From contig OZ038459.1 in NCBI GenBank assembly GCA_964036195.1, positions 24,983,206 through 25,047,205 of the forward strand: a DNA stretch of 64,000 nt, written 5' to 3'. The position numbers and the translations under genes were made by a program. Position 1 is the stretch's first letter, and every line of letters begins with the position of its first letter. The notes beneath the pieces were generated by a model. It saw nothing but the letters and a program-made list of their open reading frames with translations, was not told the DNA's origin and searched no databases. Of the stretch, positions 1-64,000 are shown one piece after another. The stretch is from Sphaerolaimus hirsutus. Lineage: Eukaryota; Nematoda; Chromadorea; Monhysterida; Sphaerolaimidae.

Positions 1-74
1 AAAGTTGTCACATGTATAAAACATGCTCTATGTAAATATTTTGTAAATAAAACATGTATTATATGTGTTGCAGC

Positions 75-244
75 TAGGGTGTTAAATTTCCGTTTTCCGT
101 TTCCGCTTTCCGCAGGCAATTTTTTTCCGTTTTCCGTTCCGTTTTCCGGCAAGTGCAAATATTTTTCCGTTTCCGTTTTCGTTTTCCGGCAAGTGCAAAA
201 AATTTCCGTTTCCGTTTTCCGTAAAAAAATTTGTTGACACCCTA
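75..244. mobile_element. hAT-like MITE, CCGTTTTCC word family (copy F1)
   Basis: The ends are TAGGGTGTTAAATTTCC and, inverted, TTGACACCCTA. The flanking 8-bp duplication is GTTGCAGC / GTTGCGGC (67-74 and 245-252, one mismatch). The interior is almost wholly permuted CCGTTTTCCG and CCGTTTCCG words. The 8-bp duplication and TAGGG ends fit the hAT superfamily; no transposase is present. Confidence 0.85.
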
Positions 245-252
245 GTTGCGGC

Positions 253-807
253 TGATGCTCACTAGTATCGAATTTATTGGTTGAACCATGGAATTTGTAT
301 TCTGACTCATGTTTTATGACGCTAATTTAACCCCATTCACGCAGCAAATTGATCATGCACTTTATGGAAAATTCTGATGGAAAAATAAACCCTCCCATCG
401 AATAACTCCCCCTGAAATCCTTCACCTCCTTGAATTGCTCCCCATTCTAAAATATCTGACAAAAAAACTGTGGGACTTATTCTAGGGTATACGGTATATA
501 GATTTTTTATTGAATTTTCAATTTAAACTTCTATCCTATTCTATGCAGCTTCTGTTTTGCCAGAATACTTTTATTTTGATGCATCTTGACGATTCAAAGC
601 AGGTACCTAACACAACTTTCCAGCAAAAAATGCCAAGTCAATTTTGGCATTGTCGCCGTGCAATTTTCTGGCAAATGTCTGCAAACATTGTCCTTTGTGA
701 AGAAAAAAACCTGTCCTAAATCTGAAACTTACCATTCACTAAAATCCTCAAAAATCTAATCCTTAAGGATCTAACAATAACAGCCCTAACCCTCGAAAAA
801 CTCCCAG
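253..807. other. Non-coding sequence, probably intron upstream of gene 1
   Basis: No convincing exon or complete element is seen. A C-rich stretch near 390-450 resembles the CCGTATT-family interior. The segment ends in a plausible acceptor, CTCCCAG at 801-807. Confidence 0.4.
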
Positions 808-3800
808 ATTTTCGCACGTGCCGATTATTCCAATCGACGAATCGTCCCCAGTGGAAGACAAGCGAGTGAACGATTTCAGTCAAATCGAACAATTTCTCAG
901 TCAGAATCCATCATTCGGAGGTGACGCCTTAAAAGAGGTTCAAAGGAGCGCCAGGCGTCAGGAGCCAATTTCAAATGCAAATATCCCGATAAACAAACCA
1001 AAAGTGCCTGTGACCAGCCAAAATACTGCTCAAGGTACCATTGTTGCGTCGAGAAAGGTGATCACAAGTGCCCCAAAAGTTGAAACGCAAACGGAGCGAA
1101 CAGAAATTGGCACCCAGCCAAAAAGAGAGTCGGTGACTACAATCACCAAAACAACAACAACAACGACAACAACAACTGAGGCATCAAAGGAGCCGGAAAA
1201 TGTCATTGAAACATCGACATCGACACAAGAAATCCCAGAAACCGACATCGACATCGACTCGATCGACGTATTCAATCCGCGTGGCGACCGGGAACTTTCC
1301 GAACCGAATTCCGCGCTTTTCTACGTAGAAGACGACGGGCAAGAGGAGCAAAAATGGGTCGCTCGAAAAGTAAACGGACAGTTTCCGGAGGAAAGATTGG
1401 CGGAAATCCAAAAATTGGCGCGTTTGGCGCCGGTGGGGCAGCGATTTATCGACGCGCAAACACAAAATCAAGGCGGATTGATAGAAAGATCTGGGAGGAG
1501 CAGAATTTTCGCCAGCGAAATCGGCAGAAAATTGGCCCAAATCGACAGTTCCGCTGAAGCGAAGAGCATTTTGGACGGTTTGAAAAACGCCCCGAAAACT
1601 ACCCTCACCGAAAGTTTTAAGAGACACATTGAAAGATTGGCAAAACATGAAGTGGGTGATAATTTCTCGGCTATTCAGAAGTTTCTGGCACTTAATCCTC
1701 GGCTGGCCGGGAAATTACGAAGTGAAGCGGTCCAGCAAGCTTTGAATCCCGCCATATTGTCAATTTCTGGATTTAGGTGAGATCTGGAGCGATGTTTAAT
1801 TAGGCCGACATTTTTAATTATCAAAAATTTACCGAATATTCGTCTGGTGCCAGTTCGGCAAAGTGAGAAGTGGCAAGTGAAATGGCAAAGGCCAAGTGAA
1901 GTGGCAAGTGAAATGGCGAAAGCGAAGAGAAATTACTTTTTATTTTTATTTTTTTTACTTCGCTTTTGCCAATTCACTTGGCCTTTGCGCTTTTACTTGG
2001 CCTTTGCCATTTCACTTGTCACTTCTCATTTTGCCGAACTGTCCCCTGGTCAATTGTTACACTGAAAACAGGTGCCAATTCTGCATGTGGACAAGTGACA
2101 GAAAAAGTGGTAGGTTGGTGAAAAGTCTGGTTTTAAGTGACAGGCAAGTCAAGTGACAAGTAAATTACCAGATGAAATGACTTTTCATTAGACCTACAAC
2201 TTGTCACTTTACTTACCACTTTTCTCGTCACTTGTCTGCCTACAGCATGGGCCCCGGGTTATGAAATAAATACCGTATTTCCTCGAATTACCCCCGGGGG
2301 TTTATTTTTTCAGACTGAAAATTTTGAGAGAAAAACGTGAAAAATGCAACAATAACAACCATTTATAAGTTTTTACAGCATTATATAAGGACGTAGATGG
2401 TATAAACGATCTTCTAACGTAACACAGTAAGTGTTTTGAATGTCTGTTATGCATTTCCCGGACCACAAATTCATAGTGCCCATTTTGAGGGGGGTATTTC
2501 GAGGGGGGGGGGGGGTATTTCGAGGAAATACGGTATGTAGGTATTTTACATTGCAGAGTTTTGAACAACGTCAAACTTGATTCCAAATGGTGCCCCTTTT
2601 TGAGCCCTTTTTAAATGTTCAGTTCAAATGTTCGATATGATGCCGCTGTGCATACTAATGCACCACAGGAATTTGGGAACTCGTAAATCTGTTTTCGAGT
2701 TTACCGAGTAAATCGAGTTTACCACAGTTGACCACAACGACTAATCACGGCGATAAAAACGTAATGTGCCTACACACACTAGTTTTCACCGTGACTTCGT
2801 GTGAAAACTGAAATTTTTTCAACTGCAAGTTAATGAACACTGTTGAATGATTTAATTTAATTTAAATTTGAATTTAAATAAATGAAAGTTAAAATTTGGA
2901 AATTTGAAAACTAAAACACATATAGCATACAAAACGAGTAGGCTGGATGTGGCCATGTGGCCATTTCAGTTTTCACATTGGTCACGGTGAAAACTAGTGT
3001 GTGTAGGGCCATTCTAGTCAACTCAAATGCATTCAATATTGATTTATGAATTACCCAAATTTCAGTGGTGTACTAGTGTGTGCTGTGTGGCGCCACAATA
3101 AAACCAAAAAGTTAACTACCGTATTACCTCGAAATACCCCCAGGGGGTTTATTATTTCGCCAGCAAAATTTGAGGGGGGGATAATTCGAGGGGGGGGGGT
3201 TTATTCGAGGGGGGGGGGTCTATTATTTCGCCAAAAATTTTCGGAAATTCCCCATACGCAGACGTAGAAAAATCGAACAATCACATAGATTTATATGTGT
3301 TTATAGGCATATATTACTGTATATACACAAAAACCGTTCCCTAACGTCACTTAATCATCAGTTTTAACGTTTGTTCTGCATAGTACAGATTACAAACTGC
3401 GGTATTGTCATGTACGTTCACGTTACACCTAATTTTAGGGGGGTATTTCGAGGGGGGGGGGGGTTTATTATTTCCTCAGCCGAAATTTAGGGGGGGTATT
3501 TCGAGGGGGGGGGGGTTAATTCAAGGGGGGGGGATAATTCGAGGTAATACGGTACTCATTCTTCAATAAAAGCGTCCACTAAATCTTTCCCATCGTTCCA
3601 CAACACAGCGCCATATCTGGTGATGGATCTTCACAACAAAATCCGGTGACAAATTCACCCATCACAAAAACTGCATCAATTGTGCCAGACAATAGTGAAT
3701 CTGCCAGAAATAGAAGGATCCTGAAACAGCTAGCTGAAACACAGAGAAATTTGACATTGGCACAGAGCCAAAGTCTGAAGTCTGCCACTGAAGATCAGGG

Positions 3801-5570
3801 AACTGATGTGCAAATTATATTGGACCTGTTGTTTCAGCAGAAACCCAGTGATTTGAGCATAAAGTCAGTTATTTTAACTGAACACAGGGCTGGATTAAAA
3901 GTGTGTGCAATAACATTCCACTAATGAATATTTTTATGTTAATTTTATTGTGAAAAACACTCTGGAAATGACATTGTTAATGTATATTGACACTGCATGT
4001 AGAAATAAATATGTATTCATTGGTGGAAAGTTGTTTGTGCATGAAATGTTTTTGTTCGACTTTGATACTTTTAATTGTCCGTTGACACTTTACCAGTTGA
4101 ATTTTCGGTTTTCAATGGTGGATTGGTGAACTTCCCTTTGCCAGTGTATTAATTCACAACTATTATTTGACATTTGGTACCACAAAGAGTTATATTTACC
4201 CAATTTTTCAGTGAGCAGAAGTTCGAAAGAAGTGGCATCGTTGGGGTCGGTGGTTCCTCACTTATCAGGTAAACAATCACGAATTTTGATTACAATTCAA
4301 GTGCTGTATTTCCTCAAAATACCCCCCCCCCCTCGAAATACCCCCCTCAAAATAGGCACTATGTATTTGTGGTCCGGCAAATTCATAACAGACGTTCAAA
4401 ACACCTACTGTGTTACGTTAGAACATCATTTATACCATCAACATCCTTTTATATAAGGCTATAAAAACTTATAAATGGTGGTTATTGTTGCATCTTTCAC
4501 GTTTTTCTCTCAAAATTTCCACTCTGAAAAAATAACCCCCCTGGGGGTATTTAGAGGAAATACGGTAAGTGAAATAAATGCGTGATTTAGGGCCACTTTC
4601 AGACCCTGAAAAATGTCAAACGACTGACAATAAATCAAAGGAAATTTGAGATTTTAGTTGCAGGACATTTTCTATAATTTTTGATGCTTTGCATTACATT
4701 TGACATTTTACAGTAGGGCTCGAACTCGACTCGACTCGACTCGACTCGTGCCTCGAGGGTAAAACAGGGTACCGACTCGACTCGCCTGCCTCGACCATAA
4801 AAATATGGCCCAAACTCGAGACTCGAGGTTTTTGCCTGACTCGACTCGAAATTTTGGCAAATTTCGAGTCAGGATTTCCATTGAATAATGTCCTACAATA
4901 TTAATTTGGATATGAAATTTTAAACATATCTTCCAAAAATTTTGCGCACAAGCACGCATTTCCACACCACATGCATGGTATATTGTGGATTGGCAGAGAA
5001 ACTGTACATTGGTGTACATTGGTAGAGAAACCAGTGTCAAAAATTACTGCAAGGGTCATACCCAAAAGTAATGCATCCGACTCGAGACTCGAGATTTTTG
5101 CCCGACTCGACTCCACTTTTCACTGGCTCGCCCGACTCGACTCGCCGACTCGACCGGAAAAAATTTGGGGATGCGACACGAACTCGAGTTTGAAAAAAAT
5201 CGAGTTTCGAGCCCTATTTTACAGGGTTTGGGAATGGCACCTATCAACAACTCTATACATTTATACAGACACTTTTTTAAGCCTAAAAAATCACTTAAAA
5301 ATAAATTGCAGGCAATCCCGACGACAACAATCTACTCAAACCAACTTTCCATCGGACAACATCCAAACTGCAGTGAATGCAATTTCTGTGGACAAAAGTC
5401 TACTTCCAAATGGCTGTCTCAGAAATAGAGCGACACCCTGTATGTTCGACATTGGCAGAGAATGCAAAATGGGTAAAGATGCCGCTACGAATTGCCCCGT
5501 GTGCGCCTGTCCCCATAGTTGGTTGGGAGTGAGAGTGTTCAAAATGTTGTGGAATAGTTTATTGTTGTGA
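808..5570 (+). CDS. Unrecognised Thr-rich protein with antistasin-like C-terminus (5' incomplete)
   Basis: Four exons are supported: 808-1776, 3609-3863, 4212-4268 and 5312-5570 (stop). All introns are GT-AG and every junction keeps frame: AG|C, AA|T and AG|G split codons. The visible part is about 512 residues. The first exon is polar, has a threonine run (residues TKTTTTTTTTTEA) and carries two related segments, DFSQIEQFLSQNP near its start and NFSAIQKFLALNP near its end, suggesting an internal duplication. The last exon has the cysteine spacing C-x7-C-x7-C-x9-C-x2-C-x-C ending NCPVCAC, which resembles an antistasin-type domain (secreted protease inhibitors and matrix proteins). The start codon and any signal peptide lie upstream. 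A donor-like GGA|GTGAGA at 5526-5534 in the last exon could splice onward to the exons at 7455. An AATAAA at 5807-5812 could be the poly(A) signal. Exon structure is well supported; function is inference. Confidence 0.72.
1847..2045. mobile_element. Palindromic MITE, GTGCC-TTCCGCAA end family (M-a)
   Basis: The left end is GTGCCAGTTCGGCAAAG and the inverted right end is GGGACAGTTCGGCAAAA. CTG flanks both sides (1844-1846 and 2046-2048), an apparent 3-bp duplication. The arms are built of GGCAAGTGAAAT-type words. It lies in intron 1 of gene 1. Confidence 0.75.
2072..2255. mobile_element. Palindromic MITE, same end family (M-b)
   Basis: The left end GTGCCAATTCTGCATG and right end GCATGGGCCCC are inverted relatives. 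The arms are CAAGTGACA/TGTCACTTG words. It lies 27 bp beyond M-a. The target duplication is unclear. Confidence 0.6.
2271..2535. mobile_element. CCGTATT-family MITE with TA target site (A1)
   Basis: It begins TACCGTATTTCCTCGAA and ends with the inverse, TTCGAGGAAATACGGTA, with C-runs and G-runs just inside each end. The TA flanks suggest a Tc1/mariner- or pogo-type target site. There is no ORF of note. Confidence 0.85.
2765..3010. mobile_element. CACACTAGTTT-family palindromic element (X-a)
   Basis: The ends TGCCTACACACACTAGTTT and AAACTAGTGTGTGTAGGGCC are inverted repeats, and the arms continue as TTCACCGTGAC / GTCACGGTGAA. It lies in intron 1 of gene 1. Confidence 0.75.
3117..3554. mobile_element. 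CCGTATT-family MITE (A2)
   Basis: It runs from TACCGTATTACCTCGAA to TTCGAGGTAATACGGTA. Long G-runs alternate with TTTATTATTTCGCC blocks inside. It ends 54 bp before exon 3609-3863 of gene 1. Confidence 0.85.
4303..4567. mobile_element. CCGTATT-family MITE (A3), left end decayed
   Basis: The right end GAGGAAATACGGTA is intact; the left end reads GCTGTATTTCCTCAAAAT. It lies at the start of intron 3 of gene 1, and its interior is homologous to A1, A5, A6, A8 and A10. Confidence 0.75.
4591..5241. mobile_element. Palindromic MITE of the GTGCC end family (M-c) split by a later insertion
   Basis: The left end GGCCACTTTCAGACCCTGAA matches the reverse complement of the right end CAGGGTTTGGGAATGGCAC. 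Next to the ends are AAATGTCAAA words. The ACTCG-word element 4714-5216 is nested inside. Confidence 0.6.
4714..5216. mobile_element. hAT-like element with ACTCG word arrays
   Basis: The ends are TAGGGCTCGAACTCGACTCG and, inverted, CGAGTTTCGAGCCCTA. A perfect 8-bp duplication TTTTACAG occurs at 4706-4713 and 5217-5224. Both arms are arrays of GACTCGACTCG / CTCGAGACTCGAG words. There is no transposase ORF. Confidence 0.88.
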
Positions 5571-5892
5571 AAATGAGAGTTGTAAAAAGTATTGAAACGT
5601 TTTCAAAGTATACACCTATATACCTAAACATAAAGTATTTTTGATTAAAATACTCACTCCCCAAGGACAGAAAATGTAAATTACACTTATTTTACTTGTA
5701 CTCATTGTAAAAATGTGAATTTAATTACTTGGGAAAGCAGAATATAAAGTATTTTATCAATCTTTTACTAAAACAATGTAAAAAAGCGTAAAAGTACTTT
5801 TTCACAATAAAACCGCAAAACTGAATATTGTTGAGTATTTCTATGTCAATAAGTAATAATTGGCACACTGCCAGCATAAAAACATAACTAAG
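5571..5892. other. 3' flank of gene 1
   Basis: AT-rich sequence follows the stop codon. GTAAAAGTACTTTT-type words near 5585-5800 hint at an old element. The canonical AATAAA at 5807-5812 is the best poly(A) signal candidate. Confidence 0.4.
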
Positions 5893-6123
5893 TACCGTAT
5901 CAGAGTTGCGAAAACGTATTTACGTTTACCCGAAATACCCGGTTATTCGGGTATTTATACTTACGTTTACGTTTACGCTTTCCAAAAATACCGTTACGTT
6001 TTGTTACGTTTTCCTGGCACAATTACCCGGGTACCAGAGAAAACGTAAAAATATGCTACACAGAACCATATTGTTTGACAAATGTAGTGTATTATGATGA
6101 GTTCAACATCTTCTAATGTTGAA

Positions 6124-6390
6124 GAGTTTGAATTCCGCAATTGGAGAACTCAAACACCAATTTGCAAGTGAAAAGTAAAAAGTTGAAGGAAAGTATTTTT
6201 GTGAGGGAGAACTGCAATGCGAATAAAAAGTGGAAACATTTTTAGTGTTTTCGCATGACTGACCATTTGTCTTTTAACTCGCCATTTCACTTAAAAATTT
6301 ACTTTTCTTTAAATTTTTACTTACCATTCAACTTGCCATTACTTCTCACTCATAATTTTTGTTAGTTCTCCTGTTACGGAATTGGCACCT
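6124..6390. mobile_element. Palindromic MITE of the GTGCC end family (M-d)
   Basis: The left AATTCCGCAATTGGAGAACT matches the inverted right AGTTCTCCTGTTACGGAATT, which ends in GGCACC. The arms contain AAGTGAAAAGT words. It is nested in H-a. Confidence 0.6.
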
Positions 6391-6536
6391 TATGGCCCTA
6401 CACCCAGTAGTTGACAACGACGCTAAATGTCAACTCCAATCCCAATTCAATATCACGATCCCATCATTCTAAATATATATAAAATACAGGTATTTAAGCA
6501 GAGAAAATGTTGATGGAGATCATATGAACGGGGCAG

Positions 6537-6752
6537 GCCTGATACGCACACGTGCCCGATACGCACATATGCCCGTTTTTTTCACTTGACACTTTTTCAA
6601 GTGATTTTCAGATATGAGTAAAGTGAAAAAAAGTTGCGCACTGACATTAGTGAACTTTTTTCACTTCACTCATATCTGAAAATCACTTGAAAATGTGTCA
6701 AGTGAAAAAACGGGCATATGTGCGTATCGGGCACGTGTGCGTATCAGTGCAC
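6537..6752. mobile_element. Small palindromic element with GATACGCACA ends
   Basis: The left arm CTGATACGCACACGTGCCCG is matched by the inverted right arm CGGGCACGTGTGCGTATCAG. The next words are GATACGCACATATGCCCG and its inverse. It is nested in H-a. Confidence 0.7.
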
Positions 6753-7454
6753 CCCCCATATGAACATCCATAATGTTGTAAAAAACATTGTGTTTTTGTA
6801 TTCTCTGATAGCGTAAGCACTTAATGTAATTTTTACGTTTACGTTTTATTTTACGTTTTCCCCGGTATTTTAAAAATACCTTACGTTTTAGTATTTATAC
6901 TTTTGATTTGGAAAAGGTATTTACGTTTACGTTTACGTTTTCCAAAAATACCAGTATTTGTACAACTTTGTACCGTATTACCTCGAATTATCCCCCCCTT
7001 GAATTAACCCCCCCTCGAATTAACCTCCCCTCAAAATGGGCTGGGGAAATAATAACCCCCCCCCTCGAAATACCCCCCTCACTTCGGATGTACGTCATGT
7101 ATGCAATGTACATTATGTATATTACTGTTGCTTTGCATTGCTGCTACACATAGACTAGTTTGTGTAGCTATCTACGTTTTATGTCCAAATATATCCTGTT
7201 TGGACACATTTATTACCTGTTTCGGGTATGCAAATGCCTACTATTTACTACGTTCTTTACGAAAATTTCTGACGAAATAATAAAAACCCCCCTCGAATAA
7301 CCCCCCCCCCCTTCGAATTAACCCCCCCTCAAATTTTGCTGGCGAAATAATAAACCCCCATGGGGGTATTTCGAGGTAATACGGTATCTATGCAAAGTAA
7401 TCAGTCAGCTGAGTTCACAACCCCAACTCTAAAACTTGTCAACTCAAATCGCAG

Positions 7455-8155
7455 AATCCCCTGCTCGCGGCTGCGCCGGACCTCAGGGACTAAGTCAACG
7501 TGAATTGAATTTAATGCTGGAAGAAAAAATGTCTTGTCCAAATGGAGAAAATATGCAGTTTGTTACTAGATGGCAGAGGAGATTGGTAAGTTTTGGTTGA
7601 TTTTGGAATGTACTGGGGTAGAGGAGATTTTAAAAAATGAAAAAAGTTATGCAATGGAATCAAAACAGTTCCAGGAATGGGCAACAAAAAGCTGGCATGG
7701 ATCCAAATTGTAATAGATCATGAAATTTCAGTAAAATTGAATTAATGAATCCAATCAATGAATAAACCAATAAAAATTGAAAAATCCAATGAAATTTAAA
7801 TTTTAGACTTAAGTATCTAAATGATCCAAAAGTATGTGGCAAAAAGAAAATACTCGAGTTTATAACCACAAAACATTACCATGACAAGTACAAATCATAT
7901 CCCAGTACCATTTCCAATTAAAAAACCATCCCTAAATACCCCTCAAATAAAATTGGCATAAAACCAACAATAAAAAACTTGCAGTACACTGATAATACAA
8001 ACTCCAATGATTGCACCCTGGTGAAAATGCCATATTGTGGATGGTTGCAAGATATTCACGCGTGGAGAATGCCCAGAACTGAGAACGAATGTTTGTACTT
8101 TTGTTTTAGTGATTCAGAGTTGATTGAAACTGGCCACAGGGATTTGTTGAGGTGA
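7455..8155 (+). CDS. Unrecognised Cys-containing protein, last two exons
   Basis: Exon 7455-7585 (acceptor AATCGCAG, donor TTG|GTAAGT) reads SPARGCAGPQGLSQREL onward. It joins at phase 0 to exon 7985-8155 (acceptor ACTTGCAG), which contains MPYCGWLQDIHAWRMP and NECLYFCF and ends at TGA 8153-8155. Together they give about 100 residues with six cysteines, consistent with a secreted or extracellular protein. No family was recognised. The upstream exon must supply one base of the split first codon and was not found. Gene 1 could be the same transcription unit if its last exon splices at GTGAGA (5529), although the phase then requires at least one unseen exon between them. A CCGTATT-family MITE starts 29 bp after the stop. 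Confidence 0.55.
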
Positions 8156-8183
8156 TTGTATTCTTCCATTGGTCGATTTTGTG

Positions 8184-8430
8184 TACCGTATTTCCTCGAA
8201 GTACCCCCCCTCAAAATGGGCACTATGAAATTGTGGTCTGAGAAATGCATAACAGATGTTCAAAACACGTACTGTGTTACGTTAGAACATCGTTTATACC
8301 ATCTACCATCCTTATATAAGGCTGTAAAAACTTACAAATGGTGGTTATTGTTGCATTTTTCACGTTTTTCTCTCAAAATTGTCACTCTGAAAAAATAAAC
8401 CCCCGGAGGGTATTTCGAGGAAATACGGTA
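8184..8430. mobile_element. CCGTATT-family MITE (A5) just after a stop codon
   Basis: It runs from TACCGTATTTCCTCGAAGT to TTCGAGGAAATACGGTA with TA at both ends. It would lie in the 3' UTR or termination region of the preceding gene. Confidence 0.85.
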
Positions 8431-8890
8431 GATGTTTTTTATTATTCTAAATTTATTTGTGGTGTGTGATATAACAGAGCGGTAGTACCTATTCGCCATT
8501 GTGATATTTTATGAATAAAACACTGCCAAATACGTAAATTTTGGTATATATTATACCTAGTCCAATGACTGATTACGATTCAATTTACAAACCTACATAC
8601 AATCTGATAACTTTCGTGTAAAGAACAAAATTTGTCTCACCGTCCCTTTACGTAGCGCAATAATCCTGTATTTAGCGCATAATTTAATGGGGATTTACGG
8701 TAAGTTGGACTGCAAAAAAAGCTCAAATAAAAAGAACTTTTGGATGACTGCCAGAGTAATTAAAAAGGATACCCAGTCGACGCGGACGGTTTTTCAGCGG
8801 AAGTCATCAGCGAAAACATCGTTTAAAGCCATTTTAAGTTACCCAGATCGAAGTTCGGAAATTTTTTTCGTCAAACATCATTATTGGCGC
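8431..8890. other. Intergenic, no element resolved
   Basis: An open frame at 8687-8902 with a basic composition is present but has no splice or homology support. Nothing else is clear. Confidence 0.3.
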
Positions 8891-9103
8891 TGCACACACT
8901 AGTTTACTAACAGTAAACTAAGAATCTGGTAAACTAATTTTTCAGATTCTGAGTGAATCTGAGTTTACCGGAATATGTTATTTATGATCTCCGTCAACTG
9001 TAGTTCACGAACAGCTCATTCCGGTAAACTCAGATGCGCTCAGAAGCTGACAAATGAGTTTACCAAATTCTTAGTTCACCGTTAGTAAACTAGTGTGTGC
9101 AGC
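8891..9103. mobile_element. CACACTAGTTT-family palindrome (X-b)
   Basis: The left GCACACACTAGTTTACTAAC and right inverted GTTAGTAAACTAGTGTGTGC arms enclose GTAAACT/AGTTTAC words and a short spacer. Confidence 0.75.
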
Positions 9104-9109
9104 GACATT

Positions 9110-9913
9110 GACGCAACCGGATTTGTCGGATGTGTAAGGCGCAATTGAGTCTGGCCCCAGGTGCAATTTGATATATAAACAGGGTGCACGCCAGGTCCGC
9201 CACCCAAATTCTGAGTCGGTGCCGGACGCCATATCTCCAGTTGTAGTGGGGGGATTTATTCGAAATTTTGAGGTTATATACTAGACATCCCCCCACTAGT
9301 ATATACGGGCTGGAGAAGGTCGGCGACCCACCTGAGTGTGGGTCGCCGTATAAATGAATAGTTTTTTTTGAAAAAATCGCTGTCCACGCGAGGTCCGCCA
9401 CCCCTTGTTTTTTTGATAAAAACAGGCTGCCAAACTAAAACTGTTGGGGGGAATTGATCGAAATTTTAAGGGAGTGTACACGACACCCCCACTACTTTTC
9501 ACGGAAGGTTGAGACACTAGACACCCACAGATTATATTCAGTGAAAACGTGAAAACGAGATTTCACATAGGCTGTGTTATGGAGATTTGCAATGTTAGTT
9601 GCCATGGGAACCGCAGTGCGATGTATGATATTTTGCCTGTTCATGAAGTCATGCACATCAAGTTTTGAGGCAACATTACATTTCTAAAAACATATTCAAC
9701 CGTATTCATTAAAAAATGTTTACATTCATAAATTCATGTTCAACTTATATATAACTCCTATGTGCAACACTTTCCGAACAGCCCACGGCATAAACAGCTC
9801 AAAACAATTCAGTCAAACACAAAGTGTTGTTGTTGTCGGCATCTTACACTAATCAACTATTCAAGCTATTCACACCATAAAAATCCCTAAAAAATCCTTA
9901 TAAATCCTTAAAA
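9110..9913. other. Region upstream of WDR54
   Basis: Between 9170 and 9520 there are imperfect repeats of GGCGACCC / CAGGTCCGCCACCC and CCCCCACTAG blocks, probably an old element. From 9540 to 9913 no repeat is clear, so the WDR54 promoter should lie here; no confident TATA box was seen. Confidence 0.35.
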
Positions 9914-12900
9914 ATGTATTCCATGCACCGGGAAATCCCTACGGCTGCAGGAAGCGCCGCTCCATTCCCAGGGGGTATATCAACGTATTATAATGTCAGC
10001 CGCAAGAGACATTTTGCCGCCATCGCTAATAGGTGTCAGGTGAGAATTTGTTTATTTTACCGAATTTACAGTCAGCTACGGGCACTAAATAGTTTTCAAC
10101 CAAAATTTTGAAAGCTCACAAATCACTCAAAGCTCAAATTTCAAAAGCGTTCAAAGCTGATATGAGTTGTCTAAATTTCGGTGGAAAACTAAAAAAGTGA
10201 GTGTGTGTGTCTTTTTTTATTCACCTATTCAAAATACCGTATTTCCTCGAATTACCCCTGGGGGGTTTATTTTGAGACAATAACAATGAGACATTTTGAA
10301 AATTTTGAGAGAAAAACGTGAAAAATGCAACAATAACCACAATTTATAAGCTTTTACAGCCTTATATAAGGATGTAGATGGTATAAACGATTTTCTAACG
10401 TAAGTGTTTTGAACGTCTGTTATGCATTTCCCGGATCACAAATTCATAGAGCCCATTTTGAGGGGGGGGGGGGGTATTTCGAGGAAATACGGTAGGCATG
10501 ACATTTTTTGGGATCGAAATTTGAGGGGTCTGAGCTGAATATTCAGGGCATTACTATTTTGTCATCATTTTCATGAAAGATTTATCTGTTCTGATCTATT
10601 TACCTATAATCAAATTCGTGAATAAATGATTATAACACTTCATAATATTTTTTCAAAATTGAAGAAACTTGAAGACGAAATTTCAAGTCCGTTAAAATAT
10701 CACTTGACATTTAACCATGAAACAAATAAGTAAAATATGTGTTTACAATCTGTCCAACCAAATCACAAAACTCCGAAATTACCAAAGTCGCTCAATTTTC
10801 CCCAATCTCACACCCCTTCCCATCCCCCCCTCACATAACCCCCAAAATACCCCCAGGTAAACTTCACATCGTGGGACGACAAAGTGGACACATTCACGCA
10901 CGACTCGCTGGGCATCTCGCTCCCGTCCGGCAACGGGTCCGGGTCGGCGTCGGGCACCGTGTCGGGCATGGCAGGTGCCGGCTCCGCAAGTGGAAAAGTT
11001 AAGAGTTAAAAGTTTAGAGTTGAGTAAGATGACGAATGGTGAGTTAAGAGTAAAGTTGAATGATAAATGATGAGTTAGAGACAAGAGTAACGTTAAGAGT
11101 AAAGTAAAAAGACAAATGATTAGTTAAGAGATAAAAGTAAAGTTAAGAGTCAAGCAAGTGTATCCAAATCTTTTTTTTCGTATCCAGATCGTATGTTTTT
11201 GTATCCAAATCTTATGAGAGAACATAAGATTTGGATACAAAACATAAGATCTGGATACGAAAAATAAGATTTGGATACACTTGCTTGACTCTTAACTGTA
11301 CTCTTATCTCTGTACTAATCATTGGTCTTTCAAGATCACTCTTGTCTCTTAACTCATCATTTATCATTTAACTTTACTCTTTAACTTGCCATTTGTCATT
11401 TTACTCAACTCTTAACTTTTAACTCTTTACTTTTCCACTTGCGGAACTGGCCCCAGAGCGCCCCTTGCTGGTCACCCACGCAAAGTTCGTGTACGTGTCC
11501 AGTAGGACGGAGCCCCTGCTCGTGGTCGCTACTGTAGAGGGTTATATGGTGGGTGGGGGCGCTGGAAAATGCCTGATTTTGATACGATGAGTAAATGTAC
11601 CTTCATATGCATGTAATTACCTATACGTGTAAAGGACAATATTTTTAAAAATCTCATAAAATCTCTCAAATAATTTTAATTACATCTCCCCCGGGAAATA
11701 ATGACAAAAGGTAAATTTATAAAAATCTATCATTTTTAGATATTTATTTTCATATTTTTGAATACAAATCTCGCAAAATTTAGCGTGAATGGTCGACCGT
11801 TTATGCAGCGACCTCAGCCAACTTTACATTGAAATTTGTGATGAAAGATGGACTTAAATTTACTGAAAAACGATAACCCCAGAAACGGTTTACCACTTCC
11901 AATTTTTTAAACCAAATTTGCATGAATAAGCCACCCAAGGGAGTTATTTTACACAGTATAATACCTTGCACCTTCCCAAGGGAGTAATTTTTTGATGGGG
12001 ATCTTATTCGAGGGGGCTATTCATGGCGCTTATTATGTAACTAGGCTATATATAGGTTTCATTTTCTTACCCACAACCACTCAGATATTTGAAGCTGAAG
12101 GAAAGAGCCCAATACACTTTGCAATGATTGAAAAGATTGAATCAGGTCTGTGCTTCCTTTCCTTCTTGATGTAAATCACGTTATCAAGAAAAAAGCTCGT
12201 GCAAAAATTAAAGCAAACTTTTATCACAACTTATTGTATTTTATTTTAAACATTTGAAATTGTCTAGGTATTCTCTCCAATTAATTACTTAATTTATAAA
12301 TTTATTTAATTTTTTAAATTTAAATTTTATGCAAAACCGCCAGCGCCATGGCGCGGCAAAGAAAGAAAAAGCAGCACGGCGCTTCTGACGTTTGACGCTG
12401 TTTCACCTTGGCGCCATATCAGCTACTGGTGACTAGTGATGGAATGGCGCCATGGCGCTGGCGCCATTTGAGGGCGCCAAAGGGCGCCGCGCCATGGCGC
12501 CATTGGCGCTTGGCGCCCTTTTTCTGTGGCGCCCTTGGCGCCTGGCGCCCACTTTCTGAAAGGCGCCATGGCGCCCTTGGCGCTTGGCGCCCTTTTTAGG
12601 TGGTGCCCTGCCCTAAAAGGGCGCCAAAATGGCGCCAGCAGGGTTTCAAGGTGAAGGTTGGGTAAACGGCAAAAAAATAGAAAAAGCGTCCGTGGATAAT
12701 CGAGATTCACTGGAAAAATGGACGAGGGGGCCCTATTGGATGGAAACGTTTCATCCAATGATTCAGCAGACGCGTCTCATGAATCAGAAGCTGAAAATTA
12801 TGGACTGTTGAACTTGCAAACTCGTAAATCAACACATTCAAATAATCGTAATTTAGTTTTCACCCTCTTCAAGAAAACATCCATTGGAACCATCTGTTTA

Positions 12901-15900
12901 AAGTGGATGAATCGTTTTGTCAAATGACAATTTGCATTGCGTTTTAGGTGAATGTGTGTGTATGAATTTAAACAAAAAAATTGTTCCTGGTTTCCTTTTT
13001 GTGCTGATTACATCATAGAGAATGTGAATAAAAAGATGAATGTGTGGTATACAGTGTTAAAGCAACATTTTTAGCACACACAGGGTTTTGTATGCACTTA
13101 TTTACTCTGGCGCCATTGGCGCCTGGCGCCCTAATTTCCAATTGGCGCCCTGTTTCTGTGGCGCCCTTGGCGCCTGGCGCCCACTTTCTGAATGGCGCCA
13201 TGGCTCCCTTGGCGCTTGGCGCCCTTTTTCTGTGGCGCCCTTGGCGCATGGCGCCCAGTTTCTAAATGGCGCCATGGCGCCATTGGCGCCTGGCGCCCTT
13301 TTTTCTGGCGCTTTTCCATCACTACTGGTGACACGATGATGAAAAGCACCACGACACTATTTTTACGCGGTGTCAGCCTGGGGGCAGTCTCAAGCCCTGT
13401 AAAGTGTAAAGTAAAGTGTCAAATGTAAAGTCAAATGCAAAGTAAAGTGTCAATCAAAACAAAACTAAAAAGAAAAGATTTTATTACTGAACTTTGCATG
13501 ACAATTGACAGTTTACTCTGCATTTGACTTTACATTTGACACTTTACTTTACACTTTACAGGGCTTGGGACTGCCACCAGGAACAAAACGCCTGCTGGCG
13601 GTAACAACGCCAAAGCAAAAAAAGCAATGGCGCTTGGCGCTACTCGGCTCTGGGGCGGTGCCATTGGCGTGTGGCGCTGGGGGTTGGAAAAGCGTCATGG
13701 CGCTGGCACCTAAGTGCACACGCTTTTACATTCCTAGTACAATTCATCTGGCTATCCGGTTATCCATTCAAATATAATTTAAAAAAAATGAAAGTTGATA
13801 TACCTAGGTACCTAATTGAAATTGCGCCTACGTGATTGTACCAGAGTTGCGAAAGCGTATTTACGCTTACCCGAAATACCCGGGTAAATGGGTATTTATA
13901 CTTACGCTTACGCTTACGCTTTCATAAAATACCCGTACGCTTTTTTACGCTTTCCCGGCCAAAATACCCAGGTACTAAAAGCGTAAAAAAGCTTTTCACA
14001 CGGTTCAGTTTTACACTTTTGAAAAAGCATAAAACCACAAAAAGGGTCAACGACACTGCGTACCAAAAAAATGACTGCGTGTGTGCTGTGTTACTATGTA
14101 CTGCAAATAGTGGCAATGTACAAATTGTGTCGCAGTATCAATGTCTTGCTAATACTATGTCGTCGAGCAAAATCGTGATTTCAGATTAGAAATTTTGGGC
14201 TGAAAATGGATTCCGACGACGATGTTGTCGCCGTCGACAGCACTAACTCCAAGTTCGAAGATGAAGATAACTTAAGTGTCGCTGCCGGTGAATTGTCAAA
14301 CCACATATGAGGGCAGACTACTAAGTGGACATCCAAAAAATGTCGCTGAGAGCTTGATTCAGAAAGAATTTATTGAGAAAAAGTCTCTGTAAAAAGTTTT
14401 ACGCTTACGCTTTTATTTACGCTTTCCCAGGTATTTTAAAAATACCTTACGCTTTTAGTATCCATACCGAAAATTTGGAAAGTGTATTTACGCTTACGCT
14501 TACGCTTTCCAAAAATACTGGTATTTTAACAACTCTGGAATGTACTGTTGAGGTAAAACTGCAAATATTGGAATATAAATTATAATAAATATCTCGCAGG
14601 TTCATTCTGCTTCATGAAGGGTATCGCCAGCGTCAGGCACTATGTCGTCATTGGTGAGAAAACTTAGATTACTTTCACTTTGATATTCTATGCCGCTGCG
14701 CAAACTTTTTAGTAAATTGATACTACGAAATGTGGAAAACCATTTAAATTGTTTTGAACGCATTTTTCTGCGCAGAATCCTACCGTCATCTAATGAATAA
14801 AATCATATGTATAATAATTTTCATAATTAATCATTCCAAAGTAAAAACGAAATATTCTGATGAAAATACCGTATAATTTTTGGTTCGTGATTCTGGTGGG
14901 TTATGGTAATTGGTAGGTTCCCATACTCAATGTGATGTCCGCCGCTTATATCTAATTTTTAATAGTCATTTTTTCAAACCCATCATACCCCGCCCCCCCC
15001 CCCCCCCCGCAGGGAGCCACACTGGGGAAGTTCACGTGGTTTCCGTCGGGGAATCTTCAGTGCGCACCAAATCCAGTCTGAAGGAATTGGTCACGGCTAA
15101 CAGCACGCCCGCGGCGGAAAATAATGAGAATGGCGCCTTAGATCAACCGTGTAGGTGCATGTGATACTTGACACTTGACACTTGACACTTGACAGGATAC
15201 TTGAAACTTTAGTCCAAACTGATCCAGCTATTTATGTCATTCACTTGATGGGGAAGACAAAGGTCAAAATGTCAACTAACAAAGTGTCTATTAAGTCGCG
15301 AGTATGAATTCAAGTGCACCCATAGTAAAGTGTCGAGTGAACCTTCAATTTTCATGAATAAACTTGAGAGGCACTTGAAACGATTGTAACGACCTGGGAA
15401 TTTGATAGCATCGATCTGTAAGTAGACAAGTGACATAAAAGTTGTAGCTAATAAGTAATGTAAAAAGTAAACGTGAAGTTTCAAGTGAATTTGTAAATAG
15501 GTATACTCCGGTTACTTTACACCTTGCACGCGTGGTTCCCGCTGGAAGTGTGCCAACGATGGTTAACGCGTGCGAGTTTCATAAAAAGATGACAAATATT
15601 ATTGTTGTTATAATGGTATTCATTAACATATCCACATCGATGAATTTTTGTCATCTTTTTACGGAAATCGCATGATTAAATAATCATTGGCATCTTTCCA
15701 ACACGAGACATAAATCTGTGCGAGGGCAGAGTATCATGTACGTCGAGTATAGTGATGGAAAAAGCGCCAGGCTTTCGGCGCCAAGCGCCAAAAGCGCCAT
15801 GGCGCTTTTCTGACCCCGGCGCCAAGCGCCAATGGCGCCAGAGCAAAATGGCGCCAAGCGCCAAAAGCGCCATGGCGCTTTTCTGAACCTCAGCGCCAAG

Positions 15901-18900
15901 CGCTAATGGCGCCAGAGGGTAATGGCGCCAAGCGCCAATAGCGCCAGCGCCAAAAAATATGTTCTGCAATTTGATGGTAGAAAAATGAGTGCATGACTGT
16001 TAGTGACGTACCGCTGAAGTCGTAGTAGTCTATAGAACTTTTGTCCATTCAAACAACCACTAAATCGGGGCACAATTTCTCAAATAATAGCTCTGGATAG
16101 ATACATATCTGGTCGATTTGGTGGGGTGGGGGGCTCGAGGGATAGTAGCCTAAAATTTAGCCTCAGGTTAGATAGATAGCTGAGCGGCCCCGGGGATAGA
16201 TAGATAGCTGGTGCATTTGTTGGAGGGTAACCCCCCCCCCCCTCCAACCCCCGCCAGACTGAACCCCTGGTTTAGGCTGCAAGAAAGAATTGGGAGCAAA
16301 GCATAAAAAGGGATTTACCGCGATTTTAACACCTCTGCTTTTATTCGATGTAGGCATCTATTTATATCCCTAATATCTACCCTAATATTTATCAATATTT
16401 ATTCAGTTGCCTCAAAATTGATCAACTGTAGTGTCAATTTCACCGTATTAAAACAATTTTTTATCATCATGGTTGGCGCTTTTTTGGCGCCATTTAAGAT
16501 GCCGGCGCCAGGCGCCAATAGCGCCACCAGAAAATGGCGCCAAGCGCCAAAAGCGCCATGGCGCTTTTTGCTTTGGCGCTAGCGCCAAGCGCCAGCGCCA
16601 TGGCGCTTTTCCATCACTAGTCGAGTATACATAAGAAGTACTTGTTACTAATAAATCCACTTGTCACTTAACCACTTTCCTCTTTCTCCACTCGCGAAAT
16701 AGGGCACTTATCCGTCACAACCCAACAGGAAATCTGCAACTTCATTCAAAACGAGTCACTTAACACTTAACACTTAACAGACCGTGCGATAGTAAGCGCG
16801 TGGGGCAGCGACAACCAGTTGGCAGTAGCTACGGCTGGAGGGGCGATCGCGTCCTACACGGTAGTTTCTTCGGGCATCAAGCACACCGCCACCATTAGTA
16901 CGCGGTTTGTAGGGCTTGCAGGGTTTTGACTCTTGTGTGGGGTGTAGGATGTAGGGTGTAGGGTGTTGGGCAAATGCCTTTTTGAGGTTCGTTAAGGCTG
17001 TCTTGGCGTTATGAGGGATTAGCTGAAAGCGATGATAAATAACGAAATAGGTATGCTCCCTGGAGCTACAGGTTTGGTTGTACTGGGGCTTGTCGCTTGT
17101 TCTGCATGCCAACATAAAATGTGACAGAAAATGTGATGGATGCGGGGGTCTTGTAAATTTTGACCTTTTTTTGAGATTTTTCAGTGGTTAGTCGACCAAG
17201 TGACAATGACATTTTTATGAAAACACTTGTCACTTTTAAGTTTACCTATCCTTGGCATGTGACAATTACAACATTGAATATGACTTACCAATTTCTTCAC
17301 TGGTCGCTTATCCACATTCAAAATTTCACGCCAAAATCATCAAACTCCGCCCACACACAAACCCCAAACCCAATCACCAATCACAAAGCCCAAATCGCCC
17401 CATAGCGAACCCCTCCTCTGCGTGGCTCTGTGCTGCGGCGCAGAAGGCACTTTGTGCGCGGCGGGCACGGCCACCGGCGGCATACTCCTGTTCCAATTGC
17501 CCAACGGAAAACTGGTCGCCGCGGCGGATGCGCACGCCAGGGCTGTCAATGATCTGGCCGCGCCCGCAAAGTCCAATTTGGTGGGTACTTTTGTTTTTAC
17601 CTAACGTATTTCCTCGAATTACCCCCATGGGGGTTTATTATTTCGCCAGCAAAATTTGAGGGGGGTTTAATTCGAGGGGGGGTTAATTCAAGGGGGGGGA
17701 TAATTCGAGGTAATACGGTATGTATTTACCATATTTTTTTCTAATAGAAGGGTGTCAACTTTGCGTTTTCGCTTTCCGCAGGCCATTTTTTCCGTTTCCG
17801 TTTCCATTTTACGGCTGGCACATTTTTTCCATTTCAGTTCTCCGGCAACTGCAAAAATTTGTCGTAAAAAACATTTTGTTGACGCCCTAGCCGTGATATT
17901 TTTTCGGATACACGTCGTTCTATTGGAGCCCTGGAGGCTGCCATTGTATTTTTTACCAGTTAGAATATACCGTATTTCCTCGAAATACCCCCCCCCCTCG
18001 AAATACCCCCCCCCCCCCTCAAAATGGGCACTATGTATTTGTGGTCCGGGAAATGCATAACAGACGTTCAAAACACTTACTTTGTTACGTTAGAACATCA
18101 TTTATACCATCTATATCCTTATATAAGGCTGTAAAAACTTATAAATGGTGGTTATTGTTGCATTTTTCACGTTTTTCTCTCAAAATTTCCACTCTGAAAA
18201 AATAAACCCCCTGGGGGTATTTCGAGGAAATACGGTAGTATATTTCAGAGCAAAGTATGCAATTACAGTGTGCAGTAAATATATACGCACGTGAACAGGA
18301 CCATGATAGTGGATATGCAAATGTGTAAAATATGTTCGCCTACTTTCACAGCTTCTATCCGTTTCCGAGGATTCATTCGTGCGCGTGTGGCGGGTCAATC
18401 AGAAAAACAAGGAAGCCTCTGTTAGTTTCTTGTTTCTGCTTTGAATAAATTGCCATTAAATTTACTTGTCGTTTGCCCATTTTTTATTAAACTGCCAATA
18501 TAATGTGCCCACACACACTAGTTTACCATTATGAAATGCTCGACCATTTTGGTAAAGCGGCGTTTACACTGCGAGCTGTGCCAACAAATTTTTTTCTGTC
18601 GGCAATGGTCATTTTGTCACGACAACGCACAAATTTTTCTAAAATTTTGCCTGTGCCGATAAAAAAGCCTCGTTCAACAGAAACCGAACCGACAACGAAA
18701 ATATGACAAAAAAGCCTCGTTGAATTCCGGGCGAACCGACAACGAACATTTGGACGGATTGGCAATTAGTGTGATCATTTTTGGAATGAGGTATGAATTG
18801 CGCCATTTTCAGCAAATATAGGGCAGCCTCCCGTAAGACACTACCGCTTCGAATTATCCCCCCGCGTGAATTACCTACCTCTTCGAATTATCCCCCCCCC

Positions 18901-21900
18901 CCGCGTGACTTACCTACCTCTTCGAATTACCCCCCCCCTGTGTGAATTACCTACCTCCTCGAATTACCCCCCCACGTGAATTACCTACCTCCTCGAATTA
19001 TCCCCCTCCCCGCGTGAATTACCTAATGCCTCGAATTATCCCCCCGCATAAATTACCTACCTCCTCGAATTATCCCCCCCACGTGAATTACCTACCTCCT
19101 CGAATTACCCCCCCCCCCCCCGCGTGAATTACCTGCCGACTCAGATTACCCCCCCCGCGTAAATTACCTACCTCCTCAAATTATCCCCCTCCCCGCGTGA
19201 ATTACCTAACACCTCGAATTATCCCCCGTGTGAATTACCTAACGCCTTGAATTATCCTCCCCGCATAAATTACCTACCTCCTTGAATAATCCCCCCGTGT
19301 GAATTACCTACCTCCTCGAATTACCCCCCTGCGTGAATTACCTACCTCCTCGAATTATCCCCCTCCCCGCGTGAATTACCTAACACCTCGAATTATCCCC
19401 CACACATAAATTACCTACCTCCTCGAATTATCCCCCCCGCGTGAATTACCTACCTCCTCAAATTACCGCCCTATGAATTATGTATCCCTTCGAATCACCC
19501 CCCGCATGAATTACTCATCCCCTCAAATTATCCCCCCATGAATTATCCATCTCCTTGAATTATCCCCATGTAAATTACCCATCCCCTCGAATTACCTTCC
19601 ATGTGAATTAACCATTCCGTCAAATTATCCCCCTGCGTGAATCACCATCCCCTTGAGTTATCCCACCTGTGTGAATTAACCAGGGGTCTCCAAGATTTTG
19701 GCCCTCGCGGGGGCAAAATATATAGGCTTTTTCAGTGCATAGAACGCCAAAAGGGGAAAAATCGCTAGTAATTGGTTAAAAGTGGCTAAAAGTAGGTTTA
19801 AAATGGCTGAAAACAGGCATATAACCATGCATATAGCTGGAGAGAACGATTTTGAAGGTTAAAAACTATTAAAAGTTGTGAAAATTAGTGATTTTGAGTG
19901 AAAATTGGGGGAAAATTTTTACAAAAACCACTCCAGGTAGATAGATAGCTGAGCGATTTGGGGGGGGGTCTTTGGGGGTAGTAGCCAAAAATTTTGCCTC
20001 GGGATAGATAGATAGCTGAGCGGCCTCCGGGGTAGATAGACAGCTGGCGGATTTGGTGGGGGGGCAGCCCCCCAGCCCCCCCCCCACCCTAGGAGACCCC
20101 TGGAATTACCCATCCCCTCAAATTACCCCCCTTGCGTGAATTACCCATCCCCTCGCAGTAACCCCCTGCATGAATTACCTACCCCTTGAATTATCCTCGC
20201 TGCATGAATTATCTACCTCCGCATAGTAAACCCCCGAGGTGGATGAATTAGTAATTACCAACCCCCTCAAATTAACCCCCCCCCCAAGTGAATGAATTGT
20301 ACTTGGCAGACATCACACTTAGTATGAAAACCTACCATAACACATCTGAGTAATGAACCAAAAATTATACAGTTATTTATCATAATATTTAGTTTTTACT
20401 ATGGAATAATTAATTATGAATAATTACAAAATTTATCACAAGATTGTATTCATTTAATTATGGTAGGCTTCCATACTTAGTGTGCTGTCCACTGGGTGTT
20501 AAAAATGAAATATGATGTTGAAAAACTGTATAATTTTTTATTCATTATTCAGATGGGTTATGGTTAGGGTGTCAAATTTCCGTTTTCCGTTTTCTGTTTC
20601 CGTTTTACGCAGGTAAATCTTTTCTGTTTTCCGTTCCATTTTCTGGCTGCTGAAATGTTTTTTCCCGTTTTCCATTCTGTTTTCCGGCAACTTTTTTTTC
20701 CGTTTCCGTTTTTCCGGCTCATTTTCCGTTGTCTGGCTAAATTTTCAGTTTTTCCCCCTTTTTTCCGTTTTCCACATCAATTTCCAGTTTTTCCGCCTTT
20801 TTCGATTTTCCGCCCCAATTTTCCATTTTTCCGCCTCATTTTACCTTTTTCTGGCTCAACTTTCTGTTTTCTGATCAGCCAAACTGGTAGCCAAATTCAT
20901 GCAGATGGTCAATGATGTAAAAAAATTTCCGTTTCCAGCAAAATTACTGCAAATTTTTTCCACTTCCAGCAAAATTTCAGAAATTTTTTCTGTTTTCCGG
21001 CAAAATTGCAGCAAGTTTTTCCATTTCCGTGCAAATTTGATTTTTCCCTTTCCGTTTTTCCAGCCTCTTTTTCCATTTTCTGGCCGCTGAATTTTTTTTT
21101 CCATTTCCATTTCCATTTCCGTTTTCTGCCAAGTGCAAATTTTTTTCTGTTTTCCGTTCAGTTTTCCGGCCGCTGAAACATTTTTTCCGTTTCCATTTTC
21201 CGTAAAAAAATTTTTGACACCCTAGTTATGGTAGGTTTCCATACTAGGTGTTATGTCCACTGGGTATGTCTACCTCCTCAAATTAGCCCCCAATCTGGGT
21301 GATTACCTACCTACTGGAACTATCCCCCCACATGTAGGGTTCAAATGATATGACTTTTCAATATCGATATTTGATATTTTTTCTGAAACTCGACATTTAA
21401 TTTTTTTTCTGAAACTCGATATTCGATATCGATACTATATGGAACCTTGATGTCGATATTCTATAATAAAAATGGTCTATATTTGATATCAACATTTCTC
21501 TTGGTATAGCAAGGCATATTTCAAGTGGCATATTGTATTTTTGTGTGGTAACTTAATTTAGGGACACAATACAGGTTTGGTATATCGAAAAATTGGTCAA
21601 TATTCAATATTCAATATTTTTAAAAAAAATTTGATATCGATATTTGATATTCAAGATTTTTTTATTTAATTTTTGACATTGATTTTCAATATTAAAAAAT
21701 GGTCGATATTCAATATTCAATATTTGATATGATATATCATTTGTACCCTACCCACATGTATGAATTGCCTACCTCAAGTTATACCTCTGGTTCGAATGTT
21801 TACTTACATCCTCGAATTATACCCCCCTCCCATTGATGAATTACTCACCTCCTCGAATTATAGCCCCTCATGAATTACCTACCCACTCAAATTATCACCT

Positions 21901-24900
21901 CGCATGAATTACCTATCTACTTGAATTATCCCCCATGAACTACCAATCCCCTCGAATTATTCCCCCTGCATGATTACCTAAACAATCAAATTATCCCCTC
22001 ATGTGAATGAATTACCCACGCCTCAAAGTATCCCTCCACATGAATTAATTACCTACCCTCTGAATTATCCCCACATAAATTACCTACCCACTGAATTATT
22101 CCCCACATAAATTACCTACCCCTTTGAATTATCCCCCCGCATCAATGAATTACCTACCTCCTCGAATTATTCCCCCACATGGATGATTATCTATCTCCTT
22201 TGTTCTTTGTGTTCCATTTGAGTTTGTTTGTAATCCCTATTATAAAAATTTTTTTTTTCAATTGAGCAGGATTCTTTTGAAAAGCTGTGTATACTTGGCA
22301 GACATCACACTTAGTATGGAAACCTACATAACCCATTTGAATAATGAACCACAAATTATACAAAGTTTTCATCAGAAATTTCATTCTTACTATGGAACAA
22401 TGCGATAAGTATGAAATTCATCACAAGATTTTATTAACTAAATAATGGTGGGATTCTGCAGATACTTTGTGGTTCACCAAGCAGAGTTGTTAAAAGTACT
22501 TTTTACTCAAACTTTTTTAAAGTATACATAAACATCAACTATTTATTTTTACTCATCCCAGAGTACAGAAAACAAAAAAAGTTTTTTTTACTTTCACTCA
22601 CGAGTAAATGTGTGTATAATACATTTCCCCAGAAAAAGTTAAAAGTGAATATTTTTCTGAAGTGAAGATAGTGAAGACAGTGAAGTGAAGATAATTTCAT
22701 ATTTTTAGTTACTTTCACCTTCAAATTCACTTATTTTTGGATATATATTTATTTTGGCTATATATTTAGATTTTGCCTGCTAGCACAGATTTTGATCTTA
22801 TATACCCATGGCTAAAGCCAACAAAAAGTGGATGCCATATCCAAACATGTATGCTTTTGGATGCAGAAAGGTAATATATCATAAATATCTTTGAGCTTTT
22901 TTATCTTTCAAGTGTGCAGCACATTGACCCAGCTCACACTGCCATGCAAAAGTTTGGTGAAATTGTATCCTTGTGATACATGTTGCTGTGTTAATAGCCT
23001 ATATCATCAATAAAGGTATAAATTACCCTGGCTTTATATACTTCTTTTGATAGCTCAATCTTAAAATGGCAAGATATTTATGATACATTACTTTTCTGCA
23101 TCCAAAGGCATACATGTTTTGGATATGGCATCCACTTTTTGTTGGCTTTAGCCATTTTTTATGGGATATACTTCTTTTTGGTGGCCACGGGCCCACTAGG
23201 ATATCTATTCTTAACATCAACAATGATGTCATGATTTGAAAAACCACAAATGTGTGGTATGTGTGGTCCATAATACCACAACTGTGAAGTATAAAATAAA
23301 TACCACAACTGTGACTATGAATATGGAAAATGTTGAGTAGTGATGTGAAAGCTATTGTAATTATTGCAAAATGTAAATGGAAGATGAATAACATTTACAA
23401 TTTTTTTTATACACCAGTGACTAGAGTATAAAGTAAAATAAAATAAAAATAATAATTTAAGTAAAATAAATAAAATCGATAATGAATAATAATAACAAAT
23501 ATAACACCAATCAAAAATTGTGTTTAAAAAATTTGAATAGAAATAAAATTATAAAAATAAATAAAAAATCAAATTCAAAATAAAAAAAACTGACCAAAAT
23601 AAAAAATATATTACAAAATTTTTTAAAATATAAAAATAATAAATTTATTTTGATTTTAATATAAATAAAATTATACAAATAAAGTAGATAAATACTACTA
23701 AGTTTTCATACTAAGTGTGATGTCTGCCAAGTATAATTCATTCACTTGGGGGGGGGGTAATTTGAGGGGTAGGTAATTCACCCACCTCGGGGGTTTACTA
23801 TGAGGAGGTAGATAATTCATTCAACTGGGGGGGATAATTCAAGGGGGGGTAATTCAAGGGGATGGGTAATTCACGTTGGGGGGATAACTCAAGGGATGGT
23901 AATTCATGTGGGGGGAATTTGTAGGGGTGGCTAATTCACGCGGAGAGGTGATTCGAGGGGATTACTAATTCATGGGGGGTGATAGTTTGAGGGGTTAATT
24001 CACACGTGGGTAATCCAAGGGGATTACCGGGATTTATCCCCCGATGGACTTCTTACCCCAGGGGATGATATAGTCCTCGAGGACTATATCGGCCGACAGC
24101 CCTTTTTGTATGAGGACTATATCAACCCATTATATATATTTTACCTACTGCATGCGTTACATTGACCCGCGGCACGCGGCACGCGGCCTTGCTTTATATT
24201 GACCTTACATTGACCCGTTGCCCGTGACCCGCTTGCATCAGATCAAAAATGTTTTTTGACGCGTGGCACGCCACGATTACGCACGCGTCTGTTAGGCCTA
24301 TTGGCATTGATTGCATGGGTAAGTTTCAAGTTTCGAGTTTATTGAAGGCATAGAATGGAACTTCACAACAGGCTAGAATATACCCAACGCTACCGTTTTT
24401 CGAGTTCCGCCTTGTATCTAACAAGTAATCAGTGCGCACATATGTCAACTCCGTTGTTTGGTGACAGGTATATGACTGCATTTACTTTGCTAAGTCTGAT
24501 GTCCAGCGGGTCTGCTGCAGTCTCTACACAACCAGATCTGACGAAAAACGATCAGTTGTGACCGATCAGAACGATCAGATCTGACGAAAAAGAATAACGG
24601 TAAAGGAAGAACAATGCATGCAACTTCAAAACTCAATTTCTTGGCCATTTCTCAGCCGATTTTCACCAATGAACACTTAAAACGATCAGAATCACATGGA
24701 GATTGCATTTTTGTGTTCAGATTATTAAGAATTTGGTAAACTCATGGTAATCATGACAGACAAATCACCAATATACTACAGACAAAACGCCAATTCAACA
24801 CAGACAAAACGCGAATGCAACACAGACAAAAAGCGAATGCAACACAGACAAAACACCAATGCAACACAGCAAAATGCCAAAGCATTTTGTCTGTGATCCA

Positions 24901-27900
24901 TTGGCGTTTTGTCTGTGTTGCATTCGCTTTTTGTCTGTGTTGCATTCACGTTTTGTCTGTAGTATATTGGCGATTTGTCTGTTATGATTAGCATGAGTTT
25001 ACCAAATTCTTAATAATCTGAACATAAAAATGCAATGTCCATGTGATTCTGATCATTTTAAGTGTTCATTGGTGAAAATCGGCTGAGAAATGGCCAAGAA
25101 ATTGAGTATTGAAGTTGCATGCATTCACCCACGCAATCAATAATCCGATTACAAATACGTCTGCACGCGAATTACATAATTCGGGCGGCGGACGTATTTT
25201 TCCGCACACGCCATTGACCCCGCAATAATCCAATATGGCGAAAGTCCCATAACTGGACACACCGATAATCGATGTCAATAGGCCTAACAGACGCGTGCAT
25301 AATTGTGGCGTGCCACGCGTCAATAAATATTTTTGATCTGATGCAAGCAGTGTTCTTGCATTGCAATAAATAAAAGGAAGTATAAAACACATTCCCATGG
25401 CCCAACAGATGCCCCAATAGTGTAATTAGATATTTTGTATGGAGGACTACATCATCCCACATTATAAAAGTCGGGCCGAAGTAGTCCTCCGGGTGAAGTA
25501 GTCCTCGAGGGCTATATCAACCCAGGGGGTAAGAAGTCCATGGGGGATAGGGTACGTAAGCCATCCAAGGGGACACGTAATCCATGGGGGGGATAATTCG
25601 AGGGGATAGGTAATTCATGTGGGGGATAATTCAAGGTGGTAGGTAATTTACGCAGGGGGGATAATTCAAGGCATTAGGTAATTCACGCAGGTGGGGATAA
25701 TTTGAGGTTCAGAATCGCTGAGGTTTGCTGAGGTTCAGAAAAGCGCCATGGCGCTTTTGGCGCTTGGTGCCATTTTGCTCTGGCGCCATTGGCGCTTGGC
25801 GCTGTAGGCAGGAAAAGTGCCATGGCGCTTTTGGCGCTTGGTGCCATTTTGCTCTGGCGCCACTGGCGCTTGGCGCTGTAGGCAGGAAAAGCGCCATGGC
25901 GCTTTTGGTGCTTGGTGCCATTTTGCTCTGGCGCCATTGGCGCTTGGCGCCGTAGGCAGGAAAAGTGCATTGCACTTTTGGCGCTTGGCGCTAAAAGCCT
26001 GGCGCTTTTTCCATCACTAGTCGCGGCCATTGTGTCCGCGGACTTCGTGTCCGCGGCCATCGTGTCCTGCGGCCCTCGTGTCCCGCGGCCACAACTGCGC
26101 GGCCACAACGTCCGCGGCCACAACGTCGCGGCCACAATGGGCTCATACCGGGGGGGGGACGAGGGTGGGTATTTAGAGGAAATACAGTGTATACATACCC
26201 ACCAGGGTAAAAACTGTTATTTCTACTTCATTGGGTACAATTTTGCCATTTTTTATTTTTGTCGGTTCGGGTCTCGTTAACGAGACCCAAACCGACAAAT
26301 CGAGCAAAAACGAGGACAGTCGCGTGTCTCTTGTGTCAGTTTGTTGGCACGTTGCCGTCACAAGCTGCGAACGTGTTTTTTTAATTTTTTTGTGCTGACA
26401 TTCAGTATTCCAATGGAATGGCACGTTTTGGCACACTTTTGCACTCACGAAAACAACAGAAAGGCAGCCTCCAATTGAATGGCATGTACTAAATATTATT
26501 AGCGTGTAAACTAAGTTTCTTATATATTTTTGCAATCTGATACAAATACACATTCCTGCATTCCATTCTGTTGTACGTTGACCGATTTTGATGCCCTTCA
26601 AGTACATTTGGTTTTGATATCTGGGCTATGACAAAAAAATTGTTTGCTCGAATAATCCTCCAGTCCCGAGATAAGGGGGGTCTATAACATCATGGTCATT
26701 TTGCATGGCTGATCTGGCCGATCGACTTTGGAGCTCAATAACTCGGCCATTTCTGAGCCGATTTCGACCATTCAACACTTACAATGATCGCGACAACCTG
26801 TATATTCCATTTTTATAGTCGGCTTAGAGATGTCTATATTCCCAATGGATATGGATCCGATTTGGACCGTTCAACATTTTAAATGATCGGCACAACCTTT
26901 AGATTACATTTTTGTAGTTGGCTTATCAAGAGCTTGTCAGTGATGAGGGGTTTAGTGGAGGGGGGGGGTTGGGGGGGGGGGGTTACCCCCCAAATCCGCC
27001 AGCTATCTATCTATCACGGAGGCCCCCTCAGCTATCTATCTATCCCGGAGGCAAAATTTTGGGCTACTATCCCCTAAACCCCCCCCCCCCAAAATCGGCC
27101 AGCTATCTACCTGTCTGGAGCGATTTTTGAGAAACTATACCCCAATTTTCACTCAAAATCGCTATTTTTCATACCGTTATAAAGATTTTAACCTTCATAA
27201 TCACTAGTTCATGCTCCACCCAGAAAATTGTTCCCACCCAGAAAATCACCCCCACCCAGAAAATTGTTCAGCTATCTATATCTCTGGAGGAGCGATTTGC
27301 TATCTATATGAACCCCTGCGGGAGTCCAAATCTACAAAACCCCTGCAGTGATGTCAGTATCCCTTATGCCGATTTGACTAGGTTTTTCAATGGAAATTTT
27401 TTTTCTGAACATGCTATCATACAGTTTTGACAATGAGAATTCATATACCGGGCGAATTTTTTCAAGTTCTCTTTCCAATACAAAGTTATAGCACTTCAAA
27501 CTGCCGCCTCCCATTCACATAAAAACCACTTGAAGAATGTGGCGTGCAAATTCATAACTCCATATCTCGACCTTTTCACACTGATTTTGACAAATGAACA
27601 CTTCAAATGATCAGAATAACCTGCAGATTTCATTTTTATGCTAACATTATTGGTATATTTCACTAGATTTCCCATAAAAACAAAATAATGCGAACTGTTG
27701 TATGAAATAATCATTATGAAAATGCAACCACCATATTTTCTCGAATAGTTCCCCCGGGGAATTATTTTTTCCTCATACTTTTTTGAGGGGGGAATTATTC
27801 AAGGGGGGAATTATTTTTGTAGCAAAATTTTTAAGCACAGTTCTTTCAATTTATTTCACACAACATTCATGTTGAGTGAAACAACATGCTGTTCTACTTC

Positions 27901-30900
27901 AAATTCAACCACAATTTTGCATTTACACATTTGCACATCGAACGCATTTGCATTTGATTATGCATTCCATGCCTAGACGCAGCAGCTCTTATGCTTGCCT
28001 GCATAAGTATATGTGGTATTTTTCGAGCGTCAGTAGGGGGGAACTATTCGAGGGGGGAATTGTTTTTTCCTCACTCGCCTAACATGGGGGAACTATTCAA
28101 GGGGGAAACTTTTCAAGGGGGGGGGGGACTATTCAAGAAAATACGGTATAAAATCTGGGCATAAAATGAAATCTTCAGGTTATTCTGATAATTTTAAGTG
28201 TTCATTGCGGAAAATCGGCTGAGAAATAGTCGAGATATGGATTTTTTGCATTGAAAACCGGGTCATAATAACTTTAGACATCACTAATTCTGACCTTAAA
28301 AATGGAATCTACAGATCGTGCCGATCATTTTAAGTATTGAACAGTCAATATCGGCCCAGAAATGGCCAAGTTCTTAACCTTCAAACTTGATTGACCGGAT
28401 CGGCCATGTAAAATGACCATCCTTTTATAGACCCCCCTTATCTCGAACTGGGGGATTATTAGACGAAACAAATGTTTTACATCATAGCCCAGAACCTAAA
28501 CCAAAACATATGGGACACATTTCTATGAAATCACAAAAAAATACAAGAAACTTAGTTTACACCATAATACATTGGAATAGTGACAAAAACTAAAACATAA
28601 AGAATGAATGGTGAGAATGTTCAAATAGATATTACCTAAATTCCAGCATTCTAAAAGATATACTCGGCGGACATGATGCTCTGCCCTCGTACTCATTTAT
28701 GTCTCACATTGGTAGCATGCCAATGATGATAAAGCATGTGATGTCTGTATAAACGATGAAAAAACATCTTTGTAAATAAGTTAACGTATAGCGTTATAAC
28801 AGGGATGACTTTTTCAACTTTTTATGAAGTCGCATGCGTAAAGAGATCGTTGGCACGCTTCCAACGGGAACCACGCGTGCAGGGTGTAAAGTAACTGGGG
28901 TATATTTATTGTTGACAATGAAAAATGTTGACACAAAATAGAAGAGCACTGTTCTATTAGAAGAAATACAGAAACCATAAAAGTGATTTAGCATCACAAA
29001 CAAATTGTTGATACTTTGATAAAGTACTGTATTTCCTCGAATTACCCCCCAAGGTGTTCATTTTCAGAATGGAAATCTAGGGGAAGGTTAAATGAGAGGG
29101 TATTTCGAGGGGGGTTATTATTTCACCAGAAATTTCTTGAACTCCCAGTACTGATTCATTGTTTTAAATGTACTCAGATGTACAAAAATGCACAAAACCA
29201 CCATGTAAAAAGACTCAATAGACATAAATATATTTAATGATGTAGCTAGTATAAACCCCGGCATTTTACAGGGTCTAATTCATGACACATGACATTTTAC
29301 ACATTACGGGTCTTTTACATGGTCTTGAACTGCCTCCTGGGGGTATTATGAGGAGGATCAATTCAAGGGGGGTAATTCGAGGTAATACGGTATATGCATT
29401 CCCCCTATCACTCACTATACTACTTGCTCACACACTTATATAAGCAACTGTGGTAAACTCCGCCTCTTGAAAAATTTACTCATTGTCGTCACAAAAAAAA
29501 TGAAAAAAACACGTTCGCAGCTTGTGGCGACAATCGACAACAAAAATCAGGCTCCCATGACAACATTGTTTCTAGTGTGACGACAAGCGCACATCGTCAC
29601 ATTGTCGCCAATCAAAAGCTTGTGCCAACAACAACATTTTTTCGATCCAAAAAAGCGAACCGACAACACAAAATTTTTTCAAATGCTTATAACTATCAAA
29701 CGAAAAGATCAATTTATCTGAAATTTGGCATGTGAGTGCACCTAACTAGTGAGTATACTTCACTGTTTTTTCTCGCAGATATGGAACTTTATTCTGGATT
29801 TATGGAACTTTTTCACTTTTTGATTTGTCGGCACATTTTGCAGTGTAAACGCCGCTTAAACTGTTTCACAAAACAGTACGAAACACTGTACAACTGTGTG
29901 CAGCGTTTCGCACTGTTTAGTGCATAGATTTTACCAAAATGGTGGAGGATCTCATATTGGCATCTAAACTAGTGTGTGTGGGCCCAATGGCCCTGCTCAC
30001 ACTATTTTTCACACGAAATTTCGAAAACTCATGAATGAGCATTAAACGTGTTTGAGTTTTCCACAATGTGCCTGCACACACTAGTTTTCACACGAAAAAT
30101 TGAAAACTCATAAATCCGCTTAGAACGCATTTGAGTTTTCTACAATGAGGTTGCCGTCAACTACAGTTGACGGAGATTAAAAATGACTCATTGTGGAAAA
30201 CTCAAACACGTTCATAGCTCATTTATGAGTTATCGAACTCTCGTGTGAAAACTATTGTGCGCAGGGCCAATGAGTCATTTTTTATCTCTGTCAACTGTAG
30301 TTGACGGCCACCGCATTCTAGACAACTCAAATGTGTTCTACCGTATTTCCTCGAAATACCCCCCTGGGGGTGATTGTTTCATAGTGCTCCCGAGAGGGGG
30401 GGGGGGTATTTCGAGGGGGGGGGGTTATTATTTCACAAGAACTTTTTTGAAATTCTAGTACAAAATCGTTGTTTGTGATGTGCGCTGGGGTAGAAAAATG
30501 CATCAATAACTGACATGTAAAGACTCCTGTAGACTAATATGTATTAGTACGTAGATAGTATAAACACTGTTCTAACGTGATACCGACATTGTTTTAACGT
30601 GTGTTCTGCACTACGCAGAACACAAACTGCAGTATTTGTCATGTAAGTTCTGTTTACACTCAATTTGTGGGGGGGGGGTATTTCAAGGGGGGGGGGGGGT
30701 GATTGTTTCATAGTGGTCTCGAGAGGGGGGGGTCAAACGAGGGGGGTATTTCGAGGGGGAGGGGGGTATTTCGAGGAAATACGGTAAGCTCATTTGTGAC
30801 TTTACTAAATTTCGTGTGGAAACTAAATAGTGTGCGCAGGCACTACACTACCGTGCATAATAGTGCGGAATGCGGTACCACGCATTGTTCTGGTGACACT

Positions 30901-32346
30901 CCAACGCAGAAAGGCATGGCTGCCAAGTAAATTGGCATTCGTTTGATGCACATGGGTGGTGACAACACTCATGCAAAAAAATTATTTTCTATCTCACTCG
31001 TGAGCCATTCTAGAACAAACGATTTGCACACACCTCATTTTGTTCATCGTGCATAATAGTCCGGAAAAAGTCACAAAAGGTATTCTAAGTCAAAAATTTT
31101 TCGTTAAAAAGCTAATGTTTTGATGGAGGGAATGATTCGCAATAAAAAATTTCAGTAAACATTCCCATATTTATGTTATATCTAATATTAAAGGATAAAG
31201 CAAAATGAAAGTGACAATGCTTAGCTTAGCCTGTTTCCCATGGTATGGGTCAGTAATATACAAGCTGGATTACATCTTCAAACTGCACATTGATGTTTTG
31301 AATTGTTTATCACTTAGAACACACATGGGGGTACCCAGATACAGTACCTACAGTGTACCTTGATGACCAGAAAATATTTGTTCTTAGGCCAAAAAATTTG
31401 ATGATCAGATTCATCAAATTTGTTCCTGAAAATGCAGAAAATTTCTACATATTCATTTGGCTTAAGAACATGATTTAACTAGACTCATATGAACTTTGTG
31501 AGTTAGATGGTCAAGTATCCTTAAGAATGCTCTATATTGTGCACCAGTCCCATATCAGCTATGTCTGGTTGTACATGGTCTGTATGTCAGTTTTCGTGTT
31601 GTAGTGCCAGTGCCTTGTGAGTGCAGTTTTGTGTGGGGGCTTATTTATAGTTCAAATCACTTATTAGCCCCATTTCATTATTTTTTAGATGAAATCTACA
31701 TTCTGTACAACATATAATGTTCATTATAAAGCTGCTTGTGAGCAAATAATAGTATAGTATAATAGTAATAATGTAGCAATTGCTACCAGGTGATAGAACT
31801 CGATTGTGATCATTTTTCTTAAAAAGCATTACCTGAGAGTAAAAAGGGTGATATTTTCTGGCATTTAAGTTGTGAATCATGCCCTCCATCAAAACATTAG
31901 CTTTTTAACAAATTTGTTTTGACTTAGTATACCTTTTGTGACATTTTCCGGACTATTATGCACGATGAACAAAATGAGGTGTGTGCAAATCGTTTGTTTT
32001 AGAATGGCTCATGAGTAAGATAGAAAATTAATTTTTTGTATACGTGTTGTCAGCACCCATGTGGCATCAAACGAATGCCAATTTACTTGGCAGCCATGCC
32101 TTTCTGCGTTGGAGTGTCACCAGAACAATGCGTGGTACCACATTCCGCACTCTTATGCACGGTAGTGTATAAACCTGTACACCCTCGCAGCTAGAATGCG
32201 AGCAGAGTGTCTGCGTGCCGAACGCTCCACTTGTGGCGGTGGCCGCTAACGATTCCCGCGCCACAAGTTTCGTCGCAACATCGTACGATTTCAATACTGT
32301 TTTCTATTTCAAATCGACCGGCGATGCTTCTAGCAAGGGGACGTGA
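9914..32346 (+). CDS. WDR54: WD repeat-containing protein 54 (WDR54), complete
   Basis: Ten exons join in frame: 9914-10039, 10857-10974, 11457-11548, 12085-12145, 14600-14653, 15013-15150, 16781-16904, 17406-17580, 18352-18420 and 32191-32346. They total 1113 nt, or 370 residues plus stop; vertebrate WDR54 is about 334. All introns are GT-AG and all phases match. Family landmarks in order are a beta-propeller blade in exons 3-4 (PLLVVATVEGYMQIFEA), exons 5-6 (HYVVIGSHTGEVHVV), exon 8 (GGILLFQLPNGKLVAAADAH, like the QINAHARAI region of the family), exon 9 (LLSVSEDSFVRVWRV, a classic WD strand) and exon 10 (ATSFVATSYDFNTVFYF, matching the family's GNSFAVTGYDL end). The start ATG follows no other in-frame exon. 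Exons are GC-richer than the introns. The role is a propeller scaffold; the molecular function is poorly known. The exon 6 to exon 7 join is phase-compatible, but a small extra exon there cannot be excluded. Confidence 0.9.
10235..10494. mobile_element. CCGTATT-family MITE (A6) in WDR54 intron 1
   Basis: It runs from TACCGTATTTCCTCGAATT to TTTCGAGGAAATACGGTA with TA flanks. The interior matches A1 and A10. Confidence 0.85.
10975..11456. mobile_element. Palindromic element occupying the whole of WDR54 intron 2 (M-e)
   Basis: The intron begins at the element's left end GTGCCGGCTCCGCAAGTGG and finishes with the inverted end CCACTTGCGGAACTGGCCCC followed by CAG. The exon before it also ends in CAG, so the element is bracketed by CAG|...|CAG. 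The arms are arrays of TTAAGAGTTAAAAG / AAGAGTAAAGT words. Splicing from the first base of the element to after the second CAG leaves ATGGCAG|AGCGCC, i.e. an uninterrupted reading frame. Confidence 0.75.
12434..13324. mobile_element. hAT-like element, GCGCC word family (E-a)
   Basis: Ends TAGTGATGG and CCATCACTA with perfect 8-bp duplication CTGGTGAC (12426-12433, 13325-13332). Each arm is about 200 bp of GGCGCCATGGCGCC / TGGCGCTTGGCGCC words. The interior has a short acidic open frame (12718-12927) that might be a transposase relic. It is homologous to 46996-47894. Confidence 0.9.
13381..13577. mobile_element. Palindromic MITE of the GTGCC end family (M-f)
   Basis: The left GGGGCAGTCTCAAGCCCTG and inverted right CAGGGCTTGGGACTGCCAC are near-perfect inverted repeats. 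The arms are TAAAGTGTAAAG / GTCAAATGTAAAG words. It is flanked by CTG on the left and CAG on the right. Confidence 0.75.
13612..13716. repeat. Decayed GCGCC-word fragment
   Basis: A cluster of TGGCGCTTGGCGC and TGGCGTGTGGCGC words without recognisable ends lies between M-f and H-b. Confidence 0.55.
13842..14537. mobile_element. hAT-like element with TTACGC word arrays (H-b)
   Basis: The left end CAGAGTTGCGAAAGCG and inverted right end CAGAGTTGTTAAAATACC are flanked by GATTGTAC / GAATGTAC (8 bp, one mismatch). Both arms are TTACGCTTACGC arrays. It is in WDR54 intron 4. Confidence 0.8.
15502..16631. mobile_element. TATACTC-family element (B-a) split by E-b
   Basis: It begins TATACTCCGGTTACTTTACA and ends TCATGTACGTCGAGTATAC after removal of the nested element. 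The interior is homologous to 38173-38422 and 39593-39842. It lies in WDR54 intron 6. Confidence 0.75.
15750..16619. mobile_element. hAT-like element, GCGCC word family (E-b)
   Basis: It is bounded by TAGTGATGGAAAAAGCGCC ends and the perfect 8-bp duplication GTCGAGTA (15742-15749, 16620-16627), which comes from the terminus of the TATACTC element it entered. Arms are GCGCCAAGCGCC words. The interior is homologous to 32702-34644 and 45373-46324, including AGCTATCTATCTATCC blocks. Confidence 0.92.
16640..16780. other. Intron tail with tandem CACTTAA words before WDR54 exon 7
   Basis: The segment contains a GTGCC-family right end (TCGCGAAATAGGGCAC) and then CACTTAACACTTAACACTTAA leading straight into the acceptor ACAG. 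A similar CTTGACACTTGACACTTGAC tandem follows the donor of the same intron at 15163. The acceptor therefore seems to sit in repeat-derived sequence. Confidence 0.5.
17602..17720. mobile_element. Short CCGTATT-family MITE (A7) in WDR54 intron 8
   Basis: It runs from TAACGTATTTCCTCGAATT to TTCGAGGTAATACGGTA, starting 22 bp after the donor of exon 8. Confidence 0.75.
17749..17889. mobile_element. Decayed CCGTTTTCC-family element (F2)
   Basis: The ends AAGGGTGTCAACTTTG and TTGACGCCCTA enclose CCGTTTCCGTTTCC words. No clear target duplication is seen. Confidence 0.6.
17968..18237. mobile_element. CCGTATT-family MITE (A8) in WDR54 intron 8
   Basis: It runs from TACCGTATTTCCTCGAAAT to TTCGAGGAAATACGGTA, 115 bp before exon 9. 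Confidence 0.85.
18444..18449 (+). terminator. Possible intronic poly(A) signal
   Basis: If exon 9 of WDR54 is read through its donor, a TGA stop (18442-18444) is reached at once and overlaps this AATAAA. A shortened WDR54 mRNA ending here is possible; no transcript evidence is available. Confidence 0.3.
19682..20102. mobile_element. Element with CCAGGGGTCTCC ends inside the minisatellite
   Basis: The inverted ends CCAGGGGTCTCC and GGAGACCCCTGG bracket a segment with AGATAGATAGCTGAGCG blocks and G/C-runs. Similar AGCTATCTATCTATCC blocks recur at 16095-16235, 26946-27125, 33330-33440 and 45715-45905. Confidence 0.6.
20298..20513. mobile_element. Palindromic element with GGCAGACATCACACTTAG arms
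   Basis: The left TTAGTATGAAAACCTACCAT is matched on the right by ATGGTAGGCTTCCATACTTA. Related arms occur at 14870-14970, 22290-22460, 23700-23730, 32398-32480 and 52329-52490, some with TACTCGGCGGACA ends. Confidence 0.6.
20565..21224. mobile_element. hAT-like element, CCGTTTTCC word family (F3)
   Basis: The ends are TAGGGTGTCAAATTTCCG and TTTTTGACACCCTA, with perfect 8-bp duplication GTTATGGT (20557-20564, 21225-21232). The body is CCGTTTTCC and CCATTTTCCGG words throughout. It is inserted in an arm of the GGCAGACATCACA-type element. Confidence 0.9.
21335..21750. mobile_element. hAT-like element with ATATCGAT word arrays
   Basis: The ends TAGGGTTCAAATGATATGA and ATATCATTTGTACCCTA are flanked by a perfect 8-bp duplication CCCACATG (21327-21334, 21751-21758). 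The interior is almost entirely ATATCGATATTTGATATT-type words. It is inserted in the minisatellite. Confidence 0.88.
22790..23165. repeat. Inverted repeat at the centre of the minisatellite region
   Basis: GCCAACAAAAAGTGGATGCC near 22818 is matched by the inverse GGCATCCACTTTTTGTTGGC near 23128, and the ATGTATGCTTTTGGATGCAG stretch is also mirrored. The segment 23400-23700 beyond it is AATAAAAT low complexity. Confidence 0.65.
24038..25545. mobile_element. 1.5-kb palindromic element with GATGGACTTCTTACCCC ends
   Basis: The left CCCCCGATGGACTTCTTACC and right GGTAAGAAGTCCATGGGGG ends are inverted. The arms mirror each other through GACGCGTGGCACGCCACGAT and GTTAGGCCTATTG. At the centre (24760-24985) is an array of CAGACAAAACGCCAATGCAA words and its inverse. 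No transposase. Confidence 0.7.
25727..26019. mobile_element. GCGCC-family arm with one end only (E-i)
   Basis: Four GGCGCTTTTGGCGCTTGG blocks run to the terminus TTTTCCATCACTA. The other end is missing, so this is a half element. Confidence 0.75.
26020..26145. repeat. GCGGCCACAATG-word palindrome
   Basis: About 125 bp of GTCGCGGCCATTGTGTCCGC-type words switch midway to the inverse, CGCGGCCACAACGTCCGCGG. It abuts the GCGCC half element directly. Confidence 0.6.
26262..26303. repeat. Long near-perfect palindrome
   Basis: TTGTCGGTTCGGGTCTCGTT is followed immediately by its near-perfect inverse. The same palindrome is at 48990-49033. It shares CGGTTTGGG / AACCGAAC words with the GCGGCGTTTACACTGC-ended elements. 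Confidence 0.7.
26640..28470. mobile_element. 1.8-kb palindromic element with nested insertions
   Basis: The left AGATAAGGGGGGTCTATAAC and right TATAGACCCCCCTTATCTCG arms are inverted; the arms continue with CATTTTGCATGGC and GATCGGCCATG. A block of AGCTATCTATC repeats (26946-27125) and a CCATATTTTCTCGAATAG element (27729-28148) are nested inside. Confidence 0.65.
27729..28148. mobile_element. CCGTATT-related MITE, CGAATAGTTCCCC subfamily (A18)
   Basis: It begins ACCATATTTTCTCGAATAG and ends CTATTCAAGAAAATACGGTA. The interior uses GGGGGGAACTATTCGAGG words rather than the usual GGGGGTATTTCGAGG. Confidence 0.7.
28659..28903. mobile_element. TATACTC-family element, reverse orientation (B-d)
   Basis: It starts TATACTCGGCGGACATGATG and ends TGTAAAGTAACTGGGGTATA, the inverse of copies at 38173 and 39593. 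Confidence 0.7.
29025..29392. mobile_element. CCGTATT-family MITE (A17) with a nested fragment
   Basis: It runs from TACTGTATTTCCTCGAATT to TTCGAGGTAATACGGTA. A piece with TTTTACAGGGTCTAATTC near 29266-29330 looks like a GTGCC-end-family insertion. Confidence 0.7.
29993..30840. mobile_element. CACACTAGTTT-family elements X-d with X-e and A9 nested
   Basis: The outer arms are GGCCCTGCTCACACTATTTT and AATAGTGTGCGCAGGC. A related palindrome TGTGCCTGCACACACTAG...GTGCGCAGGGCC (30067-30266) is inside, as is the CCGTATT element 30339-30786. Confidence 0.65.
30339..30786. mobile_element. CCGTATT-family MITE (A9)
   Basis: It runs from TACCGTATTTCCTCGAAAT to TTCGAGGAAATACGGTA. Its interior is homologous to 49781-50232 (A13), including GATTGTTTCATAGTG. 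Confidence 0.85.
30844..32169. mobile_element. 1.3-kb palindromic element ending 21 bp before the last WDR54 exon
   Basis: The left TACACTACCGTGCATAATAG and right inverse end TATGCACGGTAGTGTA are flanking arms of about 350 bp that mirror each other, including GGCATGGCTGCCAAGTAAAT. The loop 31200-31850 is unique AT-rich sequence. The acceptor of exon 32191 therefore depends on only about 20 bp of non-repeat sequence. Confidence 0.75.
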
Positions 32347-32701
32347 TTTTGATTTTGTAATTTTTGTTCCGTAAACCTCGGCAATGTAAATAGGTATACT
32401 CGGCGGACACTTAGTATAGAAGCCTACCTAAGCCATCTGAATAATGAACCAAAAATTTCACATTTTTTCGTCATAATACGTTTTTTCATCACTTCTTTAT
32501 AGTAAAGAATGATAAGTTAGGCCCCTTTCACACTGCGGAAATGGAAATGGAAAATGGAAAAAAAATTTAGTAGGTGAAAAGTAAAGAAAAAAATTCAGCG
32601 GCCAGAAAACGGAACGAAAAATGGAAAAAAATTGCTTTCGGATAACGGAAACAGAAAACGGAAATTTGACACCTTATAGCCAATGGTGGCATAGGCATGG
32701 C

Positions 32702-34644
32702 TAGTGATGGAAAAAGCGCCAGGCTTTTGGCGCCAAGCGCCAAAAGCGCCATGGCGCTTTTCAGACCCCGGCGCCAAGCGCCAATGGCGCCAGAGCAAAA
32801 TGGCGCCAAGCGCCAAAAGCGCCATGGCGCTTTTTTGAACCTCAGCGCCAAGCGCCAATGGCGCGAGAGGGTAATGGCGCCAAGCGCCAATAGCGCCAGC
32901 GCCAAAAATTTCTTTCTGCAATTTGATGGTAGAAACGAGTGCATAACTGTGGGTGATGTACCGCTGAAGTTGTAGTATTCAATTGAACTTCTGCCAGTAC
33001 AAACAACCACTACAATGTGTATTAATTGTTTAAATACCCAGAGACATAATTTTCAGTCAAACATCATGACTGTGAAGCTTTCAATGGGGAGTTCTTTGTT
33101 TCTCGCCCAGCTAAAGGGTGGAGTGATTTAAGGGACATATATAGCCAAAAACAGTTGAAAGTGGTCATAATTCACATGAACAATAGTGATTTTGAAGTCT
33201 GAAAAATCACGACAGTGACCGAGTGATGTGAAAATCACGGGAACGTTTCCAGAAAAAGTATGAAAATCAGCATTTTTTGTGTAAATCGAGGCAAAATTAG
33301 ATAATTGCTGGTAGATAACTGATAGATAATAGCTGGTCGATTTTGGGACTGGGCTCGAGGGATAGTAGCCTAAAATTTTGCCTCAGGATAGATAGATAGA
33401 TGGATTATTTGGGGGTAACACCCCGCTCCCTCCCAACCCCCGCCAACTGAACCCCTGATTTAAGCTACTATAAGCAATTGGAAGCAAAGCATAAAATGTC
33501 ATTTTCTTAAAATAAACTTTTTGGAGTTATCAACTTTTATAAGTTCAAGCTTAAAATGAAAAAGGTGGGTACAACTAGGGTGTGAAAAAAATTTTTTTAC
33601 GGAAAACGGAAACGGAAAAAAAATTTCAGCGGCCGGAACACGGAACGGAAAACGGAAAAAAATTTGCACTTGGCGGAAAACGGAAACAAAACGGAAAAAA
33701 AATTTCAGTGGCCGGAAAACGGAAAAAGCAGCCGGAAAAACGGAAACGGAAAAATGGAATTTGCATGGAAATGGAAAAATTTGCTGAAATTTTGCCTAAA
33801 AAAACGATAAAATTCGCTGAAATTTGGCTGGAAACAGAATTTGTTTTACATAATTGACAATCTGCATGACTGTTTACCAGTTTGGCTGCAACAGAAAACA
33901 GAAAGTTGAGCCAGAAAAGGGTAAAATGAGGCGGAAAGCATGAAATTGAGGCGGAAAACGGAAAAAAAGCAGAAAAACTGGAAATTTAGCTGGAAAACGG
34001 AAAAAAGGCGGAAAAAAGGTGGAAAAACTGAAAATTTCACCAGAAAACGGAAAATGAGCCGGAAAAACGGAAACGGAAAAAAAGGTGGCCGGAAAACGGA
34101 ACAGAAAACGGAAAAAAAATTTCAGCGGCCGGAAAACGGAACGGAAAACGGAAAAAAATTCGCCTGCGGAAAACGGAAACGGAAAACGGAAAACGGAAAT
34201 TTGACACCCTAGGTACAACACAAGTACGTTTTTTGAGCGAACAAAACATTGTTCCACATTCAAATATGAGGATGTGTAAAGTAAAAGTAAACACATTTTA
34301 ACGCTATGCATTTATTCGATGTAAAGTCTACCCTAATATTAATCAATATTTATAAAGTTTTCATAAAAATTGATCAACTGGAGTGTCAATTTCAGTGTAA
34401 AAAACTATTTTTGATTATCATGGTTGGCGCTTTTTTGGCGCCTTTTTTCATGCTGGTGCCAGGCGCCAATAGCGCCACCAGAAAATGGCGCCAAGCGCCA
34501 AAAGCGCCATGGCGCTTTCTCGGACCTCAGCGCCAAGCGCCAATGGCGCCAGAGCGTTTTAGCGCCAAGCGCCAAAAGCGCCATGGCGCTTTTTGCTTTG
34601 GCGCTAGCGCCAGGCGCCAGCGCCATGGCGCTTTTCCATCACTA
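32702..34644. mobile_element. hAT-like element, GCGCC family (E-c), with a nested CCGTTTTCC element
   Basis: Ends TAGTGATGGAAAAAGC and TTTTCCATCACTA with perfect 8-bp duplication GGCATGGC (32694-32701, 34645-34652). The interior matches E-b and E-e apart from the 636-bp insertion at 33576-34211. Confidence 0.92.
33576..34211. mobile_element. hAT-like element, CCGTTTTCC family (F4)
   Basis: The ends are TAGGGTGTGAAAAAA and AAATTTGACACCCTA, with perfect 8-bp duplication GGTACAAC (33568-33575, 34212-34219). The body is GGAAAACGGAAACGG words. It is nested in E-c. Confidence 0.92.
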
Positions 34645-34981
34645 GGCATGGCAATGATCCAATGCACATTGTTTCAAAAAAAGAAACAAACATACCATAC
34701 TTTGTCTTACAGAAGTTTTATGCTTTTCGTCTTTTTTACTTTTTTACCTTTTTAGCCTTTTTTACCTCGTGATGGAATGGCGCCATGGCGCTGGCGCCCT
34801 TTTCCCTGGCGCCATTATTTCAAATGGCGCCATGGCGCCCTTGGCGCTTGGCGCCATTTTGGCCCGGCGCCATTGTTTTGGATGGCGCCAGAAAAGGCGC
34901 CAAGAAGTGATAAAAATCGTACTATTGTCATGTTCAAACTGCACAATATTACCTATTTGAATATAAATGATTTACTTTACC

Positions 34982-35248
34982 TACCGTATTTCCTCGAATT
35001 ACCCCCCGGGGGTTTATTTTTTTAGAGTGAAAATTTTGAGAGAAAAACGTGAAAAATGCAACAATAACCACCATTTATAAATTTTTACAGCCTTTGTATA
35101 AGGATGTAGATGGTATAAACGATGTTCTAATGTAACACAGTAAGTGTTTTGAACGTCTTTCATGCATTTCCCGGACCACAAATTCATAGTGCCGATTTTG
35201 AGCGGGTATTTCGAGGGGGGGGGGGGGGTATTTCGAGGAAATACGGTA
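34982..35248. mobile_element. CCGTATT-family MITE (A10)
   Basis: It runs from TACCGTATTTCCTCGAATT to TTCGAGGAAATACGGTA. It is nested in E-d. Confidence 0.85.
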
Positions 35249-35314
35249 TATAGTTTATTTACCTACTTTATGTATTAAATATATTTTAAGGTATTGACTT
35301 TTTGCTGGTTACAG

Positions 35315-35508
35315 CATGGAGTTTTCGACTTTTTGAATATTGTTATATTGTTTGTCCCAAATTTGTCACTATGGGGCAAATGATTTTGAAAAAAATTGAA
35401 AATGGTGAACAATATGCGGAACCAGTTCTAGGTACCACTTCCACGCTCAACCCAAATTTGGAGAAATCGTCTTTTAGAAATGGACGCCACAAACGCTATG
35501 TTCAATAA
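35315..35508 (+). CDS. Possible 3'-terminal exon of unknown origin inside E-d
   Basis: An acceptor (TGGTTACAG) precedes an open frame starting WSFRLFEYCYIVCPKF and ending RHKRYVQ at TAA, with AATAAA overlapping the stop (35504-35509). It could be a host exon captured by the element, a transposase relic, or the end of a host gene into which the element inserted. No upstream exon was found and no family recognised. Confidence 0.3.
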
Positions 35509-36068
35509 AAGTTGTTTATTCTTGATTAGAATTATGCCAAAATTTCAACCATATTTTTATCAAACCGTTCTGTGAAAAATACACTGAATGCATACTGTAT
35601 TTCATCTAATAGAATGGCATACCTCCAACAGAGAGCAGGTAAACAAACAGGTGACTTAATAAATAGAATGGCACTTGTATTTTACAATATACACGCTGAA
35701 AAATTGACTTTTCTTCTTGGCGCCATTGTTTCTGGCCCTCTGGCGCCTGGCGCCATTTTTTCAGATGGCGCCGTGGCACCATTGGCGCCTGGCGCCATTT
35801 TCTCTGGCGCCCTTTGGCGCCCGGCGCCATTATTTTGAATGGCGCCATTGCGCCATTGGCGCCTGGCGCTTTTCCATCACTAAAAGAAACACGATATTGT
35901 GATATTTATTTGATATGGGAAATTTTTCACTCTTCAAAAGGAATGGGTTTGGGTACCAGGGTTTGCATCGAGAATCATAAAAACAATTAAATATGAAATA
36001 AATCCTCATAATACAATTATGAAAATAAGCTCATATTATTGAAAATACCTAAATGTGTTTAAATAACC

Positions 36069-36372
36069 TACCGTATTACCTCGAAATTTATTCGGGGGTT
36101 TGGGGGTTTATTATTTCGCCAGCAAAATTTGAGGGGGGGTTAATTCGAGGGGGGGGTTTATTCGAGGGGGGGTTTTATTATTCCGTCAGAAATTTTCGTA
36201 AGGATCGTAGTAAATAGTAGGCATTTGCGTACTCAAATAAGGTAATAAATGTGTCCAAACAGGATATATTTGGACATAAAAACGTAGATAGCTACACAGC
36301 CCATTTTGAGGGGGGGTTAATTCGAGGGGGGGGTTAATTCAAGGGGGGGGGATAATTCGAGGTAATACGGTA
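36069..36372. mobile_element. CCGTATT-family MITE (A11) downstream of GST-A
   Basis: It runs from TACCGTATTACCTCGAAAT to TTCGAGGTAATACGGTA and lies 82 bp beyond the GST-A stop codon. Confidence 0.8.
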
Positions 36373-36453
36373 TATGCAAAAAATACATGGCATAAATGGG
36401 TAACCAACATATGCATTTCATCTACAAAGCTACCTATACTCTTTCCAACACAG

Positions 36454-39400
36454 TTAAAACTGGAAAACGTATTTTAACATTTTGTAATAATCCGGCGTGT
36501 TCTTGGGGAAATGCTTGTCACTCTTCAAAAACTTTTTCATGCTTGGCATTGCCTTGATTTTTTCGAAATGTGCCTGTGAATGAAAAATGCGCGTTAAAAA
36601 AATAGTACACGATATGTATGGAAAAATGATTTTTGTTGTTCTAATTGTGACCACACACCAGAGTTGCGAAAGTGTATTTACACTTACCCGAAATACCCAG
36701 GTAAATTGGTATGACAAAATGCCTGGTGCTGGCGCTTGGTCCTGGCGCTTTTTACATTACTCCTTTTTGCAGTACCATATTACCCTAATACTAAATGATT
36801 TCCTCTCGAAAAACTTAATAAAATTCAATCTCTCTGGACAAACATGGGGAAAATATAAAAAATAAACCATTTTTACAATTTCTCAAACCAACTAATCGCC
36901 CGGTTATTTTTGTAACGCTAAACTACCCATTTCCCCCCACCTAACCTTGCAATTGGGATAGGGATCTAGCGCATTGGCTCCCTTATTTTCGTCGATGGCG
37001 AAAGTCACGTGGAACAGGGCCACGTCGGCGAAGGACAGCTTGCCGCCCACCAAGAAACCGTTCTGCCCCTCGGAGAGCACCTGTGGATAGGGGGGGTGAT
37101 TAAGGGGTGCTTGAATTAGCCCCCAGGCCCAGGGGCCAGATTCCATTCTTGGGTAATGCGAGTAAGCTATGCCCTGCACGCCTGACAAAATAAAATGTAT
37201 ATACCTAAAACAATTTGTGGATTTTCAAATTTAAAAAGCATTTAATCGCAATGTTTTTCATAACTACAAACGCTGAAATCAAGACGCTGTAAAATGTCAT
37301 GTGGCATGTGAAAGAGCCTGTAAAGTGTCAAATGTCATAAATGTGTAAGATTATATAAAGTGCATCCAAAACTTATTGTATCATATCCAAATCTTAAGTT
37401 ATTGTATCCGGATACACCTTACAGGGTCCGCAACTATCACCAGGCCCCTTCATCACAAAAAACTTCACCTTCTCATATTTAGGCATGTACCTCTTCATGG
37501 CATTATCGGTGTTTTTGTTGAACACGTCATCGGGCACTATGCACAGCATCATGAAAGGCGCGCAGAAGTCGTTTGCTCCATCAGCCAACATATTGATTCT
37601 GCCAAGTGTACACTTTTGGGTATTTTTGCACTTATAGTGTGTAAAATGCATTGGTAGGATGGATAATTCACTTGTAGTGTGGATAATTCACACTTATGAT
37701 GAATAGAAATATTTGAAATGTGTGACTCCTCAATTGATCATGATTTGATCAGTCTTACTCACAGTCTAGGACAGACATAAATTTTCATAGATTATGTAAT
37801 CACTAATCATGCACAGTGCATTGTATTGAAAACATCCTGGGAGAAAAATTCATAAAAAATCTTTGAACATGTATTCTATATTTTCTCCAGGTTTTCATGA
37901 GAGATTTAATTATATTTTATTTCTGAGAAGAAATTACAAAAATATATACCGTATTACCTCGAATTATCTCCCCCTTGAATTCACCCCCCCCCCCCTCAAA
38001 ATGGGCTTTGATGTAAGAATATGAAAAGTGCTTGTTTTTTAGGTTTATTGAGTTGCTACTGATGAGGACCCAGCTCAGTTAGCTAGTCTAGCAATATGGG
38101 TCGAAACTAGTATTTCCTATTAAAAATTAAAAATAATAAAGCCCCCTCGAAATACCCCCCTCCAGAATGATGTATACTTCGGTTACTTTACACCTTGCAC
38201 GCGTGGTTCCCGCTGGAAGTGTGCCAACGATGGTTAACGCGTGCGAGTTTCATAAAAAGATAATAAAATTGATTGTTGTTATAATGTTATTCATTAACAT
38301 ATTCACATCGATGAATTTTTTAAATCTTTTTACGGAAATCGCATGATTTAATAATCATTGGCACGCTTCCAACACGAGACATAAATCAGTGCGAGGGCAG
38401 AGTATCATGTACGCCGAGTATACATCATGTATGCAATGTACATGATGTAGGTATTTATTACTGCAAATTTGCATTGCAGCAAGATTTTTTTATGCTCATT
38501 TGTGTACAGATGTACATCTATAGCCCCAACATAACCTTCTCATGTTTATTACCGTTTTTGTGCATGAATAAGCATATTCTTTGCTATAAATTTCACGAAA
38601 CTTTCTGACGAAATAAACCCCCCCCCTCAAATTTTGCTGGCGAAATAATAAACCCCCATAGGGGTATTTCGAGGTAATACGGTATCATTAATATTTTATA
38701 TATATTTTCTGTACATCTTTCAGATAGATTCAATTATATTTCCGTTTTGAGAGATTTTTGGAGATTACATTTCATTATATTTTCTCAAAATCACAAATTG
38801 TTCAATCCTAAGTGCACACTAAGTCATATTTTTCCTTGTTGTCAGCAGTTGTCAGCAAACATGAAACGAGTCAGTGATTCGGTTTTTAGGTTCAAGTAAC
38901 ATATGCCTTTAAATTTGAATTTGAATGGATGGATTCCATCGGGTTCATGGTAAATTTTATTCAATCTGACTTTCTATTCAATAACGTAATAAATTTTATA
39001 AACATATCATTAAACACAAAGAAGCCCACCTGAATCTCTCCTCCTTACAGCCATTCCCCATCAAGCCCCCAATATCAGCAAAGTACCTGGCTGTAGAAAA
39101 GGACTGCACCATATTCATTCCCTTGTACTTGACCAGGGGCAGTTGGTCAAATTGGAGATCTCCATCAGCTCTTAATTTGTTCAGTTTCTCTGGAGTGTCC
39201 ACAAAGTCCCCATGGGTGAACTGGGAGTTTGGTTTTGGTTTTTTAACATTCCATCTATTTATATGACTTAACATCCCCTGGATATGGCGCCATTTAGGGT
39301 ATAGAGCAAATGATATTCAAATAAATTTTGTCAAAAGTGGAATCAAATTTTTATGATACATTTACTGCACTTTGATGCCATTTGATAAAAGTTTGGTATG

Positions 39401-40409
39401 ATTTTGTGAAAACTTGGCAAAAATATAATGTCAAACAAATGAACATTACTCCACTTCAGCTATATTTTACAACTGGTTACAAGTAAAGAAACTAAAGTTA
39501 AATTTGAGATTTAAACGCATTATTGAATATCATTATTAACAACATTGTTGGATTAACAACATTCAGTAAAGCCCACCCATGCAACACACTGTTATACTCC
39601 GGTTACTTTACACCCTGCACGCGTGGTTCCCACTGGAAGTGCGCCAACGATTGTGAACGCGTCAGAGTTTCATAAAAAGATGACAAAATTGATTGTTGTT
39701 ATAATGTTATTCATTAACATATTCACATCAATGAATTTTTTTCATATTTTTCTGGAAATCGCATGATTTAATAATCATTGGCACGCTTCCAACACGAGAC
39801 ATAAATCAGTGCGAGGGCAGAGTATCACGTACGCCGAGTATACAACCTCTGATTGTAAGAGTCTGCTTGCTGGAAAAAAGTAAGCAGAACCTCATTCCTA
39901 TTCATTTCTAGACCTTCACCAGATGATATAAAAAATTTAAACTTCCTAGACCTTTCTCCTAAACTTCCTAAAATCTTTCTAGACCTTCCTTTAAAGATTT
40001 TCTAGATTCACCACTTTAAATTCCAAATCCATGTATAGTCAAATCAGGTGGAATAAAACAGCCTAGGAATTATTAGTCATTACATAGTGAGCTACCTAGA
40101 GGAACAAAATTGGGTTCCACTATTATGATGCAAATCAATTCATGTGGCAAAGTTTGAATTAACCAAATGATATGTTAGAGTCCAGTAGTGCATTCGTTAA
40201 CATATCCTGATAAATAATGCATACACTATGTAGCTGTGTGTGCATAAGATAACAAGTGCCCTACACAACAACACCCTAACCCTTGTCAATTGAAATGATA
40301 AAAAATAAATCCAGTTTACCTCAATTCCAGCTGCAGCCATAGTCAACCGAATTATCTGGCTCCTCCCCCTGCCTTTTACATAAATCAAGACTGGCTTTTC
40401 AGCTGCCAT
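36454..40409 (-). CDS. Glutathione S-transferase, alpha-class-like (GST-A), complete
   Basis: Five exons on the minus strand: 40409-40320, 39220-39030, 37598-37469, 37080-36946 and 36573-36454 (TAA). All introns are GT-AG and in phase, giving 221 residues, close to the roughly 222 of alpha GSTs. It conjugates glutathione to electrophiles in the cytosol as a dimer. The thioredoxin-fold half has MAAEKPVLIYVKGRGRSQII with the expected catalytic Tyr10 and nearby Arg16. QLP (56-58) holds the cis-proline and QS (69-70) the glutathione gamma-glutamyl contact. The helical half has GKLSFADVAL (150-159) with the S-x-x-D capping box, and the C-terminus YVFQF resembles the family's aromatic last helix. 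Sigma class is the main alternative, but length and the C-terminal tail favour alpha-like. Introns carry several transposons. It lies head-to-tail with a second copy at 60959-63477. Confidence 0.92.
36657..36760. repeat. Fragments of H-type and GCGCC elements in GST-A intron 4
   Basis: CAGAGTTGCGAAAGTGTATT with TTACCCGAAATACCC is an H-family end without its partner. It is followed by TGGCGCTTGGTCCTGGCGC, a GCGCC-family remnant. Confidence 0.55.
37310..37444. mobile_element. Palindromic MITE of the GTGCC end family (M-g) in GST-A intron 3
   Basis: The inverted ends AGCCTGTAAAGTGTC and CCTTACAGGGTCCGCAACTA point to the same family as M-f. It begins about 25 bp inside the intron from the exon 3 donor (37468) and is absent from the corresponding place in GST-B. 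Confidence 0.55.
37947..38684. mobile_element. CCGTATT-family MITE (A12) with a nested TATACTC element
   Basis: It runs from TACCGTATTACCTCGAATT to TTCGAGGTAATACGGTA, in GST-A intron 2. The TATACTC-family copy 38173-38422 interrupts it. Confidence 0.8.
38173..38422. mobile_element. TATACTC-family element (B-b)
   Basis: It begins TATACTTCGGTTACTTTACA and ends TACGCCGAGTATAC, nested in A12. It closely matches 39593-39842. Confidence 0.8.
39593..39842. mobile_element. TATACTC-family element (B-c) in GST-A intron 1
   Basis: It begins TATACTCCGGTTACTTTACA and ends TACGCCGAGTATAC. It is about 250 bp like B-b and has no ORF. Confidence 0.8.
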
Positions 40410-40812
40410 TTTTGCGTAGCAATGTGAATTTTTTGAATTTACGCGTTATTTATAACCTACAAATGTAAGTAAAACGTTAGACACAACAGTGTCAAGTGCC
40501 AAAAAAACTAATGTGAAATGAGGCTTTCAAAGTTGATAACTCCAAAATTTCAAAAATTATGTTAAGCATGGAGATAGCATCTAGATTGGTCCCGCGCATT
40601 CTTCACCATTTTCCATTTTTCCAGTTTAATATGCTCCTTTTTGAAAGTGTCGCATTTTGACACTTTTGTCACAATTAGGAATTATTTTCAAAAAATACTC
40701 CAGCAAGAAGTTGATGATTCCATGCTATACACAACAAAAAATGGGTGCGTGGATGCGCAGTGAAGCATCGGGAAGTGTCTTCACGCCAACGCTTCCAGAC
40801 GCTTGACCAAGC

Positions 40813-41167
40813 ACACAGTGAAATGCAACTATCTGACAACTCGCTGCCAGCTTGCTTGCCAAACAACAAAAATGGTGCCAGCTTGCTGACAATAAATTAC
40901 AGCTTGCTGCCAACTCGCTGACAGTAAGCAATGGGCTGGTTTCAGCTCGCTGACAACCCATGTAAAACATGCTGTTCACGTGTGTGCAGCTTGCTGACAA
41001 CTCGCTGCCAGCTGTGCAGCTGCTGGAGAAATGTACCCCAACTTTCTGCCACTCGCTGACAACTGTGTTCCAACTCTCTGCCACTCGCTGACAACTACGT
41101 TCCAACTCGCTGCCAACAGTAAACAAAGCGTTGTAAGCCAGTTGGAAGTGAGTTGCGTTTCACTGTG
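40813..41167. mobile_element. Element with CACAGTGAAA ends and CTCGCTGCC word arrays
   Basis: The left CACAGTGAAATGCAACT and inverted right AGTTGCGTTTCACTGTG enclose ACTCGCTGACAACTCGCTGC words in a single orientation. Related words in inverse orientation are at 60410-60520. GCTTCACGC / GCGTGAAG words flank it (40755-41300). Confidence 0.65.
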
Positions 41168-41800
41168 GCATGCCAGCACATCACGAAAAAATGCGTGAAG
41201 GCACTTCACGCTTTCTTATATGGCGCTCCCACACACATGTATACGTACAGGAAGCGTGTGGAAGCGCGCTGCTTCACGCCGCTTCACACACATCCAGGCC
41301 GCTTCGACACGCTTCATGGATCCTATTTTTCCTATTTTTGGATCCTATTCCAAAGCGTATTTCTGCCATTTGAGACCCCTGCTCTCCATTAAGAATACTT
41401 CTGAATAGAAAGAAAAGACTTTTTGTTGTCCAGGGCCAGGGTTAGCAAAATCTCAGAAAAAAAAATAAAATGGAAAATTAAATAATAAAATAAAATAAAA
41501 TAAAATGGAAAAGTTAATAAAATAAAAATACAATTTTACTAAAAGTTGAATTTTTGGAAAATATTTAGTAAAATTTTACAAAAACTTGAGTGTCTGTAAA
41601 ATTCTTTCCATAGTTTTCCACCCTGTTGCTTGAGATTCTAGCTGCCAATTTGCAGAACTGGTGCCTTGTTGTTGCTTTCATTGTTTTGATTGAAAAATAT
41701 TTTTGCTCAAAATTGCAAATTTTCACATCTTATAATATTTTTTCACCTTAAAAATCACTAATTTATGTGTTTTTTCTCCATTTTTGTTGTTGAACCCCAT
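41168..41800. other. Upstream flank of GST-A
   Basis: GAAGCG/GCTTCACG words run to about 41310, then AAAATAAAATAAAAT low complexity at 41455-41530. No gene was seen. The 400 bp upstream of the GST-A start (40410-40812) also lacks a recognisable promoter motif. Confidence 0.35.
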
Positions 41801-41806
41801 TGAAAA

Positions 41807-42560
41807 ATGTTGAACCCCGCAAGCCCCCCCACAAATAACAAAATTTTAGCTAAAATGGATCAATTATACATCAAGACGATGAAACGCTATGTCCACTTGC
41901 CAAACACATGTGGTTCAGCAAGTTTAACACATGACCTGGGTGGGAATTTACCCTCCAACAAATATCACCAAATGGTCATAACAAATCACAGATATATGCA
42001 TTTACTAGATAATTCAAGACTCCTCAAAATATAACTTAATTCAGAAAAAAAATTATGTGGGAATGCCCGACTCTCAAAAACATGTGAAACATCAGAAAGT
42101 CAATTCAGGGGGGCATGTAAACATGTGAGAATCACTAACAAAACAGCACTTTGTTTGACAAAGATCAACCTAAAATGGATGATAGAACAAAATAGATGTG
42201 CAACATCACAGCAAAGCCAGAAGATTGCTGACATACGCCCAGAAACACACAGTCAATGCAGTCTAAATGCCTAAAATACACTCATTTAAACTGGTTTGCT
42301 GGACGGCACAACGGCTTCATGGTCATGGGATTACAGGTAGAAAATTATGTTTAGCATGTAGCACTGAAAATTGCAAAATACCTAGCAGTGTGACCTATAC
42401 ACTCTATACCTGCCAAAAATGAGACAGAATGCGACATGATGTTGCCACTCTTAAATGTGTGTATAACTGTGTGTCTAAATATTATTTGCTTGATGGGAAT
42501 GTTTGTAGCAGACACAGAGATTAGATAGATAAGTTGGTTTGCACCGGGTTATACTTTCGT
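41807..42560 (+). pseudogene. Decayed LINE-type retrotransposon, C-terminal part of the polymerase ORF
   Basis: One frame (41807-42034) reads like the region after the reverse transcriptase domain of non-LTR elements (KTMKRYVHLPNTCGSASL, an NHRYMHLLDNSRL stretch). A later frame near 42330-42560 has the terminal Cys/His pattern LC..C then VTHILYTCQKL. Several stops and frame changes separate the pieces. The same terminal piece recurs intact in frame at 49427-49687. Family assignment is inference. Confidence 0.45.
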
Positions 42561-43193
42561 GGATAGTGCTGGAATCGAATACTGCTGTAAATGGTAAATG
42601 AGTGCTGAGTATCACAATCACCTAAGTCTGAAAAATACTCAGTCAGGGTGATTGTATATATATATTCATGCAATGTCATTTGACATTTACATCAGTATGT
42701 TTGCATGGGAAATTTTGTGGTATCAATGTGATGATTTACATAATAAAGACAAAGTTTAACACTGTAAAAAATATGTTCAAATTGCAATAGATGTGGAAAT
42801 ACACACTTTTGGGGCAGATGGATCAAATTCCTCACAACGCAATTCTGCCCAAAGTAAATATTTTGAACAAATTCTAGATAAATTCCAATGGTGTTTTCAA
42901 TGTGATCATGGATAAAAACCTCGATAAATAATATCTGGTGCGGCACAGTACTGTCGCAAGTAAATACAAATGGTGTGCACCTGTACTCCATGTTGAGCCA
43001 TGATATTATTTATTTATTTCACGTGCAAGATTAACAACATAACCGTGATAACAAAGGGTGATTGATTGACATAAAGTTAGGTGATGTTCTTTATTATTTT
43101 GGAATTTCATTCATTCTTGACATTGAATATATATTTCCTATATACTGTATCCTGTGTGGAAGGACCAGACCTTATCTTGGCTGTCCCCTATGT

Positions 43194-43485
43194 AAACACC
43201 TTCCCGGTCACGTCCGGCACCCATTTTTTGATTTTACGTCTTACATCCTATCCCCAGTTCTAGGGCGCCCCAGAGGCTGAAACTTGGGGGAGATATTGGC
43301 GCAACCCCCCTCTACTTCGCATGAATTGGGGGGGTCACTGCGACCCCCCAAATTCGTGCGAAGTAGAGGGGGGTTGCGCCAATATCCCCCCCCAAGTTTC
43401 AGCCTCTGGGGTGCCCTAGAACTGGGGATAGGATGTGAGAAGTAAAATCAAAAAATGGGTGCCGGACGTGACCGGGAAGGTGTTT
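43194..43485. mobile_element. Near-perfect hairpin, AACACCTTCCCGG family (G-b)
   Basis: The ends AAACACCTTCCCGGTCACG and CGTGACCGGGAAGGTGTTT are perfect inverses, and the arms mirror each other for about 140 bp (for example CCCAGTTCTAGGGCGCCCC) with only a small loop. The flanks indicate a TA target. Confidence 0.85.
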
Positions 43486-45372
43486 ATAAGTAAATTTTTT
43501 TAATTTTAAGTAAAGTAAATTAAATTGCTTGTACATTGATCCGCTCTACCCCGAAATTAAATTAAATTAAATTAGCTATCTTCCCTGGGGAAGCGCAATA
43601 AGCTACTTATCTATCTGGCCCCTGTGAGGGTCAACATTCAAGATACAGTATTTTTCAAAATACACTGTTTTTCAAAATACACCCTTGAATTAACCCCCAG
43701 GTGTTTTCGAGCTGAGGAAAAAATAACCCCCCTGAAATACCCCCTCTGGAATATCATCTACATAACATCGGCGGCGCAAGGTCCCAATTTGCGCTTGTGA
43801 CATTCACATTAGCCTAATTTTCATATTGTGACACCTTCTTATCTGAGCACTTATGTGAAGTTGGCAGCCAGCCAAAAATTACGAAATCGCTATAAATATA
43901 AATAAAATTGGCTAAAACTAGGTATATAATCATGTATATAGATGAAAATAGTGATTATAGACGAGAATATTGGCAAAATGGAGCAAATTTTAGCGATTTT
44001 TAGCTAATTTTGAGCTTTTAATCTCATTTGTACGATACACGCTTGTGAATGTCACAATGTGACAGTGAAATTTCTGCGTGTGACACCAAAAATTCCGCTT
44101 GTGGCAATCACAAGCGCACAAGCACTTACGCCGCCTATGCTACATAAGGTACATCATGTTTTCAATATACCTACACGATGTATTAATAGGGGCCAATTTG
44201 CACCGTAGCTACACATAGCCTAGTTTGTGTAGCAATGTACACCACTGATCACTAACATCCAACCACAAGCGATTAAAAAAAAAAAGTTTGCCACCCCTGA
44301 TCTAGGACTTATCGGTTGGATGGGTTCCATGAAAAATGAAGTTAAAACATTTGTCAAAAAAAGTATATGGGCACCCCCTGCTGAAACCCCCCGTGGGATG
44401 TGTAAACGGCACACACTTTTTTTATACAATTTTTTGCTGATCACTCAACTCCAATCATGAGTTATAATTCACTGAATTCCTGTCTTTCAAGGCCGTTTTT
44501 GGCCTGAAAAACAGAACAGGCTCATGGCAACGTGCCAAAAGCCATTTCAACGGCATTTTTACCTATCAAAATAAGATAATGATATTTTAATTTTGTATTG
44601 CTTTGTACCGCGGAATGCATGCGGTCGTCATTCATATCGCAGAACTTTCTAGCGCTGCGAAACGTGATTGAAAAAAACTTCCACATGAGAGAGGAAGCCG
44701 AAGGCATTCTTTTAAAACTTACTGCGCAGAAATACACCCTCCCAAATTTTTGAGAATATGCGAGGCGAAGTTTTAAGAAGACACCAAATTTCAATCCGGG
44801 AACAAAATTAGTACAGATGAAAATGTAGCGAGGTGTTTTTAATTTCGCCTCGCATATTCTCAAAAATTTGGGAGGGTGTATTTCCGCGCAGTAAGTTTTA
44901 AAACAATGCCTTCGGCTTCCTCTTCCATGTGGAAGTTTTTTTCCAATCACGTTTCGCAGCGCTAGAAAGTTCTGCGATAAGAATGACGACCGCATGCATT
45001 TCGCGGTACAAAGCAATACAAAATTAAAATATCATTATCGTATTTTGATAGGTAAAAATGCCATTGAAATGGCTTTTGGCACTTCGCCATGAGCCTGTTC
45101 TGTTTTTCAGGCCAAAAAACGGCCTTGAAAGACAGGATTTCAGTGAATTATAACTCACGATTGGAGTTGAGTGATCTGCAAAAACTTGTATAAAAAAAGT
45201 GTGGGCCGTTTACACGGCCCACGTGGGGTTTCAGCGGGGGGTGCCCATATAAACACCTTCCCGGTCAAGTAAGCCACCCATTTTTTTATTTCACTTCGGA
45301 AGCTATATCTCGGGCTATGGTGGGGTTATAGAGCTGAAACTTTGTGAATATATAGTTGTAACATCCCTCTAC

Positions 45373-46324
45373 TAGTGATGGAAAAAGCGCCAGGCTTTCG
45401 GCGCCAAGCGCCAAAAGCGCCATGACGCTTTTTTGACCCCGGCGCCAAGCGCCAATGGCGCCAGAGCAAAATGGCGCCAAGCGCCAAAAGCGCCATGGCG
45501 CTTTTCTGAACATCAGCGCCAAGCGCCAATGGCGCCAGAGGGTAATGGCGCCAAGCGCCAATAGCGCCAGCGCCAAAAAAATTGTTCTACAATTTGATGG
45601 TAGAAAAATGAGTGCATAACTGTGAGTGACGTACCGTTGAAGTCATAGTAGTCTATTGAACTTTTTTGCCCAGTAAAACAACCACTAAATCGGGGCAAAA
45701 TTTCTCAATAATCGCTCTCGAGAGATACATATCTGGTTCCTTTGGGGTGGGGGGTGGGGGGCTCGAGGGATAGTAGCCTAAAATTTAGCCTCAGGTTAGA
45801 TAGATAGCTGAGCGGCCCAGGTATAGATACATAGCTGGAGCATTTGTTGAGGGGGTAACCCCCCCCCCCTCCGGCTCCAACCCCCGCCAGACTGAACCCC
45901 TGATTTAGACTGCAAGAAAGAATTAGGAGCAAAGCACAAAAAGGGGATTTACCGCGATTTTAACACCTCTGCTTTTTATTCAATGTATGCATCTATTTAT
46001 ATGATGTCTACCCTAATATTAATAAATATTTATTCAGTTGCCTCACAATTGATCAACTGCAGTGTCGATTTCACATATTATAACAATTTTTTTATTATCA
46101 TGGTTGGCGCTTTTTTGGCGCCATTTAAAATGCCGGCGCCAGGCGCCAATAGCGCCACCAGAAAATGGCGCCAAGCGCCAAAAGCACCATGGCGCTTTCT
46201 CAGACCCCAGCGCCAAGCGCCAATGGCGCCAGAGCGTTTTAGCGCCAAGCGCCAAAAGCGCCATGGCGCTTTTTGCTTTGGCGCTAGCGCCAGGCGCCAG
46301 CGCCATGGCGCTTTTCCATCACTA
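45373..46324. mobile_element. hAT-like element, GCGCC family (E-e)
   Basis: Ends TAGTGATGGAAAAAGCGCC and CGCTTTTCCATCACTA with perfect duplication CCCTCTAC (45365-45372, 46325-46332). The interior is homologous to E-b. Confidence 0.93.
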
Positions 46325-46995
46325 CCCTCTACTCTGCATTAATGGGGGGAGGCATGGCGACTCATTACAGGGTGGGTCGCCCTATATGCAACAATTTTTT
46401 GCCAGGATTTTTGAGCGGGGGGGCGGATTGTATACGGAGCCCGGCGAACGGGGGGGGTGGCGCCCCCCCCCCCTAAAATTTTACCCCTGTTGTAGGGGAA
46501 TGGCGCTGTGGCGCTGGCGCCATTTGAAGGCGCCACGCCATGGCGCCACTGGCGTTGGCATTGGAGCTAAAACAGCAGTATACATCTGTATTTTACAGGC
46601 ATATACAGCGACATGGACAGAAATTGAGTCCATTTTCACTGGTTTTTAGGCCGCGGAGACTGGTCAGCAAAAAATATATGTTGTGAAGGGTGAATGCGCG
46701 CTTGCGCGCAAAATTTGTTCAAACTGTCGACAAAATCGTCGTCTGAAAGTGCCATTTCTGGCACATTTTTTGGTCCGGCCCGGGAAGGGGGGGGGGGCGG
46801 CCGCCCCCCCCGCCCCCCCCTGGCTACGTCCTTGGGGCGACCCACCCTGTAGTGAGTCGCCATGCCTCCCCCCATTGATGCAGAGTAGAGGGATGTCACA
46901 ACTATATATTCACAAAGTTTCAGCTCTATAACCCCACCTTAGCCCGATATATAGCTTCCGAAGTGAACTAAAAAAATGGGTGGCTTACTTGACCG

Positions 46996-47894
46996 TAGTG
47001 ATGGAATGGCGCCATGGCGCTGGCGCCATTTGAGGGCGCCAAAGGGCGCCGCGCCATGGCGCCATTGGCGCTTGGCGCCCTTTTTCTGTGGCGCCCTTGG
47101 CGCCTGGCGCCCACATTCTGAAAGGCGCCATGGCGCCCTTGGCGCTTGGCGCCCTTTTTCCGTGGCGCCCTGCTTTGAAAGGGCGCCAAAAAGGTGCCAG
47201 CAGGGTTTCAAGGTGAGTGCTGTATAAATGAAAAAAAGATGAAAAACGCATTCATGGATGATCTGAATTCGCCAGAAAAATGGACGAAGTGGTGTGGTGC
47301 GAGTGGGTATAAATCTTTTGTGCAACGGTTTATCAGATGTGTCTGACAGAAGACGAGAATGATGGAACGTTGAACTTGCAAAATCATAAATAAACGGATT
47401 CAAATCGTTGCGATTCCGTTTTTTGTCCATTTCGAGGAAACATTGATTGGAAAAGTCAATTTGAAGTGAATGGATAGTTGTCAAATGACAATATCCATTG
47501 TGTTTGAATTGTCATGTGAATTTTACTCGAATTTTTTTGTTGCTAGTGTTGTATTTGTTCATTACACCCTGGAGTTCAACGCAAATTAAGTAGTGAATGC
47601 ATGTACTAGGGTGCTGTAGAAACACTTTTAGCACACGCAGGGTGTTGTATGCACTTATTTATCCTGGCGCCCTTGGCGCCTGGCGCCCTTGGCGCTTGGC
47701 GCCCTCTTTCCGTGGCGCCCTCTTTCCGTGGCGCCCTTGGCGCCTGGCGCCCGCTTTCCGAATGGCGCCATGGCGCCCTTGGCGCCTGGCGCCCTTTTAC
47801 TGTGGCGCCCTTGGCGCTTGGCGCCCACTTTCTGAATGGCGCCATGGCGCCATTGGCGACTGGCGCCCTTTTTTCTGGCGCTTTTCCATCACTA
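46996..47894. mobile_element. hAT-like element, GCGCC family (E-f)
   Basis: Ends TAGTGATGGAATGGCGCC and CGCTTTTCCATCACTA with perfect duplication CTTGACCG (46988-46995, 47895-47902). It belongs to the same subfamily as E-a. Confidence 0.93.
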
Positions 47895-48474
47895 CTTGAC
47901 CGGGAAGGTGTTTACTTTTTTAGACAAATGTTAAAACTTCATTTTTTATGGAACACATCCAACTGATAAGTCCTAGATCGGGGGTGGCGAACTTATTCAA
48001 AAAAAATCGCTCGTGGTTGGATGTTAGATATAGCCTTACCAAGCTCATTGTCATGTTTATTACCAGTTTTGTGTATGTAAAAGCCCATTCTTTACTACGA
48101 TTTTTATGAAAATTTCTGGTGAAATAGTAAACCCCACCCTCCCTCGAAAAAGCCTCCCCTCGAAATACCCCCTCAAAATTTCCACTCTGAAAAAATAACC
48201 CCCCTGGGGGTATTTTGAGGAAATACTGTACCTACGTCGCAACCCGTGTCACAAGTCTACATTAAGTTTTTTGTATTCATATCTGCATGCTTCTAGCATG
48301 CACATGGTTTTATGGCCTTGCATCCAAGATTCCGATTTTTTATGTAAAATTTCTGTAAAATATTTGTAAAATGGTTTCATTTTATTTTATTAATGATATT
48401 TCAGAATAAAATAAAATGAAACCTAATAAAAATAAAAATACAATTTTAATAAAAATAAAATACAACTTAAGCGG

Positions 48475-49226
48475 CGTTTACACTGCGAGCTGTGCCAGCA
48501 AACTTTTTTCTGTCGGCAATGCACATTTTGTCACGACAACGCACAAATTTTACAGAAATTTTGCCTGTGCCGACAAAAAAGCCTCGTTCAACAGAAACCG
48601 AACCGACAACCAAAAAAGCCTCGTTGGAACCGAAGCAAACCGACAACGGCTGACATGTCATACAAAGTGTCAAAAGTCATGTAAAACGTCCTAAATTATG
48701 TCAAATATGCCGTAATAAAAAATTGACAATTTACAGGGCTTTTAGCATGACTTTAGACAGTTAATTGTTCACTATCACCCACAAATGATTACACACGTTT
48801 GACTGTGGCGCCCTTGGCACCTGGCGCCACGTTTCTGAATGGTTAAATGGTGACATTGTTTCTTGCGCTTTCCCATGGGAAACAAATCGTCATCACAATA
48901 TTGTCGTCACAGAAAACACGTTCGCAGCTTGTGACGGCAACACGACGATGAACCAAAACATTATCGACGCGCTCAGCGTCGTTTTTGCTCAATTTGTCGG
49001 TTTGGGTCTCGTTAACGAGACCCAAACCGACAAAAACAAAATAAGACAAAAAATGCCCCACAGAAGTAGAAAATAGGGTGGGCGCGCAAGGGGGACATAA
49101 TACATTTGTTTTTTAAATATAGGTAAACTCGGCAGCATAGCTGAAATCGAGGGTAGCATTTCGAGGGGGGGGGGGGGTCGGCCTGCCGGCACGTGTTTAT
49201 ATCTCGGGAACTGCTGGGTGAAATCT
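48475..49226. mobile_element. GCGGCGTTTACACTGC-family element and fragments, up to the gap
   Basis: It starts GCGGCGTTTACACTGCGAGC, with GCCTCGTT and ACCGAACCGACAAC words and the GTCTCGTTAACGAGAC palindrome (48990-49033). Related copies are at 18557 and 29841. The right end may be lost in the gap. Confidence 0.55.
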
Positions 49227-49426
49227 NNNNNNNNNNNNNNNNNNNNNNNNNNNNNNNNNNNNNNNNNNNNNNNNNNNNNNNNNNNNNNNNNNNNNNNNNN
49301 NNNNNNNNNNNNNNNNNNNNNNNNNNNNNNNNNNNNNNNNNNNNNNNNNNNNNNNNNNNNNNNNNNNNNNNNNNNNNNNNNNNNNNNNNNNNNNNNNNNN
49401 NNNNNNNNNNNNNNNNNNNNNNNNNN
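49227..49426. other. Assembly gap (run of N)
   Basis: Two hundred undetermined bases. The gap falls at the junction between the two copies of a segmental duplication, so its true size may differ. Confidence 0.98.
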
Positions 49427-49780
49427 CACAATGGGCTTCATGATCATGGGATTACAGGTAGAAAATTATGTTTAGCAAGTAGCACTAAAAATTGCAAAAT
49501 ACCTAGCAGTGTGACCCATATACTCTATACCTGCCAAAAATTAGACAGAATGCAAAATGATGTTGCCACTCTTAAATGTGTGTATAACTGTGTGTCTAAA
49601 TATGATTTGCTTGATGGAAATGTTTGTAGCAGACACAGAGATTTGGTAGATAAGTTGGTTTGCACTGGGTTATACCTTTGTGGATAGTGCTGGAAATGAA
49701 TACTGCTGTAAATGGTAAAATGAGTGCTGAGTATCACAATCACCTAAGTCTGAATTATACTCAGTCAGGGTGATTGTATA

Positions 49781-50232
49781 TACCGTATTTCCTCGAAATA
49801 CCCCCCCCCTCGAAATACCCCCCCCCCCTCGTTTGACCCCCCCCCCCTCTCGAGACCACTATGAAACAATCACCCCCCCTCGAAATACCCCCCCCAGATT
49901 GAGTGTAAAGAGAACATACATGACAAATACTGCAGTTTGTGTTCTGCGTAGCGCAGATCACACGTTAAAACAATGTCGTAATCACGTTAGAACAGTGTTT
50001 ATACCGTCTACATACTAATATTAGTCTACATAACCTTATAAATGGCGGTTTTTGTTGTATTTTTTGACGTCTGCGTACGTTTCAGACGACAATTTTGTAC
50101 TGGGATTTGAAAATTTTTCTTGTGAAATAATAACCCCCCCCCTCGAAATACCCCCCCTCGTTAAACCCCCCCCCCCTCTCGGGACCACTATGAAACAATC
50201 ACCCCCAGGGGGTATTTCGAGGAAATACGGTA
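49781..50232. mobile_element. CCGTATT-family MITE (A13) with a visible empty site
   Basis: It runs from TACCGTATTTCCTCGAAAT to TTCGAGGAAATACGGTA inside a TATATA tract. The paralogous position near 42655 reads GATTGTATATATATATTC without it, confirming insertion at TA. Confidence 0.92.
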
Positions 50233-50798
50233 TATATATTCATGCAATGTCATTTGACATTTACAGCAGTATGTTTGCATGGGCAATTTTGTGGTATCAA
50301 TGTGATGATTTACAGAATAAAGACAATATTTAACACTGTAAACAATATGTTCAAATTGCAATAGATGTGGAAATACACACTTTTGGGGCAGATCGATCAA
50401 ATTCCTCACAATGCGATTCTGCCCAAAGTCAATATTTTGAACAAATTCTAGATTAATTCCAATGGTGTTTTCCATGTGATTGTGTGTAAAAACCTTGATA
50501 AATAATATTGGGTGTGGCACAGTACTGTCACAAGTAAATACAAATGGTGTGCACCTGTACTCCATGTTAAGCCACAATATTATTTATAGAGACATGTTCA
50601 CGTGCAAGATTAACAACATAGCCATGATAACAAAGGGTGATTGATTGACATAAAGTTAGGTGATGTTCTTTATATTTTTGGAATTTCATTCATTCTTGAC
50701 ATTGAATGTATATTTCCTATATACTGTATCCTGTGTGGAAGGACCAGACCTTATCTTGGCTGTCCCTTATAAATGAGTAAATTTTTTTAAATTGCTTG

Positions 50799-51097
50799 TA
50801 AACACCTTCCCGGTCACGTCCGGCAGCCATTTTTTGATTTTACTTCTTATATCCTATCCCCAGTTCTACGGCGCCACCGAAGCTGAAACTTGGGGGAGAT
50901 AATGTCGCAACCCCCCTCTACTTCGCATGAATTGGGGGGGGGGGGGTCGCGGCGACCCCCCCAATTCATGCGAAGTAGAGGGGGGTTGCGACATTATCTC
51001 CACCAAGTTTCAGCCTCGGGGGCGCCCTAGAACTGGGGATAGGATATAAGAAGTAAAATCAAAAAATGGCTGCCGGACGTGACCGGGAAGGTGTTTA
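50799..51097. mobile_element. Near-perfect hairpin, AACACCTTCCCGG family (G-c)
   Basis: It is homologous to 43194-43485. It is flanked by GCTTG|TA and TA|CATTG, and copy 1 of the duplication has GCTTGTACATTG at that point, so the TA target duplication is seen directly. Confidence 0.88.
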
Positions 51098-51206
51098 CAT
51101 TGATCAGCTTTACCCTGAAATTAAATTAAATTAAATTAGCTATCTTCCCTGGGGAAGAGCAATAAGCTACTTATCTATCTGGCCCCTGTGAGGTCAACAT
51201 TCAAGA

Positions 51207-51613
51207 TACAGTATTTTTCGAAATACACCCTTGAATTAACCCCCAGGTGTTTTCGAGCTGAGGAAAAAATAACCCCCCTCGACATACCCCCTCTGGAATA
51301 TCATCTACATAAGGTACATCATGTTTTCAATATACCTACACGATGTATTAATATGGGCCAATTTGCACCGTAGCTACACATAGCCTAGTTTGTGTAGCAA
51401 TGTACGTTTATATAGCCTTACCAACCTCATTTTGTCATGTTTATTACCAGTTTTGTGTATGTAAAAGCCCATTCTTTACTTCAATTTTTATGAAAATTTC
51501 TGGTGAAATAGTAAACCCACCCTCCCTCGAAAAAGCCCCCCCTCGAAATACCCCCTCAAAATTTCCACTCTGAAAAAATAACCCCCCTGGGGGTATTTTG
51601 AGGAAATACTGTA
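51207..51613. mobile_element. CCGTATT-related element, uninterrupted homologue of 43644-48230
   Basis: It runs from TACAGTATTTTTCGAAATAC to TTTTGAGGAAATACTGTA, with CCTCGAAAAAGCC and TGGGGGTATTTTGAGG blocks. Confidence 0.8.
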
Positions 51614-51890
51614 CCTACGTCGCAACCCGTGTCACACACAACACAAGTCTACATTAAGTTTATTGTATTCATCTGCATGCTTCTGGCATGCACATGGTTT
51701 TATGGCCTTGCATCCAAGATTCCGATTTTTTTGTAAAATTTTTGTAAAATTTTTGTAAAATGGTCTCATTTTATTTTATTAATGATATTTCAGAATAAAA
51801 TAAAATGAAACCTAAATAAAATAAAAATACAATTTTAATCAAAATAAAATACAACTTTAGTAAAGTGGCGTTTACACTGCATTTTGTGCC

Positions 51891-52672
51891 GACAAAAAAG
51901 AATGTGTCCAAACTCCAAAGCTCATCAGTTTATTTTAATTGTACTAGAAGTTATGAATTTTGGCACAAATTTTTTTAATTTTACACCCTAATTTTACTCA
52001 ACTTACAGCGTATAATTGGAAAAATTTTGCTAAAATTCATAACTCCCAGTATGATTAAAATAAACTCATGAGCTTTGGTGGACACAAGAAACGTCTGCAT
52101 CTAAGCTTTCTTTGACTAAAATAACAATGTTGTATATTTATCCATTCATCTGTAATTAATTTTACGCCCAAAATCAATTTTACGCCCAGTCAATTTTACG
52201 CCCCAGCTGTAATCGCAGCATTAAAGCCTATAACTTATGAACAACAAGAAGAAATCACCTAAAACTTTGCATGCATGTAAAATTCCTATAGTATCTATAG
52301 TTAACTCCCTTATCACGAAATACGGAACTCCACTTAGTATGCAAACCTACCATAACCAATGTGAATAATGAAGCAAAACTTATGACATTTTTTCATCATA
52401 ATATTTCGTTTTTACTGTGGAATAATATTTAAATCACGAAATTTATCACTAGATTTTATTCATTAAATTATGGTAGGATTCCGCCGAGTATAGGTCCATA
52501 AATTGCCTACAAAGGACTGAAACACTTTTCACGTGAAAATCACAATTGTCATGGCGTGAACTTAAAGTCATCTTACGTTACAAGAAACTACTTTTAACAC
52601 TAGACAGCATCATGTTTGTTTGTTCTCAGATTTGGTATATTACCCATAGCGCCATTGTCAGTGGCAACGGCG
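51891..52672. other. Intergenic repeats, partly resolved
   Basis: A mirrored pair (CCAAAGCTCATCAGTTTATT near 51920; AATAAACTCATGAGCTTTGG near 52060) marks a small palindrome. An element with CTTAGTATGCAAACCTACCA and inverted GGTAGGATTCCGCCGAGTATA spans about 52329-52491. No gene is seen. Confidence 0.45.
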
Positions 52673-52680
52673 CTAGTGAT

Positions 52681-52852
52681 TAGTGATGGAAAAAGCGCCA
52701 GGACTTTGGCGCCAAGCGCCAAAAGCGACATGGCGCTTCTTAGAACAACAGCGCCAAGCGCCAATGGCGCCAGAGCAATATGGCGCCAAGCGCCAGAAGC
52801 GCCATGGCGCTTTTTGCTTTGGCGCCAGCGCCATGGCGCTTTTCTATCACTA
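52681..52852. mobile_element. Minimal GCGCC-family element (E-g)
   Basis: It is only 172 bp of GCGCC words, with ends TAGTGATGGAAAAAGCGCC and CTATCACTA and the perfect duplication CTAGTGAT (52673-52680, 52853-52860). The unique interior is absent, yet both ends are present. Confidence 0.88.
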
Positions 52853-52860
52853 CTAGTGAT

Positions 52861-53440
52861 ATAATGGCGCCATATTTCTGGCGTCATTTGATGGCGTAAC
52901 GATGGCAAAAAAAATTTGGAAACATTTTCAAATTTCCGAAATTTATAGGACTAGAAGAATTCACCACTAGAAAACAAAAACATATAAAAATCGAGCTGCT
53001 TAGAAAAATTGGAAAACATAGGTATTCGGATTTTCGCATTGTTTCAGGATAGAAAGTATAAAATAAGTATAAAATGCAGAAACGCAATTCAGAACATCAA
53101 TTTCACATGGATCTATTCATAGTGGCAGAAAATTAATGTGCAAATGTGTATGTGGTTGGTAACAGTTTGAAAAGCAACAAAAAATAAAGATGCATACAAA
53201 ATTCAGCAGAAAAAATTGAAAACGCAATAGCTTGGTGCAAAAAAAAATTGAAAAGTAGTCAAAAAGATTCAAAAATTTGTAAACTAAATCTGAAAATTTG
53301 GGAATTTTTTTCAAAAAAAAACAAAAAATTTAAATACTTTTTCCAGAGGGTTTGCCATCGTTATAATGGCGCCATCGGTACTCGGCGCCATCCCCCAGCT
53401 CTCTCCCATGTGTCCATGGCAATGGCACCATATGCCCCAC
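52861..53440. mobile_element. Weak element with ATAATGGCGCCAT arms
   Basis: ATAATGGCGCCATATTTCTG at the left and TATAATGGCGCCATCGGTAC at the right enclose AT-rich sequence with CGATGGC / GCCATCG just inside. It abuts E-g. Classification is uncertain. Confidence 0.45.
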
Positions 53441-53479
53441 ACATATTGTAACCTTTCGTGTATGTAAATACCTAATGAC

Positions 53480-55436
53480 TAGGGTGTCAAACTTCCGTTT
53501 CCGTTTTCCGTTTCCGCCTTTCCGCAGGAAAATTTTTTACCTTTCCGTTTTCCGTTTTCCGGCGGCCGAAAATTTTTTACCTTTCCGTTTTCCGGCAGCC
53601 GAAAATTTTTTACCTTTCCGTTTTCCGTTTTCCGGCAGCTGAAAATTTTTTACCTTTCCGTTTCCGTTTTTCCGGCCCATTTTTTCGTTTTCCGGCTGAA
53701 AAATTTTTACCTTTCTGTTTCCGTTTTACCAGGCCATTTTTCCATTTTCTGGCTCGATTTTCAGTTTTCTGGCATTTTTCCATTGTTTTTCCAATCTGTA
53801 TGTATCTTCAATTGGCTCATCCCATTGCGTTGTTTTTGTCTCTTGGAGCAGCATTGACAACTGGGATTTCAGGGTCAGTGAAACAGGTGCTGTGAACCCA
53901 ATTGGGTCATATGTTGACACCAATAATTTATTCAAGTTTTGTCTGGTTGGTGTTGTGATGCTGTCAACTTGCAATTTTGGTGTTGATATTGCCAGCATGT
54001 CTGTTCGGTGATTTTATTTCATGCCCATTACTGCGACAATTTTATTCACCTTTGGACTCCTGTCGTTTTCTGCTATTTCATTCATGATTGATCTGGAGTT
54101 TGACAGCCATTCCCTCATGTTCATAGAACATTGGGATAAATAAAGCTTTGACTTTGTAATATAGTTCTAAAGCTTCAACTTCATTTGTGACACTCATGAT
54201 GAAGTTATCGATGTAAATGTTGTTTATTATCATCACCAACTGGTTTTGTTCCCCTTCATTTTCTTCATATTCATTCATGTTGTTTATTGTCACATTTAAA
54301 TGGTATTTTATGACTGCTCCCAAAATTGCTGGGCTGCAGACAAGTCCAAACAGTACGCGTTTAAAACAAAGTACTATTAAGTTATTTTCAGTTACTGGTT
54401 TTGAGGCATCTTTCAGCCAGAAAAATTGTGTGTAGTCTCTAGCTTGGTCATGCAATCCTATTTGCAAAAATGCCTTTTCAATATCGGCAATTAATGCTAG
54501 ATTGCCTGCCCTGAACCTCAGGAGTAGGCCCAGTGCTAATGGTGTTGTAATTGGTCCTCTAAAAAGGCACTCATTGAAACTGGGCTTACCTGCCAACCCA
54601 TGGTACACGATTCTGCATGATGTCAATTTGCCCGGCGTGATTACTGGCTGGTGTGGCAGGTAATGAATCCCCTTGTTGTCTGTTTTGTCGTCACAGATCT
54701 CAATTATTCCCTTTTCTAGTTGGTCATCCAAAACTTTCCGGTATTGTTTGAATAAGTTTGGATCTTTGTTGAATCTTCTTATCAGTGATTAAAACTGCAC
54801 CAAGGCTCCTGCTTTTCCTGTGGGCAGGTCACTGATACTCTCTTTATACGGCCAGTCAATATAGTATTGTTTGTTGTTGTTGAATTTTATGCTATTTATT
54901 ATCATCTCCTCTGCAATGTTGTCATCAATTGCATAGGGGTCATCAGTGATTCCCACTGCTTCTAGACTGTGAAATTGTTGTAGTATTTCCTTTCCTATGG
55001 CCACTATGGCTACTTTTTGATGATTTTTTGTTGGTTCAGTTAAGCTTGAACTACAAGTGAAGTTACAGGCATGATCCATAGTTGCAGAATGTACAGCTAC
55101 CACAATCAAAGCCAAACAGGCAAACCTGCATGCAGGTTTTCCTTCTGCAAATTTGTCTATTACCGTGCTAATTTCACTTTATTTTTTTCCGTTTCCGTGA
55201 AAATTTTGCTTTCCGTTTTCCGTTTTCCGGCATTTCATTTTTCCGTTTTCCGTTTTCTGGCCGACAATTTTTTTTTACCTTTCCGTTTTCCGTTTTCCGC
55301 TGAGTGAAATTTTTTTACCTTTTCGTTTTCCGTTTTCCGGCAGAAATTTTTTTTTTTACCTTTCCGTTTTCCGTTTTCCATAAAGTGAAAAAATTTTACC
55401 TTTCCGTTTTCCGTAAAAAAATTTTTTGACACCCTA
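53480..55436. mobile_element. hAT-like element, CCGTTTTCC family (F5), carrying retrotransposon sequence
   Basis: The ends are TAGGGTGTCAAACTTCCG and TTTTTGACACCCTA, with perfect 8-bp duplication CTAATGAC (53472-53479, 55437-55444). About 250 bp at each side are CCGTTTTCC words with ACCTTTCCG variants. The middle 1.4 kb is a BEL/Pao pol fragment (53740-55120). Confidence 0.93.
53740..55120 (-). pseudogene. BEL/Pao retrotransposon pol fragment, broken
   Basis: Read on the minus strand, three open segments follow family order. The first (55115-54789) resembles the pre-RT region (FHSLEAVGI, then YYIDWPYKE). The second (54731-54078) is the reverse transcriptase core with ADIEKAFLQIGL and YIDN where an active enzyme usually has Y-[VM]-D-D. 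The third (53998-53740) has TYDPIGFTAPVSL, the family's YDPLG region. Stops or frame changes separate the segments, and protease, RNase H, integrase and LTRs are absent. It is a dead internal fragment enclosed by hAT-like ends. Confidence 0.85.
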
Positions 55437-55514
55437 CTAATGACACATCGTTACACTAGCGAATGGGTGTGAATTATTTAGGTAGGTACCTACATATTTA
55501 CAGGTACTTGAGAG

Positions 55515-56883
55515 CAGAGTTGTTAAAATACCGGTATTTTTGGAAAGCGTAAGCGTAAGCATAAATACACTTTCCAAATGTTGAGTATGGATACTGTAAA
55601 CGTAAGGTATTTTTAAAATACCTGGGAAAGCGTAAAAAAAGCGTAAGCGTAAAATTTGTTTAGAAAGTGCTCTTGCTGTGGAGCATAGGAAAACACACTT
55701 GTCTAGGGACAGGGAGATTGGGGGTTACCCACAAAATGCTCCAGCTATCTATTTATCCCAGAACTTGCTCAGCTATCGGTCCTGAGGCGCACCGATCGGT
55801 CGATCTCCAACTCCCCAAAAATGTTTCAGCCATTTGGGTATCCGACATTCGGCTCTATCGAATTTGCTGACTTTATCGAGTTTGCTTTCGTTGCCAACTT
55901 CTGGCATAAGTATAAGCTGAGCAGCATGTGTTTACCTAGTGTAACTAGCATCGCCATACTATAAAGCGGCTGAAAATATAGTGTACAAACCAAGTAGTAT
56001 TTTACCCACTGAAATTTTTGTCCAATATGCATCGGAATCATTTTCTGATTTTGCTGCACACCAATTCATAGACTTTCTCAATCTTACACGTTCTCTTTCA
56101 CTTTATACTTTGTAATTTAAACTTTCTCAAATAGGTGTAAAACTGGCCCGTTTGAAATTTTTTTTACGCTTTTAGTACCCGGGTATTTCGGCTAGGAAAG
56201 CGTAAAAAACGTACAGGTAATTTACGAAAGCGTTAGCGTAACTGCGTAAGCGTAAACTCGACGGACATTATGGAAGTCAATGCTCTACGGGATTTTCGTA
56301 CAACTGCGTATATTCGTAGTTGGCACTCGTCCAAGTTACCGTTTGAGAGAATGTTACCCAGTATGAAAGATGCAGGATTTCCGTCTGCGTCACCAAAAAT
56401 GGCTGCGGAATGCGATTAAGCGAACGCAATTGGTCGCTAATGGCGGCGCACACACGAGTTGACACACATGTTGATTTAATTGGATACCGCGGTCATTTTC
56501 GTTGACGAGAGCGGAAATCTAGCGTCTTTTACCTCATTCGTATTCAACGCAAAGGTAACTTGGATGCACTGGGAAGTTCATACGTTCTTTTTTGAAGGAA
56601 TTCGTCGAGACTGCGACGATAAGATCCGACCTAAGACCTTACAATCTGACTTTCTATAACGATTTGTATATCAAACTCATCTCGTTCTCGCATAAAAAGT
56701 TGGATTGAATCAAAAGTATCGTGAACCGAATGGAATCCGTCCATTCAAGTTCGAATTAAAAAAGATACGTCATTGGTAACCAAGGGCCGAATACCTGATT
56801 CGTTTCATGTCTGCCGAGTTTAAGTATAAATACCCATTTACCCGGGTATTTCGTGTAAGCGTAAATACGCTTTCGCAACTCTG
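55515..56883. mobile_element. hAT-like element with GCGTAAGCG words (H-c)
   Basis: The left end CAGAGTTGTTAAAATACCGG and right end CGCTTTCGCAACTCTG match H-a and H-b in reverse orientation. No target duplication is visible. The interior (55660-56160 and 56240-56820) is mostly unique and includes a small coding-like frame. Confidence 0.75.
56270..56419 (+). CDS. Small open frame (49 residues) inside H-c
   Basis: It begins MEVNALRDFRTTAYIRSWHS and ends PKMAAECD at TAA. The surrounding 56250-56820 is GC-richer and less repetitive than the rest of the element, which suggests captured host sequence or a transposase relic. No family recognised. Confidence 0.25.
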   Translation: MEVNALRDFRTTAYIRSWHSSKLPFERMLPSMKDAGFPSASPKMAAECD

Positions 56884-56886
56884 GTT

Positions 56887-56996
56887 ATAACAGAGATAAC
56901 TTTTTTCAACTTTTTATGAAGATCGCATGCGTAAAAACATTGTTGGCACGCTTCCAGCGGGAACCACGTGTGCAGGGTGTAAGGTGACTGGAGTAT
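56887..56996. mobile_element. TATACTC-family fragment (B-e)
   Basis: One end only: GGTGTAAGGTGACTGGAGTATA, with the inverse interior (GGCACGCTTCCAGCGGGAAC) seen in B-d. It directly follows the right end of H-c. Confidence 0.6.
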
Positions 56997-57000
56997 ACAT

Positions 57001-57617
57001 GTTGGTTTTTGTCGCATTTTTTCTACGTCTGTGTACGTTACAAACAACGATTTAGTACTGAGATTTCGAAAAATTTCTCGCAATATATTAAACCCCCCTC
57101 GTTTAACCCCCCTCAAAATTTCCAATCTGAAAAAATAACCCCCCCCCCCGGGGCGTAATTCGAGGAAATACGATACTTGGGGGACCGCAAAGTACGCGCA
57201 GAATCCTACCATAATTCAATAAATAAAATCTTGATATTAATTTATAATTTTATGCACATTATTAGTTCAAAACTTGTTCAAAAAAATTTCTGGCGAAATA
57301 ATAAACCCACGCTCGAAATACCCACCCCCCCACCTCGAAATACCCCCCCCCCACTTTGAAATACCCCCTCAAAATTCTCACTCTGAAAAAATAAACCCCC
57401 GGGGGTATTTTGAGGAAATACGGTATGTACAAATTTTCCTGTTTGTTCTCATTTATTACCAGTTCTCGATATATTCTTTACTACGACCCTTCACAAAATT
57501 TCCGTACGAAGTAATAAAACCCCCGCTAGAATAAACCCCCCTCGAATTAACCCATCCCCCCATCAAAATTTGTTGGCAAAATAATAAACCCCTGGGAGTA
57601 TTTCGAGGTTATACGGT
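57001..57617. mobile_element. Series of CCGTATT-family partial elements
   Basis: Three right ends are present: GAGGAAATACGATA (about 57174), GAGGAAATACGGTA (57425) and CGAGGTTATACGGTA (57617). Each is preceded by family interior, but none has an intact left end. Serial truncation or nested insertion is likely. Confidence 0.6.
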
Positions 57618-57772
57618 AAAATGAAATATGTCTGTAAGAAACACTTGGGACGGACAACTGCACTCGCTGCCGCAGTACAATCTATTCGTCTATTATACTT
57701 TTTACGGCAGGTATTTTTAGTAGCAGGCAGCGAAACCCAAATTTTAGCCGTCATCATTTTGTGGCTGTACAC

Positions 57773-58013
57773 CCTAGTTTACCAACGCGGCACATCGATC
57801 AAAAATGTAAACTGAAACGCGACGCGTCGCGCGTCGGTTTACATTTTGGATCGACATGTGTCCTTTAGTTTACGTTGGTGTTTCACTTTCTGGGGTTAGT
57901 TGTTTCGGCAAGTCACAAAAGTGCGACGCGTCGCACGATTACACACGAATGTGACACAGCTGGGTAAACTGGAAGTGACGATTATGCGACGCCAGTAAAC
58001 TAGTGTGCATGGG
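57773..58013. mobile_element. CACACTAGTTT-related palindrome with GACGCGTCGC core (X-f)
   Basis: CCCTAGTTTACCAACGCGGC at the left and AGTAAACTAGTGTGCATGGGGC at the right. Inside, AAATGTAAACTGAAACGCGACGCGTC and its inverse, and further GCGACGCGTCGC words. Confidence 0.5.
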
Positions 58014-58613
58014 GCCTTTGGCGAAAAATACCATAAAGTGCCGAAAAACGCGAAATATTTACTCCAATACACTGGATTGCGCAGTGTACACGACAAATAC
58101 CGCAGTGTGTGATCTGTAAATGCAGAACACACGTTAATACTAATGATTGAGAGACGTTAGGACAGGGTTTATGCGTATATATATGCAGTTGAGGCATCTA
58201 ATTCTAAAAGTCGACAAGTCCACAAAATGCGATTTTGAATAAATCACATTTTAGATTCAGACCGAATTCCAGGCCCGTGGTGCATGTCCAATTTGGCTCT
58301 CTCATGCTTTCCATTTAGTTCCATAAATGTTGACAATAAAGTGTCAAATTTTCAGCGCCTGCTCTCAACCTATATGTGAAAATTGGGGTGTCCATAAAAT
58401 TCCATTCGGTCAGAGCAAAACTGTTTTCGGGAGGGAAAAGGACTTGTCGACTTCTTGCACTCAAGAACATTTTTGTTCCCGGTGACGACGAAGCTGCCTT
58501 ATGGGCAATTTATGGACTTGTCGACATTTAGAATTAGCTGACCATAGTGGACTTATCACATTTCTTGCTATTTTTTCCCAACAAAAACGAAGACGAAGGA
58601 TATGTGTGGAGGA
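58014..58613. other. Intergenic, no gene seen
   Basis: GTCGACAAGTCCAC near 58212, and similar GGACTTGTCGAC words near 58440-58530 and 60010-60190, suggest one more old palindromic element broken by E-h. Confidence 0.35.
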
Positions 58614-59968
58614 TAGTGATGTAAAAAGCGCCAGACTTTTGGCGCCAAGCGCCAAAACGCCATGGCGCTTTTGGCGTGCGAGCGCCAAGCGCCAATAGCG
58701 CCATGGCGCTTTTGGCGTGCGAGCGCCAAGCGCCAATAGCGCCAGCGCCAAAAAAAATTTGCTGCTCATAAAGTGCAGCCATGCTAATGCAGTGCTATTT
58801 ATTTGTGTAAGACGCAGGATTCATATCAAAGTGAGTCACCGTATATCCTTGAATAAGACCCCCATGAATAAATCCTCCCCCTTGAATAACTCCCCCCTCA
58901 AAAAAGCTGATGAAAAAATAACTCCCCCCTTGAACAACTCCCCCCTCTGTAATAGGTGGAAAAGATGTTGGGTCAATTTAAATAGCAGTCAATGAAGTCT
59001 GACAGACCAAATAAAGTTATGCCTGGGCTTCAAGTGCAGTGCAGTGTGTGAAATGAAAAATAGAAAACAATATTAGCCTACAGCAGCGAATACAGATACA
59101 TAATGAAATTCTGAGAAAAAAATAACTCTCCCCCCTTGAATAACTCCTCATCCTTGAATAACTCCCCCCCTTGAATAACTCCCCCCTCAAAAACTGACGA
59201 AAAAGTAACTCCCCGGGGGTCTTATTCGAGGATATACGGTAACTTGCCGTTTTCTGATGTTATTTTACAGCTGCAGAACGGCAAGTTAGAACGGCAAGTT
59301 TTGGCACGTCTTCGTGCCCCCGCAAACGACACGCCCCCCCCCCCCAAAAAAAATAATAAAATATTGGTGAAAAAATAGAATGGCAGCATCCAATCGAATG
59401 GCAGGTCAAATAGTTGATGAAAAAAATAGAACAGCGCTCTTATATTAGAAGAAATACGGTAACAATGGCAAGCCATCTAGAAAAAAGTGCTTAGATTTTT
59501 ATGGATACGTCAACGTGCATTTGAATGTCGTTCGTTGGCTCGTGAGCAAGCTTTGAATTTGGATGGGAATCATTAGGCCCATTATTCAGGAAAAGTTTTG
59601 AATATCCTTACACGGAAATGGTTTACAAAATAAGAAAGTAAGTAGATTTGTTCTTCCCGGAATACGCTTAAACACATATACTTATGTAAATTATGCACAC
59701 AAGGTCTTTTTACATAAAATAATAATATATTTTTTGAACCACTTGGCGCTTTTTGGCGCTTTTTAAAACGCTAGCGCCAAGCGCCAATGGCGCCACGGCA
59801 TCATAGCGCCAAGCGCCAAAAGCGCCATGGCGCTTTTCCGTAGCACAGCGCCAAGCGCCAATGGCGCCACAGAAAAATGGCGCCAAGCGCCAAAAGCGCC
59901 ATGGCGCTTTTTGCTTTGGCGCTAGCGCCAGGCGCCAGCGCCATGGCGCTTTTACATTACTTTTACTA
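58614..59968. mobile_element. hAT-like element, GCGCC family (E-h)
   Basis: Ends TAGTGATGTAAAAAGCGCC and TTACTTTTACTA, with perfect 8-bp duplication GTGGAGGA (58606-58613, 59969-59976). The interior includes a CCGTATATCC element (58836-59241). Confidence 0.88.
58836..59241. mobile_element. CCGTATT-related MITE, CCGTATATCCTTGAATAAG subfamily
   Basis: It begins ACCGTATATCCTTGAATAAG and ends CTTATTCGAGGATATACGGT. The words are CTTGAATAACTCCCCCC. It is nested in E-h. Confidence 0.8.
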
Positions 59969-59976
59969 GTGGAGGA

Positions 59977-60757
59977 CGACGGGTGGATATATCGACTTTT
60001 AGCCCGAAACTAAGTGGACTTGTCGAAGTCTTGCCCAAATTTTTTGTATTTTTCCCAAAAAATGTCAAATTTGGCACTTTGCCATATGGGCATGTGTGGT
60101 CAAAAAATTTATGGAAAATGATGAAAAATGTGCGGAAGTAGCCTCAGATGACGTTTCTGGGCCTAACTCGAAATTTTCATATTTTGGACTTGTTGACTTC
60201 TAGATGTGGACGCGTCAGTTATATATGTCCATTAGCACTACTGTATACGTCTCTGTCATTGGTGCATTTTGTTTTTTTCATCGTATTGAGTTCCTTGAAT
60301 TGTCCAAAAATATTTATTTTCATTTACATTCCATTCATTACCTTTTGTTTGCACATATGTAAGGAATGTTGAGCTTACTGGGTCAAATAAATAACCTAAT
60401 GTTGTGCATTTTGTCAGCCAATTGTCAGCGTGCTGTCAGTAATTTGAAATTTTTTGTCAGCGAGCTGCCACATTTTTTGATGGTTTTCAAGCAAACTGTC
60501 AGCGAGCTGTCAGAATGTCAGAATTTCTTGTTTCCCTGTGGCCGTTCTATAAGAAGAATGCAGTATTGCCAATTGCCATATTTTTTTGAATTCAACGGTT
60601 TACATTGAGTATCATGAATTCATGATAAAAACCTTTATAAATAGGAAATACATCTTCATAACGTGAAGAAACAAAACTATACTCATATCATTGTAAAATA
60701 TATATTCATCAACAAAATAATACATGGCATAAATCACCAAAATATGCATTCTAATTA
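59977..60757. other. Intergenic, downstream of GST-B
   Basis: A block of GTCAGCGAGCTGTCAG words (60413-60520) is an arm of the CTCGCTGCC-word family of 40813-41167. Otherwise nothing is clear. The segment 60690-60757 is homologous to the GST-A 3' flank. Confidence 0.4.
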
Positions 60758-60927
60758 CCGTATTTCCTAGAAATACTCCCAGGGGGTTTATTTTTTAGAG
60801 TGGAAATTTTGAGGGGGGTATTTCGAGGGGGGTACTTATTAGAGGGGGGTATTTTTCCTCAGCTCGAAAACACCTGGGGTATTTCGTGGGGAGTTTATTC
60901 AAAGAGGGGGGTGGGTGGAAACACGGT
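60758..60927. mobile_element. CCGTATT-family MITE (A16) in the GST-B 3' region
   Basis: It begins TACCGTATTTCCTAGAAAT and ends GGAAACACGGTGG. GST-A has the flanking sequence (ATACATGGCATAAAT, then TTTCCAACAC) without it, so it arrived after the gene duplication. Confidence 0.75.
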
Positions 60928-60958
60928 GGTATAGAAAGCGACGCTATTTCCAACACGG

Positions 60959-63477
60959 TTAAAATTGGAACACATATTTTAACATTTTGTAATAATCCGG
61001 CGTGTTCTTGGGGAAATGCTTGTCACTTTCCAGAAACTTTTTCATGCTTGGCATTGCCCTGATTTTTTCCAAATGTGCCTGTAAATGAAAATTGCGTGTT
61101 AAAAAAGAAGAAAAAATTGTTATACAATTAATTTGTATTAAAACATGTTTGAGTTCACCGGAAGGAACCATTTTCGACATATGTATGTCAAAATGGTAGT
61201 AAAGGCACCGGGAAATATGGCACCGCACCGGCACCAGTGCCTTTTTGAAAAACATAGGACCGGCACCATGGGGCACCGACCGGCTACCGGTGCTAGCACC
61301 GAAAGGCACCGCACCGGGCTCAAGGCATACAGTTATCTAGATTTTCTCAAACCAAAAAATCGCCCGGTTATTTTTGTAACGCTAAACTACCCATTTCCCC
61401 CCACCTAACCTTGCAATTGGGATAGGGATCTAGCGCATTGGCTCCCTTATTTTCGTCGATGGCGAAAGTCACGTGGAACAGGGCCACGTCGGCGAAGGAC
61501 AGCTTGCCGCCCACCAAGAAACCGTTCTGCCCCTCGGAGAGCACCTAAGGATGGGGGGTGATTAAGGGGTGCTTGAATAAGTCCCCATGGGCCAGATTCC
61601 AATCTTGGGTAATGCGAGTAAGCTATGCCCTGCACGCCTGACAAATTTAAATGTGACTACGTATAATATTTGTGTGTGCAAAACGGTTGGATTTCGATCA
61701 CAAAAATTAATCACAATGTGTTTCATAACATTGCGATCATATTTCCACTCAATATTGCTGTCCGAATGTTTCCTCGCAATATGCCAAACTTTCCTTACCT
61801 CATTTCTTGAGTGAAAATGATTTGGCAATGTAATGAAAAACAGTAATTTAACGTGTTTTTAAAATTTACCTAATTAATTAATTATTGAAATTGATTTTAA
61901 ATTTTAAAAACCTCTGAAAAAAAAACCAGCCATCCCTACACTTGCATTATTCGAGAATGGAATCTGGCCTCAAGTATTGTGAGAAAATACTGTGCTGCAT
62001 GGCAAAAAACTGACCTTTTCAAACTTAGGCATGTACCTCTTCATGGCATCATCGGTGGTCTTGGTGAACACGTCGTCGGGCACCATGGCCAAGCTCATGA
62101 AAGGCCCGTAGAAGTCGTTCGCTCCATCAGCCAACATGTTGATTCTGCGAAGCTAACGTTTTTGGATGTTTTTTGCACTTGTAGGGTGGTAAATTCACTC
62201 ATAGAGTATTAAATACTGACGAAATGCAAAACAGGTACATTCCATGCCCAGGGTTGGTTTTATAAAAAAAATTTGTATAAAAGTTGTATAAAAATGTATT
62301 TTATTTGAATTTTATTCTTGTTTAATTCTATTTTATTTATTCCCAAAAGTAGTTAATAAAATAAAATGACACTATTTTACAAAAAAATTACACATTTTTT
62401 TCAAAATTTTTACAAAAAAAAATCATAATCTGGCATGCAAGGCCCGAAAATTGTTATCATTAGACCTAAACATGCAAAACAGATGAAGTGACAAATTTTT
62501 CAAGTGACAGAGTTTTTTCTTTTTCCCATGGTGGCATGTTGGCCGTGGCACCCTCCTTTCTGGCACTATCACTACTAGGGTGTGAAATTTCTGTTTTCCG
62601 TTTCCGTTTTCCGCAGGCAATTTTTTTCCGTTTTCCGTTCCGTTTTCCGGCTGCTGAAATTTTTTTCCGTTTTCCGCTCCATTTTCCGGCCACTAAATTT
62701 TCCGTTTCCATTTTTCCGGCTGATTTTTTGTTTTCCGTCCAAATTTTTAGTTTTTCCGTCTTTTTTCTGTTTTCCGGCTCAATTTCCAGTTTTTCCACCT
62801 TTTTTCCCATTTTCCATTTCAATTTTCCGTTTTTTCCGCCTCATTTTACCTTTTTCTGGCACAACTTTCTGTTTTCTGCTACAGCCAAACAGGTAAACAT
62901 TCATGCAGATTGTTGATTATGTGAATTTATTCTGTTTCCAGCAAAATTTATGAAATTATTTTCCACTTGCAGCAAAATTTCAGCAAAATTTTTCCATTTT
63001 CCAGCAAAATTTCAGCAAATTTTTTCATTTCCGTGCAAATTACATTTTTCCGTTTCCATTTTTCCGGGCCTTTTTTCCGTTTTCCGGCTGCTGAAATTTT
63101 TTTTCCATTTCCGTTTCCGTTTTCCGCCAAGTGCAAAGTTTTTTCCGTTTTCCGTTCCGTTTTCCGGCCGCTGAAATTTTTTTCCCGTTTCCGTTTTCCG
63201 TAAAAAAATTTTTTTGACACCCTAATCACTACACTTGAGCAATTCACACAGTTTGATAAAAATGTCAACAAACACAAAAAGCCCACCTAAATTTCTCCTC
63301 CTTAGAGCCATTTCCCATCATACCTCCAATATCAGCGAAATATCTGGCTGTAGAAAAACACTGCACCATGTTCATTCCCTTGTACTTGACCAGGGGCAGT
63401 TGGTCAAATTGGAGAGTTCCATCTGCTCTCAATTTGTTCAGTTTCTCCGGTTTGTCCACAAAGTCTCCGTGGTCGAA
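60959..63477 (-). CDS. Glutathione S-transferase, alpha-class-like (GST-B), exons 2-5
   Basis: Minus-strand exons 63477-63287, 62144-62015, 61544-61410 and 61078-60959 (TAA) correspond one-to-one in length and phase with exons 2-5 of GST-A (191, 130, 135 and 120 nt). Exon 1, with the start codon and catalytic Tyr, is not in the remaining 523 bp and should lie beyond 64000. Exon 2 reads FDHGDFVDKPEKLNKLRADG and keeps QLP and the QCFS equivalent of QSFS. Exon 3 has DFYGPFMSLAMV where GST-A has DFCAPFMMLCIV; alpha GSTs place hydrophobic-substrate residues in this region. Exon 4 appears identical to GST-A. The reading frame is open throughout, so it is probably functional. Introns hold a GCACCG-word array and F6. 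Confidence 0.9.
61190..61330. repeat. GGCACCG-word array in GST-B intron 4
   Basis: About 140 bp of GGCACCGCACCGGCACC words that turn into CGGTGC words near 61280-61300, i.e. another word-array palindrome without clear ends. Confidence 0.5.
62576..63224. mobile_element. hAT-like element, CCGTTTTCC family (F6)
   Basis: The ends are TAGGGTGTGAAATTTCTG and TTTTTTGACACCCTA, with perfect 8-bp duplication ATCACTAC (62568-62575, 63225-63232). Interior similar to F3. It lies in GST-B intron 2. Confidence 0.93.
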
Positions 63478-63674
63478 CTGGGAGTAAAAAATAGGAAAGA
63501 ATGTGTGATTTTATAAAATAGAATTAAATGTGATCTCAGAAAATTTGTCAAAACTCAAAAGGAAGTACCTTATAATTAAATAGGTTTTGGAAAATACTGG
63601 AAAAACATAAAAATTAAAAATTAAAAATTTTACATATATTTATATGCCAGAGATTTTTTTGAATGCTAACTGTC

Positions 63675-63882
63675 GGCTATTTACACAGGTCCCGCCCGGG
63701 GACTGGGACCCGGCAAAAAATATTGTTTTTCAAAGAACAATAATTGGTGTGCATGGGTTCTTTGTGTGTTAATTAACCTAATTAACACACAAAGAACCAA
63801 TGCACACAAATTATTGTTTTTTGGAGAAAAAAAATATTTTTTGCCGGGTCCCGGTCAACGGCCGGGACCTGTGTAAATAGCC
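63675..63882. mobile_element. Palindromic MITE with GGCTATTTACACAGGTCCCG ends
   Basis: The 20-bp ends are perfect inverses, the arms are mirrored around GTTAATTAACCTAATTAAC, and the flanking duplication CTAACTGTC is 9 bp (63666-63674, 63883-63891). A 9-bp duplication fits a Mutator-like family better than hAT. Confidence 0.88.
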
Positions 63883-64000
63883 CTAACTGTCGGTGGTTTA
63901 TTTTCATGTTTTTTTTTGTCTGGGGCATTCCGTGAAAGTTTCTGGCACCGTTACCATTAGCCATTACCAGTGAAACTCATTAGCCCTTCAATTACCTATG

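Follow-up and report, generated by a model that had tools for sequence, protein, structure and literature searches.

The window, i.e. the whole stretch of 64,000 nucleotides analysed here, comes from a 348.5-Mb assembly of 762 contigs (C15:24983206-25047205). The gene that begins at position 9914 is WDR54: its protein, joined by hand from the open reading frames with the ends of exons 5-10 placed by eye, matches the Pfam family PF21031 with 57 bits (the cut-off is 26.6). The gene and all its features described below lie on the plus strand. Exon 1 (9914-10039) is an open frame that continues in exon 2 (10857-10974), which is entered in phase 0, left in phase 1, and ends GGCATGGCAG, with CAG as the last triplet. 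Exon 3 (11457-11548) begins AGCGCCCC. The two are separated by intron 2 (10975-11456), a phase 1 intron of 482 bp with splice sites predicted from the sequence. The Pfam match covers residues 82-360 and starts at the codon split by this intron (residue 82), where exon 3 begins. The residues to the left of the junction form a Gly/Ser-rich linker outside the match, and residues 1-133, searched alone against Pfam, matched no family. As the left exon end lies outside the match, the evidence at WDR54 is the restored reading frame and not a conserved alignment.

Intron 2 consists of a palindromic element of 479 bp (10975-11453) and one CAG, with 0 bases beyond them (the layout is ...GGCATGGCAG / GTGCCGGCTCCGCAAG...CTTGCGGAACTGGCCC / CAG / AGCGCCCC). 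The element, a MITE with relatives genome-wide and a probable affinity to the PHIS/NuwaI type, starts GTGCCGGCTCCGCAAG and ends CTTGCGGAACTGGCCC. Its terminal inverted repeats occupy 10975-10990, the first two bases of which are the GT of the putative donor, and 11438-11453, which reads GGGCCAGTTCCGCAAG outwards. The same triplet, CAG, is found on the left (10972-10974) and on the right of the element (11454-11456) as two copies of the target-site duplication, the right one containing the 3' AG of the intron. Removal of 10975-11456 gives ATG GCA GAG CGC, in frame and in phase 1. The initial annotation had described intron 2 as exactly one palindromic transposon between two copies of a 3-bp CAG duplication, with the GT supplied by the element, the AG by the second CAG, and the frame restored by excision. 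This description holds, and 4 of the 55 other copies read have the same layout (see below); the range given for it, 10963-11468, encloses the element and 12 bp of exon on each side.

The arms of the element comprise 74 nt with 88% and 105 nt with 89% complementarity, and pairing extends over nearly the full length. Folded as RNA, the stretch 10963-11468 is predicted to form a single hairpin of -324.8 kcal/mol (z -36, 100 shuffles).

Element family and target site

With the element as the query, the genome search returned 2930 first-look candidates. Scoring covered 40 of these places and, besides the query, gave at least 39 relatives with 88-94% identity over nearly the full length. The closest copy among the places scored is located on C3 (94% identity). 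In a comparison of 45 elements, which range in length from 189 to 1131 bp, the WDR54 copy is 88% identical to L005. It starts GTGCCGG and is a member of a 480-bp group that, from the sequences, appears to be younger.

An exact pattern of CAG and terminus (CAGGTGCCRGTTCCGCAAGTGG) occurs 704 times in the genome (358 and 346 by strand) versus 0 for the reversed control. From the first 100 listed of these 704 matches, 55 copies were read: 30 as delivered, 5 chosen for GTGCCAG, and 20 more. Within the 100, 11 of 11 GTGCCAG and 44 of 89 GTGCCGG copies were thereby read, thus the sample is enriched for GTGCCAG (L050 and L051, both of this type, are identical duplicates). The right terminus is present in 51 of the 55 copies and is exactly CTGGCCC in 40 of these; it is followed by CAG in 37, CTG in 11, and another triplet in 3 (n=51), as counted by a script that took the nearest end with a matching triplet wherever one existed. 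The two ends of the family are unequal, with GTGCC at one and GGGCC (in outward reading) at the other. The elements are short and non-coding, have terminal inverted repeats, and exist in many copies, which places them among the MITEs.

The window contains a second family member (1847-2045, plus strand, 199 bp), flanked by CTG on both sides, in apparently non-coding surroundings. It has no AG at its end and, consequently, is not excisable as an exact GT-AG intron. Only 4 of the 55 copies read are bounded by splice sites, hence the family is best described as a general MITE family with some members that would form introns, not one confined to introns. The initial annotation had held that rarity of the family at splice sites would speak against its reading. 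Such bounding is rare indeed (4/55), but in our view this does not refute the reading, since a copy outside genes is uninformative about one inside an exon.

The left flank is CAG or CTG in 7 of the 7 relatives L002-L008, for which no triplet was imposed on the listing. In a set of 34 non-redundant sites, found with a search pattern that itself demanded CWG, the bases flanking the triplet favour GAC before and GTC after it (50-65% per position); the triplet is CAG in 20 and CTG in 14 of these sites, the orientation being arbitrary. The target of the zebrafish Harbinger3 transposon is of the same palindromic kind. The preference GAC-CWG-GTC also resembles the exon-junction consensus, and the palindrome contains the ideal exon junction CCAG/GT.

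In 11 of the 51 copies (L022, L025, L031, L041, L042, L048, L053, L055, L056, L058, and L060) the left triplet is CAG but the right one CTG. The two triplets differ at the central W alone, and random mutation should strike the C and the G too. Mispaired ends may account for some of these copies, and the mismatch is also seen in the short ones of 205-220 bp (L056 and L058); simple duplication does not explain it. A further observation, made by eye, concerns a family copy (L006:1502-1981) at a CTG adjoining the apparent donor of an opposite-strand gene, with GC-rich flanks, an arrangement that would fit an attraction of insertions to splice junctions by the target motif CCWGGT.

Spread of the family via viruses was considered and rejected. 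The one exact terminus match in viral_contigs (L064) is preceded by a triplet other than CAG or CTG and has no second terminus to pair with; by our estimate, chance alone would produce about one match of this kind.

Copies within coding sequences

Excision of the same kind rebuilds a coding sequence in at least 4 of the 55 copies (L020, L027, L033, and L040), three of which are among the first 30. The cases were spotted by eye in the joined flanks, so this number is a lower bound. In the other 51 copies no restored coding sequence was seen: in 4 of them the missing right end precluded joining, and the remainder were judged by eye. Pfam was queried with five peptides (those of L020, L027, L033, L040, and WDR54) and the PDB with two (L027 and L020).

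The joined flanks of L027 (GPTGQEMRCTQREKSSAWWQ/DELGRIVLQVC...) align without gaps over the junction with residues 654-714 of the Fanconi anemia group J protein (9ej9; E 2e-5). The match to the left of the junction depends on this single PDB alignment, and the Pfam helicase match, to the right of it, reaches 22.4 bits, below the cut-off of 25.3. The element of L033 interrupts a C2H2 finger, with the cysteines on one side and the histidines on the other (YKCNYCDFQGKDQ/RYLAKHMVMKH), and PF13909 spans the finger end to end. In L040, an LDL-receptor class A domain is interrupted immediately ahead of its last cysteine (CDGWDDCKDGADEQ/DC) by an element of 1131 bp on the minus strand; the whole peptide matches PF00057 with 2.8e-12, and the junction falls in the best stretch. 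In L020, the flanks to the left and right of the element are open in frame and GC-rich (TTLLYQ/GYSYEAMSRTLVKQL). This copy was counted on the open frame and composition only, and its joined peptide has no relative in Pfam or the PDB. The exact restoration at four further places, three of them in known proteins, is thus read from the DNA itself, as are the element, its ends, its duplication, and its family. The introner-like reading proposed in the initial annotation gains support from these copies, to the extent that sequences can give it.

Four other copies were left out of the count or gave no clear result. In L042, whose triplets are CAG (left) and CTG (right), open frames adjoin the element at either end, but the element end carries no AG; this copy was left out as a doubtful case. 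So was L006, in which the element stands beside the splice junction of the opposite-strand gene (by eye). In L049, an opposite-strand open frame adjoins the element, and in L012 nothing clear was seen (both by eye).

In WDR54 and in the four other genes, CAG is present at both ends of the element, and no base of an older intron is left beside it. The same termini are found at both predicted splice sites in all five genes, with low internal similarity of the older copies. If the element were retained, a stop would follow by codon 9-12 in each of the five. These features bear on the possibility that the element entered a pre-existing intron, the ends of which it came to reach when the old intron sequence was later lost. 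The introns of the window are full of MITEs (by eye), the family copy at 1847-2045 occupies non-coding sequence at a distance from exon ends, and the L006 copy at a CTG beside an apparent opposite-strand donor (by eye) indicates that insertion at existing junctions may happen. However, the five genes would have had to lose all of the old intron independently and exactly, each down to a CAG at both ends. Five separate insertions into exons would be the likelier course, and we consider a history of such losses improbable.

All five genes have a weak donor, GTGCC(A/G) in place of the usual GTRAGT, and few pyrimidines before the 3' AG; in WDR54, the 3' end (GGAACTGGCCCCAG) has hardly any pyrimidine tract. 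Weak sites of this kind would fit a recent insertion into the WDR54 frame that is not spliced at the element ends, with that gene copy damaged or spliced via other sites. On the other hand, the other exons of WDR54 keep an open frame and are scored as WDR54 by Pfam, and four other genes are alike, three of them coding for conserved proteins that need this splice. The four coding copies have no close relative in the comparison of 45 elements (at most 87% over 62 bp, between L027 and L033; for L020 and L040 no match to the other elements at 1e-10), and this low similarity suggests long persistence. We consider an insertion of this kind very unlikely. That element ends and splice sites coincide by mere chance in a single gene, as the one case in the window itself might suggest, is a negligible possibility, refuted by the four further coding cases among 55 copies unless all of them are misread.

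The coding cases are not evenly distributed between the two types of terminus: 4 of 11 copies starting GTGCCAG (4 of 10 with L050 and L051 merged) are coding, versus 0 of 44 starting GTGCCGG (Fisher p about 0.001). As all four coding cases are GTGCCAG while the WDR54 copy is GTGCCGG, the group to which the latter belongs has, from the sequences compared, weaker support as a source of introns. WDR54 would represent either an insertion too recent for selection to have judged or a functioning example from the younger group.

The intron-forming copy of L040 has been enlarged by many repeats of the units of one arm and folds poorly, with both ends kept. Its predicted fold is far weaker than that of the WDR54 copy (-98.8 kcal/mol over 1134 nt).

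Proposed intron formation and known introners

Our preferred reading, to which we assign a probability of roughly 0.87 on the sequences at hand, is that WDR54 intron 2 was created when a non-autonomous element of the PHIS kind (PIF/Harbinger-like, NuwaI-type) was inserted by cut and paste into what had been a single exon. The element is most likely an introner, namely a MITE with a 5' splice site of its own and a 3' one taken from the target duplication. A transposase of the NuwaI type would prefer CWG, best within GAC-CWG-GTC, and would duplicate the CWG. If the coding strand reads CAG and the GTG end enters first, insertion at CCAG/GTC would give exon-CAG/GTGCC...GGCCC-CAG/GTC-exon, in which the first two bases of the element serve as the donor and the duplicated CAG provides the acceptor AG. 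Splicing would then take out the element and one CAG, and the original coding sequence would be back with no gain or loss. In the reversed orientation, or at a CTG target, one splice site would be absent. The palindrome could fold and bring the splice sites together, which may help the weak donor GTGCCG; a hairpin may in this way compensate for weak splice sites, but it would not always be needed, as L040 folds much more weakly.

The family is most likely to be placed near NuwaI as a non-autonomous relative, because it has the CWG duplication and, at one of its two ends, the GGG terminus of that group. Autonomous copies there encode a DDE transposase together with a Myb/SANT protein. NuwaI, of the PHIS superfamily, is described as having CWG duplications and terminal inverted repeats of 12-61 bp usually starting GGG, in 16 animal genomes (PMC4482050). 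The elements studied here agree with that description in the 5'-CWG-3' duplication, the GGG at one terminus, and the animal host, whereas their other terminus is GTG, i.e. a splice donor, and their arms exceed 12-61 bp. By analogy with NuwaI, GTG and not GGG would be the altered end. A broader proposal, which we hold tentatively and at somewhat less than even odds, is that the change from GGG to GTG at one terminus made a NuwaI-type transposon an intron maker, a complete intron in favourable exon context arising whenever it enters a CAG in one of the two orientations, that this is a new and recently active source of introns in animals, and that the palindrome folds the weak splice sites together. 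The words "recently active" refer to the 94% identity between the WDR54 copy and its closest copy.

How new introns arise has long been asked, and very few cases have come from animals. The introners that Huff and colleagues are said to have reported in 2016 from the algae Micromonas and Aureococcus are reportedly DNA transposons, MITE-like and with target duplications, that made introns on insertion; their duplications are said to be of 8 bp, compared with 3 bp in the animal studied here. The design of an own 5' splice site with a borrowed 3' one has already been described (Gozashti et al. 2022, PMC9860276), and that survey places introners in only two animal groups and finds copies enriched in genes in 161 of 175 genomes. 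Here, 4 of 55 copies are exact coding introns, in a sample enriched for GTGCCAG and with the other copies lacking gene annotation. The likeness to the introners of Gozashti et al. extends to the element giving the 5' splice site, the duplicated target giving the 3' one, and the presence in unrelated genes. They differ in that their duplications are of 4 bp and terminal inverted repeats were not evident, in contrast to the 3-bp CAG, the long palindromic arms, and the animal host of the present family. The introner elements of Amoebophrya are alike in that inverted repeats lie in the intron, direct repeats of 3-5 nt lie over the exon boundaries, and a predicted hairpin joins the exon ends (PMC7789003). 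Their splice sites are non-canonical and variable, as are their direct repeats, unlike the GT...AG, the one target motif, and the one terminal sequence found here.

No introner derived from a PHIS/NuwaI-like MITE in an animal was found in the literature searched, a body of texts that most subscription papers fall outside. Introners as such are known and animal cases are rare; a PHIS/NuwaI-like animal introner would be a new addition to them. The genome offers an intron-making element with a nameable transposon group, spliceable and non-spliceable copies being present side by side. The step from transposon to intron can thus be tested directly, by comparing GTG with GGG ends, CAG with CTG targets, and elements with a hairpin to those with none.

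Other features of the window

More palindromic MITEs with arms of the AAGTGACAAGTG type are present in the window (13380-13577, 6120-6390, and 2072-2260). Their termini are related or degraded, and the element at 13380 ends differently (GGGCAGTC). GGCGCC-rich repeat units (TGGCGCCATGGCGC...), often flanking a unique centre, occur at many sites, and many of them are listed as tandem repeats. By eye, elements of this kind were located at ~12340-13330, 15750-16620, 25730-26010, 32700-34650, 45370-46330, 46980-47890, 52680-52860, and 58620-59960. A glutathione S-transferase gene is present in two copies on the minus strand (36970-40409 and 60970-63485), the first recognised by a GST_C_3 match of 48 bits and the second by eye. 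Their exons are very similar, and their introns, filled with transposons, are different.
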